This document shows, piece after piece, positions 1 to 64,000 of a stretch of 64,000 nucleotides of DNA. The notes below the pieces were generated by a model. That model was not told the DNA's origin and searched no databases. It saw only the letters and a program-made list of their open reading frames with translations. The stretch covers positions 31,908,101 through 31,972,100 of the forward strand of contig CM073321.1 of assembly GCA_037043015.1 (NCBI GenBank). Direction: 5' to 3'. A program made the translations under genes and the position numbers. Within the stretch, counting starts at the first letter, position 1. The number at the start of each line of letters is the position of its first letter. The stretch is from Bryum argenteum (Eukaryota; Streptophyta; Bryopsida; Bryales; Bryaceae).

Positions 1-46
1 GGCTTTCTTGGATCTTTAGGGGTTAAGTTATAAACGCCATTCAATT

Positions 47-1340
47 CAGTAGACTCTAATTGATTTGATAGATTGTTCCGAATTAGCCTTCAATGACAAA
101 CACGACAAAGTTTTCTTATTGTAACAATATTCGACGTAAATATTATAGGTTCCCATTATTTACTTCTACTTTATTACAAATTTATCATATAATATGTGAT
201 TTTAGTCAAAGATAACTATTTCTAATTACTAACTAAGAAATTACATTCATACTTGATTTGGTTATTAATCAGGTCTACTTCGTGTTGTAAAATTTGGAAG
301 TGCATACAATAAAGTATGAATTAATGGTATGCATTTAAGGGAAGAGAACTCTTGTTTTTGGGTTTCCAAGCCTGAGGCATGTATTACCATTGCAAGAAAT
401 TATGTGAAATTAAAAAGAGTATTTCAATATTTATTTTTTTCATGGTTAAATCTTAGGAAATTCTTAATAACTTTGAAATGAGAAGTTTTTAGATTCAAAT
501 GATTTTGCTATTGGATTTGCAATGATGTTTTGACAACAGTAAAAATGAAGAATGTATGATACTTGAAAAGCTACATGTCCCTCATCCACCGTTGGAATTA
601 AACTTAATTTTTTGTGATGACCCTCAATTAGAGTGTAGTCTAAGTGATAGAAACCTAAACAAGATTGAAAATGTTTTGAACATAATGCATTAAATTTATT
701 GATATGAGTCTAATTTTGAGCTATATTTTTTTTAAAAATATTCAGTAGTTTTTACCATTGCATGGCTTTTATTTCAGCCAAGAAATTGTTTGGATGTATT
801 TTTGTTGAGTAAAGGACTCGTAAAAATGAATAGGATCAAGTTTTTCTCGTTGGTGATTATTTCATTGCAATATGTATATTAGTAGCAATTTTACCTCAAA
901 GTGTAAATAATAAAATTTTGCAGTTTATTTTTGATATTAATATGTTATGATCTTACAATTTATAAGGCCCCAACTTTTGGTCCACACGATCTTTGATAAG
1001 TCTATTACAAGTTTGTACGATTGAACTTCTAATAGGTTCTAACGATTTTTATCTAAGATAATTTTTAGGAGAATGTGCTATTTTGCTAAAAATATCCTCA
1101 ACCGTTTAAAAGTTAACTTCAAAATATCAATTTACAGATCTCTATTTGATTTGCTAAATTGTTCCGATATACTTTTCAATCACAAACACAACAAGGTTTT
1201 ATTATTGTAATAATTTGTTCTATTTTACAAAAATATTAAGGTTTCTCATTAATTACTTGTAGTTTATTTTGATTTCTTCATATAATGACTGATTTTAGCC
1301 AATAATAACTATTTACAAGTACTAACTAAAATAATAACAT
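47..1340. repeat. diverged direct repeat pair (about 47-245 and 1133-1340)
   Basis: The two segments align in the same order over about 200 bp. Shared words include 'gattgttccga' / 'aattgttccga', 'caaacac(g/a)acaa', 'attattgtaa', 'tgattttag' and 'ataactatttctaa' / 'ataactatttacaa'. Divergence is high, with substitutions and small indels throughout. They are in direct orientation about 1.09 kb apart. I see no TG..CA termini or target duplication, so this could be an old segmental duplication or the eroded ends of an element. Confidence 0.5.
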
Positions 1341-2451
1341 TTTAGATTAATTTAAAAAATTATACACATCTTAATTAATTATAAAACAAATGATACTTAA
1401 TTTAGAAACATTGTTCGAATACATACAATTCAAAATTTACGATTATTATAGAGTCTTTAAGACAATACTTTATGATAATTATGTTGTTTATATTGTATAA
1501 AACATCTAAGTTTTTCTTCTAACTTCTCGAGTTTTAATCATTTAAAATCTCGTCATTGCATATAAATAATTACATATAGTTGCGTTATTCGTTTATTTTT
1601 GTCAAAATAATATCATTTCTATATAGTCATTATTTGCTGGAACACAACTTTCTTAGTTGTTACTAATATATTAGGAATTACACTTCCACTATAGTTGTTT
1701 TCTTAATGTTTTAAATGTTTGGTATAAAATAAAATACATAAATAAAGTTTAATAAAAAAATACAAAAATAACACATTTATTAAATTTTTCTAATATATTT
1801 TGAATATATAAGAGTTATTACATTTACATTCCTTACTTATTTATTATTGTTAGTTATATAAATTGCTTTCATAACATTACATATAGATGCGATTCCGTCA
1901 ATAATATTTTTTGCATTTCTACAAAAAAAAAATTGTTTATATAATATTCATAAGATGATATTTACTTAGCCAAATAATGGTATTTTTATCATCATTCTAT
2001 TAATCTATTTTTCCATTATTTTTAAATATTTTGTTAATTTTGTACAGTATGAATCAGAACCGTATAGATCTAATACTGATATGATTTTATGTATTAAAAT
2101 TTATAATTTATACATGCTAATTTTTAGTTTAATCGAAATTTATAATTTTTCTTATTGTCTAATTTGCTATTTTTCTTCTTTGTTTGAAATTTAAATCAAT
2201 TTATATTATTTTTAGATAATAAGAGTAAAATAACTTATTTATTACATAAAAGTATGGATATTTCAATCTTACATTTCTCTAAGATTCTTGTTAGTTAAAT
2301 TCAATTGCAAAATTGGCCAACATTCAGTCTATATCGAATATATTGGCCAGCATTGACAATTTTAATAAGTTTTAAATTAAAAAAATAGTAGTAAATTACA
2401 TTTCTTCTTTTCGTGAACATGACTTCTTAATTTTTTTTTAGTTTTTATATG

Positions 2452-2516
2452 CGACAATGTATATCAAATAAGCAACAGTGTATATCAGATGAACAACAGT
2501 GTATATCAAACAAAAA
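2452..2516. repeat. short tandem repeat, about 26-bp unit, 3 copies
   Basis: Three consecutive units contain 'gcaacagtgtatatca', with small changes at each end (2452-2516). No function is apparent. Confidence 0.6.
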
Positions 2517-3134
2517 CATTGTTTAAGTAATGTTAATTCACAATTTAAAATCTAGGAAAGAAAATTGATATTCTTTATCTTCTTATGTTTCAAAATTGCA
2601 ATTCGCCTATGCGTATTGGTTGTGTCAGAAACACAATCGCAAACTTGGTGAAAAAAAACTCTGTATTTGCCGATTCTACAGCCTCTTATCAGAGCTGTAG
2701 CAATGTTTCAACACTCCTCAACATAGAAGAATGCAAAATATATAAGACTTACTGCAATCTTTTCGCACCAAGTTGAAACTCAACACAAGTCGAGTGTCGT
2801 CTCTCACTTGCTCTAAGAAATGTAAGCAAGTATTAAAGTGCACGCCAGAAGATAAAATTATACATATAGATGCAACATTAAGAAAATCATTTATGATGGA
2901 ATTGTTTCATTCGTTTCGATTTTAATAATCAATCCATCAATTGATGTATTCGCAATCGATGTTAACAATGGATACCGCATGGGACTTTGCTTGCCCAGAT
3001 TTAAAACTCAAGAAACTCGATACAATTGCTATACAATTTGAAGAGAGTTAGCACCCACTCTACATCAAGCCGAGTCGTCGCTGTAGGCAGCCCTGCGCTT
3101 AAAACGCTGAAGACACTGCGTTACGAAGGCATTG

Positions 3135-3527
3135 CTAAGGATAAAAGGCCCACAACGAGGCTGAGTCTTTTTTACTTTGCAAGCGGCATTTAAAACAAGA
3201 TGGATTTGCCAATAGAGTGTTGAGTACATGGGTAGATTGGCAATAATGAGTTATACGACAGGGGAAATAATATGCATCGCTTAGCGGTTCAGTACTTGAG
3301 GCTGAATTCGTCGTCCATGCTTGTGTGAAAGTCTTCTTGAAGTACAGACCCTTCTGCGACGTGAGAAGCACTTGGAGCTTTTCACCATGAATTTTGAACG
3401 GCATGCTTTTCACATCGTTAGTGTCCATCGGCTCTGGTGAGCTATACACTGCACCCGAGTGATTAGACTCAATCTCTCGGCTCGCACTCTTTGTTGTCAG
3501 ACTTTTGCAGCTCGAGTTGTTCATCAT
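3135..3527 (-). CDS. hypothetical ORF, 130 aa
   Basis: An ATG-initiated frame of 130 codons in a local patch (about 2600-3700) that is less AT-rich than its surroundings. The predicted protein is rich in Ser, Lys and Thr and has several Cys near the C-terminus, but I recognise no domain, signal peptide or membrane segment. Nothing in the neighbourhood suggests a function. It may be a gene fragment or a chance frame. Confidence 0.15.
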   Translation of the reverse strand: MMNNSSCKSLTTKSASREIESNHSGAVYSSPEPMDTNDVKSMPFKIHGEKLQVLLTSQKGLYFKKTFTQAWTTNSASSTEPLSDAYYFPCRITHYCQSTHVLNTLLANPSCFKCRLQSKKDSASLWAFYP

Positions 3528-4871
3528 AAACGAGAAAGCAGCAACTTGTATTGATGCTACTCACTGTGAGAAGTGTTGATAATCCAATTCTGAGATTTTT
3601 GGTGCCCAAGCATGGCTATAAGTGATGCAAGATTTGAAAACTGCACAACTCTTGACGTGATACAATTGCTACGAAAGATGATTGATATCTCGATCAAGAG
3701 TAGCAAAACATTTTAAAAATAAGTAACCTAACATACACATGATGCTAAGCAATATGTTTGAGTAATTTCTAGACGATAAAGATGAATAATTTCAGTCATA
3801 ATGCTTTACAAGTTCTATTTGTAATACCTTTTTAGCTTGCTTGTTAAATTATAAATAAATTTTACTTAATGCTGCTTTTCTATAAATTATATTTTAATAA
3901 AGCATAGATAAATATAAATGTACATTGCAGTGTCGCGTTGTTAATGCATAATGATATATTGTAGAGTACTGTAAGATAGTCTTATAGAGAAGTTCATTTA
4001 TTTAAAAGTATAATTTCAACAAATAATTTTAAAAGTATAATTTCAATAAACGTATATAATTTTAACAATCCTTAATTTGAAGTATTAACATCTTTTAAAA
4101 AAAGAAATGTCCAAGATTAAGCACAATACTTAAAATAAATTTAAATTATATTATATTGCTTAGAATACAACATAATAAGGAGTAAAGAGTTTTATATGTT
4201 TATGATTCATTATAATTATTACAACGTAAACAATATATGATGAAATAAACTCGATTTGGTTAAAAGACGTAATTCATTATAATGGTATTATTCACTGAAT
4301 TTGAGAAATATTATATATTTGACTAAATATGAACAGTCTACAGTCTTCAATTAAGAACAATAGTTGTAAAATATTTCTAGAATCTAAGTTCTATGAAGAT
4401 TCTCTTCAAATATGTAGATTTTAAGGTCATAGATAGAGAGATCTCCCCATATTTTAAATCGCTAAATAAGCCGAAAGTCCATATTTAGTTAAATGATGCA
4501 TAAATGTGGGTTTAGCTTGGGTCAAACTTAATGTATCCAAACAGTACATTTCGCTCAACTCAAGCTCAATTTTCATCAATTAGATAATCTGAATATTCCC
4601 ATTATAACGAATTACGTGTTTTAAGCTTACGTTTAAGCTTGAGAAGGTTCAGTACTAAAAAATTTCATTTCTTTAAGTATTTTTCATAAATCTTATTCTT
4701 ATGATTTCACAAGGTCAAATAATTTAAGACATAAGCATAGAATAGGTTCAATTTCTCACACAAAGACTTTTTTAAATATTCAAATGTTTATTTAGTTATT
4801 TAATCCTCAAGAATGAAAGTTAAAACCTAATATAACGTCATAAAACAAGTAATACCAATGATAAGAATAAA

Positions 4872-5032
4872 ATGGGTGCCCTGCTTTCTCCAACATGGAC
4901 TCAGTGAAATTAAACTCTTCGTGATGATGCGGAGTGCCAACGGCTAGACGGTAAGACCCCGTGCACCTTTACTATAGCTTTGCAGTGACAACCTTGATTG
5001 AATGTGTAAGATATGTGGGAGGTGGTGGCGTG
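4872..5032 (+). pseudogene. organellar-type LSU rRNA fragment (NUMT-like)
   Basis: About 160 bp in the sense orientation resemble domain V (peptidyl-transferase region) of organellar/bacterial-type large-subunit rRNA. The cues are 'ggactcagtgaaatt', 'cggctagacgg', 'aagaccccgtg', 'cacctttactatagctt' and 'gtgggaggtgg', in the correct order. Small deletions relative to a normal LSU, and immediate AT-rich nuclear-looking flanks on both sides, indicate a transferred fragment rather than a working gene. The wording favours mitochondrial over plastid origin, but I cannot exclude plastid. Confidence 0.75.
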
Positions 5033-7489
5033 CAATTAGATAAGTATATATTAACATAATATTATCTCGTAAAATAAGTCAACCGTACAATACGAATAAC
5101 ATGTATATCTAGTTTAATATAAAATACATATTTATCTTGAAAATTGGTTATTTTAAATTATGTTTACGTACAATGTTTATTATTTATCTATGGAAATTTA
5201 ATTTGTCATTTGTATATGAATAATATAAATTTATATAAAATTTAAGAATGATTTTAGTTTGCTAAAATATATTATAATTCGTTCTTAAATTTATTCAAAT
5301 TAAAATACCTTGACTTTTTTTTTTTTTTTTTTACTGCTGTTTTTTCGTTTAATTTTAATGATTTTATAGAAAAATTTATGCTCAGTTTGATGATTCATAA
5401 ATGGTTTATGTATTTGAAATATACATTGAATTATAACTATTATCTCTTGTGAATAAATAAGTTTTTTATAAATATAACATGTAAATGTTACATCTATAAA
5501 AAACTTATATCAATTGATACGTAATAAGCTAAAGTCTATATTAAAATCAACAATATTAGATGAATTCATTTTCCGAATTTTTTTTAAAAAAAAAAGTTAT
5601 ATGAATGATTTAGTTTTCAAAAAGTTATAAACATAAATATTTTAAGCCTTTATACTTTATTTAAAGCCTTAATAATTGATATATCTTTAGATATAATATT
5701 TGTTACATTATTTTTGGTATTAAAATAATACTAAATTATTTTCTTTTTAATTATAGATATTAGTTTCATTGTATTTAGAGTAAGGTATACTAAAGTTAGT
5801 ATTTAGTAAATAAGTATGAACTTATAACAGAATTCTTATTAAATTTGGTGAAGTAGTATAAGAATAATTAGGATTCAAACATTTTAAATGTAGTATTCTA
5901 ATTTTTGTGTACATTTTTTTCAAGCGAATTACTCTTTTCTAAGTATTTGGAAAATTACGTTCAATAACCTACATATATTAGTACTAATAATTTCTAAGAG
6001 AGGTATTCTAGGATTAAAATTTTTGTAAGTGCAATATTCAAAGTTTATTACTTAAGTACGAAATATGTTGAGTCTTGTTAATTTATTTATTTACTAGATT
6101 TGATGTGGTATACTAAAATAAATATTACGTAAATGAAGTTTGATATGATAGGTATAATATTCAAGAATTTCATTAAAAGTTGGTTTATTAAGATTTGAAT
6201 TCAGATATTTTAAGCGAAATATTCTAAGATTCTAATTGAGTTATTTGATGATCAATATTCGAAGTTTAGTAACTCGTAAAGTATATGTACTATTCTAGGT
6301 ATGGAATAATTTAGTTATTTTGAATGTATTATTGTAAGATTCGAGTTAGTAGATTGTGTTATTTTGAATTATTTTAATTAATCTATTTTGAGATTGATCT
6401 AAAGTGAATTATTTAGCACATCTTTAGAAAGTGTAATAGAAAGAGTAGTAAATTACTTATCAGCCTATGTATAATTCAAATCTTAATGCATGATTTTGAA
6501 ATAAATAAGTTAGTTGCATTACGGATTTGTTTTTTAATTTTTTATTTAAATTTGATTTCAAGAGTAATTTATTTTAATCATTGGAATTAAAGTTTTCAAA
6601 TTTATTATAATATTGGAAAATAGTCGAAATAAAGCTAGAGGCAAGGATAATATAATTAATTTTAATTCATGCGCTAAGTAATTATCAGTTTATGAAGTTT
6701 GTTGAAAGACAAAGGTCAGTCTATGAAAATTTCATTTATACGTGAATCATGTTTTACACGCTCTGATTATAAGTTTAAATAATAAACAAATAAAGTATAA
6801 AAGAATAGAAAAATTAATAATCATAGTTACTTACATTATCTCAATGAACCAAATTTATGTGTTGAGGTGTTCTTAAATCAATATGAGAATTAAGACTACT
6901 TAGTATTTTATTTAGAATCTTTTAAATAGATAAGACAACAAGTACGGGTGTTATTGCAAATACATAAGTAAATAGTGAGCTACATGCGTCTTAGTAAACA
7001 ATAATCATATGAAAACAATGGTATTTTTAAATTACGCATACGATTATCGCGGCTATATGTTATAATTTACATGCAACCACGAAAACATTGAATAAGACAA
7101 GATTAGAGCACAAAAGGGGTGTTCACCTGAGTTTAACACATGTAATGAGTTATTTGATGTCAAATCATTGAAGACTAGTATCTCGTAAAATATAAAGACT
7201 ATTGTAGTTATAGTATTCAATTATTTTGAATGTGTTATTCTAAGATTCGATTTGAATTATTACTAAGGTAATTTATTCTAAGATTGATCTATAGTGAATT
7301 ATTTAGGTCATCGTTAGAAAGTGAGATAGAAAGAGTAATAAATTATTTATTAGCCTATGTATAATTAAAATCTTAATCAATGATTTTGAAACAAATAAGT
7401 TAGTTGCATTACGGAATTATGTCTTAATTTTTTAATTATAATATAGTAGAGACTTAATTTTTTTTTATCATTCGATTTAGTCATGTGCG
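5033..7489. other. AT-rich gene-free stretch with a diverged repeat pair
   Basis: No coding frame is supported. Segments around 6238-6540 and 7146-7437 are diverged direct copies. Both run from 'gagttatttgatg' through 'agattgatcta(a/t)agtgaa' to 'ataagttagttgcattacgga', about 0.9 kb apart. Apart from this pair and long A/T runs I see nothing. Confidence 0.55.
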
Positions 7490-7925
7490 ACACCCCCGGC
7501 GCGTGCACCCCGCGTGCGCCCCACGCCGCCACGTCGCGCAGGCGGGCCGTCGGGCAGCGGCCGCCCGCCGTTGGCGCGAGCTTCACCCAATTTTGAATGG
7601 GCTTCCGCCCACCAGCTAGGGGCCCCACCCCACATTTCCGCAAGCCCCCCCCCCCAGGCGCCGCTTGGCTCCGAGCACGCCAGCCCTCCGCTCCTTGCTC
7701 CGCACCGCACAGGCCAGCGCTCCACACCGCACAGGCCAGCAAGCGTTGCTGCTGCCACCACCCTCGTCGTTGCGCTCCTCCTCTGCCCTCGTCGTTGCGC
7801 GCCTCTCGTCTTCTTGATCGTCGTCATTCTTTGCCACCACTTCGCACGCTCAAGGCATTTTTGCCCTTGGTCGCGCTTGCATTTGGTGTGTGTTCAAGGG
7901 TGTTCGTCTGTGCGCTAGGGTTTGT
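7490..7925. promoter_or_regulatory. GC-rich CpG island
   Basis: An abrupt switch from AT-rich DNA to about 360 bp of strongly GC- and CpG-rich sequence, then a pyrimidine-rich stretch (about 7750-7900). All six frames are open here simply because of base composition, so the overlapping long frames are not evidence of genes. Position and composition fit a promoter or 5' region for a transcript running right, perhaps the DUF7869 relic at 9.3 kb, but no transcript is demonstrated. Confidence 0.35.
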
Positions 7926-7949
7926 TTTTGCTCTCTATCAGGTACGCCA

Positions 7950-8012
7950 TTACCATACGCAATTGCAATTCCATACGCAATTGCAATTCCATGCGCAATT
8001 GCATTGTTATTT
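7950..8012. repeat. triple 18-20-bp repeat containing CAATTGCAATT
   Basis: Three head-to-tail units of 'acgcaattgcaattccat' type. The CAATTG core is palindromic. The repeat sits between the GC-rich island and the TTTAGGTCG minisatellite. Confidence 0.7.
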
Positions 8013-8079
8013 CATCTTGTTCTTTGCGACCTCTCCGGGCGATTCATTTTACATCACTACAAATACAAGAATGACAGTG

Positions 8080-9045
8080 TGCATTTAGGTCGCAAAAACA
8101 GGTATTTCCTATTTCACGAGCTAAACGCACAGCTTTTAGGTAGCTGCCTGCTAAACGCACAGATTTTAGGTCGCTACCCGCTAAGCGCATGGTGTATACG
8201 TCGATGCCTGTTTAACGCAGTGTTTAGGTCGCTACTTGATAAACGCACAGTGGTTAGGACTCTTCCATCTTAACGCAGTGTTAGGTCGCTCTCTGCTAAA
8301 CGCACATTGTATAGGTCAATGTCTGCTAAACGCAGTGTGTTTAGGTCGCTCTCTGCTAAACGCACATTGTATAGGTCAATGTCTGCTAAACTCACAATGT
8401 GTTTAGGTCGCTACCCGCTTAACACACAGATATTGGGTCGGTGCCTGGTAAATACACGGTGTGTATGTCGATGCCTGTTTAACTTAGAGTGTTAAGGTCG
8501 CTGCCTAGTAAGCACACGGTGTGTAGGTCGATGCCTGTTAAACTTAGAGTGTTTAACTTAGAGTGTTTAGGTTGCTGCCTGCTAAACGCACTACTCATGT
8601 CACCTCCAACCGAACGCAGTGTTCAGGTTGCTCCCTTTTAACGATCAGTATTCAGGTCACTGCCTGCTATACAATCAGTGATTAGGTCCCTGCCTGCTAA
8701 GCGCACTGTGTAGGTCTCTGCCTGTTTAACGCAGTGTTTAGGACGCTCCCTTCTAAACGCACAGTTGTAAGAACTCTTGGAACTAAACGCAGTGTTAGGT
8801 CGCTGTTTGCTAAACGCACAGTGTTTAGGTCGCTGCCTACTAAACAGGCAATTTTCAGGTCGATCCCAACTAGAGGCAGTGGTTAGGTCGATGCCTGCTA
8901 AACGTAGTGTTTAGGTCGATCCCAAATAGATGCAGTGGTTAGGTCGCTGTCTGCTAAATGCAGAGTGTTTAGATCGCTGCCTGGTAAACGCGATCTGTTT
9001 AGGTCGATGCCTCCTAAACGCACAGTATTTGTTTAAGTTATTGTT
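8080..9045. repeat. TTTAGGTCG minisatellite, about 30-bp degenerate units
   Basis: Close to 1 kb of imperfect head-to-tail repeats. A typical unit contains 'tttaggtcgctgcctg' followed by 'ctaaacgcaca'. 'tttag' and 'ctaaa' are reverse complements, so each unit can pair with its neighbour. Short open frames here are by-products of the repeat. The same TTTAGGTCG word reappears on the other side of the DUF7869 relic (11865-11885, about 12287 and 12312). Confidence 0.85.
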
Positions 9046-9288
9046 TCGAGCTATGTCCACAGTCTGAAGGTTTAGATCGTTCCTATTTGATGTCAAATGA
9101 TTATTTATAAACTAGTATATTAGGTAGGAAATTAAGTCCAGTCGAGCTAAATACTACTTCCATAGGCTTTTCTCAGCATGTTCTGAGTTTTCATGTTTGC
9201 GTGTTCATTTCCACTAAAGGTTATTTGAATCTTTTGTAATGTTGTATAGCATATTCACGGAGCTATTTTCAGGGTGTAACTGCTCTAC

Positions 9289-11786
9289 ATGGCGAGTAGT
9301 GCGTCCGATGACGACTGGGACAATCGAGGTCTTTCTTAAGAGGTATTATAATATTCACGGCTTTGTTTCCATCGACGTCTATGGTGGTTCCTTATTTAAC
9401 ATAATTGTTTTTTGGTTATTAGGATTTGGAAGATGTTGAGCTCGTTCTGCCGGATCGATTGAAGGATTGTCCTGGACTCCCGAGATGCAAATGGATAACC
9501 GAATTTGTGACACTATTGAATCTTGGAGGGGCCATTGTTGCAAAGGGTATTTGTCAAAGTGTGGGGTCTGATTGTGTACTGGGCTCCGATGACGAGCCTT
9601 TGCAAGATGATCAAGTAGTTGTTCAGATCGTAAAGTGCTTGGATTTAGAGTTTATGCCTTCTGATACAATATTTCAGTCATTAAAATGGGATCTCAGCCA
9701 CACCATTCATGACGGTTGGTCTTTACTTGTTCATTTGCATCGCGAGCAATACAATATTGCGGTTTATGCTCGAGATTTACCGAAGAGGAAAGGAGTTCGT
9801 CCGTATACTTTGGGAGAAAGACATCCTAAGATCCACAGAACTAGGAGGGAAGAGCAACTATTGACCGTAGAGTCTGTCAATTTGGTTGCAAGTATGAAGT
9901 GTTGCAATAAAAATTGCTGTCAGCCATTCCCTCGCCAAAAGATTCTGACCTTGAGAAAGCATATGTACGAGTCTTCAGATTTTAAGTTCAAGGCGCACTT
10001 TAAGATTGATGTACATCATTGATTTCATAAAACTGTTGACAAAAGTATGATAGTTACAACGGAAGGTATTGATATTTGTGCTCGAGCTTGGCAGAATATT
10101 ACTGGAGTTCGTTCTGCAACGTTTTACAGGAAGAAAGCAGAGGCGGCTGCTGGTTTACGGGCTCAACATCACGGGAATGTTGGCTCTAAAAAACCACGAC
10201 TTCATGTGAAGGAAGCTGCTGCAACGCTTAAAGTGTTAATCGACAACGCAGCTGATCATATGCCGCACAAAGCGAAGATGCTGAGTAATGGACTCAAAGT
10301 AGTATCACGGTCATTGCCTTCCTCCTTCAAATGGAAAGATACGATCCAGATATCAATCTCACCAACGAGAGGTTGGGGCTCAAATTCATCGCGCAAAGTA
10401 CTCTCAGCACGATTAGGCAAACAATATTCTCCGAGTATTCGAAGAAAGCACCCGGAGACAATTTTGCGCGATGTGCAATGTGTGATAAACTTCAGACCAT
10501 GATCAAGTCCATGGTGCTAGATTCAAATGAAGAGAACATGTGGATCAAAAAGCTTAAACTGCACTTGGACCATCAGCGAACACATCGTGAGTATTATTAT
10601 ACAAACCGCTCTTTATCTATTCAAAGGCCCAAAGAGGTTCTTTGCATTATCCACGACAAAATGGATCATGCGAAAACAGCTTGTCCTTTGTTCTCTCACA
10701 AAACAAAAACAAATGATGCACTTATGAAATTTCCTATTGCTGTGACGGGAATGATTCCTCACGGGCACTGCGATGTTCGTTATGCTCACTATGGACTTGA
10801 CATTTTATTCCAGTGATTGCAATCACACTGTTGGATCTTTTTTGAAGCTTCTCCGGGATTTAGAAGGAGTTCCAATATCACATTCCAAGTCATTGTTTGC
10901 TGGATCTGGAACGCATCCTTTGTTTGAGGCATTGCTTATCGGTAAAGATGCTTGTTTAAACTCTCTTTTGCCTGAGAGTGAGTCATCAGGAGCTACGGAA
11001 TCCCTTCCTCCAGTTTTACATGTGCAACTTGACAACGCCGCCTCTGATAACAAAGATCGATTCATGTTTTGTTTTTGGTCCCTTCTGGTACATATGGGCG
11101 TTTTCCGTGAAATTTACGTCAATTTTCTTTTAGTTGGACATACTCATGAAGATATTGACGCTCTGTTTGGACGTTGGAGTATGATTTTAAAGGAGAATGA
11201 CTATTTGACGATTCCTCTTCTGATGAAATCGTTCATGGACGCTGAGGCACTCTCAGTTATTCCGCATTTGATTGAGGAGATTCCCGATTTTAAAGGATAT
11301 ATCAAGGATTTCATTGCTTCTAAAGATGAAGTTCTTGTTGGTCATTCTGAAGGGCAACAATTCAAATTTTTCAAACATGACAACGGGTGGCCCATGATGA
11401 AGTACAAGATGTTATGTTCTGACAATGAGTGGCTTCCATCGACTAGTGAAGGAATAAAATTGTGGAAAGAGAGTTCTATTACTGGTATGCCTCTATTGCC
11501 TACGAGAGAAATGAAGCCTCTAGCGTCAATGCCTATAAAGAATCTCGATGAAATTGTGAAAGGTATATCAGGTTTCATTAAGATGTGGGAAACTTCATGT
11601 GCCCAAGACTTGTCAGGAGAGTTTCGTCGACGACATGATTCCGTTTTACGATATTGGCGTGCAGTCAGTGATTTATTGTTGGTGCCCATGGAGGTTTCTT
11701 CTACTTTGAAGAATGGATGTTGGCCTTTGTCTCGAGTACCGTTGATTCGAGAATATCTGAACACTAGCGAAATACGCAAGGAATAG
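9289..11786 (+). pseudogene. DUF7869-type transposon-associated protein, broken
   Basis: Three colinear pieces in two frames give a protein of the DUF7869 type. An N-terminal part (about 9426-10022) contains a Cys cluster (MKCCNKNCCQPFPR). A middle part (10047-10810) has 'EGIDICARAW', a C-x2-C pair and 'HYGLDI'. The C-terminal part (10773-11786) has the family signature 'LDNAASDNKDR' followed by 'FLLVGHTHEDIDALFGRW'. Breaks: an in-frame TGA at 10020, a frame change near 10330 and another near 10810. An ATG at 9289 opens a short Asp-rich exon-like start, with an acceptor-like site just before 9425, but the join does not stay in frame. The biochemical role of DUF7869 proteins is unknown to me; they are often repetitive in genomes. 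TTTAGGTCG motifs on both sides suggest it belonged to a mobile element. Confidence 0.7.
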
Positions 11787-12770
11787 GTTACTATCATCAA
11801 ACAAAGTATTCTGCGTTTTGAGGTCGAGGAGGAATAAAATTTTTGATCACTCAAGACATTGGTATTTAGGTCACGTCGACCTAAATAGTCAATCGCGGCT
11901 TTAGCTATTATGGGGGACAAAGTGGATAAGAGCTCGTCCATAATTTCTTCTCGAATTGGATTTAAGCTCAATAACGTTGAAGTTGTTTAGAGCTTTCTTG
12001 TTTTGGGCAGAATCAGATAAGTAGATTGGTGTATTTTTTGTAGTAGCATTGTATTGTAACTGATATTTTAAATAGAATCGTATCTTTAGAACTATATGTA
12101 ATATTGACATTGTGATGATTTCTCATTTTAATGTGTTTTCCGTTCTGATGTGCTATTCTTTCTAGATTAGATATGGAATGTGTTTTGACCATTCCAAATA
12201 TATGTTCTCAATATCGTTGAGTTTCTTGTTTTAATGGGATGTTTTGCTTATATTAGAGAGTTTTGGGTTTCTTGTTTTGCACTTTAGGTCGAGCTGAAGT
12301 CCTTTTTGTGGGATTTAGGTCGATGATAATAGAAATATTCTCACTTTAACGAAATATGTTATTTGATGATAATTTGAATATTCCCATTATAATGAATTAC
12401 GTGTTAATCGGGAATTCTCCCTGTTTATGTTGAATGCGAGTCCATGAGGTTTCGTAGCAGCTCCTACAAGGATGAGATGAGCATGAATATTGGATGGGGG
12501 AGGGGTAAAAGAGTCCTAAAGTTTATAATGTATTAGTTTAAAAATTAAGAAGGTACGCATAGAACCCCATATAGTTATAGTGGGAAATATGCAAGACTTT
12601 GGGAGTTTTAAGAATAGAGAATCATCTAAAATATCTATCGATGTTAAGCATAAAGTACTAGATCATGCATCAAACTTGATATGAATATATGTAAAAAGAG
12701 ACATAGCTCTGAACAGACAATAGAAAAAGGATGGGAATAAAAGAATATTCCATTTAGTCGCTTGTAAATA
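11787..12770. other. intergenic stretch with an inverted TTTAGGTC repeat
   Basis: No gene is supported. At 11865-11885 there is a perfect inverted repeat, 'tttaggtc' - 5 nt - 'gacctaaa', and two more 'tttaggtcg' words lie near 12287 and 12312. Around 12370-12405 the text resembles 4588-4622 ('gaatattcccattataa(c/t)gaattacgtgtt'), so this too looks like repeated transposon-derived DNA. Confidence 0.55.
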
Positions 12771-14217
12771 TCAATCATGATTCACAAAATATGTCATACA
12801 AGAGTTATGACTATCAAATCTGTACATAATTACTTCTGTAGCTAATAGAGTTCCACCATACGTGGCAATACGAGATTGGATGAATGCTCGTTGACGCCGA
12901 CGTGTCGAGCTAGAATCATTGTCTTGCATCAATGGACTATTAAGAAGGCGTTGCAGTCTTTTGGGACGCCGGTCCTCAATGCTTGACTTAGGTAGCGAGT
13001 GGCGGCGGTTTTCTGACGAAGGCTTGATTGCTCCCTGTTCCGTAGACTTCGAAGGACATGGTTTTGAACTCTCCAAAACACGATCCTGAACAAAATAAAA
13101 CAACGGCATTTCTTACAAGTGAAGGAGCTAAAAGATACATACGAGCAATAGGTAGCATATGAGTCAAATGTCTAAGAATTCTCTAATGTATTAGAGTGTA
13201 TAGCAGTAGATCTTCAAATAGTTATTCGTTCTTGCAAACACTTAACTCAAGCATTTAATGCACATTGTGGAACAAACCTTCACAAAAGCTTCTTCAGAAA
13301 TATCCACGTCAAAGTCGTATAACATACGGTTCGTAGGCGTACATGTAATTTGAAGAGGAGAACCATTATGATTTATTGTTGGAGGCGACATGGGGGAAGC
13401 CGATTGCAACACCTTTGGAGGTAGTGACTTAGTGACAGGGCCGTTAACTACTCCATCTTCTACTACCATTGTCAAAAAATCCATGGTAGATTGAGCCGTT
13501 TCAGCAGACCGAAATATTCGTCCTCTACTCCGAAGTGAAGGCCCGAAATCCACAGCATTCATCAAAGAATCCAGAGAAGCACGACAATCACCCTGCGTAA
13601 TCTATTTCAACAATTTTTTCAAACAAATCATCAATTATCTAGAGTACATAAAGTTCATGCAAGAGAGGCTTGTCTTACGAAGAACTAAAGATCACATTGT
13701 CTTTGTATTCACAAACTGAAAATTCAGAAACCTATGAAAATTCCTACAAAGCTACTACAGGAGCTTAACATTCTAAGATACGAATTCAAATTAAACCAAA
13801 GGGTCGAAAATTACCCGTCAATAGAATATAAAATAATTGTTCATTCCATTAATGCCTTTTGTAATATCATTATACAGATCTAATGATGTACGATCATCAT
13901 ATATCATGGCACGTCCAAATTGAAACGATGACCGGAACTTGCTAAGGGGACCGTCAAACTGATGGAGCTCTAACGGATACGGCAAAACCTCATCTAACAA
14001 AATAGAATCCTCGTGTGCCCTATTGTCCTTGTGAGATTAAGATGGTAGTAAAAGAACATTTTCTCGCTGATTAAGCACGTGCTTAACCGGACTATCATCT
14101 ATGATGAGCGTATTAGCCTCTGTATAAAAAGCATCAAAGCTATTGAAGAGATGAGCTGACAAGGTCTTAAGAATGATAGACTTCTGAGTTCCCGGTTCCT
14201 TCATGACCAATGGTCGG

Positions 14218-15962
14218 TGTCAGACCTCATTTTTCCGTTTTTGCCCCACGTAAGTCCGGATAGCGGTTAGTTATAGCTAATTAGGAGAAATAAACGCCCA
14301 TATCCTGGCCTACCCGGGTAATGACCGGGTAAGGTTAGCTCGGCTAGGAACCTGCCCACCCAGGAGCATCCTTAGGCTTAGTGGACAGGGTAGGGTAGCA
14401 CTACCTTTTTGAATTTCTTTTGCTTTGTATCTCCTGTTCTCGAGCCAGGATCCCGCCTAGTCGTCGTCCAAATCGGCCCGCAAGCGGACCCGGATAACGC
14501 GTAGCGGCTCTTCGCGGGTTGACTCCTACCCGGGAAAGGGGCCGCCTCAACCGGGTATACCTCAACCGGTGCACGGCTAGCCGGGTATGGCTCGACCGGT
14601 TGAGGCCCGCCGGTTGTCGAAGACCGGGAAGGCGGCGGCCGGGTCGGTAGCCACGAACGGGTCGGGCGGGGACAACCACGGCGGCGTACATGAAGAAGGT
14701 CACAGAAAGGATGGAAGGAGCTCTCCGAGAGATGAGAGGCCTCATCGGGAGATGGCCCGGACTTTTCCCGGGAGGCACCTCCCCTTGCGCTTGTAGAGAT
14801 ACCCGCACCTGTGGCAACCCCGGCGAGCGATCGGGATGCACCGGCCGAGGATAGGGTTAGATTTTAGTGCCTTTATGGCGAGTAGGAGAATGACGGCGTT
14901 AGGCTCGACAAAGGCCGGATTTAGAAAGATTCCCTCAGCGCAGATTTTATCCTCTTCTCGGGATGCCAGGGAGGATCTCACTACTTAGCCGAGGGAAGGA
15001 TACTCCTCGGGGTCTTTTTGTGACTTTGCAATACCCTAATCCAAAGTGCAAGCACGCCTCTTTCTCATCTCCCTCGTGTGTGTGCGTGTGTGTCGATTGT
15101 GTGTCCTTCTCCTTTTCCCCTTCTTGTCTCATTGGGTCGGGGTGGTTGCGAGTTCAAGAAGACCCTTGCTATCCGGGCAAGAGAGAGCGGTTCCGTCCTT
15201 GAACGGAGAGTAGTACGGGAGGTAGAGAAGGCGACGGGGAGGAGTGCGGCTAGCGAACGGCACTTGCCACTTATGGTGCGATCCGGTCTGTCCGTGTAGC
15301 GTCTCGGGATTACAGCTCGGAAGGGATTCCGGTCGCTTAACCGACTCCCGAGAACACCATCGGTTGAGTCCCCCCGATCTGCTGCCAAGTCCGGATAGGC
15401 GAATTGGCCGTAGGTGATAGCGGTGAACTCCGGGCCGCCGCACCACCCCAGATCCGATACCCGGGATCTACTAACCCGGGTAGTGAGTTGTGATAACCGG
15501 ACCATAGGAGAACCAGATACCAACCTTTGTGACATGCGCGTGGGTGTAGAGTCCGGGCGTAGAGGGAGGTATAAGGGAAGTTCCTAACAGGGTAAGGAGA
15601 GAGAGAGAGTCTCGGTGACCTTTCCGGTCACGTTAATCAACGGGAAAAGTGGTCTAATCCCCCCACTTATCTAAACGCGGGAAAACCCCTCTGAGGTGAA
15701 TACAGAGGCTAAACTAAACCACAAAGACTAAACCCCCCTCTCTTCTCCTGTCCGGGCAGCTTTTTCCAGGACAGGATACAGGGTACGGGGGTGATAGGAC
15801 AGTACCCGGATAGCACAAATCCGGGTTAGCTAACTGGTGGAAATTGTGTTCTTGCACTTCACAGGATCTCCGTGGAACGAATACTTGGGTTCTTGTTTGG
15901 GAAACCTCTTTTACCACGAAAAAGGGTTATCCGGGCACGAATCGGGAAAGCACGTTACGACA
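14218..15962 (+). repeat. 5' LTR
   Basis: Starts 'tgtcagacct' and ends 'acgttacgaca', immediately followed by the primer binding site. It aligns end to end with 22026-23772. The first 220 bp and the last 430 bp are nearly identical between the LTRs, while about 14440-15500 contains many 1-3-nt differences. Frames inside it are not genes. Confidence 0.92.
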
Positions 15963-15972
15963 CGATTACTTT

Positions 15973-15990
15973 TGGCGCCGCTGCCGGGGA
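15973..15990 (+). other. primer binding site
   Basis: TGGCGCCGCTGCCGGGGA lies 10 nt after the 5' LTR. This is the form of PBS seen in Athila-type elements, generally taken to pair with the 3' end of tRNA-Asp. The match to a tRNA of this organism cannot be checked here. Confidence 0.75.
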
Positions 15991-16127
15991 TCCTAAAGCT
16001 GCAAGTTCGACGTTTCTGCCAGGAGAGAAGGAGATTCATGCTGGAGGTTCTGGTGACAAGATCAAAGCTCACTCACATCGTATTGCAAGTCTAGAAGCCG
16101 CCGGAGGTATACCCGGTGTACTGCTTC

Positions 16128-17777
16128 ATGACTCGAGCGCAGACGGGTGAGCCAAGTGGAAGTCGAGTTACCCGGGCATCCAGGAGAAGGGCTTCAGCCG
16201 AGATCGAGCAGCTCGCACAAGCTCGCGAATTTGCTTACGAGGAGGAGGAGATCCACTACGCATCCCCTCCTGAGGAGGTAGTCGTCCCGGTTACAGTAGG
16301 GGTGGTCCCAGTACCAGCACCCCCATCCGAGAGCGACGCACCTAGTTCCCCTCCGGGAAGCGAAGGGCCGCCCAGCCCGGGCCGCGTTAACCCAGATCCC
16401 ATGGACCCCAACCCTGTCCTTCCACTCCGTCGCGCACCACTCACCCGGCTGAAATATAGCCGCTTCGCAGGTGATGGTGGCAAGGACGTGGACGATTGGG
16501 TCGAGGAGTTCGTGGCCACCGCCGATGCTAACCTGGAAGATCCGGAGTCCAGACTCCGTGTCTTTTCCGGGTTGCTGAAAGGTGAAGCGTTGAAGTGGTA
16601 CAACGATGTACCCGCGGATGTGAAGGCCAACTGGGATCAGCTGAGGATAGCCTTCCTTCATGCTTTCCGGGAAGCCGGAGGAGAAGCACGGGCCCTGATG
16701 CAACTCGGGAAAGTTCGGAAGCGCGAGTACGAGTCCGTCCGGAAGTACGGGCAGAGGGTGAAAGCCCTCATGAACAAGGTAGCCTTCGACATCGCCCCGA
16801 TGGTGGCGGTCCAGTGGTACGTGGGCGGGCTACCGGAGGATATGTCCTTCCAGATCCGGAGGAGCAAACCGAAGACACTCCGGGAGGCTATGGACGCTGC
16901 CCTGGACTACGAGGACTCCGCTCAAGCCCTCCGTAGTAGCCGCAGGAAGGGGAAGGATAAGAAAAAGGATAAGGGTAAGAAGAAGAAGGACACCGACTCG
17001 GACAGTTCCGCGGGTAGCGACGACCAGGAGTCGAACGACCCGGATAGCTCGGAGAGCGAGGAGGAGGCCAAACCGGAGAAGGCAAAGAGTTCCAAGAAGT
17101 CTAGTTCCGCCACGGTCAAGGTGAAGGTTGAGAAGGAAGATGGTCTCAAGAAAGTCCTGGCGGAGCTCGAAGCTATCAAGGTGAACATGGCCGAACTCCA
17201 GAGTGGCCGCAAAAATCCTCCGACGCAGAGAGCTAATGTGTGGTGCTCCAAGTGCAAGGAGTACGGGCACAACCCCACGGAGTGCCCCAACACGTCCACC
17301 AGGAGGTCCTCGAAGTGGACTGACCCCCAGACCGGGGTCAGATACGTGCTGGCTGACGAGGAGGAGGAACCGGAAGAGGAGGAGGTGGTTACCCTGTACC
17401 AGGTTCACGCAGGGTATGGGCGCGGCCGAGGTGTCACCCCGCGTTCCGGAGGCAGGTCGTACCCAGCCGCCCCAGGAAGGAGTCTACCCGGACAGCCATC
17501 CGGGCAGCCCCTCACTGGCACTTACCTGGATTATGTCATCTGCTACCGATGCGGGAGGAGAGGGCATTATGCCAGCGGCTGTGATGTACCCGACGTCGAG
17601 CCCGGTGCACCGAAGAACCTACCTTGCCAGGGTTGCCATGAGTACGGACATAACCTCGAGGGTTGTCCGAAGAAGCCGCCTCCGAAGGTCATCTACAAGT
17701 CGGTGCAAACCCCTCCCCGTTCTCAGTCCGGCCTCAACTATGGTTCCACTGCCGGCATAGAGAACCCGGATAAATGA
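16128..17777 (+). CDS. Gag polyprotein (capsid and nucleocapsid), retrotransposon
   Basis: Capsid/nucleocapsid precursor of the Ty3/gypsy element, about 549 aa from the ATG at 16128 (the frame is open slightly upstream from a GTG). A Pro-rich N-terminus is followed by a retrotransposon-gag domain (RLRVFSGLLKGEALKWY, then QLGKVRKREYESVRKYGQRV), a Lys/Ser/Asp-rich linker, and three CCHC zinc knuckles: CSKCKEYGHNPTEC, CYRCGRRGHYASGC and CQGCHEYGHNLEGC. It ends at TGA 17775-17777 and the protease continues in the same frame, so expression of pro would need readthrough of that stop, or the stop is a mutation. The reading frame is otherwise undamaged. Confidence 0.9.
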   Translation: MTRAQTGEPSGSRVTRASRRRASAEIEQLAQAREFAYEEEEIHYASPPEEVVVPVTVGVVPVPAPPSESDAPSSPPGSEGPPSPGRVNPDPMDPNPVLPLRRAPLTRLKYSRFAGDGGKDVDDWVEEFVATADANLEDPESRLRVFSGLLKGEALKWYNDVPADVKANWDQLRIAFLHAFREAGGEARALMQLGKVRKREYESVRKYGQRVKALMNKVAFDIAPMVAVQWYVGGLPEDMSFQIRRSKPKTLREAMDAALDYEDSAQALRSSRRKGKDKKKDKGKKKKDTDSDSSAGSDDQESNDPDSSESEEEAKPEKAKSSKKSSSATVKVKVEKEDGLKKVLAELEAIKVNMAELQSGRKNPPTQRANVWCSKCKEYGHNPTECPNTSTRRSSKWTDPQTGVRYVLADEEEEPEEEEVVTLYQVHAGYGRGRGVTPRSGGRSYPAAPGRSLPGQPSGQPLTGTYLDYVICYRCGRRGHYASGCDVPDVEPGAPKNLPCQGCHEYGHNLEGCPKKPPPKVIYKSVQTPPRSQSGLNYGSTAGIENPDK

Positions 17778-18935
17778 GGGTGCGAGGTGGAACTACTCGA
17801 TGGACAGGAGACGGCAGTTAACAAGGTCTCCACGCGTAGTTCCACCCAGGGGAGGAGCAACACAGGCTCGAGGCGACAGAAGAAGGCGATCCGGGAGGCC
17901 AACCGGAAAGCCCGAGAAGATGAAGAACCCGGGCAGGAAGAGGAAGACGAAGAGCCTACCCGGGTAGACCTACCGGCACCACCCCTAGCAGACGCAGAAA
18001 AAGGGGTGGAACCCACCAAGCTCGATCGTGACATCAGCGACGAGGTCAGGGCGGACCTTGCCGCAACTCGGGCAGATCCTGACCGCAGGGTTGTCCATTT
18101 CCAGGACAACCCTGTCGTGATCAAACCCGGACCCCAAGTGCGGGTCGACGAGTACGATATCCTGCAAGATATCAAGGACACGCAGGCCAATGTGACCATC
18201 GGGCAGCTTCTCCACGATAACGCCAATTACCAGAAGACTGTCCGGGAAGCCTGGATTCAACGCCGGAAGAAGAGATACAAGCTTCCTTCGGTAGCATTAA
18301 ACTTTGCACAAGTGGAGGATTTCGGTGCACCCGAGCTACAGGTGGAAGTTGATGGCTGCATCATCCCCGATGTCCCAGTAGATGGTGGATCCGGCGTAAA
18401 CCTGATGTTGGAGGACACGGCTCACAACCTCGGATACACTACCCTGGAAACAACCCAGTTGGTCCTTCGCATGGCTGACCAATCCCGGGTAGCCCCGGTG
18501 GGAAGGCTTTCCAGGGTTCCCACCATCATAGGGGGAGTTACTTACCCCCTGAACTTTGTCATTATCCGGGTAGCAACCGGGCGACCTTTCCGGATGCTTC
18601 TGGGTCGGCCCTGGCTCTACATGGCCCGGGTAATAGTGGACTGGGGCGAGAAAGAATTCCGGGTCGGAAAGAGGCCAACCCTCATCATCCCCTGGATGCA
18701 TTCCGCCCACGAAGGCGAGACATACGAATCCGACGGCTACACCACGGAGTGGTCGGACACGGAGAGTCCCAATACACAGGCCAGCTACCTGGTGAGCGAA
18801 TTCTCCGGGTTGGTAGAGCAGGACTTCGAATTCCCGGATTCCGTGACGGAGGAAGGACGGGAATCGGTGTGCGCGGATAGGAAGTCGAGGGAAAACCGGA
18901 GATGGATGACAGGTCCCTTGGAGAATCGTGCGTAG
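17778..18935 (+). CDS. retrotransposon aspartic protease region
   Basis: It continues in the gag frame straight after the TGA at 17775-17777. The first half is charged and low in complexity. The protease domain carries the active-site motif as VDGGSGVNLM (Asp codon at 18381), the D-G-G-S form common in plant Ty3/gypsy proteases, followed by 'VGRLSRVPTIIGG' and 'LLGRPWL' (equivalent of the flap and ILGxD regions). It ends at TAG 18933-18935. The reverse-transcriptase frame, shifted by -1, is open from 18902 and overlaps it by 34 nt. I find no canonical X XXY YYZ slippery heptamer in the zero frame at the overlap. Confidence 0.85.
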   Translation, partial: GCEVELLDGQETAVNKVSTRSSTQGRSNTGSRRQKKAIREANRKAREDEEPGQEEEDEEPTRVDLPAPPLADAEKGVEPTKLDRDISDEVRADLAATRADPDRRVVHFQDNPVVIKPGPQVRVDEYDILQDIKDTQANVTIGQLLHDNANYQKTVREAWIQRRKKRYKLPSVALNFAQVEDFGAPELQVEVDGCIIPDVPVDGGSGVNLMLEDTAHNLGYTTLETTQLVLRMADQSRVAPVGRLSRVPTIIGGVTYPLNFVIIRVATGRPFRMLLGRPWLYMARVIVDWGEKEFRVGKRPTLIIPWMHSAHEGETYESDGYTTEWSDTESPNTQASYLVSEFSGLVEQDFEFPDSVTEEGRESVCADRKSRENRRWMTGPLENRA

Positions 18936-20686
18936 CCCTATCCGAGAAGTGGATACGTAAGCAGCTCGCCGACCCCGCTGGACAACCCCAGCCGACTCAC
19001 GGGGAGGTTATCCCCGGGAAACCAGGAATAACCCCGGAAGAGGCCGAACCCGAGCGGATCAAAGGTGTCGTCTCACCTAAGGATTTCGAGGAGGTCGAGG
19101 TTGGCCCCGGGAAGAAGTTTTTTTTGGGGAAGACCTTGACTACCCGGGAAAAGAGCGAGTACAGCACCCTGCTGACCGGGTTTGCCGATGTGTTCGCATG
19201 GGCACCCACAGACCTCCGAGGTATTCCTCCGCAGCTAGGAGAGCACCAAATCGATCTGGTGAAAGGAGCTAGCCCGGTTCGCCAGCGACAGTACCGGCTT
19301 AACCCGAAATACTCCCTGATGGTGAAGGAGGAGATTGACCGGCTACTGGAGGCCGGATTCATCTACCCGGTTAACAACACGGAGTGGGTATCCCCGATTG
19401 TGGTGGTACCAAAGAAGACGGGAGCGGTCGGGAAGGTGAAGATCCGGGTTTGCCAGGACTTCCGTAAGCTCAACGCCGCCACTAAGAAGGACTACTTCCC
19501 GCTCCCGTTTACCGATATTATCCTAGATCATGTGGCCGGGCAGGAGCTTTACAGCTTCCTGGACGGGTTCTCCGGGTACAACCAGGTCTCCATCCGAGAA
19601 AGTGACCAGCTCAAAACCACTTTCACTACGGAATGGGGGACCTACGCTTTTAACCGGATGCCGTTCGGGTTGTGTAACGCCCCGGGCACTTTCCAGCGGC
19701 TCATGATGGATATCTTCAAGGACTTTCTTCGGCATTTCCTAGAAGTATTCATTGATGATTTCGCAGTGTTCGGAAAGCGGGAGAATCACCTGGAGCACTT
19801 GCGGAAGACATTCCAGCCGATGTAGGGAGACCAGCCTCAAGCTCCATCCCGGGAAGTGTTTTTTCGGAATGGAGACCGGATTACTGCTCGGGCATGTGGT
19901 GAGCCGGAGAGGGCTGCAGTGGACACGGACAAGGTCAGCGCTATCCTGACACTAGCACCACCGCGGACGGTGAAGGAGGTTCGCGGATTCCTGGGTTGCG
20001 TCGGATATTATAGGCGCTTCATCGATGGATACGCTAGGAAAGCTGCCCCGTTAACGGCCCTGCTGAAAAAGGACGAGCCCTTCCTGTGGAGACCGGAGAG
20101 GCGCGCTGCCGCCTTTGAGGACCTGAAGCAGCAGCTAACCCGGGCACCTATCCTAGCACCCCCGGTCTGGACCCGGGAATTCCATGTTACCCTCGACGCC
20201 TCGGGGTGGTGCCTAGGAGCCATCCTGTGGCACCCGGATGAGCAGAAGCGGGAGAGGCCTATCTACTACGCCAGCCGACAGATGAGTTCAGCGGAAAAAG
20301 AAACTACACCACCACCGAACGCGAGGCCCCGGGTCGTAGTCTATGCCCGCAAGAAGTTTCGGCACTATCTACTCGGATATCGAGTGGTCTTCCATACGGA
20401 TCACGATTCGCTCAAGTATCTGGTGAATAAGCCGGACCTTTCCGGACGGATAGCCCGGTGGATTCTCGTGTTACAGGAGTTTACCTACGAGGTGGTTGTT
20501 AAACCGGGTAGGGCAAATGCCAATGCCGATTACTTATCCAGGATGCGAGGCGAGCCGGCCCTGGAAGACATTTCCTCCCCTGTCCCGACGAATTCCCGGA
20601 TAGCCAGGATAAGCCGGACATTGCGGTACTACGGGTGGAAGGCGAGGCCCTTTCCGAATTCCAGGAGATCCGAGATTACCTCCTGA
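18902..20686 (+). pseudogene. reverse transcriptase and RNase H, retrotransposon, frame-disrupted
   Basis: RT palm and fingers are clear: PIVVVPKKTG, KIRVCQDFRKLNAAT, SFLDGFSGYNQV, RMPFGLCNAPGTFQRLM and the catalytic box FIDDFAVFG (Asp-Asp near 19751-19756). The frame stops at 19823. The short connecting part lies in another frame (about 19815-19918) and then returns to the first, so two compensating indels are present. RNase H follows ([39 protein letters not shown]). The RNase H frame runs out near 20686 and the integrase continues in a third frame. Several breaks lie beside homopolymers. Confidence 0.88.
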
Positions 20687-21968
20687 CCCAACTTTATCCC
20701 GCAGGCATGAACCGGGAAGAGAAGAGCGTCTTCCAACACCGAGTGGCACCCTACACCTTGATCAACGGAGTCCTGTTCCGGATGGGAGCCGATGACAGGC
20801 TGCGCCGGTGTTTGGAACCCGGAGAGCGGAGACAGGTGATGGAGGCCTTACATGCGGGGGATTCAGGAGGGCACCTAGCCGCCATGAGTACGGTTAACCG
20901 TATTAAGAGTGCGGGGTATTGGTGGCCCTTCGTAATCCGGGATGTCCGGCAGTACGTCCAACGCTGCGACCAATGCCAGCGGACAGGACAACCGGGTTTC
21001 AGGAACCACCGCCCCTTACCCCGATTTTTTCCCCGGCCCCTTTTGTCAAATGGGGGATCGACATTGTAGGTCCGATCGCCCCCATTACCAAAAACCGGAA
21101 GCGTTACATCATACTCGCGACCGATTACGCCACGAAGTGGGTGGAAGCCAGGGCAACCCGCGGAAATGATGCCAGGACGGCAGCGTCCTTCCTGTTCGAG
21201 GAGATCATGATGAGGTTCGGCCATCCCCTGGAACTGGTCAGTGACCGGGGAGCGCACTTCATCAATGATGTCATCGAGGACATCACCACCAAGTATGCGA
21301 TCCGACACCGCAAGACAACCCCGTACAATCCCAAGGCCAACGGTCAGACAGAGCGGTCAAATGGCACCATCGGCAAAATGTTAAACAAGATGGTGTCCGC
21401 CCATAAGACCGACTGGGATAGGAAGCTTGCCTCCGCAGTTCACGCGTACAACACGGCGGAGAAAACAACCACCGGGAAGACCCCGTACTTCATGGTCTTC
21501 GGCCAGGAGGCCATTCACGGAGTTGAGCTCGCAGTAGAGACTCACCGGGTTATGGCTATGAGGCTCGGAGAAGAGGGAGACGGCAAACCGGAGAGGTTAC
21601 AAGCCATCGACGCCTTGGAGGAGGGCCGAGCAGAAGGTATGAGCAGAAACGGGGCAGTGCAGGAAGACCGGAAGGAGAAGTATGACGGGAGACTTCCAGG
21701 GGACCACGGAATCCGCGAAGGCGAGCTAGTACTCTTGTACGACAGCCGCCATCAAAACTTTCCGGGTAAGCTACACACCCGCTGGATGGGCCCTTACCGG
21801 GTAGCCCAAGTGTTTCCCAACGGATCCCTCCAGTTGGAGGATTTACAGGGTAACCGCATGGATACGCGCGTGAATGGGTCGAGGGTGAAACAGTACCACC
21901 CGGAGGAGTTAACAGATGAGGAGGTTCCGTCAGAGGAGGACGAACCCCCACAGCACGAGTCCGAGTAA
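20635..21968 (+). pseudogene. retrotransposon integrase, frame-disrupted
   Basis: The HHCC zinc-binding domain (HAGDSGGHLAAMSTVNRI ... CDQCQRTG) sits in the frame of 20635-21069. The catalytic core is in the frame of 20919-21968: D in WGIDIVGP, D in SDRGAHF (codon 21243) and E in NGQTERSNG, giving the DDE triad. The switch between the two frames falls at a run of T and C (about 21026-21045). The C-terminal part contains the GPY-like 'WMGPYRV'. No chromodomain follows; the protein ends in an acidic tail at TAA 21966-21968. Confidence 0.88.
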
Positions 21969-22013
21969 CCGCGGTTACGGGGGGCTGAGAGTTCGCGAGG
22001 ACGCTCACAGATG

Positions 22014-22022
22014 AAAAAGGGG
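22014..22022 (+). other. polypurine tract
   Basis: AAAAAGGGG ends three bases before the 3' LTR, the expected place for plus-strand priming. Confidence 0.8.
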
Positions 22023-22025
22023 TAA

Positions 22026-23772
22026 TGTCAAACCTCATTTTTTCGTTTTTGCCCCACGTAAGTCCGGATAGCGGTTAGTTATAGCTAATTAGGAGAAATA
22101 AACGCCCTTATCCTGGCCTACCCGGGTAATGACCGGGTAAGGTTAGCTCGGCTAGGAACCTGCCCACCCAGGAGCATCCTTAGGCTTAGTGGACAGGGTA
22201 GGGTAGCACTACCTTTTTGAATTTTCTTTTGCTTTGTATCTCCTGTTCTCGAGCCAGGATCCTGCCTAGTCGTATCCAGTCGGCCCGCTGCGGACCCGGA
22301 TAACGCGTAGCGGCTCTTCGCGGGTTGACTCCTACCCGGGAAAGGGCTGCCTCAACCGGGTATACCTCAACCGGGTATGGCCAGCCGGGTATGGCTCGAC
22401 CGGTTGAGGCCCGGCCGGTTGTCGAAGACCGGGGAAGGCAGCGGCCGGGTCGGTAGCCACGAACGGGTCGGGCGGGGACAACCCTGGCGGCGGCGTACAT
22501 GAAGAAGGCTGCAGAAAGGATGGAAGGAGCTCTCCAGGAGATGAGAGGCCTCATCGGGGAGATGGCCCGGACTTTTCCCGGGGAGGCACCTCCCCTTGCA
22601 GTTGTAGAGGATACCCGCACCCAGGGCAACCCCGAAGCGACTGGCGGATGCACCTGGCCGAGGATAGGGTTAGATTTTAGTGCCTTTATGGCGAGTAGGA
22701 GAATGACGGCGTTAGACTGACAAAGGCCGGATTTAGAAAGATTCCCTGGCGCAGGATTTTGTCCTCTTCTGGGATGCCAGGGAGGATCTGCTACTTAGCC
22801 GAGGGAAGGATACTCCCTCGGGGTCTTTTTGTGACTTTGCAATACCCTAATCCAGTGCAAGCACGCCTCTTTCTCATCTCCCTCGTGTGTGTGCGTGTGT
22901 GTCTGATTGTGTGTCCTTCTCCTTTTCCTGTCTTGTCTGCTGGGTCGGGGTGGTTGCAGAGTTCAGAAGACCCTTGCTATCCGGGCAAGAGAGAGCGGTT
23001 CCGTCCTTGAACGGAGAGTAGTACGGGAGGTAGAGAAGCTGACAGGGGAGGAGTGCGGCTAGCGAACGGCACTTGCCACTTATGGTGCAGTCCGGTCTGT
23101 CCGTGTAGCGTCTGGGATTACAGCGGCTCGGAAGGGATTCCGGTCGCTTAACCGACTCCCGAGAACACCATCGGTTGAGTCCCCCTGATCTGGCCAAGTC
23201 CGGATAGGCGGAGACTGGCCGTAGGTGATAGCGGTGAACTCCGGGCGCCGCACCACCCCTGATCCGAGAACCCGGGATCTACTAACCCGGGTAGTGAGTT
23301 GTGATAACCGGACCATAGGAGAACCAGATACCAACCTTTGTGACATGCGCGTGGGTGTAGAGTCCGGGCGTAGAGGGAGGTATAAGGGAAGTTCCTAACA
23401 GGGTAAGGAGAGAGAGAGAGTCTCGGTGACCTTTCCGGTCACGTTAATCAACGGGAAAAGTGGTCTAATCCCCCACTTATCTAAACGCGGGAAAACCCCT
23501 CTGAGGTGAATACAGAGGCTAAACTAAACCACAAAGACTAAACCCCCCTCTCTTCTCCTGTCCGGGCAGCTTTTTCCAGGACAGGATACAGGGTACGGGG
23601 GTGATAGGACAGTACCCGGATAGCACAAATCCGGGTTAGCTAACTGGTGGAAATTGTGTTCTTGCACTTCACAGGATCTCCGTGGAACGAATACTTGGGT
23701 TCTTGTTTGGGAAACCTCTTTTACCACGAAAAAGGGTTATCCGGGCACGAATCGGGAAAGCACGTTACGACA
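22026..23772 (+). repeat. 3' LTR
   Basis: Starts 'tgtcaaacct' and ends 'acgttacgaca'; the target duplication GTCGG follows at 23773. It is about 1747 bp long and aligns over its whole length to 14218-15962. Confidence 0.92.
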
Positions 23773-24638
23773 GTCGGCTCCCACTCGAGTTCAAGGGAAT
23801 CATGTCACAGTCTTCTTGACCAAGAATTTGTAGTGGCCTTATAGAGTTTTTGGACCGAAGAGAAAATCACAAATGGCTTCTGTGGTTGTTATCATCATCA
23901 AACTCCAAACCGTGATGGTAGCAAACGATGCTACCCAAGAGAGGAAGTCCTTACACTTGGGCCTCACCCATACAAGCTTCTTCCCCACCTCGGTTGGCAA
24001 CGTGGCCGAGTGAACACGGAAGTCACGGTTTCTGTAGCCTTTAGCTTCCCAAAATGGGGTACAATTGCAGAGGATACCATTGAGGTCGAGAACAACATTT
24101 AACCAAGTACCGGAGGATTTCCTTGGAACCCAACCTATGCCTTCTCTAGAAATTAAATCATTGACCGATGCTTCGTTGACCTACAATGCAAACGGCGCAC
24201 CAGGACAAAATTACTCGAGAGCTCTTGTCACTGGTGCGATGAATTCAAGGTCAGAATCATGTAATTCATCGCAACGATGGCATGCATGAGAGCAGAGTGT
24301 GTGGAACAGTAAATACCTGATTATCATAATTGCTCTCCTCTAAGTCAACTTGGATACCCATTGACCCGAGTGACTGCTCAGTGCAATCTATCTCATCACG
24401 GACAGCAACAACATTCTCTGTATGTGAGACATCATGCATTTTAAATGTGTCTTCCACCGGTGGAACCCGCTCTTGGCGATAACATTCAAGCGTGACATCA
24501 TCCATGACCGGAACATCGATTGCTTCGTCATCCAAATTAACATCTGGCAGCGCAATACAAGTTCATGGAATCAGGAAACAATAAGATGGAAGAAATAGAA
24601 TATGGGAGCCAACAAGAAGCAGATAGGAAAATGGGCAA

Positions 24639-27600
24639 CAGTTTAGCTCGAGTCGAGCTAAACTGCAAAATAGTAAAGGCCTCTATTAATTACAAGAAAA
24701 TGTCTCAGAGTTTGATACAAAATTTCACATGTATATGTGTTTTCCGGCATTTACAGCTTAAATACTATACACTCGATCCAAAATCTAAGATGAATGAGGA
24801 CCTGCAGATTCTTTTTCTGCGTCACCCTCAGGTCGTAATTCAGGCGTAGGCGTGGAAGGCTCGGTAGTTGGAGGCGGCGAGGACGTGAGTGGTTGCAAAG
24901 TAGTAAGACCAACATGTGGAGCACCTGCATCACTACTCTGAGCAGTAGTGATTGCCATTCTTTGAACTGAAGTTAATGGCTTGCCGGAAGATAAAACCCG
25001 CATCATCTCCATCATCTGGGCAAGGCGTTCCTGGTCCATCTTATCGCGTTCCTTCTGCACAATTTGCTGCTGCGCAAGGAGTTCTTCAAATTTCCTCCGG
25101 TGTGCCGTCTCCTCCTCGAATTTCTGTTGTAGTGCTGCAAATTCTGCACTCTCCTCAGCCTTGAACCTACTTGAGGGTGAGTCCTTCGACAGGGGATTAC
25201 GTTTCCGCTTTGCACTCCCCCTGCCGCCTCCTCGCCCAGGAGCGGTACGCGACTCCCGCGGTGTCCGAGGAGTCGTGTCCAACTCCATGTCTTGCTCTTC
25301 GTCATCTCCACCGCAACCAAGGCTCTAAGTGCTGCCTTCACCGTGAAGTTGTCTTCCGCTTCACCTAGAATCCTCCCGGTCTGGGACGTCCGCCTCATTG
25401 TCTAGGGCCTCGTCATCCAAGGACGCAACAGCTGTGCGCTTGCCCTTCAAGAGCATGGCCCCGACCTCCGGAAACTCGACTTTGTCGACGAAATAGCCGT
25501 TTACGGAGAAGTCAGTGGGATCAAGAGTAAGCCCATCGCTGTTCGCTTGGTCAATGTCCTCTTTATCTTCGGCATTGAATATGGCATAGGCATCGAGAGA
25601 CAACATCTACAAAAAAGAACACTGCAGCTTAGACAACAGATAAATTTGAAGCTGGAGCGAACATGGTTGGAAAACAAGCATGACAGTTTAGCTCGAGTCG
25701 AGCTAAAGTGTAAGGTCCATATGGGTATGACAGTTTAGCTCGAGTCAAGCTAAACTGCCATACAGTTTAGCTCGAGTCGAGCTTAACTGCCATACAGTTT
25801 AGCTCGAGTCGAGCTAAACTGCAATACAGTTAAGCTCGACTCGAGCTAAACTGTAGGGAAAAATATAAGAACAAATTGAGTACGTCAGTTGAGTCGAGCT
25901 AAATTGTAAGAAAGCTTACCACGCTTGCGCAGACTGCTTTTCCGCCGGCGTAGACAAGAAAAAAATTCTCCTGCTCCTGGCAAAAAAGTTGGGTGACCTA
26001 CAAACAAAAATCCATCCTCAACTCAATCGGGTACATGTGATACCGAGACTCGTTGTACTTCCGCGGCTTCTCGTAAAGCGCGTGCTTTGGAGCGCGGTAC
26101 TCGGTCTCTGGCAATCTCGCGAGTTTTACGTCCTCCCTGATCATGAATAGAAGACGCACAGGCTCCGAGGCTTGCTTGGCTTTCGCATTGAATCCCGCGA
26201 TCCGTTCGTGCGGGGATGGATAGTACATCGATGGAATCAGCTTATAATTTGCCCCTGGGAAGTAGGCAGGATTTGTCGCAAACGCCTCAACTTGCGAGTA
26301 ATCACTGTTATCCCCGCAAATGAAGAACCAGCAAGGTACATCTGTGAGAGCTGGCTTGTTCTGAAACGATAAGATCGCCATGAACATTTCGAAGAATGGG
26401 TGGTCAAGCGAGGAATCAGTTGAGGTGCTACCACTACCCGGAATCAATGTGAAGTCGATGATTCCAACGTTCATCTCAGGAGCAACCTCCGGCCATGAGT
26501 TCTCAGGCCATTCTCCAAGCCTTTGTGGTGTTCTGCGATGGAAGGAACGGGATATAACACTACCAACAGGGCCTATGAACTTCTCGCGCTTTTCCAGGAA
26601 CACCTCGAAGAACCTCTTTGCGTAGGGAGAGAGATCCTCGCAGCTCGTATTCCTCTGTTGGGTCTGCCTCTGATCCGCATAATATTTGTCAGGGATACTC
26701 CATTCCAAAAGTGCGCGCTTGGAGGCCTTCGTGACGTGGTAGTCTTCCTTGAACTTCTTCCACGCATCCACGTCAAACTCATTATTCTTGAAGATTCCAA
26801 GTGCGGGGCGGATCTTCTGGATCTGAAGTTGGGCGGTCGCCTTCTGCTTCAACCGTTCAACGTACTCCTTCACGGAGTAGCAATCTTCAAGAAGGGTGAC
26901 TGGTTGTTTCAGGATAACCTTCGGATATTCCAAATTCCGACGAACCTGATCTATTAAGCATATGTGTACAAAGTTTCCTATGGTCCGACTCAGAAAGGTT
27001 TCCGAGGTTCTTAAAAAATTCCCTCGAGAGGATTTGGTCATCGTCTGGTTTGAACCCTGGTTTGTCACACAGCTTTCTCAAGGAGTAGGGGTGGATAAGG
27101 GTCCCCTGAGCAACACTTCCAATCAACTCTGCCCATAGGTCCTAGAGATCATCAGGAAAGGTGATGATCTTCAGCTCATTAATGAGGGAGAGAACCTTCT
27201 TCTTCACCTCTACCTGGGCCTTAGCAACATCAATCATGGCGAACCTATGTCGAATAGATTCAACAAATTTCTGCAATGCCACAGAAGTAGAGTGTAAGAT
27301 TTCAGGGTTTAAGAGGTGATCACTTTAGCTCGAGTCGAGCTAAAGTGCGCATACGGCATTTACAAGCAGTTATATACAGAAGTGTTGGGGTTCATGAAGC
27401 AGCAACAACAGTTTAGCTCGACACGAGCTAAACTGACATCAGTTTAGCTCGAGTCGAGCTAAACTGCCACGATAAATCAAACGCACGATTCTAACCTTTA
27501 TGTGACTTATCATTTTAATTCGACTCGAGCTTAAGTGCGAGCTACAGGTTTTGATGCAATGAAAATTAAAATGTAGAACTTGGTTAACCTACAGTGACAG

Positions 27601-29965
27601 TTTAGCTCGAGTCGAGCTAAACTGACAGCAGTTTGGCTTGAGTCGTGCTAAACTATCACGGGAAATTATTATCAATCAAAAAAGGTAGACATGCGGTAAT
27701 ACTTACATCAAAATTTGCATACTGTGACACAATACGCTTTGCTTGCACCCACTTGTCCGCCACCACAGCTGCTGCATGTTTGTTTGGGGGGCGCCCGTAG
27801 TTCTGCCACACTGTGCGGGCGGCAAGGATGTTCGATGCCCATGTCGGCTTAATTGGAGTGAAATGGTTCACTCTGTTATAGAACGCCGAAATCTTTCGGA
27901 GCTTGGCTTCATTCTTCGTCCAAACTACGAAAGCAGACCACACCCAAAAGTCCTTATGAATCGTTTCTGGGACTTTGGACTCAAGCATCTGCTTTGAGGC
28001 GGCAACACTATGTTGGCCATTTATTATCCAGAAATTGCAGTCCTGCATCTCTTCTAGGTCGTTCTGCTTCACCTCCAACTTCGGCATCATGCAGAGCGTT
28101 TGCTTCTGCGATCTGTCAGGCATATTGATGAGAAAATTCATCAAGTCCGTCTTGCCCTTCTTCTCGAAGGCCCGAATTTTCCATTGCAGAGGGGACTTGA
28201 TCATCCTCATTGTGTTGATCTCCATCTTCGTGTCAGGTTTAGGAAAGACAAAACAATCCTGACAATTTGTGAAGAACTTCTCATAAATGAGGTACACGTT
28301 CTCAAAGTTGATTTCCTCTATGGTATTTACGCTCTTTGGAATGGCCTCTATCACCTCATTCATGGCCGTAAAAGTATCCTCTTGGGGGATGAGAATGCTC
28401 TTTTTCTTCTTCGCCTCGGCCGACTTCTTCACTGGAGCTTCTCTCTTCTTTACAGGCGAGTCAGAAGTACTGGTGGTTTTAGGGGCAGGCCTTGTAGCAC
28501 GTTGCGGGCATGATGAGGTTCAGCTTTGTACGCCGCTCCTCCTTGCGTTTAGCCCAGATCCCTTTAGTGTAGCTTTTCCTTTGAGATGGAGAGCCTTCGC
28601 CATTATGTCAGCGTGTGTGAGATGCGAGATTACGGATCGCAGTTTGATCGCGAGCTGCTTGGCCTTGAGATCTCCCCCCTTTATTCACCATTTCCTGTTT
28701 GAATGTGGTCTTCATTTCGTCGAAACTTGATGCCTCTAAGCTCTCTACTAGCTGCCCCAAGTCAAAACGAGTCTGCTTGATATCGATCAGTATGGCGTCG
28801 TTGTAGGCACACTCCTTGTCTTTCTCCTTGAAGGTTGTGCACGTCGCTATGACTTCCTTCTCTGTTTGGTAGTCGAAGTCACTGAGCTTGGAGTCAATGT
28901 CAACGCACATGAGGTCTTCAACATCTCCTTCGTATGTGACGACAAGGGTGAGGAATGTTGTGTATGGAATCCATCTCGCAGACCACGAAAGCACTTTCAA
29001 TGGGTCCTTGAATTCCCAGCAGTCCAACTGCTTCGTGGCATCGCCATCGTCTTCGTTAGTGTCCAACGGCCTTAGTTTGAAGAAGTGTTGAAGCGCTTCC
29101 TGCACTCGTGCCTTCTCCTCGCTTTGAAGTGGAACTGTGTGTTAGTTGATACAATCTGTTTGGAATTAAGTTTGATTTCTCCTTCTTAGTACTACTTGCA
29201 GTTTAGCTCGACTTGAGCTAAACTGCAACCTAGCATTTGATTAGCAAGATATATGAAACTTACATTTTAGCTCGACTCAAGCTAAAGTACATGCTACAAG
29301 CTACCAGTCTATCTCTACTTCAAGTCTTACGTCGTTTTTGTATAGACTATACTCAAAACCCTAAACTGCGTCTTTAGTATTTCGTAGTTAACTTTGGCGA
29401 CAGTTTAGCTCGAGTCGAGGTAAACTGTAGTTGATACATGCCTCTACAGTTTAGCTCGAGTCGAGCTAAACTGTTATTGACATATGTCTCTACAGTTTAG
29501 CTCGACTCGAGGTAAACTGTAGAGGCATGTGTCAACTACAGTTTAGCTCGACTCGAGCTAAACTTTAGCCGCTTCTATGTAGGCGTTATTTTATTCTAAG
29601 GGCAGTTTATAGTTGGCTCTAGCTCAACATGTGTATTAATTACATTGTAAAGTCATTTAAGTACAACCTAAATCCATTATCCTAATCCCTTATTTGCGTT
29701 GTAATTTGAAATTTGTTGTTAACTTGGGCAGCAGTTTAGGGTGACTCGAGGTGAACTGTATCACACCTAGCGTAATATCTACAGTTTAGCTCGAGTCGAG
29801 CTAAACTGTAGAGACTGCTGTCCACTACAGTTTAGCTTGAGTCGAGCTAAACTGTAGCCGCTTCTATGTAGGCGGCATATTATACAAAGGGTAGTTTCTA
29901 GTTTGCTACAGCTGAACTACAGTGTGTTAATTGCAGTTTAGCTCGAGTCGAACTAAACTGCAGAG
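24639..29965. repeat. dispersed 27-bp palindrome family in introns and flanks
   Basis: About 23 copies of a near-perfect palindrome with 13-nt arms (CAGTTTAGCTCGA and its complement) around one central base. They lie near 24639, 25684-25900 (6), 27322-27655 (6) and 29199-29965 (10). Many arms are exact; others carry one or two changes, often in one arm only. By my exon model all lie in introns of the ParB/methyltransferase-like relic (24785-30613) or just beyond its 3' end, and none lie in an exon. Some are adjacent, such as 25764-25855. Possible roles are a dimeric-protein binding site, a hairpin former, or a miniature repeat family. Confidence 0.85.
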
Positions 29966-30613
29966 AGGAGTGACCCACAACTATTTGCAAGAGACTTAGT
30001 GGGTTTTTGCTGATGATGATGATCACCTGTCTGCCATTTTTCTTGTATACTCGGCAAAGGACTTTTGTGATGCACTTTGCTTGGGCTTGACCTGCACAAG
30101 AATGTGATGGTTATGGATGGTTATGTGATGGTTGGGGAGGTCTGTGAGGAACTACGTTTGCTTGTGAGCATTTGTTGTGTATTATTCGGAGTTTAGTGAA
30201 TACATATGTAGTTGAAATCAGAGGTTACTGAATACTTTGTTGGAAGCGGAAGCGTGGGCTTTCTTTTATCAATACTAAGCAATCCAGCATAACATGCTGC
30301 ACCTTACGTGAAATTCAAACATGTACGAGCTTCAAGCCATAGCATCAGCATTGAATTTTGAATGGAAGTGCTATGAACAATGCACAACAATGAAAGCTAG
30401 AATACAAAAATAGAAAAAATCATAACAAGTCCTGGCTGACTGATTCAAACACAAACTTTGTGTCAACTTACCTCGATATTCTTCTTCAAATACGACTATC
30501 TCCAAGTTCGGAGCAATTGAATCTCGAACCCAATCTTCAGCAATTCTATCTCCCACAATTGTATCTGCACCTTCAGATTCTCCATTCGCGTTAGAGGGCA
30601 AGCGTGACTTCAT
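24785..30613 (-). pseudogene. ParB-like / DNA methyltransferase-like gene, decayed
   Basis: Minus-strand gene with clear splice signals. Exon 1 is 30613-30472 (donor 'gag|gtaagt'), exon 2 is 29134-27707, exon 3 is 27270-25920 and exon 4 is 25606 to the stop at 24785. Exon 2 has a ParB-like box (NFWIINGQHSVAASKQML). Exons 3-4 hold a methyltransferase-like fold: 'GIIDFTLIPG' where a DPPY/W motif is expected, then 'FFLVYAGGKAVCASV' joined to 'LSLDAYAIF', resembling the SAM-binding motif and following strand. The C-terminus is Lys/Arg-rich with a coiled coil (FEEETAHRRKFEELLAQQQ). Damage: a frame change at a G6 run (28671-28676), further shifts near 28500-28560, TAG in exon 3 near 27143, a shift near 26960, a TAG near 25990 and a shift near 25370. 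It is related in layout to the intact gene at 35090-39368. Confidence 0.6.
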
Positions 30614-30947
30614 ACACAGAATGTGAAGAAGCAAATCAAAGGACCTAGATAGATTTCATGTACAATAAACTTGCTAGACTTCAGGGTTAAAATGAGCTTA
30701 GAGAATTTGCACACTGTCGACGAACGAATGCACAAAGATTAACTACAAGCGATTCAAATACATGTTCAACACTGTCGGTGCACATCGATCCCCGAAAAGC
30801 ACTAAACCCTAATTTCTCAGCCACAGCTCAACACACAGACTGCAAATTGCTACGCCACGACTCAACACACCAAGCAGCGAGCAAATTCTAACTACAAGTG
30901 CACTACACCAAACCCCAACTAATAAATCCATCTACTTGCAACAAACC
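30614..30947. promoter_or_regulatory. 5' flank of the ParB/methyltransferase-like relic
   Basis: About 330 bp between the first ATG of the minus-strand gene (30613) and the point where MULE transposase homology begins abruptly (about 30948). It is A/C-rich on the plus strand with no frame of note. It should contain the old promoter of the minus-strand gene, but I see no convincing TATA box. Confidence 0.3.
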
Positions 30948-32342
30948 CACAAACATCGTGTCAAAGTCGGAGATTATAGATGTGTACGGAAAAAAATAGA
31001 TGAGTTACTAGAAGAGCATGATGACTGTAACCTTCAAGCAACCGTTTCAAAAATAGTTATGGAAACGAGCAAAGACTTGCTAGGTAACTTACTTCTCTGT
31101 GACGAAGGTGACCCCGAAACCGGCAATCTTTCTCTCCAGCAGCTAGAACTTGTCTTTGAACAATGCAATGAGTTAAACTTCGCGAGCATGCGTAATCTTA
31201 TCTACACTTTGAAGTACTTGCGTAGGTATGGCATTCTCGATGAGATCACATAGCTCAGAGGTCTCTGCAACTGGGCGTATGTGCAACGCAACATGTTCCC
31301 TCGCCAAGGAGACGAATCCGAGAAAGTCTTCATTTTCAAGATGTCCGAGGTCGGCCTCGGCAGGGGTATTGACCTTGTTTGCCGTATGCAGCTTGGAGGA
31401 AATTTCTCTCACGCATGGATGATGTTTGACCATGTCCAATGCGTAACGGATTGGACCACCATGGCCTGCCACGTTTACGACTGACGTTATCAACGCAAAC
31501 TAACCATTGCATGCTGTGATTTCCAGTCTAAGACAAAGAAGCTCAACTCGTCTTCTGGAAGAACCTCAACCACGTCATTGCTAGGACCAGAGTACCCAAG
31601 CCGCAATTTCCAGGATTTAGGGCTGATAGTGCTAAGGCCAACTGGAACGATGTGCGCATCATCTACGGCTCTAGAAACCCTGATGTCTCCATGGAAGGCC
31701 GCGAATGGACATGTTACTTTTATTGGACGCAGTCCCTTGAGAAACATACGAAACAATACATCGTGCACGAATTGCAAGACCAGCACCGCATTCTCTATAA
31801 GCAGTACAAGGATGCACGGACCATGGAAGAGGCTGAGACGCGGTATAGGGCTATTAGAGCATGGTGGGCATTTTCAAAGGCCACCTCCAAAGTTGGTTAA
31901 GAACACTAATGTCATTGGCTTGCGTACTGGCACTTCAGGTACAAACAATGGGGTGGATTTATGGAACTAGTAAGTATACTATTACTTTGCAATATATTTG
32001 CTGATTACATGCACTAATGTTATGACACTAGCATCGAAATTGATAATTAATGTTTTTTTTAATTTAGATGATTATTTGATTTTGTATGTAGATATATATA
32101 TTGTGAATCTATACTTAGCAGGCAATTTTTGGCACCGTAAATAGCGCAATAGAAATCAAAATTCTGAAAAAACTTCTAATAAGTTCGTACATTGCAGGAT
32201 AAAAAATATTCGGCTGAAGAACTGGCAGAGATGCCTTCATGTAACCTTGGGGAGTCAATCCATAATAAATGGTTGCAAGCGCCTCGCAATAAGGGTAGCG
32301 ATCTCTATATTGCAGCCGTTGACAATTACATTCGAGCTTTCC
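30948..32342 (+). pseudogene. MULE transposase, 5'-truncated left half of a split copy
   Basis: From 'acccacaaacatc' onward this matches the transposases at 44495-48267 and 53168-55588, starting inside the HxGxHxHP part of the zinc finger. It covers the MULE core with stops and frame changes: a TAG near 31251, a TGA near 31482 and others. The intron is preserved, with donor GT at 31970 and acceptor AG at 32196-32197, and exon 2 begins 'DKKYSAEELAEMPSC'. The copy stops at 32342 inside 'IRAF' because the giant MULE inserted there. The reading resumes without loss at 48757-48766. The left end of this older element is missing. Confidence 0.85.
32334..32342. repeat. 9-bp target site duplication, left
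   Basis: GAGCTTTCC immediately precedes the left end of the giant MULE and is repeated exactly at 48757-48765. Nine base pairs is the usual target duplication of Mutator-like elements. A preceding C is also shared, but it can be assigned to the element end. Confidence 0.85.
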
Positions 32343-32391
32343 GGGGAATGCACGGGTGTGAGCGGAGAGCGGTGAGCGGTGAGCGGTGATT
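32343..32391 (+). repeat. left terminal inverted repeat of giant MULE
   Basis: Begins 'GGGGAATGCACGGG'. The next 21 nt (TGTGAGCGGAGAGCGGTGAG plus C) match the complement of the right end exactly. The outermost 14 nt match only partly. The inner part is a run of 7-nt GCGGTGA-type units. A T-run follows at about 32400. Confidence 0.75.
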
Positions 32392-34430
32392 GGCAGATTT
32401 TTTTTTTTTTTTTTCATGAAAGATTAAGACCCTATTACCACTCATTGCAAAAAAAATTTAAAAGTTAATAGCCCTATTACCATGAAATGGGTGGTTCTGA
32501 ATTTTTGAAATGGTCGTTTTTAGGCAAAAAAAAGAACCCAACACCGTGGATATAGGTCCTTTATCCATTTATTTTTATGGTACTGAGGTTATACAATATT
32601 TCATAAATTATCCACATTTGCAAGTTTAGATAAAAGTTAATTAAATTATAGGGTGGCATCATCATGTCTAACCAATACAATTAAAATCATATACAAAATA
32701 TATACCATAATTTGGGATGGCCGTTTAGGTAATCAATAAGTTTCATTTATCAATATTAAGATTTAGAGACTAATTAGGGCTGACGTCATCAATTTCCTAC
32801 TACACCTGTCAGAATTATATGTAAATGCTTCGGTTCATATAATCTAAAATTTATAACTACAGGTCGTCTTACCGTGTCACCTTGTAAGTTGTAAGGTGTA
32901 CAGAAAGACATTCACGTGGCATTGTAGTGGTCCGAGTTCGATTCTCCTCGGCCTCGTTTGAGCGTTGCAGCGCGTCCTAAAGCAGCTATCCTGAGCTATA
33001 CAATTACTGGACTATAGCCCCTACCAACATTGGCAAGCTTCAATCACTTCAATGGAAACAAAAAAACTTTTAGAGTGCAATGAGTTTAGTACTTAAACAT
33101 TTACATACATCGTTGCATTGATATTGGAGTTCAAAAAGTTACATCAAAATTAGGGCTGATGTCACCGTCAAAGGCATGCATGGCTTACATTACACTGTAC
33201 TGAGATACTTAGAGTAAACCTCAATTCCGTTAAAATAACACAATTCCTCTTGCCATATTACCAAAGCCATGTTGTGCCAATTTGGTCGCGTTTACGAAAC
33301 GTGCCATTATACCGGCATATTTTTGAACTCAAAATCTCAAAGATTTATGCTTGTAAAATGGCACGTTTTTTAATATCACCCACATCTTCCATAATATCAA
33401 CAAATTTCTGTAATATCATCAAAAATCCATAGTATCACACTATTTGATGAATTTGACCTTCAAATGCCGGTCCTCCTGCTCATGCTCATGGTCAATGACG
33501 GTGCTCAATGTCGGTGCTCATGCTCATGCTCATGCTCATGCTCAATGTCAGTGCTCATGCATTGTGATGTTGGACTTCATGACATTGGATGGGTTGTGTC
33601 AGAAGGAGTGTCGGTTTAGGGGTGAATACATTCCATGAAGTCGCAGCGATGTCGGTGCTCATTGTGATGTGCTAGTAGAGATGGGAGAAAAGGATGCGGT
33701 AGTGATTCGATTACTCACGAGAATGTAAGAAAATTGCAATGATGGTGTCTCTGAGAACTCACGTCCATTGGTCGGTGAGCAAAACGGCCCTTCCATTACA
33801 ATAACAGATCAAAGTACAGCTTCGAAATTAGCTCCATGAGCCGAAGTACAGCACCTGGCACCGGTCCCATGCGCAGGTGATGACAATGACATCGACTAGA
33901 TGTACAAGCAGGGAGTGACCAAAATCGGAGTCGAGGACCTTCAAACGAGCACTGCGGTGGTAACAAAATGAATCAATCACAACTTCCATGGAACGAGGGA
34001 GAGGAAAGAACCGGCCCTATGGGCACCAAGATCAAGCAGGTGGTTAGCATGGCACCGACAAACTAGCAGGAGGGACCGACAAACTAGCAGGAGGGACGAA
34101 GTGCAATGATGGTGTCCCTGAGAACTCACGTCCAACGTCATGAGAGTCTAAGGGAATTGTGTCGATTCTTGATTCGTTGGAATGTCGGTGCCGGTATAGA
34201 GTTCAGAAAAGCTGCCTTGTCGATGCCGATTCTGACGGCGCTGCTGGTGTGCCGATTGCCGATATTGACTGCACTGCCGGTGCTGATAAATCGGGTTGGT
34301 GAGGTTGGATGGAAAATCCAAAGTTCTCTCCTTATATACAAGAACGGAGGAAACGGGAGCCAGCATCTCAGAGCAGTTCGTGGGCCATCTCTCTTTTGAA
34401 ACTTCTCACTCTTGCACTGTTGTGGATCAA
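32392..34430. other. left subterminal region of giant MULE
   Basis: No gene is supported. It contains a simple repeat of 'catgct' / 'cggtgctcatg' type (33474-33560), a duplicated line 'gcaatgatggtgtc(c/t)ctgag' (33739 and 34103) and a tandem 'gacaaactagcaggaggga' (34058-34096). A TATA-like 'cttatata' lies at 34331, about 100 bp before the ADD gene. The stretch near 32910-32990 has a tRNA-like B-box word but does not fold as a tRNA. Confidence 0.5.
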
Positions 34431-34868
34431 ATGGCGGGGCATTCGGCCGATTTCGATCCCTTGTATTTGTATTCTTGCACTGCTTGTGGGGAGAAAAAAA
34501 TGCGTGCTTGTTTGTTGGAGCATCCTCGTCTCGGTGTTGGCATATGCATTTCGTGCAAACTTGTGTTGGACGACGTTGTATTCACGAAGAACGCCCAGTA
34601 CGATGATGAGCAATGCAATTGGTGTGGGGGAATTCAGTTTGTGATCCCGTGTGATTATTGTAACAAGGCGTGGTGTGCAGGGTGTATTGCACGAAACAAG
34701 GGAGACGACTACCTGAAGGACATAACGGGCAAGAATTGGGGGTGCTTCAGCTGCAACAAGTATGAGATAGTGCCTCTCCAGACGATTTGGGAAGATTTCG
34801 TGGAATTCACTTCAGAAGCTGGTGATCGCAGCGGCGGTGATTCTGGAAGTGATTCCAACTACGACTAG
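34431..34868 (+). CDS. ADD-domain (ATRX/DNMT3-type) zinc-finger protein
   Basis: A 145-aa protein made almost entirely of zinc-binding cysteines in the order of an ADD domain. A GATA-like finger (C16-x2-C19, C39-x2-C42 with 'LLEHPRLGVGICISC') is followed by a PHD-like finger (C62-x2-C65, C74-x2-C77, C82-x2-C85, C105-x2-C108, including 'CDYCNKAWCAGC'). ADD domains of ATRX and DNMT3 proteins read unmodified histone H3 tails; a similar chromatin-targeting role here is inference. The C-terminus is acidic and Ser/Gly-rich. The chosen start is the first ATG before the finger; the frame is open further upstream. It is convergent with the methyltransferase-like gene, 221 bp away. The frame has no breaks. 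The alternative is a general PHD/RING-like finger. Confidence 0.65.
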   Translation: MAGHSADFDPLYLYSCTACGEKKMRACLLEHPRLGVGICISCKLVLDDVVFTKNAQYDDEQCNWCGGIQFVIPCDYCNKAWCAGCIARNKGDDYLKDITGKNWGCFSCNKYEIVPLQTIWEDFVEFTSEAGDRSGGDSGSDSNYD

Positions 34869-35089
34869 TTGATTGCTAGTTATAGTAGTTGTATGGCCAC
34901 GAGTCACACTTGGTGTGAGAGTTGGCTTGAATGTGCTTGAATTTATTGAATACAAATTTCCGACTTATAAAAATATAAAACCGTATATATTTAAAAACAC
35001 ATATAGATAGTATATAAGTAATAGATCATGGGAAACTACGAATGTATGGCGCTACCATGTCCAGTACCTATCGGAAAACAAATCACACA

Positions 35090-38000
35090 CTAGGTAGACG
35101 GTGTAGTACCATTAAAGTGCTGATCACAATGATCTGCCTCAAAGTCTATAAACTTAAGCACACTCTTGCTATAACGTCGACATAGATTGTCAGACAAAAT
35201 GGGAGATGGAGCTTGAACAAACTCTTGAGCAAGTCGCTCAGCGTACGATGGTAGGGTGAATTTCGATGGAGGGCTCTTGTAGAGATGAGCGTTGCGAGTC
35301 AATCGCTCTTTTAGACCTGCGATCCTAAAATTGCAAAGAAAGTCAGTCCTACCGATTTGTAAGTGTGTAATTTAAAATTGAAAAAGAGAATACAAGATGG
35401 TAATACGCACCAATGAACTTTCGTAGTTTCTTCACGACCGGTTCGTCAGAGTCATAGTCTGCGGGGGGGGCTGATTCTCCACTTTCCTCATCACCGGAAG
35501 GTCCGTTCTTGTAATCCGCGAGTATACCATCAAAGATCTCTTCGTCAGGTTCCATAGCGATGAGGTGTCGGTTGGAGCGTGCGCAAGCAATCACAGATGC
35601 ACCTACAAAATCGGAAGCCCACGTTAAAAATGCGAAATGTAGAAACAAATTTTAATGTAGAGTCTACGGGAACTTTACCTGTACTTGCGCTCCAGTCGAA
35701 GACTATACCCCCCTCGTCCGTGAGACAATCGACGAAACATTGAATGAAGGAAGGGTCCTTCTCTCGTGAGCCTCGCCACGGCGTACCGTCCGGACGATAT
35801 CGCAAGGTTTCTTTCTCTGCAAAGTTACAGAGGTGGTCTTCCTCATCAGGTACGATTGACACACCCGCATATGCGTGTGCGACTTGCCGAGTTTGGAACT
35901 TCGAAACAAACTCTTTGCGAACATACACTTTGATATGGAAGCAGTGAGTCTGCAAAACACAAGTATAGATACATTAATATAGATGCAAAGAAGGCAATTA
36001 CCATGAATTGCGAAATTAAAAATTAGATTCTGATACGTACCTCTTTCGGTTTAGGTACGGTAGATGCCATAGGAAGGGGATTATATCCCCACCAGTCTTG
36101 AACAAGACGAAAACTATATGTATGGGACTCGGCATCGAGAGTACGCTTGATTCTGCGACATTTGGGATGCATCAGAAGAATGGCTTCAACGTTTGTCAAA
36201 TGATACGCGGAAAACACGAAGAGGCTCTCAAAGTAGGTTTTGTCACGCCGGTTCCAAGATGGAATTTCTATTGGAGACACACCCGGTACAGGCAAGTTCT
36301 CGGGAGCATCTGCAAAAATGAGATCAATCCCTGGATGCTTGGGTTCATACTCCATCGCCGAACACGGGTACTTGCGGTCTTTTCCAATCTGAGATACAAG
36401 TAAAAAATTAGAAAGTGGCTAATAGATTTAGAAGTACAAAACCTAAGAAGAAGTTCATGAAAGACAAAGGGAAGAAATAAAACCTTCTTGATGTGCTCGA
36501 CGATATCGAGGATTTGCGAATCCCATTTTGCAGTCTTCGATGACTGGTGAACCAAATCACCAATGTTGCCCTTCTCGAGATACATAGGTAAAGTCACCGA
36601 TATTTTAGACGACGAGCTGCTACCGATGTGATTGGGTTTTGGAAGAGGGCGTCTCGGGAATATTGGCTGGCTAAGGCGACGTGGGGACTGCTGCGAGTTG
36701 TGGTCAACGGTGAATGATTGAGGAGGGGACCCAACATTCGTAAGTCCACCTGTTGAAAGTTGAGTCAATCTTGCACCGCGTCGAATTGTATTGATTGCGG
36801 CTCCCGCTGAAGCCTGAGTCACATCAGCATCTTCAGGCCGTGCAATGTCTTCTCCGAAGGGAGCATTCTCTTCGGATTCTTGCTCAAGATCTACAACTGG
36901 CTCTGCAACAGCGTTGCGTCTCTTCCTGTTTGCACGAGACTTAGGCACTGCAACTGGTGAAGGAGTAGAGATTGGATCAGGTGCGACTGGTAAAATGGAG
37001 AGGTCGTCATCGTCATCGTCGTCAAAGTCCATCGGTGTAGAGTCAGCTGGGTTAGACGCAAGGTTTCGAAGAAGATGCTTCTCCTCCTTGTGCACGTAGT
37101 TGTCGTCACACTCCAGAAACCATCCATCGGTCGTCAATTGGGAGTTGGTAAACCGCTCTTGTTGGGCTGTGGAGAAAAAGCTGCGGGGATCATTCGTGAC
37201 TGAAATGTCCTCGAACTCCATTGGAATAGAGAACGAAGCTAATGCTCCCTTCGCAACGAGCTCTTGTTTCAAGTACCTACAAAAGTGTGAAAAAATCAGA
37301 TTGTGTGAATTGAACAAGTTGTACCAAATTTAATAATTTTGAAGAAAAAATTAAAAACATACCGGAATAAAAGTCGCTTAATTGTAACTTTGCCCCCGGT
37401 AATCTTTTGAAGATCCGAGCCTTTGATGAACTTTGGGCTTGCATTAGGACCAAGGTAGTTGTTGAATGCCTTGTCCCATAAGAGCAACCTCCACTTCTCT
37501 ACATACTCAGATGGCTTTAGGACAACACTAGACCACTCAATGGTGAGGTTTTCGTTGTCAATGAGGATTTGCAATTCAGTTTGAAGTGAATGCTCGAGCT
37601 GTAAAAAAAAAACAAGTTAATGATGAATATATCATATGAACTCAAACTTTTTCAACACGTAAAGAAAATTGAAGATACTTGTGCCCAAAGAGATGCGCGA
37701 TGCAGAAATGCCACCAGAGCTTTATCTTTCATTGGACGTTCATCAGGGAAGCGAAAAGATCGTCGAACATCGTCAGATGAGTTCCACCATTGGAGCCACT
37801 TTCCCTTGAAATCGCAATGAACATTGCTAGTGGCAACCATTTGTAAATGATCTATTGTCATATCGGGTTTCGTGTTCTTCTTTGAATGGGAATAAATCGC
37901 ACATGTAATTTACAAGTAAGAATCGAGTGATGAATCATGATCACAAATATAGTCATATGATACGTGAAAGGGGTGCATTTTCTACCTCCTTCGCAAATAC

Positions 38001-39368
38001 TTTCCCAAGTTTATGGTTTGCTACAAATACCATCTTGTCGAAGTTTTTGCCACGAATGGCCTTAATTTCTGCTTTGATCGCATTATCCATCGCACTCCAA
38101 ACTCCGGGTCCTGTTTGTTTCTCCTTTGGGATCAAGTGCGTAGTAATTCGTCTCGGCGTCATCGGAAGCCTTTGCTAATCTCCTCTGTACATAACATAAG
38201 AAGGATTAATAAAGAGGAAAAACCCAAATACAACGAATCACAGTACCTACCCATTACACTCAACTTACCGCATATAGGAATTTTACGAAAACTTCAATTG
38301 TTACAGGATACCAAGTATCTTTTTTGGCTTTGGCGTTCTTGCATATTCTGTAATCTTCTGGAGATATCAGATCCTTGAAATCCTCAAGTTTCAGTTTACC
38401 GAACTTCCTCATGCGCTGCAATTTTGCACACAACCCGTCTTCGACATGGTCATGTTCAGTTGACCTGTAGAGCGAACTCAAACATAAGAAACATTGAAGT
38501 TACTCAAAATACAAATAGAGCAAATAGGAAAATCAGTAAAGTACTCACCAATTTATGTCGTTCATAGCGTCAAGCAGGAGGTTGCTTTCTCCTCGTGCAT
38601 CAAGTACGATACAGTCCACGGAGATGTGCCACGAAGCTTCCATCTTATGGTACCTCTCAATGTGACGCATCCACGCCGTAACTCGGTGGTTACCTTCGTA
38701 CACGTAGAAGTACTTATTGCTCAAGTGTTGAAGATCCGGATCAGATAGCAACGTCTTCTCAAACTCTTCATTTGCAGATTTCCAAAGTGGATTCGTCCAC
38801 ACTGCATCTCCGGCGTCAACAATTTTCTCTCTCCCTTTCCTATCGAAGGGAGAAACGTACATGGCTCGGTCTCCTTCGCGATAGCCTTTGTTGAACTCAT
38901 TCTCCAATTTCCGTACGTCTTGTTCGGAGATAGGTCGAACCTTGGGATAACAAACAAGACGACACAATGGAATTAGCATGCGGGACTTTTTCACAGGTTT
39001 GTATCTCAACCTGTTGATGATCGCAATTGAATCACTTTTGTGAATCATTCTCATCTCGTTTGCACTCCAATCCGGATCTTTGTTTTCAAGATGAGGTGGC
39101 ATGTGGACGATTCCAACGGTGACACCTCCAGGCAAAGGGGTGTCATCATCCTCGGAAGGATACTCGTGACCATCTGGACCTTGCGTTGCTTGACTTGGAG
39201 ATCCATCATCGATGGAGTCTCTTCCGCATCAGATTCCGCAAGTCTCCAACGGATCCGCCACTATCAAGTAAGAGTTCGTCACCGCTCGGGAGATACCGTT
39301 TGTGGAAGATTAAGAAAAGGCCGGGTATCCACCGCATCTTGAAGAAGTTCGACTTGATCAAGATTCAT
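35090..39368 (-). CDS. ParB-like plus DNA methyltransferase-like protein (11 exons, 1136 aa)
   Basis: Exons on the minus strand: 39368-39283, 39220-38549, 38464-38269, 38174-37986, 37879-37679, 37598-37363, 37276-36484, 36388-36041, 35949-35679, 35602-35411, 35316-35090. All introns are GT-AG, phases agree at every junction, and the total is 3411 nt with no internal stop. Residues about 105-215 look ParB/Srx-like (MLIPLCRL ... VYEGNHRVTAW, GNHR near 205-208). Residues about 800-1050 look like an N6/N4-type amino-methyltransferase in the order motif IV then motif I: 'DLIFADAPEN' (818-821, DAPE in place of DPPY/W), then 'GGIVFDWSASTG' (FDWSASTG at 991-998), 'ASVIACARSNRHLIAMEPD'. The middle has a low-complexity acidic part. 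It may modify or bind DNA in the nucleus; the activity is unproven and the catalytic motif is altered. The 62-nt first intron is the least certain. Confidence 0.75.
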
Positions 39369-39505
39369 CCGCAATTCGAGAGCAAGTAATGCAGACCACA
39401 AAAAGAATAAGAATGTGTCAAAATAACAATATAAGAAAGATAATATATCATAATCGCTTTATAAGTAAGCATATGATAAACATATCATACACTATGAGGA
39501 TACAA

Positions 39506-41834
39506 TTAAACAAATTTTAACTTTGCGGCAAGACGCGGAGAACGACGTGGTGCACTTCTAGCTACTGCTTTCTCTTGGATACGTCTAGCTTTGGCATCAT
39601 TCTTTTTTATTTGCTTTGTAATCGCAACCCGATCAAAGTCAACACGATAAGTGTGACTGACAGGGGTGAGAGGAGGCGGAGTTCCCGGAACCGAGCTCAA
39701 AGCTACTACTAATCGACGGGACTCAACGTAAGCTAACACTTCGTCTCTCAAAAAGGAGAGGTCGCTATCTGCATCGGATTCCTTTTCTAAATCATCTGCA
39801 ACTGGCTTTAACTGATCCTGCAATACCACGCAAAACCATTAGTAAGCCAACTCTAAGAGAGCGTTCAGGAACAGGAAACTAAACAAATAAAATTTAACTC
39901 CATTATTTAACAAGAATGTCAATCCCATTTGAAACTAGAGCACCGAGAAGATCATAAGTACCACTTCAATGCCCGAAAGCTTGACAAAAATTTGCACGAA
40001 AATACAAAAAACACCAGTTCTGCTAAAAAACACATCATCACACACAGAGGGTGCCCAGACCCTCCCAGACTTTCGTCCACGAAAGTCTAACAAAATGCGT
40101 CAAGTACGCAAGATCCCAGACACACAGTAGCCCACAAGGACGGCAGTCCAACTACATTCGGAGGGTGTCGGCCCTTCGAGGCACAACATCTGCCATCCGA
40201 GGTCCACTATATTGGGAGGGTGCCGGCCCCTTCGAGGCACAACATCTGACATCACGAGGACCACAGCATCGGGAAGAGGCCAGCCCTTTCGAGGCACAAC
40301 ATCAGCCATCACGAGGACCACAGCATTGGGAGGTACCAACCCCCTTCGAGGCACAACATCTGTACATCACGAGGACCACTAAGGTTCGGGGATTGAGCCG
40401 CCATTCAAAGCGAAAGAATGAAAGACGAATTGAAAGAGAAAAAAAAATCAAACCTCCCGAGACCCTGCCAGACTTTCGTCCACGAAAGTCTAACACACCG
40501 AGGACCACTTCGGGAATTCGTGTCTCAAAAAGCTTAAGGAACGCAAGATCACAGACACACAGAAGCCCACGAGGGTGCCAGTCACACTGCATTCGGAGGG
40601 TGTCGGCCATTCGAGGCACAACATCAGCCATCACGAGGACCACAACATCGGGAAGAAGCCAGCCCCTTCAAGGCACAACATCAGCCATCACGAGGACCAC
40701 AGCATCGGGAAGAGGCCAGCCCCTTCGAGGCACAACATCAGCCATCACGAGGACCACAGCATCGGGAGGTACCAACCCCCTTCTTGGCACAACATCTGAA
40801 CAACACGAGGACCTCTGAGGTTCCGGGATTGAGCCGCCATTCACAGCGAAAGATTGAAAGAAGAATTGAAAGAGAAAAAAAAATCAAACCTCCCGAGACC
40901 CTGCCAGACTTTCGTCCACGAAAGTCTAACACACCGATGACCACTTCGGGAATTCGTGTCTCAAAAAGCTTAAGGTACGCAAGATCACAGACACACAGAA
41001 GCCCACGAGGGTGCCAGTCACACTGCATTCGGAGGGTGTCGGCCATTCGAGGCACAACATCAGCCATCACGAGGACCACAGCATCGGGAAGAGGCCAGCG
41101 CCTTCGAGGCACAACATCTGAACATCACGAGGACCTCTGAGGTTCGGGGATTGAGCCGCCATTCACAGCGAAAGAATGAAAGAGGAATTGAAACAAAAAA
41201 ACAAATCAAACCTCCTGAGCAACATCTGAACATCACGAGGACCACAGCATTGGGAGGGTGCCGACCCCCTTTGAGCCACAACATATCGACATCACGAGGA
41301 CCACTGAGGGCCGGGGATTCACCCAAATTCACATCGACTGAAACGCACAAGAATTGGAATTGGAATGTCGGCGTCCAATCACCTGTCTCTCAGCGGAGCG
41401 TCTGAGGGAGGCTGCCGACCCCGTAGAGAACAAAACACCGCTACAATACTAGGACCACTGCAAGGGCCAAAATTCCCCTAAAAATATTCACTCTCCAGAG
41501 AAGTCCCATGGACAGAAACAACGAACTCGTACTCTCTCGAGAAAGGACTGAGATTCCTCGGCATTCAGAAGTAGCAAATTCAGTACTTGCTGAAGTAGAT
41601 AATTCATACCTTGAAGCCCCTCGCAAACCACGCCTCCTTTTCTTCACGAGTCTTGAATTCTTTCCCTGGAGCGTATTGAAGAGCGTATTCCCTGTAAAAC
41701 TCAGAAAAGAGGCTTGTCGAGGAATCAGTACTCACATTGTCTCTTACCTTCTCCACGTCTTCTCCCTCTCGCTGCATTTTGATCTCCTCTTCTCGCTGCA
41801 CTGTGATCTCCTCACCAACTCCCAAGTTTGCCAT
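39506..41834 (-). CDS. small basic nuclear-type protein, two exons, 178 aa
   Basis: Exon 1 is 41834-41610 (starting MANLGVGEEIT, donor 'caag|gtatga') and exon 2 is 39817-39506 (acceptor 'attgcag', starting DQLKPVADD). Both are phase 0 with an open total of 178 codons. The N-terminal half is rich in Glu/Arg with 'FSEFYREYALQYAPG'. The C-terminal 40 residues are strongly basic, ending '...RSAPRRSPRLAAKLKFV', like a nuclear targeting or DNA-contact tail. I recognise no family. The intron (1.8 kb) is filled by a tandem array. A possible upstream exon lies around 42045-41870 but does not join cleanly. Same strand as the methyltransferase-like gene, 137 bp upstream of its start. Confidence 0.5.
40040..41345. 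repeat. higher-order tandem array in an intron
   Basis: A basic unit of about 57-60 bp ('cacgaggaccacagcatcggg' split by 'ttcgaggcacaacatc') is repeated many times. On top of this, longer blocks recur ('gggattgagccgccattca', 'cagactttcgtccacgaaag', 'cgagggtgccagtcacac') with a spacing of about 420 bp. It lies entirely within the intron of the small basic gene. Long frames through it are repeat artefacts. Confidence 0.8.
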
Positions 41835-42282
41835 TGTAGCACCTTCCTTCAAACCGAACTGCACATAGACAGGAAAGGAGTTGTTGATAGCAACAAGTAC
41901 GTCGTATTATTGCAGCGGAAGCATCTTCACTAATTGCGTCCATTCTATTCTGGTAGCTACAATCCAAATTGTCACTCTTTCTGTCAGGCATCTCTCCTGA
42001 CAGCTTTTCACAACTGTCGACTGCCAAGCTTATCTGAGGCTTCATCGGCGGCTCCTCATTCAATTTCTAGGGTTTTGCGCGGCGCACAAAGGAGGACCTC
42101 CCATTTCAGAAATTACTCAGGATCATTTGACGAACGTGCCGGCATCACCTGGTTAAATTGAGCAATGCGCCGCAAAGGCAGTTGATTTGACAGGGAAGAA
42201 GCCTCCGGAGAGGGAGCGGAGAGAGACGGACAGCGACAAGCTCACGACGCGGTCACCGCTCACCGCTGAACGGCGGGGCGGG

Positions 42283-42592
42283 GGCTTCTCACTCCGGCCC
42301 GGGGGTTCTCGCCCTGGTACCCGCTGGCGATGCGGCCTGGGCCGGGGGTCTCACCCCGGTACCCGCCGGCGATGCTGCCCGGGCCGGGGGTCTCACCCCG
42401 GTACCCGCCGGCGCTGCTGCCCGGGCCGGGGGTCTCACCCTGGTACCCGCCGGCGCTGCTGCCCGGAGCGGAAGTTCCACCCCGGTACCCGCCGGCGCTG
42501 CTGCCTGGGCCGGGGGTCTCACCCCGGTACCCGCCGGTGCTGCTGCCCGGGCCGGGGGTCTCACCCCGGTACCCGTCGGCGCTTCGTATACC
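42283..42592. repeat. GC-rich 42-bp minisatellite, about 7 copies
   Basis: Unit of 'ggtacccgccggcgctgctg' followed by 'cccgggccgggggtctcac', repeated every 42 bp with few changes. Because 42 is a multiple of three, all frames stay open and give periodic 14-aa peptides, which I do not regard as genes. It is directly preceded at 42250-42275 by a MULE-end-like 'tcaccgctcaccgct'. Confidence 0.85.
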
Positions 42593-42770
42593 CGTACCCG
42601 CTTGGGGATATACCCTTGGATCCTTTATGTTAGAATATTTTCCCTCTTTTATTCACGAGACTTAACACTTGTACCGCATTCAAAACTCACATGATTTACA
42701 AGTACGAAAACCAATCAATCATTTATTCAATATTAGGTCACATTTTCTTAGTGCAAACATAATCACGTCT

Positions 42771-43983
42771 CTAATCTATCGAGGTGAACGCTAAAATGTG
42801 CCCTGACTCCTTCATGACACTTAGGAAAAACGTCATATCATTTACCTCCTCCTCTATAATTCGATCGATGGTATCTTCATTCTCTCCAACATCTACCAAC
42901 GCCTTCTTTTCGTCCATTTGCTCCTCGTTCTCATCACTGTCCTTCAAGTTTTTGTCCGAATTGTCAAAACTTATTTCATCTACCTCATCGTCCTTGGGAC
43001 CTTCATCGGCATCAACCTTGTAAACAAACATTCAACTCAGTAAACTCAAACTGCAATAACTAAATAGCACAAACTCAAGAATACTAGCGTACCTGCTTCT
43101 TGGAATCCTGTGCAACCTCATCACCTCCTATGTAATAACATAGAGAAACGCTGGATGTCGATCCACTTCTACTGCGCTCTTGCTCATCTATGAATCTCTT
43201 GAATTTGTTCTCATCTTCACCATTGTCTTTCTCGTTAATCTCGATCACTGTGTCAAGATTGATCGACCGCATTTTCAGATTCCTCCTATAATGGGGCCCG
43301 AGTTCATCATCGTTCAAATCAAAATCAGAAGGGCCTCTGTAACAGGGCAAGAACTAGATTTTTGTGTGTGCTAGAAAAGTAGATAGATAGTTGAAACCAT
43401 TTTAGGAGTTTTTAGAAAATTTTAGAATTTGAGGTAGATGGCCTATGTGGGACCCACCATAGAAGCTTCGAGAAGGTGGGGCCCACCTCTAGAGTCTTCT
43501 AGAAGGGCGGTTATCTAGGTGGGGCCCACCTCTAGGACCTTCCGGAAAGTTCCATAGTGGGGCCCGCCATTGGAACATTCTAGAAAGTTCCAAGGGCGGT
43601 TAGGCAGAGTATAAATAGAACTGGCCGGGGCCATTTGGAGGCATTCGGTCAGGTACGCCTTAGTCCCTCTCTCTCTCAGTAAAGTTTGGTTTGTACTTTG
43701 CTTCTTTAGTTCTGCTTTGTTCTGTTCTGTTCAAGTCTATTCGGTCTTGTTTAGCCCGGTTTTCTCAGATCTTGTTAGGTTAGCAGTGTTTGAGTTGTGA
43801 CCAAAGAGAGAATTCAGTCCCGTTTCAGCCTCCCTCATCTCCACTTGACCTAGACGCACCCACCTTTCGCAATGCACTTCGTTTGCGCGCTTTCGTAATA
43901 CTAAAACGAGTACCCCCTCTTCTCTTCTTCTTCTTAGGCACACTGTCACTGGATCTCTCCGACCCCAAGCTCACCGCGTCCAT
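42771..43983 (-). pseudogene. small KKKKRRGGT accessory gene, interrupted by a solo LTR
   Basis: It reads from ATG 43983: a Ser-rich start, the basic block 'PKKKKRRGGTRFSITKARK', then 'SRSSGDE'. The frame is broken by a 490-bp LTR at 43338-43827 and resumes at 43332 with 'FDLNDDELG', 'RRNLKMRSINLDTV' and an acidic stretch. Donor 'aagcag|gtacgc' at 43093 joins to 43016 (acceptor 'ttacaag'), ending at 42771 after a very acidic tail. The same gene without the LTR lies at 52209-52619 beside another MULE copy ('KKKKRRGGTKFTNSKALK', 'RRTIKMQTLNLDSV'). In both cases it is divergent from the transposase with about 0.5 kb between. No known family is recognised; it is a candidate second MULE protein. 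Confidence 0.65.
43338..43827. mobile_element. 490-bp solo LTR
   Basis: Starts 'TGTAACAGGGC', ends 'AGTCCCGTTTCA', and is flanked by an exact 5-bp duplication GCCTC (43333-43337 and 43828-43832). Inside it has several GGGCCCAC-type words, a TATAAATA box at 43610-43617 and a pyrimidine-rich leader, as expected of an LTR promoter on the plus strand. There is no internal coding region or second LTR, so it is the product of recombination between two LTRs, or a very short element. It disrupts the KKKKRRGGT gene. Confidence 0.85.
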
Positions 43984-44236
43984 AATGTCAAGACTCTGAA
44001 CAGAAGCACACTGATCGTACCGTCTCAATACCTTACCAACTCGAACTAAACGAACGAAAGAAAAGACCATCTCGTCGTCCTACTCCTATTTAAACAAAGT
44101 TCACAAGCCGCCCCTAACGTAAATTGTGCAGTTTATCATAAATTATCGCAACAAATATGATGGCTTGTGGTCTGCCAACTGTGACAGTCTCTGACATGAT
44201 ATGCTAATCTAATTTTTGAATTTGCATACAAATGCT

Positions 44237-44263
44237 CTGACAATGCCGGCCGCCGTCACTTTT
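44237..44263. promoter_or_regulatory. conserved motif in the divergent MULE promoter
   Basis: 'ctgacaatg' - 5 nt - 'cgccgtcacttt' lies between the KKKKRRGGT gene and the transposase. It is repeated at 52847-52872 in the same position beside the other MULE copy, although most of the intergenic DNA differs. It is a candidate shared control or transposase-binding site. Confidence 0.5.
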
Positions 44264-44494
44264 CCAATTTCGTGATCACAAGATTTTTGCACTTTAATGA
44301 CACTAATTACAATTGCCTAATGGTATACCATATTCACTCTTCCTCATGGTAATTGTCTGGTTTAATCACTCTCCCCACCTTATTCACTTCATTACGAGAT
44401 TTTAGTACAAATTCTCTCTTATAAACGGTATCGTATCTAGTGTGTATCCTTTCCTTACATCCACTGTCGATGCTCGTTGGTCCTCTCGGACATC

Positions 44495-47400
44495 ATGGCT
44501 TCCTCGTCCACTGAACCCATTGCCGCAGACATTGTTGAGATTCTGTCACAAGGAGCACTTGTTCCCATTTGCATGGCCGTAGGGCTTGAAGGTGTCGTAG
44601 ACATCAGTGCATCGTAGCTTGGAATTCGATTCGGCTACGATGCATCTTCCCTGTGGTTAGAGAGAGAAGTTCTAGAACCTGATACTAATCATGTTCAGTA
44701 CTCCATGGTCGTAGATCCAATCATCCTAGAGAACAATACTACAATCTGGAAGCTTCGAGCTGGAAAGTATCGCCTCTACGGCTTGACAGAGTCCGTCATG
44801 AACGCCTCAACAGTTCTCCTGACCCCACGTAGTTCTTCTACTATCTCCACGGTTGCTCCAGCTCTTACTCGTGTCAAGGTCGAACCAGGTCTCAAAGTCA
44901 CCTTTGACATATCGGATTCATCAGAAGACGAGAAGAAGTCTCCTCTGCAACCATGTCGTCTGACGTCTGATATTCCATTGCCACCTCTTGTTAGGGATAA
45001 CTATCTAAGAGCCACCCCTCCTTCTTTAGTTTCATCGCAAATTGTGAGACCCAAAAAAATTCTTCCATCTCTCTGCAACCTCGCTAGTATGCCCTGTAGC
45101 AAGACTCTCCTCAAAAAAATTGATTTCAAAACCATCCGCACCGTCAACGTATCTTTCTTGCCTCCGTCATTCAATGGCGATGTACTCTTCATCTTTCCGC
45201 CAACTCTGCCGTCTGCAACTCACAAGGTTGCGAAGTCCATGGAGGGGATGGATAAACGGTACGACGGTCATGTGTGGACTAGGACGATAACCACCAACAT
45301 CAGCAATACGCAAGGGTTGTCTTTCCGATACTCCAACTGTGTAGGACATCTACAGTGCCACAACCCAGACTGCGACTTCTTGCAACGACCTGATCGAGTC
45401 GCTGGAGTAAACGACGTGGAGTTTGAAGGCATTACCAAAGACCCATTCTCGGTAGGCGGATCGCCCCCACCCACCTCGACGTTGGTCTGTAAGCTTTGCA
45501 AACAACCTCATGTTTGTGTTGCGCCTTGTTTTGCGAAGATCTTTTACGTAGTTGGAGAGGATTGTCAGGAGCGTGCATGTGTCCATATAGGAACGCACGA
45601 GCACCCTGTCAAAGTTGGAGATTATAGATGTGTAAGGAAAAAAATAGATGAGTTACTAGAAGAGCATGTTGACCGTAACCCTCAAGCAACCGTTTCCAAA
45701 ATAGTTATGGAAACCAGCAAAGACTTGTTAGGTAACTTACTTCTCCGTGACGAAGGTGACCCCGAAACCGGCAATCTTTCTCTTCAGCAGCTAGAACCTG
45801 TCTTTGAAAAATGCAAAGAGTTAAACTCTCCAAGTATGCGGAATCGTATCTACACTTTCAAGTACTTGCGTAGGTATGGCATTCTCGATGGGATCACAAA
45901 GCTCAGAGGTCTCAGCAATTGGGCATATGTGCAACGCAACATGTTCCCTGGCCAAGGCGACGAATCCGAGAAAGTCTTCATATTCAAGATGTCGGAGGTC
46001 GGCTCCGGAAGCGGTGTTGATCTGGTTCGCCGAATGCAGCCTGGAGGAAATCTCTCCCACGCATGGATGATGTTTGACCATGTCAAACGCGTTACGGATT
46101 GGACCACCATGGCCTGCCATGTGTACGACTCACGTTACCAACGCATTCTAACCATTGCATGCTGTGATTTCCAATCAGAGGACAAAGATGCTCAACTCGT
46201 CTTCTGGAAGAACCTTAATCATGTGATGGCCAGGAACGGAGTACCCAAGCCGCAGTTCCAAGGTTTTATGGCTGATAGTGCTCAAGCCAATTGGAACGCT
46301 GTGCGCATCATCTACGGCTCTGGGAACCCTGTCATCCCCATGGAAGGTCGGGAACGGACATGTTATTTCCATTGGACGCAGTCTCTTGAGAAACATACGA
46401 AACAATACATTGTGCCCGAATTGCAAGGCCAACACCGGATTCTCTGTAAGCAGTATAAGGATGCGCGCACCATGGAAGAGGCTGAGACCCGATATTGGGC
46501 TATAAGAGCGTGGTGGGCATCCTCGAAGGCCACCTCCGAAGTTGGTTTAGAACACTTGGGTCATTGGCTTGCGTACTGGCACTTTAGATACAGACAATGG
46601 GGTGGATTTATGGAACTAGTAAGCGTACTATTTCTTTGCAATAATTCTGCTGATTTCATGCTCTATGGTAGCTTCTGTAATATTATGACAAACCAAAAGA
46701 AATTAACAGTTCTTGTTTATATAGTAATAGTTGATTTTTATGTTCATTTATATACTTCCAATCTGTATTAAGTACAAATTCAAATTAGTAATAAAGGCCT
46801 AATACGTTTGATCATTGCAGGAAAAAAAATATTCGGCAGAAGAACTCGCAGAGATGCCTTCATGTAATCTTGCGGAGTCAATCCACAACAAGTGGTTGCA
46901 AGCGTCTGGCAATAAGGGTAGGGATCTCTACGTCGCAGCCGTTGACGACTACGTTCAGGCATTCCTCCAAGTGGTCGGCTACCACCAATTCAACAAAGGC
47001 GGTGCAAGTGGATCAGGACCATCCGTAGAAGAACTTCGTCAGCGTCTTCATACCGCTCAACGTCGGGCTAATCGATCCGGCAATCCATCTTGCCTCAACA
47101 AGGCCGTTATGGACTTCCTTGAAGCAGAAGCTTACTGTACGCGTGACGCCCACTTGGAGGGGGCAGAGATTTTTGGTTCTAGTAAACGTAAGGCTGATTT
47201 TCCCATTGGTGCTGAAGATGAAACTCATCGACCTGACACCGTGAGTTACTCACGCCCTCGAATAGGCAGAAGAGTCACACGAGCTCTTGCTGAGAATCTC
47301 AGTCCTATCCACGAAGAGGATGAAGTTCAAGAGCAACCGCTGGAACCGTCCTCTTCTCCAGGACCCAGTATTCAGCGCGTCATTGCTATCCAAGAGACGA

Positions 47401-48267
47401 GAGTGAATGAGCGTCTATGGCACATTGCTCGTTTGAAAGAATCCTCATCCAAGGCTTGTTGGGGTATTATGGCTAAGACCAGGAAGAAATGCAAATCCCG
47501 CATTGTCCAAAACAGAAAGGCGACCGCAGCTCCAACTTACACCGGAGTATGGCAGCGTCCTCAAGAGGGTCCAAAAAAAACTGATCAGTTTTTCTTTTGT
47601 CCAGACGACATTGAGCGTTGTGTGAAGGGCAGTCGTCGTAAATGGATTGAGCCGTTCTCTCGGAAACAAGGTCGACCGCCTATTCCCTCTATTTGGCCCG
47701 TGAAGATCGGGACCAATCTGACAGTGGACGAGATTGAGGCGTTGGAGAATGCGGGTTTTCGGCTCCCACAAAAGGAACGCCTTCCTCTCAACCGCACATT
47801 CAATACTTCTGCGCCACCGAGAGACTTGTCACATATTCCCGTCTTTGGACAAGGCGATCATCAGACCCAAATCACGCAGTCTAAAGTTCTTCGACGCATC
47901 AAGGCCGTGACTCAAGCACATGAAGAACATTGATTCACTTCGTTCCATGGAGGCAAAAATACTCGAGGTGACCATGATACCACAACCTGGTTTTGGATGT
48001 ATCGTTGCTTGGAGTCGATTCGAGTCTATCTATAAACTATCTCTTAGTGAGAACCCCGAGTGTTCTTGCCCGGTGTTCAAAAAAACCATAGCTAAGTTAG
48101 GACGAAAAGGCGAACCGTATAGACATTGCAAGCACCTATACTTCGTGTTAGTATTGGTATGCAAATTTGATATTGATAGAGACCTCTTCATCCACGCGCC
48201 CACCCCCAGTTTCAACAAGGTGAAAAACATTCTAGAGAGGGGAATCCTAGACCAAGTTAGAGAGTAG
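44495..48267 (+). pseudogene. MULE transposase of the giant element (WRKY/GCM-like finger, MULE core, SWIM)
   Basis: Start ATG 44495. Exon 1 ends 46618; the intron is 46619-46820 (GT-AG, phase 0); exon 2 runs to 48267; about 1190 codons. The N-terminal 260 residues are Ser-rich. Residues about 285-375 carry a zinc-binding set of WRKY/GCM type (CHNPDCDFLQR ... HIGTHEHPVK). The DDE core of MULE type includes 'MMFDHVKRV', 'ILTIACCDFQSEDKDAQ', 'GFMADSAQANWNAVRIIY' and 'RTCYFHWTQS' (C-x2-H). The C-terminus has a SWIM finger (CSCPVFKK ... RHCKHL). Breaks: TAG at 44615-44617, where the relative at 53168 has Trp, and a 2-nt deletion near 47912 just before SWIM, seen by comparison with 49690. The rest is open. 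It cuts and inserts DNA in autonomous relatives; this copy is inactive as written. Confidence 0.88.
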
Positions 48268-48707
48268 ACTACCTCAAGGTCACATTACGTAAACCAAAGA
48301 TCCACATCTATCCATTCTACATGTTATCCCCTCAATCGTCGTGTGTTTTTCACACGTTATTTATTTTGATCTCAGCGTTTTACTATAATCAATAAATGTA
48401 TCCATATTTACCAAAAATTATGATTTGCTATACAAACTTGGACTGTTGATTTCACAGTTATAATATTCTAGTCTACTCTGTAAAATTCGTAAATATCTCT
48501 TCATGTTTGAAGAACGTGGTTTAAGTCCACCGAATTTCAGAAAATTTAGCCTTATATCCACGGGTTTAGGAGCACAAAACCACGGTAATAAGTGAAGAAT
48601 ATTCGAATATTCTTGAGAATATTCCTGAAATAAATAGTAAAATATAATTTTTAGAAATTTGTTTACTAAAAAAACCAAATCAGCGCTCTAAATCCTGAAA
48701 TTTGATG
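48268..48707. other. 3' non-coding part of giant MULE
   Basis: AT-rich, no gene. It aligns over its length with 50054-50490 behind the older MULE copy (shared 'cacacgttattta', 'tgatttcacagttataa', 'gtggtttaagtccac', 'accacggtaataagt'), so this stretch is part of the element rather than host flank. Confidence 0.8.
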
Positions 48708-48765
48708 GCTCAATGCTCACTGCTCACCGCTCTCCGCTCACACCGTAGCCACGTCCGAGCTTTCC
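48708..48765 (-). repeat. right terminal inverted repeat of giant MULE and right target duplication
   Basis: Read inward on the minus strand from 48756: 'GGACGTGGCTACGG', then a 21-nt block identical to the left end. GAGCTTTCC at 48757-48765 duplicates 32334-32342 exactly. Confidence 0.82.
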
Positions 48766-50053
48766 TCCAAGTAGTTGGCTGTCATCAATTCAACAAAGGC
48801 GGAGCAAGTGGTTCTCGACCATCCGTAGAAGAACTTCGTGAGCGTCTTTACACCGCCCAACGTCGAGCTAATCGATCCGGCAATCCATCTTGCCTCAACA
48901 AGGCAGTTATAGACTTCTCTGAAGCAGAAGCTTACTATACGCGTGATGCCCACTTGGAATGGGCAGAGGTTTTTGGTTCCAAGAAACGTAAGGCTCATGT
49001 TCCTATTGCTGCTAAAGATGAAACTCATCGACGTGACACCGTGAGCTACTCACGTCCTCAAATAGGGAGAAGGGTCACACGAGCTCGTGTTGAGAATCTG
49101 AGTATTATCCACGAAGAAGATGAAGTTCAGGAGCAACCGCTGGAACCGTCCTCTTCTCCTGGACCTGGTATTCAGCGCGTCACTGCTGTCGGAGAGACGA
49201 GAGTGAATGAGCGGCTATGGCACATTGCTCGTTTGAAGGAATCCTCATCCAAGGCATGTTGGAGTAATATAGCTAAGACTAGGAAGAGATGCGAATCCCG
49301 CATTGTCCAAAATGGGAAGGCTACCGCAGCTCCAACTTACAAAGGAACATGGCAGCCTCCTCAACGTGCTAGCAAAATAGTAGATGAATTCTACTTGTGT
49401 CTTGTTGTGTGAAGGGTAGTCGTCATAAATAGATTGAGCCGTTCTCTCGGAAACAAGGTCGACCGCCTATTCCCTTAGTTTAGCCCGTGAAGATTGGGAC
49501 TAATCTGACACGTGACGAAATAGAGGCCTTGGAGAATGGGGGCTTTTGGCTCCCACAAAAGGCTTCCACTCAACCGCACATTCAATACTGCTGCCCTACC
49601 GCGAGACTTGTTACATATTCCAGTGCCGGACAAGGTTGATGTTGACCCCAAAATCAAGAAAGTCTAAACTTCTTCGATGCATCAAGGCTGTGACTCCGAA
49701 GCACATGAAGAACATTGATTCAGCTCGTTCCATGGAGGCAAAAATATTCAAGGTGACCGTGATACCACAACTTGGTTTTGTACGTATTGTCACTTTGTAG
49801 TCGGATTCAGAGTCTATCTATAAACTATCTCTTAGTGAGAACCTTGAGTGTTCTTGCCCGGTGTTCAAAAACCATTACTAAGTTAGGACGAAAAGGCAAA
49901 CCGTATAGACATTGCAAGCACCTACACTTCGTGTTGGTATTGGTATGCAAATTTGATATCGATAGAGACCTCTTCATCCACGCGCCCACCTTCAGTTTCA
50001 ACGAGGTGAAAATGATTCCGGAGAGGGGAATTCTAGACCAAATTACACAGTAG
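48766..50053 (+). pseudogene. MULE transposase, right half of the split older copy
   Basis: Direct continuation of 30948-32342 in the same codon ('IRAF' | 'LQVVGCHQFNKGG'). It is colinear with exon 2 of the giant-MULE transposase: 'RRANRSGNPSCLNKA', 'RVNERLWHIARLKESS', then the SWIM region. Several frame changes and stops are present (49410, near 49560, 49797, near 49870). It retains the bases missing from the giant-MULE copy before the SWIM domain ('actccgaagcac'). Confidence 0.88.
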
Positions 50054-50490
50054 ACTATCTAAAGGTCATATTACTTAAACCAACATCCGCATCCACCCGT
50101 TCTAAATGTTAGCCCTGTAATCATGTGTTTCACACGTTATTTACTTATTTATCATTGTTTTCACAACTTTACGGAAGTCAATAAATGTATTCCTATTGAC
50201 AACAACTAATGAATTTTTACACAACTTCGACTTCTGATTTCACAGTTATAAGATACTAGTCTTGTCTGTAAAATACAAGAATGTCTTTTAAGGTTTGCCG
50301 CATGTGGTTTAAGTCCACTCAATTTCAGAATTTTTAGCCTTATCGCCACGGGTTCAGGAACACCAAACCACGGTAATAAGTCAAGAATATTCCCATATTC
50401 TTGAGGATATTAAAAAAATAGTGAAATATTATTTTTAGAAATTGTTTTACTAAAAATATCAATTCACCGCTCAAATTGCTGAAATTTGAT

Positions 50491-50540
50491 AGCTCACTGC
50501 TCACTGCTCACCGCTCTCTCCTCACACCATAGCTACGTCC
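50491..50540 (-). repeat. right terminal inverted repeat of the older MULE
   Basis: 'gctcactgctcaccgctc' ... 'ccatagctacgtcc' parallels 48708-48756. The following bases 'attctaata' would be its target duplication, but no left partner is found in the window, consistent with loss of its left end. Confidence 0.75.
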
Positions 50541-50643
50541 ATTCTAATATGAAGTTGCTTAAATCGTTATTAATTCCAACTCATGTTTAGCTCCACCAAC
50601 CTTCCGTTTTGACCCTCGAATTCGAGTGGTGGTATCACTAGGC

Positions 50644-51228
50644 TTACAAGTCCAGACGGATCGTGAATGAACTACAAGGAGGTTGTCCTGAGTCTGTAGA
50701 CATCGTTGTATTAAGATTCTTTGTCTTTGCGATTGAGGTTGTAGTTAATCTAGGCAAGTGAGGGCTACGCTCTGGTGAAATGCGGATACAATGTTGAAGA
50801 AGGCTCTTATCGCACTCCTTACTAACTTTGCCGCAAATATCTTTGAGAATTGGAGTAGAAGTTGGAGAGCACACAAGCGGTTTAGATTCAGGCGCCTGAA
50901 CGGGAAGGAGTATTAGTTTGCGACTCACTCCCTCGCGAGTCCCAGCGGTAGGCAAGAAGAAATTGCTTGAGGCCAGCGTTGTCCGTTTCAAAGGACAGGG
51001 ATAGCAAGCAGGAGTCCTAACAAATCCGCAACTCGGGAGGCTGTCCACCACGCCATCTTCGATGTGCCCTTTGGAGTAGTCTATGGCCGCAGATGTAGCG
51101 TCTGCGACAAACCAAAGGAGGTATAGTATAGAGTAGACAATAGTGCCGCAACTGCCGTCTGTGGACACAAACCTAAGAGGAGGCTTGGGATGGCCTTTGA
51201 CACGGCACAGATCCGTGCATGCATTCAT
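50644..51228 (-). CDS. hypothetical ORF, 194 aa
   Basis: An open frame of 194 codons with a Cys- and Ser-rich composition and one hydrophobic stretch (IVYSILYLLWFVADA). I recognise no domain. It lies between the right end of the older MULE and the left part of the 52-55 kb MULE copy, so it is either flanking DNA or cargo of the latter. Weak coding support. Confidence 0.2.
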   Translation of the reverse strand: MNACTDLCRVKGHPKPPLRFVSTDGSCGTIVYSILYLLWFVADATSAAIDYSKGHIEDGVVDSLPSCGFVRTPACYPCPLKRTTLASSNFFLPTAGTREGVSRKLILLPVQAPESKPLVCSPTSTPILKDICGKVSKECDKSLLQHCIRISPERSPHLPRLTTTSIAKTKNLNTTMSTDSGQPPCSSFTIRLDL

Positions 51229-52208
51229 CCTAAGTAAACATTCATTATGTAGAAAACCGCGTTAGGTAGGGTTGAATAAAAAACATAATCCATCACAACA
51301 GATTCAATGTTAGGAAATTTATCCATGGATAGCCGATAGTAATAGTACGAAGAATAAAGGGTAAATCCAAGTCCACTTTTATTATCAACCTTTGATAAAT
51401 ACATAGTGTACATGGTACAATGATTACAAAACGTCGATGAAAATGTCATGGAGTATAGAAGCTACAGAAAGCCGGATCTCCTATCTAATGCGTGCCCATT
51501 CTTTGTGACTAAGCCCATCCCAGGTAAACCAAATCCGGTTCGCATGATCACGGAAGACACCAACATGTTGTCAATGATTTTCTTCCGTCGAGTTAGAGGG
51601 ACGGAGCGGGTTGAGGCCAATGCGATTATCCTCAACAATTTTGTTGCAAATGTCTATCATGGGAATCTAGGCCGTTTAGCCAGGGTAGAAGCTCCTCTAT
51701 GAGAAAGTCGTTCTCTCCATCTTGGGGACTCCAAGTGCGGAGGAACACAACATTAACGTTCTCATTGCAGACTGTGAGCCAAAAATCCACCATGGAGGTG
51801 GTCTTTGGTCACAAGGAGATTAACAAGAACAACACATGAAGGAAAGAGGTAGAGACAAGAGGAGGCAAGGAGAAGACAAGGAGCAAGGGAGAGAATAAGA
51901 TGAAAACCGCCGCCGGCCTCCCTTTGAGCCCTCCTCGGTTTTTGGCTTGCCATTTCTCCATCCTAGCTCCGATTGGGGCGTGCCTTAGCTTTTTAGAAAG
52001 CTAAGTCAATTTTGCACCCACCCTCAAAATCTCAGAATCATAGGACTAGAAACCTAGGACTGATTACCAAATAACTGGGGCTGTTTTTCCTACTACCGGC
52101 AGCGGTTACCCTTCAACACCCTTAACTTTGGAGGGGTGTATCTCCCTCCCTACAACTCGGAATCGGACGAGCCATATATCAATGGAAAGCTACTGAAGAG
52201 ATCTACCA
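51229..52208. other. non-coding stretch, possible LTR-like fragment
   Basis: No supported gene. About 52050-52230 has wording common in plant LTRs ('ggggtgtatctccctcc', 'ggacgagccatatatcaatgg'), but I find no second copy or target duplication. Polypurine-rich DNA lies at about 51820-51910. Confidence 0.3.
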
Positions 52209-52619
52209 TCATCTCAAGTCTTGATTTGGTTGGACAAAAACCGAGGGACTGACAGGGGAAAAACTGAGAGGTACAAGAGAAGACATTACACACTCAAGGC
52301 AATCATTACTAGCATGGAAGGGGAGATCAATATTAGAGAGAACCTCCTCTTTTTCAGCTCCGACACACTCCGGGACACTGTCAAGGTTGAGTGTTTGCAT
52401 CTTAATAGTCCGCCTAAATAGCGGTAGCACATCATCGTCTATCAATATAACGTACCCGTCTGGCTCCCGATCATCGCCGCTAGAGCCTCTCCCATCCCGC
52501 TTCCGCAAAGCACTACGCTTCAGTGCTTTAGAATTAGTAAACTTCGTACCACCCCTCCGCTTCTTCTTCTTCTGATCAATTTCCTTTCCTCTCTCACTAC
52601 CGCTAGCGGTTTCGTCCAT
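52209..52619 (-). CDS. KKKKRRGGT accessory gene (second copy), 136 aa
   Basis: From ATG 52619: 'MDETASGSERGK', the basic block 'KKKKRRGGTKFTNSKALK', 'RGSSGDD', then 'YVILIDDDVLPLFRR' and 'IKMQTLNLDSV', ending at 52209. The matching parts of 42771-43983 are in the same order and both copies start about 0.5 kb from a divergent MULE transposase, so conservation supports a real protein. The C-terminal third differs, perhaps because a splice site is used in one copy and not the other. The basic N-terminus suggests a nuclear protein. No known family. Confidence 0.5.
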   Translation of the reverse strand: MDETASGSERGKEIDQKKKKRRGGTKFTNSKALKRSALRKRDGRGSSGDDREPDGYVILIDDDVLPLFRRTIKMQTLNLDSVPECVGAEKEEVLSNIDLPFHASNDCLECVMSSLVPLSFSPVSPSVFVQPNQDLR

Positions 52620-52846
52620 GCTGTTTGCTTGGAGATAACTTATCACACGATCCACCTTACGAGTCTAAGAGTTCTCACTGCAAATGAAGAGGTTGAACTA
52701 CGGGTTTCAACTCCATTATATGAGTTCCCATATGCGGCTAAGAAACCCTAATCAGCCAATGCGTATTCCCTAACATCCCGCTATGACCGTGTCTGACAAT
52801 CCAAAATAAGCTAACTTTTGAACACATCTATTATCCAACTATATCC

Positions 52847-52872
52847 CTGACAATGACTGCCGCCGTCACTTT
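52847..52872. promoter_or_regulatory. conserved motif in the divergent MULE promoter (second copy)
   Basis: 'ctgacaatg' - 5 nt - 'cgccgtcacttt', the counterpart of 44237-44263, in the same position between accessory gene and transposase. Confidence 0.5.
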
Positions 52873-53167
52873 ACCTTCTACACCTACTTATTTTATCGAG
52901 GGATCTAATATTTTGAATCGTGACTACTTAATGCAATTATGTCAGTCCAGATAATTTAAGTATTAAAAGTAATGTGCTTGCAAATCATCATGCTCACGAT
53001 TAAGAGTATCGCGATTTGTACAATTTATTATAAAAATTTACGTCTCATAAGTATTCAATACATAGGCAAACACCCTACACCAATTTTTCCTATTTGAACT
53101 TTTAAAATGCACCTGAGACTCTTTCTCCGCGCACTTGTTGATGATGTCTTCCTTGCCTGTGTCTATC

Positions 53168-55588
53168 ATGGCATCCTCCGCTCCCGTGCCTCCCGCTACA
53201 GACGTCATTGTCATTAGGTCTGAAGACTTGAGTCCCCCCATCTGCATTCCTCCGGGGGTGGATGGAGTGGCAAAAGTCACTCCGTCTTGGCTAGCAATTC
53301 GTTTCGGGTTTGATGAGTCCTCTCTCTGGTTAGAGAATCAAGTCTTGGATCCAAACACTAATCTTCTCGAGTACTCTGTCCTTGTCGAACCACTCGCCCT
53401 TGAGAGTAACTGTAAAATGTATAAGCTACGGCCCGGACAGTATCGACTGTTCGGCTTGACAGAGTCCGTCATGAATGCCTCTACCGTCCTCCTCACTCCT
53501 TGTAGTTCTTCTACCATATCCACAGTTGTTCCACTTCTTGCTCCTGTCAAGATCGAACCTCGACTCAAAGTCCGAATTGATATTTCTGATTCATCCGACG
53601 ATGAAAGAAAATCGTCCATCCAGTCCCCTCGTCTATCATCGAATCTACCTCCCTTCTCGTCAGCTTCCGAACACAATCTCAGAACCACCCCCTCTTCTCT
53701 TCCCGCGTCCAAAGTTCTAAAACCGAAAAACATTATTTCCTCGCTCCGTAGAATAGGTAGTATGTCTCGCAACAAAACTATACTCAAAAAAATTGATTTC
53801 CATTTCCTACATACTCACAACGTCTCATTCCTGCCTCCTACTTTCAATGGTGATGTCCTGTACATTTTCCCTCTTGTTCTATCAACTACTACTGCCAAGG
53901 TAGCCAAATCTATGGAAGGGATGGACAAAAGATACGACGGTCATGTGTGGACCAGGACAATGACTACTAATATCAGTAACAACCTTGGTTTGTCATTCCG
54001 CTACTCTAACTGTGTACGTCATCTTCAATGCCACAACAAGAACTGCGGCTTCTTGCTACGACCTGACCGCAGAGCACAGGTGAATGAGGTGGAGTTCGAG
54101 GGCTTTACCAAGGACCCCTTCTCTGTCGGCCACGCGCCTCCTCCTTCTTCAACACTAATCTGTAAGATCTGCAAAGAACCTCCCATTTGTGTTGTTGTAT
54201 GCCCTTCTAAAATCTATTACGTATTCGGAGAAGAGAGTCAAGAGCGGGCTTGTGTGCATATTGGTACCCACAAACATCTTGTCAAGGTCGGAGACTACAG
54301 ATGTGCACGTAAAATAATTGATGAGTTAATAGAGGAGCACGTAGAACGTAACCCACAAGCTACCACGTACAAAATAGTCATGGAGGCAAGCAAGGACTTA
54401 CTCGGAAACTTACTTCTCCGTGAAGAAGGTGACCCTGTAACCTCCAAGCTCACCCCCCGGGAGCTAGAACCTATCTTTGATCAATGTAAAGAGCTGAGTA
54501 CTCCGAGCGTCAGTAATCGTATTACCACTTTCAAGCACTTGCGCAGATACGGTGTTCTTGATGGGATCACGAAGTTTCGAGGCCTTAGCAACTGGGCTTA
54601 CATCCAACGTAACCAGTTCCTGGGTGAAGGAGATGAAAGTGACAAAGTTTTCATTTTCAAGATGTCCGAGGTCGGCCCCGGAAGCGGTGTTGACCTTGTT
54701 TGTCGTATGCAGCCCGGAGGCGACGTGTCCCATGCATAGACAATGTTCGACCACGTCAAGCGTGTCAAGAACTGGACCACCATGGCGTGCCACGTTTATG
54801 ACTCAAAAATCTGCCGCATTCTAACTAATGCATGCTGTGATTTCAAGTCTGAAGACGGAGAAGCTCAAATCGTCTTCTTGAAGAACCTAAACCACGTCAT
54901 GGCTATGAACAAAGTGGAAGCGCCGCAGTTTCAAGGATTCATGGCCGACAGTGTGCAAGCCAACTACAACATTGTGCGGATCATTTACGGCTCCGGAGCC
55001 CTAAAGTGCCCATGGAAGGCCGCGAACGCACTTGCTACTTCCATTGGACGCAATTCCTTGAGAAACACACCAAACAATACATCGTGCACGAGCTGCAGGA
55101 TCAACATCGACATCTTTGTAAGCAATACAAAGATGCACGCACCGTGGCTGAGGCGGAGACAAGATATTGAGCGTTCTGAGCGTGGTGGGCGTCGACGCAA
55201 GCCACCTCCGAAGTTCGACTAGGTTACCTCGAACATTGGCTTGCATTCTGGCACTTCCGATATAGGCAATGGGGTGGCTTCATAAAACTTGTGAGTTCGC
55301 AGTCACTATAGCAATTATGTACACGTGCATTTATGTCTAGGAAAACTGTAAATATATTTACTTTTTTATAAGAGAATATTCTGCTCCTTTGAACTTTTAC
55401 ATTACCAATTTTTTCTTTTTAAAAAAAAATCTATTTTTGGATCAAACTTGCGATGCCGCAAGTCTAACCCGCTCTAGATATTGTGATCAACTTCTTTTGT
55501 TACTAAGGCAAATGTCTTTGCACCTTGCAGGAAAATAAATATTCTGTAGAGGAGATACCGGAGATGCCTTCATGTAACCTTGCTGTGA
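53168..55588 (+). pseudogene. MULE transposase, third copy, truncated
   Basis: Starts MASSAPVPPATD at 53168 and is colinear with the giant-MULE transposase: 'GLTESVMNASTVLLT', 'DKRYDGHVWTRT', the WRKY/GCM-like finger (CHNKNCGFLLR ... HIGTHKHLVK) and the core. It keeps the Trp (PSWLAIRFG) that is TAG in the giant copy. Stops: TAG at 54737-54739, a frame change near 54995 and a TGA near 55168. The intron is 55291-55530 (GT-AG). Homology ends at about 55588, 58 nt into exon 2, so the C-terminal half, SWIM domain and right end are missing. Confidence 0.88.
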
Positions 55589-56044
55589 GGCTAAATCCTG
55601 TTGTTCCGGTTCTCACTCACAAGTTGGGCCGTGGGGGGGGTGCAACAATACAACCTTCCAAGCAATGGACATCCTAGCAACACTCTAGCCAATCTTCTCA
55701 ACCTAAACTCTGAAGTTCGGGAGTAAATTGGGCAGCGCCTCCGCGCTTGGTTCCAAAATCCTGAATTTTTAACCCAAATTTATAAATTAAGCCCAAAATT
55801 TGGGTTGCGCTTCTACACTACCCTTACTCGTGGTGCATACTCAGGAATGTCAATCCCGACGTCTTTTGAGTTTTTTTGGTCGGGCGGACGTCCGTCTGTC
55901 CAGTACTGTCTGGACGTCCGTCCGGGGGGTAAATCGGAATTACTATGACAGTAGTAAATTTTTTAACCGTCAGATCGTATTGGAGGTCGCATCTTAGCCG
56001 TTGAAATTGTGTTGAGAGTTTAGGTGGCTACCATTCGATTGTAT
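55589..56044. other. non-coding junction with GGACGTCC palindromes
   Basis: Sequence after the abrupt end of the MULE copy. No gene. At 55882-55930 there are several GGACGTCC palindromes in 'gcggacgtccgtctgtcc' and 'ctggacgtccgtccgg', resembling a cluster at 62867-62932. Confidence 0.55.
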
Positions 56045-56340
56045 TGGGCGGCCCAGGACCGTCCGATCGGCCACGGCCGACCAACCAGTCGACGGCTTCG
56101 TATCGATCGCAGCCTACGGATCGGTCGTCTGATCGGCCGCAATCCGTCTGATCGATCGCGAGTTCGGTTGGCCGTCGGATGGGGCGCGTTCGGCGTCGGC
56201 CGTCCGATTGGTCGCGGTTTCCGTCGGCTGTCCCATCCCCTGCGACCGACCGATCGGCGCCATCCGTCCGATCGGTTGGGCCGGTCGGCCAGCGACCGTC
56301 GGATCTAGGTCGGCCGGTCGGCCATGCGACCGCGGCCTAC
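56045..56340. repeat. GC-rich palindromic block 1 (CGGTCGGCCG type)
   Basis: About 300 bp composed of overlapping palindromes such as CCGATCGG, CGGCCG and GACCGGTC, with many 'ccgtc(c/t)gatcgg' words. The abrupt composition change and dense dyads make all frames open; I do not call genes here. A 'tacataagg' TATA-like word and a CT-rich leader follow at 56338-56395, just before the kinase-like ORF. Confidence 0.75.
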
Positions 56341-56521
56341 ATAAGGACGACCGGTCCTCCACCCTCCTCACTTCTTTCCTTCCTTTTCAGGGTGTGGAGT
56401 GGCTGTAGGTTGGAATTTTTTTTAATTTTTATCCACTGGCTCCTTATCCTGGGGAGGAAAGAAGTCTTTCCGTTTGTAAAGGGGGAGATTTTGTTTTTTT
56501 TTTTTCAAAAGATGCCAAAAC

Positions 56522-57631
56522 ATGGGGTTGGGGGCAGTGGGGGGAATCGAGGCCGGAGACCTGGGCCGTTTAGACATCTTGAGAAGTGAGAGCACCCATC
56601 CAATAAGTGCAAGAACTTTCTTTGGGGAGAATGTAATCGTGCGATTTTATGAGGCCAATAGTCTTTCACCTTTGTTCAGCAAATACGTGAGATACAAAGA
56701 GGAAGCTCCTGCCAAATTCAAAGAGGACATGATGGACGTCATGATGAAAGCGCTCCAAGATCCGGTGTGGAGACTGGAGACCGATAAGCGTGGATTTACG
56801 GACTGGATGGAGGATAAATTAATCGATGCTCTCTGGAACGCTGTCGACATATTGAAGAGGTACGAGAGAACGAATCGAGCGGGTGATGAGGAGTTTAGGG
56901 ATGCGGTATTGAGGGCGGAGGCTTTTCAACAAGCGATGAGGTCGTATTCCGGAAATAAAAACCGGCGCGGCTCCATAGGATGGTGGCACACGGATCAAGG
57001 AAGGTTAATGGAGCAGTGTCGCATGAATAATTTGATAGTAATTCCTGTCACGGCCCGTATCATCGAACTTGAGAAGAGGACTCTAAGGGGAGGATACGGC
57101 ACAATTTCCAAAGTTCACATAAGAGGGGTTGTGGGTATTGAAGAGTTTTGGGAATTTGCTGCAAAGACTCCCATCCATGCTGTGACACGACCACACTTGG
57201 CCAAGGTGGAGCATCAGAATGAGGCGCTTGCTGTGAGGATACAACATCCAGGTGTTATTCGTTTTATAGCCATTCATGCAAATAAATTCCAAGGCTATAC
57301 GTATTGGTGGAATGGCGGCACGATTCGATCGATGTTGGCCCTTGATGCAAGATATGGAGATGATGTTCATGGAGAGATCGGACTCTCACCTCATTCTGAT
57401 GATGAGCTTATTCGAGCTTGGCAGTTGGTTCGGTTTCGCAAAAAACGAACAGAGCTTGCTTGTGCTTTAGTGCATATCATGTGTGAAGTCCACCGGTTGA
57501 AATACCTCCACAACGATGTGTCTCCAGACAACATACTTTTTCACTTCCCTCAAGATGAATCACGAGTGTATATTGGAGTATGCGATTGGGGGCTAACCAC
57601 GAGCATGGATGTTAACCGGGGATTTACCTAG
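56522..57631 (+). CDS. protein kinase-like ORF, truncated, 369 aa
   Basis: The N-terminal 180 residues are helical and charged, with no recognised domain. The kinase-like part has a glycine loop (GGYGTISKV, 190-198), 'RIQHPGVIRFIAIH' in the place of helix C/strand 4, a catalytic loop HNDVSPDN (330-337, Asp 332 and Asn 337; HRD appears as HND) and CDWG (354-357) for DFG. The frame ends at TAG 57629 before the activation segment is complete, so only the first two thirds of a kinase domain are present. A later frame (58327-58698) may be its C-terminal exon. A second frame from ATG 56513 overlaps the start. The unusual HND/DWG signature suggests a divergent or transposon-associated kinase. Confidence 0.55.
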   Translation: MGLGAVGGIEAGDLGRLDILRSESTHPISARTFFGENVIVRFYEANSLSPLFSKYVRYKEEAPAKFKEDMMDVMMKALQDPVWRLETDKRGFTDWMEDKLIDALWNAVDILKRYERTNRAGDEEFRDAVLRAEAFQQAMRSYSGNKNRRGSIGWWHTDQGRLMEQCRMNNLIVIPVTARIIELEKRTLRGGYGTISKVHIRGVVGIEEFWEFAAKTPIHAVTRPHLAKVEHQNEALAVRIQHPGVIRFIAIHANKFQGYTYWWNGGTIRSMLALDARYGDDVHGEIGLSPHSDDELIRAWQLVRFRKKRTELACALVHIMCEVHRLKYLHNDVSPDNILFHFPQDESRVYIGVCDWGLTTSMDVNRGFT

Positions 57632-57691
57632 CCAGTAAAAGAGTAAATCTGTTTGTAGCCTATTATGACCACTAGACTTTGGAGTCCTGGG

Positions 57692-57843
57692 ATGAAATCC
57701 TGTTCTAGTATGAAATCCTGTCATGGGATGAAATCCTGTCCTGGAATGAAATCCTGTCCTCGGATGAAATCGTGTGGATGGATGAAGGCGGCTAGGGTTG
57801 GAAATTAGGGTTTGGTGGCGAGGGTTTGGAGGGGGTTTGGGAG

Positions 57844-57887
<44 letters not shown>

Positions 57888-58262
57888 TGCTGGAGCTAGG
57901 AGCGTGTGTGGTGTGTGTGTGTGGAGTGTTGGATAGTGACAGAAACTACTGCTTAGGTCAGTTCATGGTATCTGGAAGGACCAGGTAGCACTGCCAAGGC
58001 AGGAAATGTTTGTCCCACTATCATTTTTTTCAATGACATTATGAATGGATTTATATGTAAAGGTGTTAAACTTAAGTGTGGAGATTTCCGTGTTAGTGTT
58101 GGGAGCAGTATTGGGAGCAGTATTGAGAGCAGTATTGAGAGCAGTATTGGGAGCAATATTGGGAGCAGTATTGAGAGCAGTATTGGGAGCAGTATTGAGA
58201 GCCGTATTGGGAGCAGTATTGAGAGCAGTATTGAGAACAGTATCAGGAGCAGTATTGGGTGA
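57692..58262. repeat. three simple arrays between kinase-like frames
   Basis: 57692-57785: about five 18-bp units of 'tgaaatcctgtcctgga'. 57843-57884: a (CT)n microsatellite. 58096-58262: about fourteen 12-bp units 'gtattgggagca' / 'gtattgagagca'. The last keeps frames open, but I do not regard those as genes. Together they fill the gap between the kinase-like ORF and the downstream frame. Confidence 0.85.
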
Positions 58263-58326
58263 CAGTATATAGAATTTTTAGGGTTTCAGAGAGTTACAAC
58301 ATTTTAGGTAAGGTATTTGGAGGGGT

Positions 58327-58698
58327 ATGAAGAATACCACTTTCACAATGGATGATAAAATGAGGTCCTTGTACACGTTGACAAAACCCCAAGAGAGAAT
58401 TGATACTCTACAAGCACGATATTGGGTGGATCCTTGGGTGGCGTACTTGTACAAACGGAGTGATGACATTGACGTTATTCCCCTTTTTGTTTGCGCTTCG
58501 GAGGAGTTTGCTACGGCACGAATAGCACAACGAATCCTCAAGAAGAGTATGTCGACGGCCTACGAGAATTGCCAAAGTACAACGGGGCCTGACCGGTGGT
58601 CAAATCAAGACTTGGCAAATGCTTTTGACCAATACTTGGAGATGGTCGCTGATGCAAAGTATACGCTGACCCACGTTGTCAACCACTTCATGGAATAA
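58327..58698 (+). CDS. possible C-terminal exon of the kinase-like gene, 123 aa
   Basis: An ATG-started open frame of 123 codons with ordinary composition (EERFATARIA-like helical regions, 'QERIDTLQARYWVDPWVAYLY'). I recognise no domain. Same strand as the kinase-like ORF and 0.7 kb downstream, across simple repeats that could lie in an intron; the activation segment itself is not found, so the join is unproven. Confidence 0.35.
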   Translation: MKNTTFTMDDKMRSLYTLTKPQERIDTLQARYWVDPWVAYLYKRSDDIDVIPLFVCASEEFATARIAQRILKKSMSTAYENCQSTTGPDRWSNQDLANAFDQYLEMVADAKYTLTHVVNHFME

Positions 58699-59246
58699 TT
58701 CCATTGGCCGGTGCCAAATAATCATTATGGCACCAAGTATGATTAGTAAATTAAATCTGCGCATTTGTTTAAGTACTTGCGGCTTTATTAGCTTTTTAGA
58801 TTCTTCATTGAAGTTCTCATATAGATGTAGGCAAATTTTTTGTAGTCAAATGTATTACCTGCCTTCTATATGTAGCGACTTCAGGTACATTCTTGTTTGT
58901 ATATAGAGCCTCATAGATCATAACGTATGAGTACTCAAGTAGTATTTGTACGAAACATCTTTGAATTCGTGAAGATTTATATTTTTACGGAGTCTACTCG
59001 AAATGGTTATAAACTTAAAATTTAAAGTTCAGATGTATCCGTAAAAAAAGAATATATATCGCATTTCAGAAATTAGCATAGGATTCCTTTTTTCATTGTG
59101 TACTAATTACTGAAAATCGAGTAACAGAAATCTTTGAGGAATAAAATTAGGATCCTATGCAATTTTGTTAGATTTCAGTAATATATTTGTTTAAGAAAAT
59201 TAACAAAATATTTTAAAAAATAAAATCTAAAAAAAAACCCTTGAGC

Positions 59247-59372
59247 GGCCGCCCATATCGGTCGGTCGCCATCGGTCGGCCGTGCGACCGGCCCGGCGTC
59301 CGGCGACCGGCGACCGGCTTGGCGACCGACCACGTCCCCTGGGCAACCGGTCGGTCGCTCGTTCCGCGTCCC
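59247..59372. repeat. GC-rich palindromic block 2
   Basis: About 125 bp of 'atcggtcgg', 'ccgtgcgaccggcc' and 'ggcgaccgg' words following the first 280-bp repeat. A pyrimidine-rich stretch follows to about 59420. Confidence 0.75.
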
Positions 59373-60962
59373 CCATTCCCCCTCGTCCTCTTGCCTCTCC
59401 CCAACACTCCCTGTTTGCACAACTTTGATCACTTCCCTGCGTTGCATACTTGCATTTTCAAAATTACTATATTTAGCCTGTATGGTCTACGTGGCGTCTA
59501 AATATGGACAAGGAATGTTCCGACAAGAGAATGTCGGGAATATCTCTTTGTCCCAAACGAGAATGTTTTATAACAAAGATACTCTCGGCTTTAAATAAAT
59601 CCATAATAAGGGACTCTCTTCAAGGGGAGTGAAGGCGAGCAAATCTCCACGCCAATACACTCACTTTTTGAGTTGTTGTGCCCAATTGGCTTGAATTGGA
59701 GTAAACATTTAACAATCAATATAGTGGGGCCAATTTTTCCATTTGTGAAGCAATTGGGAGTTGATGCCCTTGTCTATAAGGAAAGCAAAGGCCATGGGGC
59801 CAATTCTTATTATAAGTTAGAGACCATGTTTTTGATTGTACACCTTAATTTATTTTTGTTAAAATATTCCTTCTTAACCCCTAAAGATCCATGGACACCA
59901 AAGTGGAGGTTTCCTATTTCAGGCAGCTTAGATGAAGAGGTCAAAAGTAATAATTTTTTATTAAATTTTTACTGGGTGCTCCTTACACCGCAAAGTGCAT
60001 GTGGTAAAATTTGCATATCCAAATTCCAAATTTACAACCTACATCTAGAATATTGAGGTTTGAAGTCCATTAAGGGCAGTTAAATTTAGTCTTTGTTTGA
60101 AATTCTTTTTTGGAAATATGTTTATGAACAATTTACTACTTCAGTTCCAAAGTGACCCAGGTCAAAATGTTTGTCAATTTCACAAGGGTAGTCTTGAGAG
60201 ATTACAAAAATAATCTTCACAATTTCTAGTAATTTCTGAATTAACTCTTCCTGCGATTGATTGTTTTGAGAATATAATATCTTAAAGAGGCATCTCTTCT
60301 TCATTTAGAGTATCTCGTGGATAAAATCACTTGTGGATAGGATTTATGGTTTATGGTTTAGGATGTATGAATAACTCTTTAGGCCTCTATGCTATAGGGT
60401 TTAGGGTTTACGGTTTAGGGTCTTGGGATTTTGGAATAGATTTCATTTTAATTCTAGTTTTGGTGCTGCAAAGCTTTGCAAACACCATTGTGTGTGGAAG
60501 GGAAATATTGGACTCGTGTATGTATGGTGTAGTTCTAAGTTATATTGGAAATGGATAACAATTGCACTACTGTACATTGCATAGTTATTATGTGCAAAAT
60601 AATCTATTTTGTATTTATCATTTTTGATGAAGATGTTATTGACGTGATATAAATCACACGTTTATTGCAAAGAATATACTGGTACAATATTGAACATTCA
60701 ACATTCAACATAGGATTTAGGATTATAGAATCTTCAATCTCATAGCCTTTTTTTAACCAAATGACGTTGTTCCAAAATAAGTGTCCTATATTAAAATGAG
60801 GATACTCCAATTGACATTCTCAACCATGCAACATTGGAATAAAGATATTGTTGTAGGTCATGTGGTTCAAAGTTTGATTCATAAAGCCAATGGTCAATTA
60901 ATTTACAAAAGGAAAATAGAGAAGAAAGATACTGATTGGAACCAAATGAATGCCTCATGTAT
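59373..60962. other. stretch with no supported gene
   Basis: Only short frames with poor coding character. A patch near 60344-60425 contains degenerate TTTAGGG-like words ('agggtttagggtttacgg'), too few to be called a telomeric array. Otherwise AT-rich. Confidence 0.5.
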
Positions 60963-61250
60963 GAAACATCTATGAATTTGTGAAGATTTACACTTAAAAG
61001 AGTCCACTCAAAATGGTAATGAACTTAAAATTTAAAGTTAAGATGTATCCGTGAAAGAAGAATATATAGATTTTCAGAAATCAACATAGGATTCTTTTTT
61101 TCATTGTGTAATAATCACTGAGAATCCAATAACACAAATCTTTGAGGAATAAAAAAGGATCCTATGCAATTTTGTAAGAATTCTGTAGTATTTTTTTTTA
61201 TTTTTTTTTTAAAAAAAAAATTAGAAAAAAAATTTTTAAAAAAAACCCGC

Positions 61251-61480
61251 AACGGCCGCCGAGATCAGTCGGCCGCCTTGGTCGACCGGCATCGGTCGGC
61301 CGACATCGAGCGACCAGGATCGGCCGGCCACATCGGTCGGCCGTAATCGGCCGGCCACTTCGGTCGGCCGTAATCGGTCGGCCGGATCGACCGGCCACGA
61401 TCCGTCGGCCGGACCGGCCGGCCAGCATCGGTTGCGGCCGTGATTGGCCAAGCGACCGGCCCGTGCGGCCGGTCTCTAGG
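61251..61480. repeat. GC-rich palindromic block 3
   Basis: About 230 bp of overlapping 'cggtcggccg', 'atcggccggccac' and 'cgaccggc' units following the second 280-bp repeat. A TATA-like 'ggataaaagg' sits at about 61496, about 200 bp before the ATG at 61699. Confidence 0.75.
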
Positions 61481-61698
61481 GTTGGGCAAAGAAGGGGATA
61501 AAAGGCCCTTGGGGCTTCATTTCCCCTCACTTCTTCTCGTATCCATCCACCTCAACTGGGCTGCAACCGAGGGCATAAGCTTCTCGTGTGCTGCATTTGT
61601 GGTGGTGGGGGGAAGTCAGCGTGATACTTGCGGCTGCTGCATCGAATTTTTGCATACTTGAGATATCTTCGTGGTATTTCAAATACTCCTTATTCTTC

Positions 61699-63074
61699 AT
61701 GGCGACAGATATCGATAACACGAACATGGAGGTTGATTCTGAACAGACCTTGAGGTCACCTGCGACAGAAAATACAAACGCAGGATTGATGGGGACTGAG
61801 TTGGTTTTACAGGAGACACCGTCAAAGAGAGTGAAACCAAAAGGAGCGAGACATGAGTTGCACTACGACATCTTGGATAATGAGGCCATCAAAGCTGAGA
61901 GCGGTTGGGCCAATGAAACGGGGGAACACTGGAGATTGGCGACGTGCAAGAAATATGTAAAGATGTATCACATTGGGAAACTTTGGCCTCGAGAATGTCA
62001 CAAAGTTAATACCAATAATTTTTCATGCAACCCACAAACATGCAAGGATGATCACTTTCTTCATCGTGCTGAAGAAGTTTGGGTGGCATTGTTTGGAACT
62101 CGTCCCAAGAGCAAGGGTTATTTTTCCTATACGCTTTTGAGCATGGTGTATGTTGAGCTGATATTGAAGCGCAAGGTGAACTGGAGCACATTTACGGCGA
62201 GTAGTGCATTTCCTCTTGGAATCGGGAGAAATCAGAAGGATATCCCAGATATGTTTGATCCAGAATCAAACTCTACAAAGGCCTTATTGCAGCACTTGAG
62301 GAGGAAAACTCATGAGACGCAATGCGCCAAAGGGATGCGTTAGAAGACTTAGAAGATAATGACAACTTTGTTCCATCACAGAATGACACTCAGGGGGCTT
62401 CATGTAGTCATGTTGTTCCAGAATGTGATGCGGGTGGTATAGAGGATGGTAAAGAGGATGGTGAAAAGGATGGTAATAAAGATAAGGGGAAGACCATTAT
62501 CGGGACTTCTGATAGTCTTTTTCTTTCACAAATTGATGCGAGTGGTAAAGAGGATCGTGAAGAAGATAAGGGACAGACCTATATCAGGGGTTTATCTCCT
62601 CTTAAAGAGGTTGGTGAAGAGGATGGTAAAGAAGATAAGGGAAAAACCATTATCGAAATAGACGATGATGACGATGATGAAATTCTGAGGAAAATGAAGT
62701 TAATAATATCACAAAAAGAGAGAGATGATGCACAGATTGAGCGACAACGAGCATGGGCGATGAAGTTCGCGGCAGTGAAGAAGGAGAGAGATGTTACAGT
62801 TGCGAAATTGGAGGAGGAAGAAAAAGCATGCTCAATCAAGTTGGAGGCTACAAGCAGGGATGTCACAGCGTCCGGACGTCCGAACGTCCGGCGGACGTCC
62901 GGCAGGGGTCCGGTGGCCGTCCGTGACTTAAAAAATCTGGTCGTTGTACTAAGGGTAGATGACCAACGGGGTGCGTTCATTGGTCAAACCACCCCGTCGA
63001 GCGGTCCCCGACCTCTCCGTCGGCCCCACCGACCGGTCGGCTGGCCAGGGCGACCGGCCGTCGGCCGCGGGTGA
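61699..63074 (+). CDS. charged coiled-coil protein, frameshifted
   Basis: ATG 61699 opens 214 codons (MATDIDNTNMEVDSEQ..., with 'HWRLATCKKYVKMYHIGKLWPRECH' and 'FSYTLLSMVYVELILKRK'), ending at 62343. A second frame from 62322 continues with acidic repeats (EDGKEDGEKDGNKDKGK and two similar blocks), 'IIEIDDDDDDE' and a coiled coil (QKERDDAQIERQRAWAMK...). The second frame's start overlaps the first frame's end with a one-base shift, so this is probably one gene with a frame change or a missed splice. Past about 62867 the frame runs into repeat DNA and is probably not coding. The first half may be a DNA-contact or dimer region, but I recognise no family. Same strand and spacing from a GC block as the kinase-like gene. 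Confidence 0.4.
62867..62932. repeat. GGACGTCC palindrome cluster
   Basis: 'gtccggacgtccgaacgtcc', 'ggcggacgtccgg' and 'ggtggccgtccg' in 65 bp. Resembles 55882-55930. Confidence 0.65.
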
Positions 63075-63190
63075 CCGGCCTTGGGTCCGGCCGTCGGCCC
63101 GAGCGACCGGCCGTCGGCCCGGGCGACCGGCCGTCGGCCTCGGCAACCGGCCGTCGGCCACTGCGACCGGCCCTCGCATTCGGCGACTGC
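62985..63190. repeat. GC-rich palindromic block 4
   Basis: About 200 bp of 'gcgaccggccgtcggcc' units in near-tandem order (period about 21), plus 'ccgaccggtcgg'. It is followed by a TATA box and the hAT-like gene. Confidence 0.8.
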
Positions 63191-63276
63191 CAATGGCCAG
63201 ATGGCCCTTTTGAGCATCCAACGGTTTAGGAGCATTTCAACTTCAAATTGCAACGGTCATATTCGGAGTTGGATGG

Positions 63277-63284
63277 TATATAAG
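63277..63284 (+). promoter_or_regulatory. TATA box of the hAT-like gene
   Basis: TATATAAG at 63277-63284, about 200 bp before ATG 63485 and 90 bp after GC block 4. Confidence 0.5.
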
Positions 63285-63484
63285 AGAAGAGACATTGAGT
63301 CTCATTTCACTTCCGAATTTTGAACACTTTCCAAGAGCTTTGAGCCACATAATTCATTTTATGTGTACATTGCTTGGTAGGTATTGAGTTCGGAAGTGAG
63401 GATTTCCGTAAGGAACTCTTGCCATTTTTTTCCCCATCACGGTTCCACCATTGTTTAAGACTTTGAGGCGTCCTATTTATCAAA

Positions 63485-64000
63485 ATGGGCCCTGCTCCAC
63501 ATGAGCCTTGGTTTAGAGACATCGAGAAGGAAGGCAAAGCGTCTGGGTCCTTCCTACAGTGCTCACTATGTCGTGTAATTGTTTCGAAGAAGAAGAGTCG
63601 GAATTTGAGTCATTATGGGTACGAGAAGATTCCTGGACATAGGGATTCGAGTTCTGCCCTTTGCCCAAAGCTGCCTAGGGAAATTAGGCAGTTATTTTTA
63701 AGATGTGGTGGGGAGTTCCCTCCATATAATGGAGAATTGGAACTATTTCTCGGTGAATGTTCTCTCACTCCATCGACGGTCGTTCCAGGTGCTTCAAAAC
63801 ATGACATTCCAGAAACCCATAGGAGTGACTCTTGTGTAGGGTCCTCGCTAGGCACCCCCATGAATTCAACAAATCTTTTGGTAGGGTCAACCTCTGCTTC
63901 TTCCATGCATATGAGGGGGATAAGGGATACTCGCCCGATGTTTGGATCTATGAAGCAAACAAAGCAATGTTCAATTGAAGCTACTTTTGCAGAAGCGGAT
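63485..64000 (+). CDS. hAT-like transposase, N-terminal part (runs off the window)
   Basis: From ATG 63485 the frame is open to the last base (172 codons) and has no stop in the window. It begins MGPAPHEPWFRDIEKEG and carries a BED-type zinc finger as in plant hAT proteins: C-x2-C (QCSLCRVIVS), then 'NLSHYGYEKIPGHRDS' with His ligand(s), then 'LCPKLPREIRQLF', the C-x2-(V/L)P-x-E-(V/I)R arrangement typical of those proteins. A Ser/Thr-rich linker follows, and 'KQTKQCSIEATFAEAD' resembles the segment that often leads into the hAT catalytic part. The catalytic domain and hAT dimerisation region would lie to the right of the window. Confidence 0.6.
   Translation, partial: MGPAPHEPWFRDIEKEGKASGSFLQCSLCRVIVSKKKSRNLSHYGYEKIPGHRDSSSALCPKLPREIRQLFLRCGGEFPPYNGELELFLGECSLTPSTVVPGASKHDIPETHRSDSCVGSSLGTPMNSTNLLVGSTSASSMHMRGIRDTRPMFGSMKQTKQCSIEATFAEAD

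Follow-up and report, generated by a model that had tools for sequence, protein, structure and literature searches.

What is the 16.4-kb unit in this stretch of Bryum argenteum DNA, and why would a mobile element carry genes of chromatin and DNA-modification type beside its transposase? The question was addressed in the window (the whole stretch of 64,000 nucleotides that was analysed) and in related copies elsewhere in the genome.

The element and its insertion site

A perfect 9-bp target duplication, GAGCTTTCC, was found at 32334..32342 and again at 48757..48765, placing the element exactly at 32343..48756 (plus strand), the same limits and duplication that the first-pass annotation had given. 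The matching inverted ends that it had reported were also recovered: the left repeat (32355..32389, plus strand; the end starts at 32343) and the right repeat (48710..48744, minus strand; the end lies at 48756) have 35-base arms that are 91% complementary. The 23-base core of the end motif occurred at 248 genome sites with at most one mismatch, compared with 0 for the reversed control, showing that the motif is not due to chance. When the two flanks were joined, the resulting empty site aligned, straight through the junction, with the related exon of the element's own transposase (478/478 bases, gapless, 86%). The window element was thus inserted into an older, related element, whose left part (transposase, 30944..32342) and right part with the right end (48766..50540), both on the plus strand, were traced by flank alignment. 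The 16.4-kb unit is confirmed as real. Nested relatives crowd the region around it.

The architecture, termed type I, runs from the left end through an ADD-domain gene, a ParB/methyltransferase-like gene (ParB-MT), two small genes and the transposase to the right end, and all genes of the earlier description were present. The small genes encode charged proteins. Gene A (39509..41906, minus strand) has acidic and basic parts and probably two exons, separated by an intron full of repeats, with exon limits set by eye; gene B (42774..44079, minus strand) has a basic start (KKKKRRGG). The window copy itself is decayed. Gene B is split by a solo-LTR-like insertion (43338..43827, TG...CA, 5-bp duplication GCCTC), which was absent from all six fetched copies covering the site. 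Comparison with other copies revealed a stop before 44618 in transposase exon 1 and a frame change ahead of the SWIM part, and the ParB-MT gene has frame changes near its start. The cargo described earlier as full-length is so in other copies, but not intact in the window.

Recurrence of the cargo across the family

Those elements that were sized measured about 11-23 kb, with target duplications of 9-10 bp. In 19 of 21 end-paired elements the duplications matched at no fewer than 8 of 9 places, and 15 were perfect; among mismatched end pairs used as a control, only 2 of 420 matched, both from one reciprocal recombinant pair. The first-pass annotation had proposed asking whether the cargo recurs between the same ends. 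The ParB-MT gene lay inside all 21 elements and the ADD gene inside 14, so the case in which copies with these ends never hold either gene does not apply. The same gene order was seen in copies elsewhere in the genome. Among the matches listed, the methyltransferase gene was within 30 kb on the expected strand for 20 of 40 right ends (wrong strand, 1; mirror side, 1) and 29 of 40 left ends (0 and 1), and from methyltransferase to transposase the expected strand was found in 53 of 150 (1 and 0). The ADD gene was missing in six end-paired elements and degenerate in one, showing that it is not essential to the element; as seen with copy c10, copies either have or lack it as one block of about 1.7 kb.

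The transposase comprises exon 1 (44495..46618) and exon 2 (46821..48267), both on the plus strand; exon 2 is a single 483-aa frame in copy c10 and two frames in the window. Conserved residues D504, D553, C582 and H585, together with an NLAES motif in exon 2, presumably fit the pattern of a MULE DDE transposase. A C-terminal CxC..CxH pattern, like the SWIM zinc finger of many MULE groups, scored E=0.11 with Pfam SWIM, below the cut-off. The earlier Mutator-like (MULE) label is weakened to one by anatomy, given duplications within the 8-11 bp of MULEs, terminal inverted repeats as in most MULE groups, and the motifs, and is not supplied by Pfam: with E<=0.1 as the limit, 0 of 49 sequences of exon 1 matched the MULE domain, and with E<=1 neither one exon 2 nor four segments of a distant relative did so. 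The family is one of large TIR DNA transposons that resemble MULEs in their ends and in duplications of 9-10 bp. At its core are a transposase whose C terminus bears a SWIM-like finger and a ParB-like/methyltransferase-fold fusion, accompanied in many copies by an ADD reader.

Identity of the encoded proteins and selection on them

The ADD gene (34431..34868, plus strand) is a single exon of 145 aa. Its predicted protein aligned with the ATRX ADD over residues 13-121 (E=7.3e-15) with the cysteines in register, and it has the full cysteine set of a GATA-like plus a PHD-like finger; Pfam ADD_ATRX scored E=6e-4, below its cut-off. The ADD identity is secure by these alignments, upholding the histone-tail reader proposed earlier.

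The ParB-MT gene (35093..39367, minus strand) has 10 exons in its open models, not the 11 first described. Of 10 sequences tried, 2 gave open models (1161 and 1171 aa), the window copy being among the other eight. Residues 460-699 (about 240) aligned with a phage enzyme (pairwise E=3e-9), and the methyltransferase part matched PHROG at E=2.5e-5. Pfam N6_N4_Mtase stayed below its cut-off in five of five sequences (best E=0.0024), and a profile comparison with N6_N4 methyltransferase aligned the motif I region alone (probability 87%). Motif IV precedes motif I, as in the permuted fold of PF01555. A methyltransferase fold is supported by these matches, as the first-pass annotation had it; the protein's ParB-like part can be assigned only tentatively. 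That stretch of exon 1 (38551..39102, minus strand) includes YEGNHRVTAW in 10 of 14 rows, which was compared with the ParB/Srx GxxRxxA phosphate motif, and matched a PHROG ParB-like profile at E=0.0037; it gave no match in Pfam, among PDB sequences or by tblastn in phages or plasmids. Two structure models were of poor quality (mean pLDDT 47 and 31).

The catalytic motif is altered. In the exon at 36041..36388 (minus strand) DPPY is replaced by DAPE, a change present in 19 of 26 rows; the last place is E in 25 of 26 and Y in none, so that DAPE or a variant keeping the E stands where PF01555 has (D/N/S)PP(Y/F/W) in 25 of 26 rows. The SAM loop in the exon at 35680..35949 (minus strand) reads FDWSASTG, compared with LDNTAGSGT and FDPFMGSGS in phages; the first glycine is missing, and FxGxG was not found in ParB-MT. 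Relatives of the gene lie at three chromosomes of the moss Ceratodon, where all three proteins carry DAPE, and the loop is altered both there and in the fetched copies. ParB-MT is probably a conserved pseudo-methyltransferase.

The ParB-MT and ADD genes are under purifying selection between subfamilies, about as strong as that on the transposase. The dN/dS ratio was 0.085-0.15 for transposase exon 1, 0.15-0.17 for ADD (window versus c8 and c11) and 0.15 for ParB-MT between c5 and c10 (ParB part, 0.05; methyltransferase part, 0.11). The ParB stretch of exon 1 gave 0.06-0.09 against c8, c9, c10 and c11; methyltransferase exon 7 gave 0.45 against c11 and 0.85 against c8, values resting on few changes in copies that look mosaic. 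A shorter subfamily (type II) has lost the transposase and kept ParB-MT and ADD, which was unexpected. Two of its elements have matching duplications; the third does not, and it alone was read from one end to the other. Between type II and the window copy, dN/dS was 0.18-0.23 for ADD and 0.21-0.33 for methyltransferase exon 7. Within type II alone, ADD gave 0.59, and several exons of young copies were near or above 1, indicating that most copies decay. The cargo, which had been called full-length and functionally coherent, is recurrent and selected. Because selection preserved these genes beside the transposase, the histone-tail reader and the DNA-binding/methyltransferase-like fusion suggest a transposon that brings its own chromatin machinery.

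Possible roles and comparison with known systems

We favour, at slightly less than even confidence, a reading in which the cargo would be a transposon-encoded self-recognition or counter-silencing module, resembling VANDAL/VANC in action but probably unrelated to it; VANC/KIU provide a precedent for counter-silencing by a MULE (PMC13317346, excerpts). ParB-MT and ADD would together recognise family copies in chromatin and leave them open to transcription or movement. ADD itself would dock on unmodified H3K4 tails in silent chromatin, the ParB-like part may load onto element DNA, and the methyltransferase fold, degenerate in its catalytic and SAM motifs, may read DNA or pair with a host enzyme instead of acting as a methylase. 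Such a module would probably favour copies that encode it or adjoin its source, and would be more than a transposase helper, since elements without a transposase still keep it. A bolder form, possible but less likely than not, is that giant moss transposons evolved a chromatin self-recognition complex in which a ParB-like DNA clamp is fused to a catalytically dead DNA methyltransferase, now a reader instead of a writer, and is joined by an ADD protein that finds silent chromatin; transposase-less copies would persist by it alone, as selfish elements whose essential cargo serves counter-silencing instead of transposition.

ParB-MT and ADD might instead be transposition helpers that work with the transposase in the manner of MURB-type or target-choosing proteins, for example through an end-pairing ParB-like clamp or ADD-steered insertion into certain chromatin. 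The two genes were always found in company with the ends and are under transposase-like selection, and the one insertion seen, that of the window element, sits inside an older relative. However, pure trans-acting helpers should decay in transposase-less elements, whereas type II keeps both genes (dN/dS about 0.2 versus type I), and 7 of 21 elements do without an intact-looking ADD. This account would need type II elements to be young derivatives or to gain from a local supply, and we consider it rather unlikely. Still less probable is the earlier suggestion that the element marks its own DNA, taken here to mean that ParB-MT is an active amino-methyltransferase placing 6mA or 4mC. The phage alignment, the PHROG match and the sub-threshold Pfam score fit that role, and N4CMT shows that such an enzyme can occur with a chromatin reader in a eukaryote; yet an active enzyme would be needed, and in Ceratodon as in the fetched copies neither the SAM loop nor the catalytic tetrapeptide has its usual form. 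In N4CMT, changing SPPY to APPA abolishes activity (PMC8885841, excerpts).

It is highly improbable that the cargo consists of passengers, genes taken up a single time from the host or from elsewhere and of no use to the element, as in Pack-MULEs. Gene capture is frequent in MULEs (PMC13317346, excerpts), the ADD block comes and goes as one piece, and Pack-MULEs share MULE-like ends around extra genes; but Pack-MULEs hold captured host fragments and no element genes, whereas here a full-length multi-exon gene has relatives at three Ceratodon chromosomes and type I retains a transposase. Because it is full-length elsewhere, recurrent and under selection, we regard the cargo as the element's own equipment. 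Accidental nesting of unrelated genes between unrelated ends, conceivable in a region full of nested relatives, is refuted for the family by matching duplications (19/21 versus 2/420) and recurrent gene order.

Transposon resistance to silencing is known from few systems. This abundant moss family offers a compact, conserved and testable set, predicted to pair a histone reader with a DNA-binding pseudo-enzyme, and its natural transposase-less subfamily separates chromatin function from transposition, making any benefit of the cargo to carrier copies testable. If true, the conservation of a dead methyltransferase by a transposon would be a new eukaryotic use of a bacterial-type modification fold.

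Among MULE groups, Rehavkus (PHD finger), MULE-Phytophthora_1 (SET), MUDR (PMD) and FAR1 share 9-bp duplications and extra chromatin-type domains or ORFs with the moss family, and have SWIM-type fingers that its sub-threshold CxC..CxH pattern resembles; they differ in that no ADD, ParB or DNA methyltransferase is described in the excerpts of PMC6446971, a text that mentions neither methyltransferases nor mosses or bryophytes, and in that Pfam MULE is unmatched in the moss transposases. The DNMT genes in dinoflagellate and charophyte retrotransposons (PMC5890265) are likewise transposon-borne DNA methyltransferases, but are C5-cytosine enzymes, unlike the moss gene. N4CMT of bdelloid rotifers also couples an N6_N4_MTase fold to a histone reader (PMC8885841, excerpts); it is a host gene with an intact SPPY fused to a chromodomain, whereas the moss gene carries DAPE on a transposon and the reader is a separate gene. 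Phage fusions of ParB-CTPase and N6_N4 methyltransferase hold both folds in one protein (PMC12704722, excerpts), but are prokaryotic or viral, whereas the moss gene is a eukaryotic transposon gene with introns, an altered catalytic motif and a tentative ParB part. VANDALs with VANC/KIU, from Arabidopsis and other eudicots, are described as non-TIR (PMC13317346, excerpts), unlike the moss elements; no VANC-type domain was found in Pfam scans of the transposase, SWIM, ADD and ParB-MT sequences, and the moss cargo, with a proposed anti-silencing role, is instead an ADD plus a methyltransferase fold. The likeness lies in plan: both are MULE-type, the moss family by anatomy, and VANDAL accessory genes act, as those of the moss may, on the chromatin of related copies.

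Boundaries and insertion site of the element

The element in the window (32343-48756), on contig C1 of a genome of 258.8 Mb in 25 contigs, terminated in a 35-base inverted repeat (91%) and was flanked on both sides by GAGCTTTCC. Its limits, set from ends common to many copies, bore out those proposed with a target duplication in the first-pass annotation. Comparison with an empty site, also proposed there, showed that the joined flanks aligned gap-free to an uninterrupted exon of a related transposon (478/478 bases); the host of the insertion was an older related transposon. A further related transposase stretch (53277-55583, 73% DNA identity) was part of additional nested elements. Small gene B, one of two charged cargo genes, contained a solo-LTR-like insertion (43338-43827; TG...CA, 5-bp duplication GCCTC) in the window copy only. 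Small gene A had tandem repeats of about 436 bases in its intron (40050-41400), and an array with a 42-base unit lay at 42260-42595; repeat length varied among copies. The palindromic motif ACAGTTTAGCTCGACTCGAGCTAAACTGT formed a dense array at L074:2685-3486 and L075:8133-9320.

Recurrence of the cargo between the same ends

The best 40 of 932 candidates were scored with a 1001-base left-end query, and the best 40 of 613 with an 806-base right-end query. Ten 18-kb stretches were fetched for left-end likeness; the ParB-like/methyltransferase-like gene (ParB-MT) was present in 10/10 (interrupted in copy c9) and the ADD gene in 9/10. Because the left end had guided that choice, ends were also paired independently of cargo. 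The left-end, right-end and end-motif lists yielded 21 end-paired elements including the window's; all resembled it at the ends, so the superfamily as a whole was not sampled at random. Target duplications (at least 8/9 bases, one-base slip allowed) matched in 19 of the 21 and were perfect in 15, and the family has been mobile in the past. Mismatched end pairings, used as a control, gave 2/420 matches, exactly those between the two elements without matching duplications. These two (C3:417617-443777 and C3:783289-800137) each had the other's duplication, GACGCAAGT and GGGCGGCGG being swapped, as expected if two copies some 366 kb from each other had recombined. The recurrence of the cargo, about which the annotation had asked, was borne out: MT sequence was found in 21/21 elements and ADD in 14/21, with degenerate pieces only in C3:417617-443777 and none in the ADD hit list for 6/21.

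Genome-wide, the best 150 of 983 MT and 144 of 1242 transposase candidates were used alongside 89 ADD rows, kept from 150 scored after fragments and a second ADD family (~40% identical) were dropped. Among these best-scoring rows, MT occupied the expected strand and side at 20/40 right ends (wrong strand 1, mirror side 1) and 29/40 left ends (0 and 1), transposase at 24/40 right ends (0 and 0), and ADD at 12/40 right ends (1 and 1) and 22/40 left ends (0 and 0). MT lay within 16 kb of 34/89 ADD rows, always on the opposite strand and in two arrangements only, directly downstream of ADD (19 rows) or 5-15 kb upstream (15 rows); shifted controls gave 3, 1, 2 and 6 of 89. Contig C1 (44.09 Mb, 17% of the genome) held 84/150 MT, 52/89 ADD and 69/144 transposase rows and 24/40 right ends among the best-scoring rows; it could be a sex chromosome or one that recombines little. 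Copy c8 (L021) was 96-99% like the window in MT exons, 90% in the ParB exon and 81-88% in the small genes; such copies are probably mosaics from gene conversion between subfamilies.

Proteins of the element and selection on their genes

Exon 2 of copy c10 was a single 483-residue frame with a C-terminal SWIM-like finger, by which reading the window's SWIM ORF is assigned to the transposase. Public proteins included 132 relatives (37-77% identity among the 120 listed), and D504, D553, C582 and H585 were conserved in a 49-row alignment. Pfam detected a MULE domain in 0/49, so the annotated Mutator-like element is retained as MULE-like.

The ADD protein matched the ADD of ATRX in phmmer (E=7.3e-15) with cysteines aligned. 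It retained the DEQC patch and had L/V in place of the aromatic pair of the ATRX H3K9me3 pocket. Because this pair is replaced, the protein is expected to read H3K4me0 only. At L030:5942-9999 a second ADD gene (~40% identical) adjoined a distant transposase that shared 36% identity and carried a SWIM-like part as well; ADD may thus have accompanied this superfamily for a long time.

The ParB assignment is tentative, since its support was a PHROG ParB-like match (E=0.0037) and a GNHRVTA motif. For the methyltransferase-like enzyme of the annotation, the fold held up and two of its motifs proved altered. Pfam N6_N4_Mtase matched 5/5 ParB-MT sequences below cut-off, and residues 460-699 of the query protein matched a phage adenine methyltransferase (E=0.03 in the collection, 3e-9 pairwise). 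Motif IV read IDLIIADAPEG opposite phage IDMILCDLPYG and LDAVITDPPYN, and motif I (SAM) FDWSASTG opposite LDNTAGSGT and FDPFMGSGS; the tetrapeptide in 26 tblastn rows was DAPE in 19, HAPE in 2, DASE in 2, DALE in 1, DVPE in 1 and an out-of-frame piece in 1. Conservation of the fold alongside changes in the catalytic and SAM motifs suggests a pseudo-enzyme, although an enzyme with altered specificity is conceivable.

Cargo and transposase have been under selection. ParB-MT in open copies c5 and c10 gave dN 0.057, dS 0.38 and a ratio of 0.15; the ratio was 0.05 in the ParB part, 0.11 in the MTase part and 0.60 in the first 90 residues. Against the window, dN/dS was 0.15 (c8) and 0.17 (c11) for ADD, 0.085 (c10) and 0.15 (c8) for transposase exon 1, and 0.20 (c10), 0.45 (c11) and 0.85 (c8; few changes in the latter two) for MT exon 7. 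Transposase exon 2 gave 0.11 and 0.16; the small genes (0.3-0.8) were under weaker constraint. Among copies 97-99% alike dN/dS scattered around 1, showing that young copies decay.

Carriers without transposase and known systems

The upstream arrangement was read in three elements of the shorter type II. Element t2 (C1:5.81 Mb), read whole, had about 11.5 kb between matching ends with ParB-MT, small gene B and ADD, a transposase reduced to a 77-residue remnant, and mismatched duplications (4/9). C1:18.27 (10-base duplication exact) and C4:11.27 (9/10), covered from MT exon 7 almost to the right end and over some 600 bases at either terminus, contained ParB, small gene B and ADD, with the transposase a 19-residue scrap or absent in that span. 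C1:27.62, known here from its ends, had an exact 10-base duplication. In three further candidates the expected right end was absent at the guessed place, and in one of these neither end was found. Type II against the window gave dN/dS of 0.18-0.23 for ADD and 0.21-0.33 for MT exon 7; comparisons among type II sequences (11 per gene) gave 0.59 for ADD and 0.27 for MT exon 7.

Since elements without transposase keep the module, we argue that it benefits its carriers as more than a transposition helper; these carriers do not prove counter-silencing. The mechanism inferred is element-directed chromatin action. A table in PMC6446971 includes MULE groups that have SET, PHD, PMD or FAR1 parts, and related VANDALs are the targets of VANC and KIU (PMC13317346). 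No DNA transposon combining ADD with a ParB-like/pseudo-methyltransferase turned up in the literature searched. Phage fusions of ParB to N6_N4 methylases (PMC12704722) have the pair of parts proposed for the moss protein, and in N4CMT (PMC8885841) a histone reader is joined to a methyltransferase fold of the N6_N4 type.
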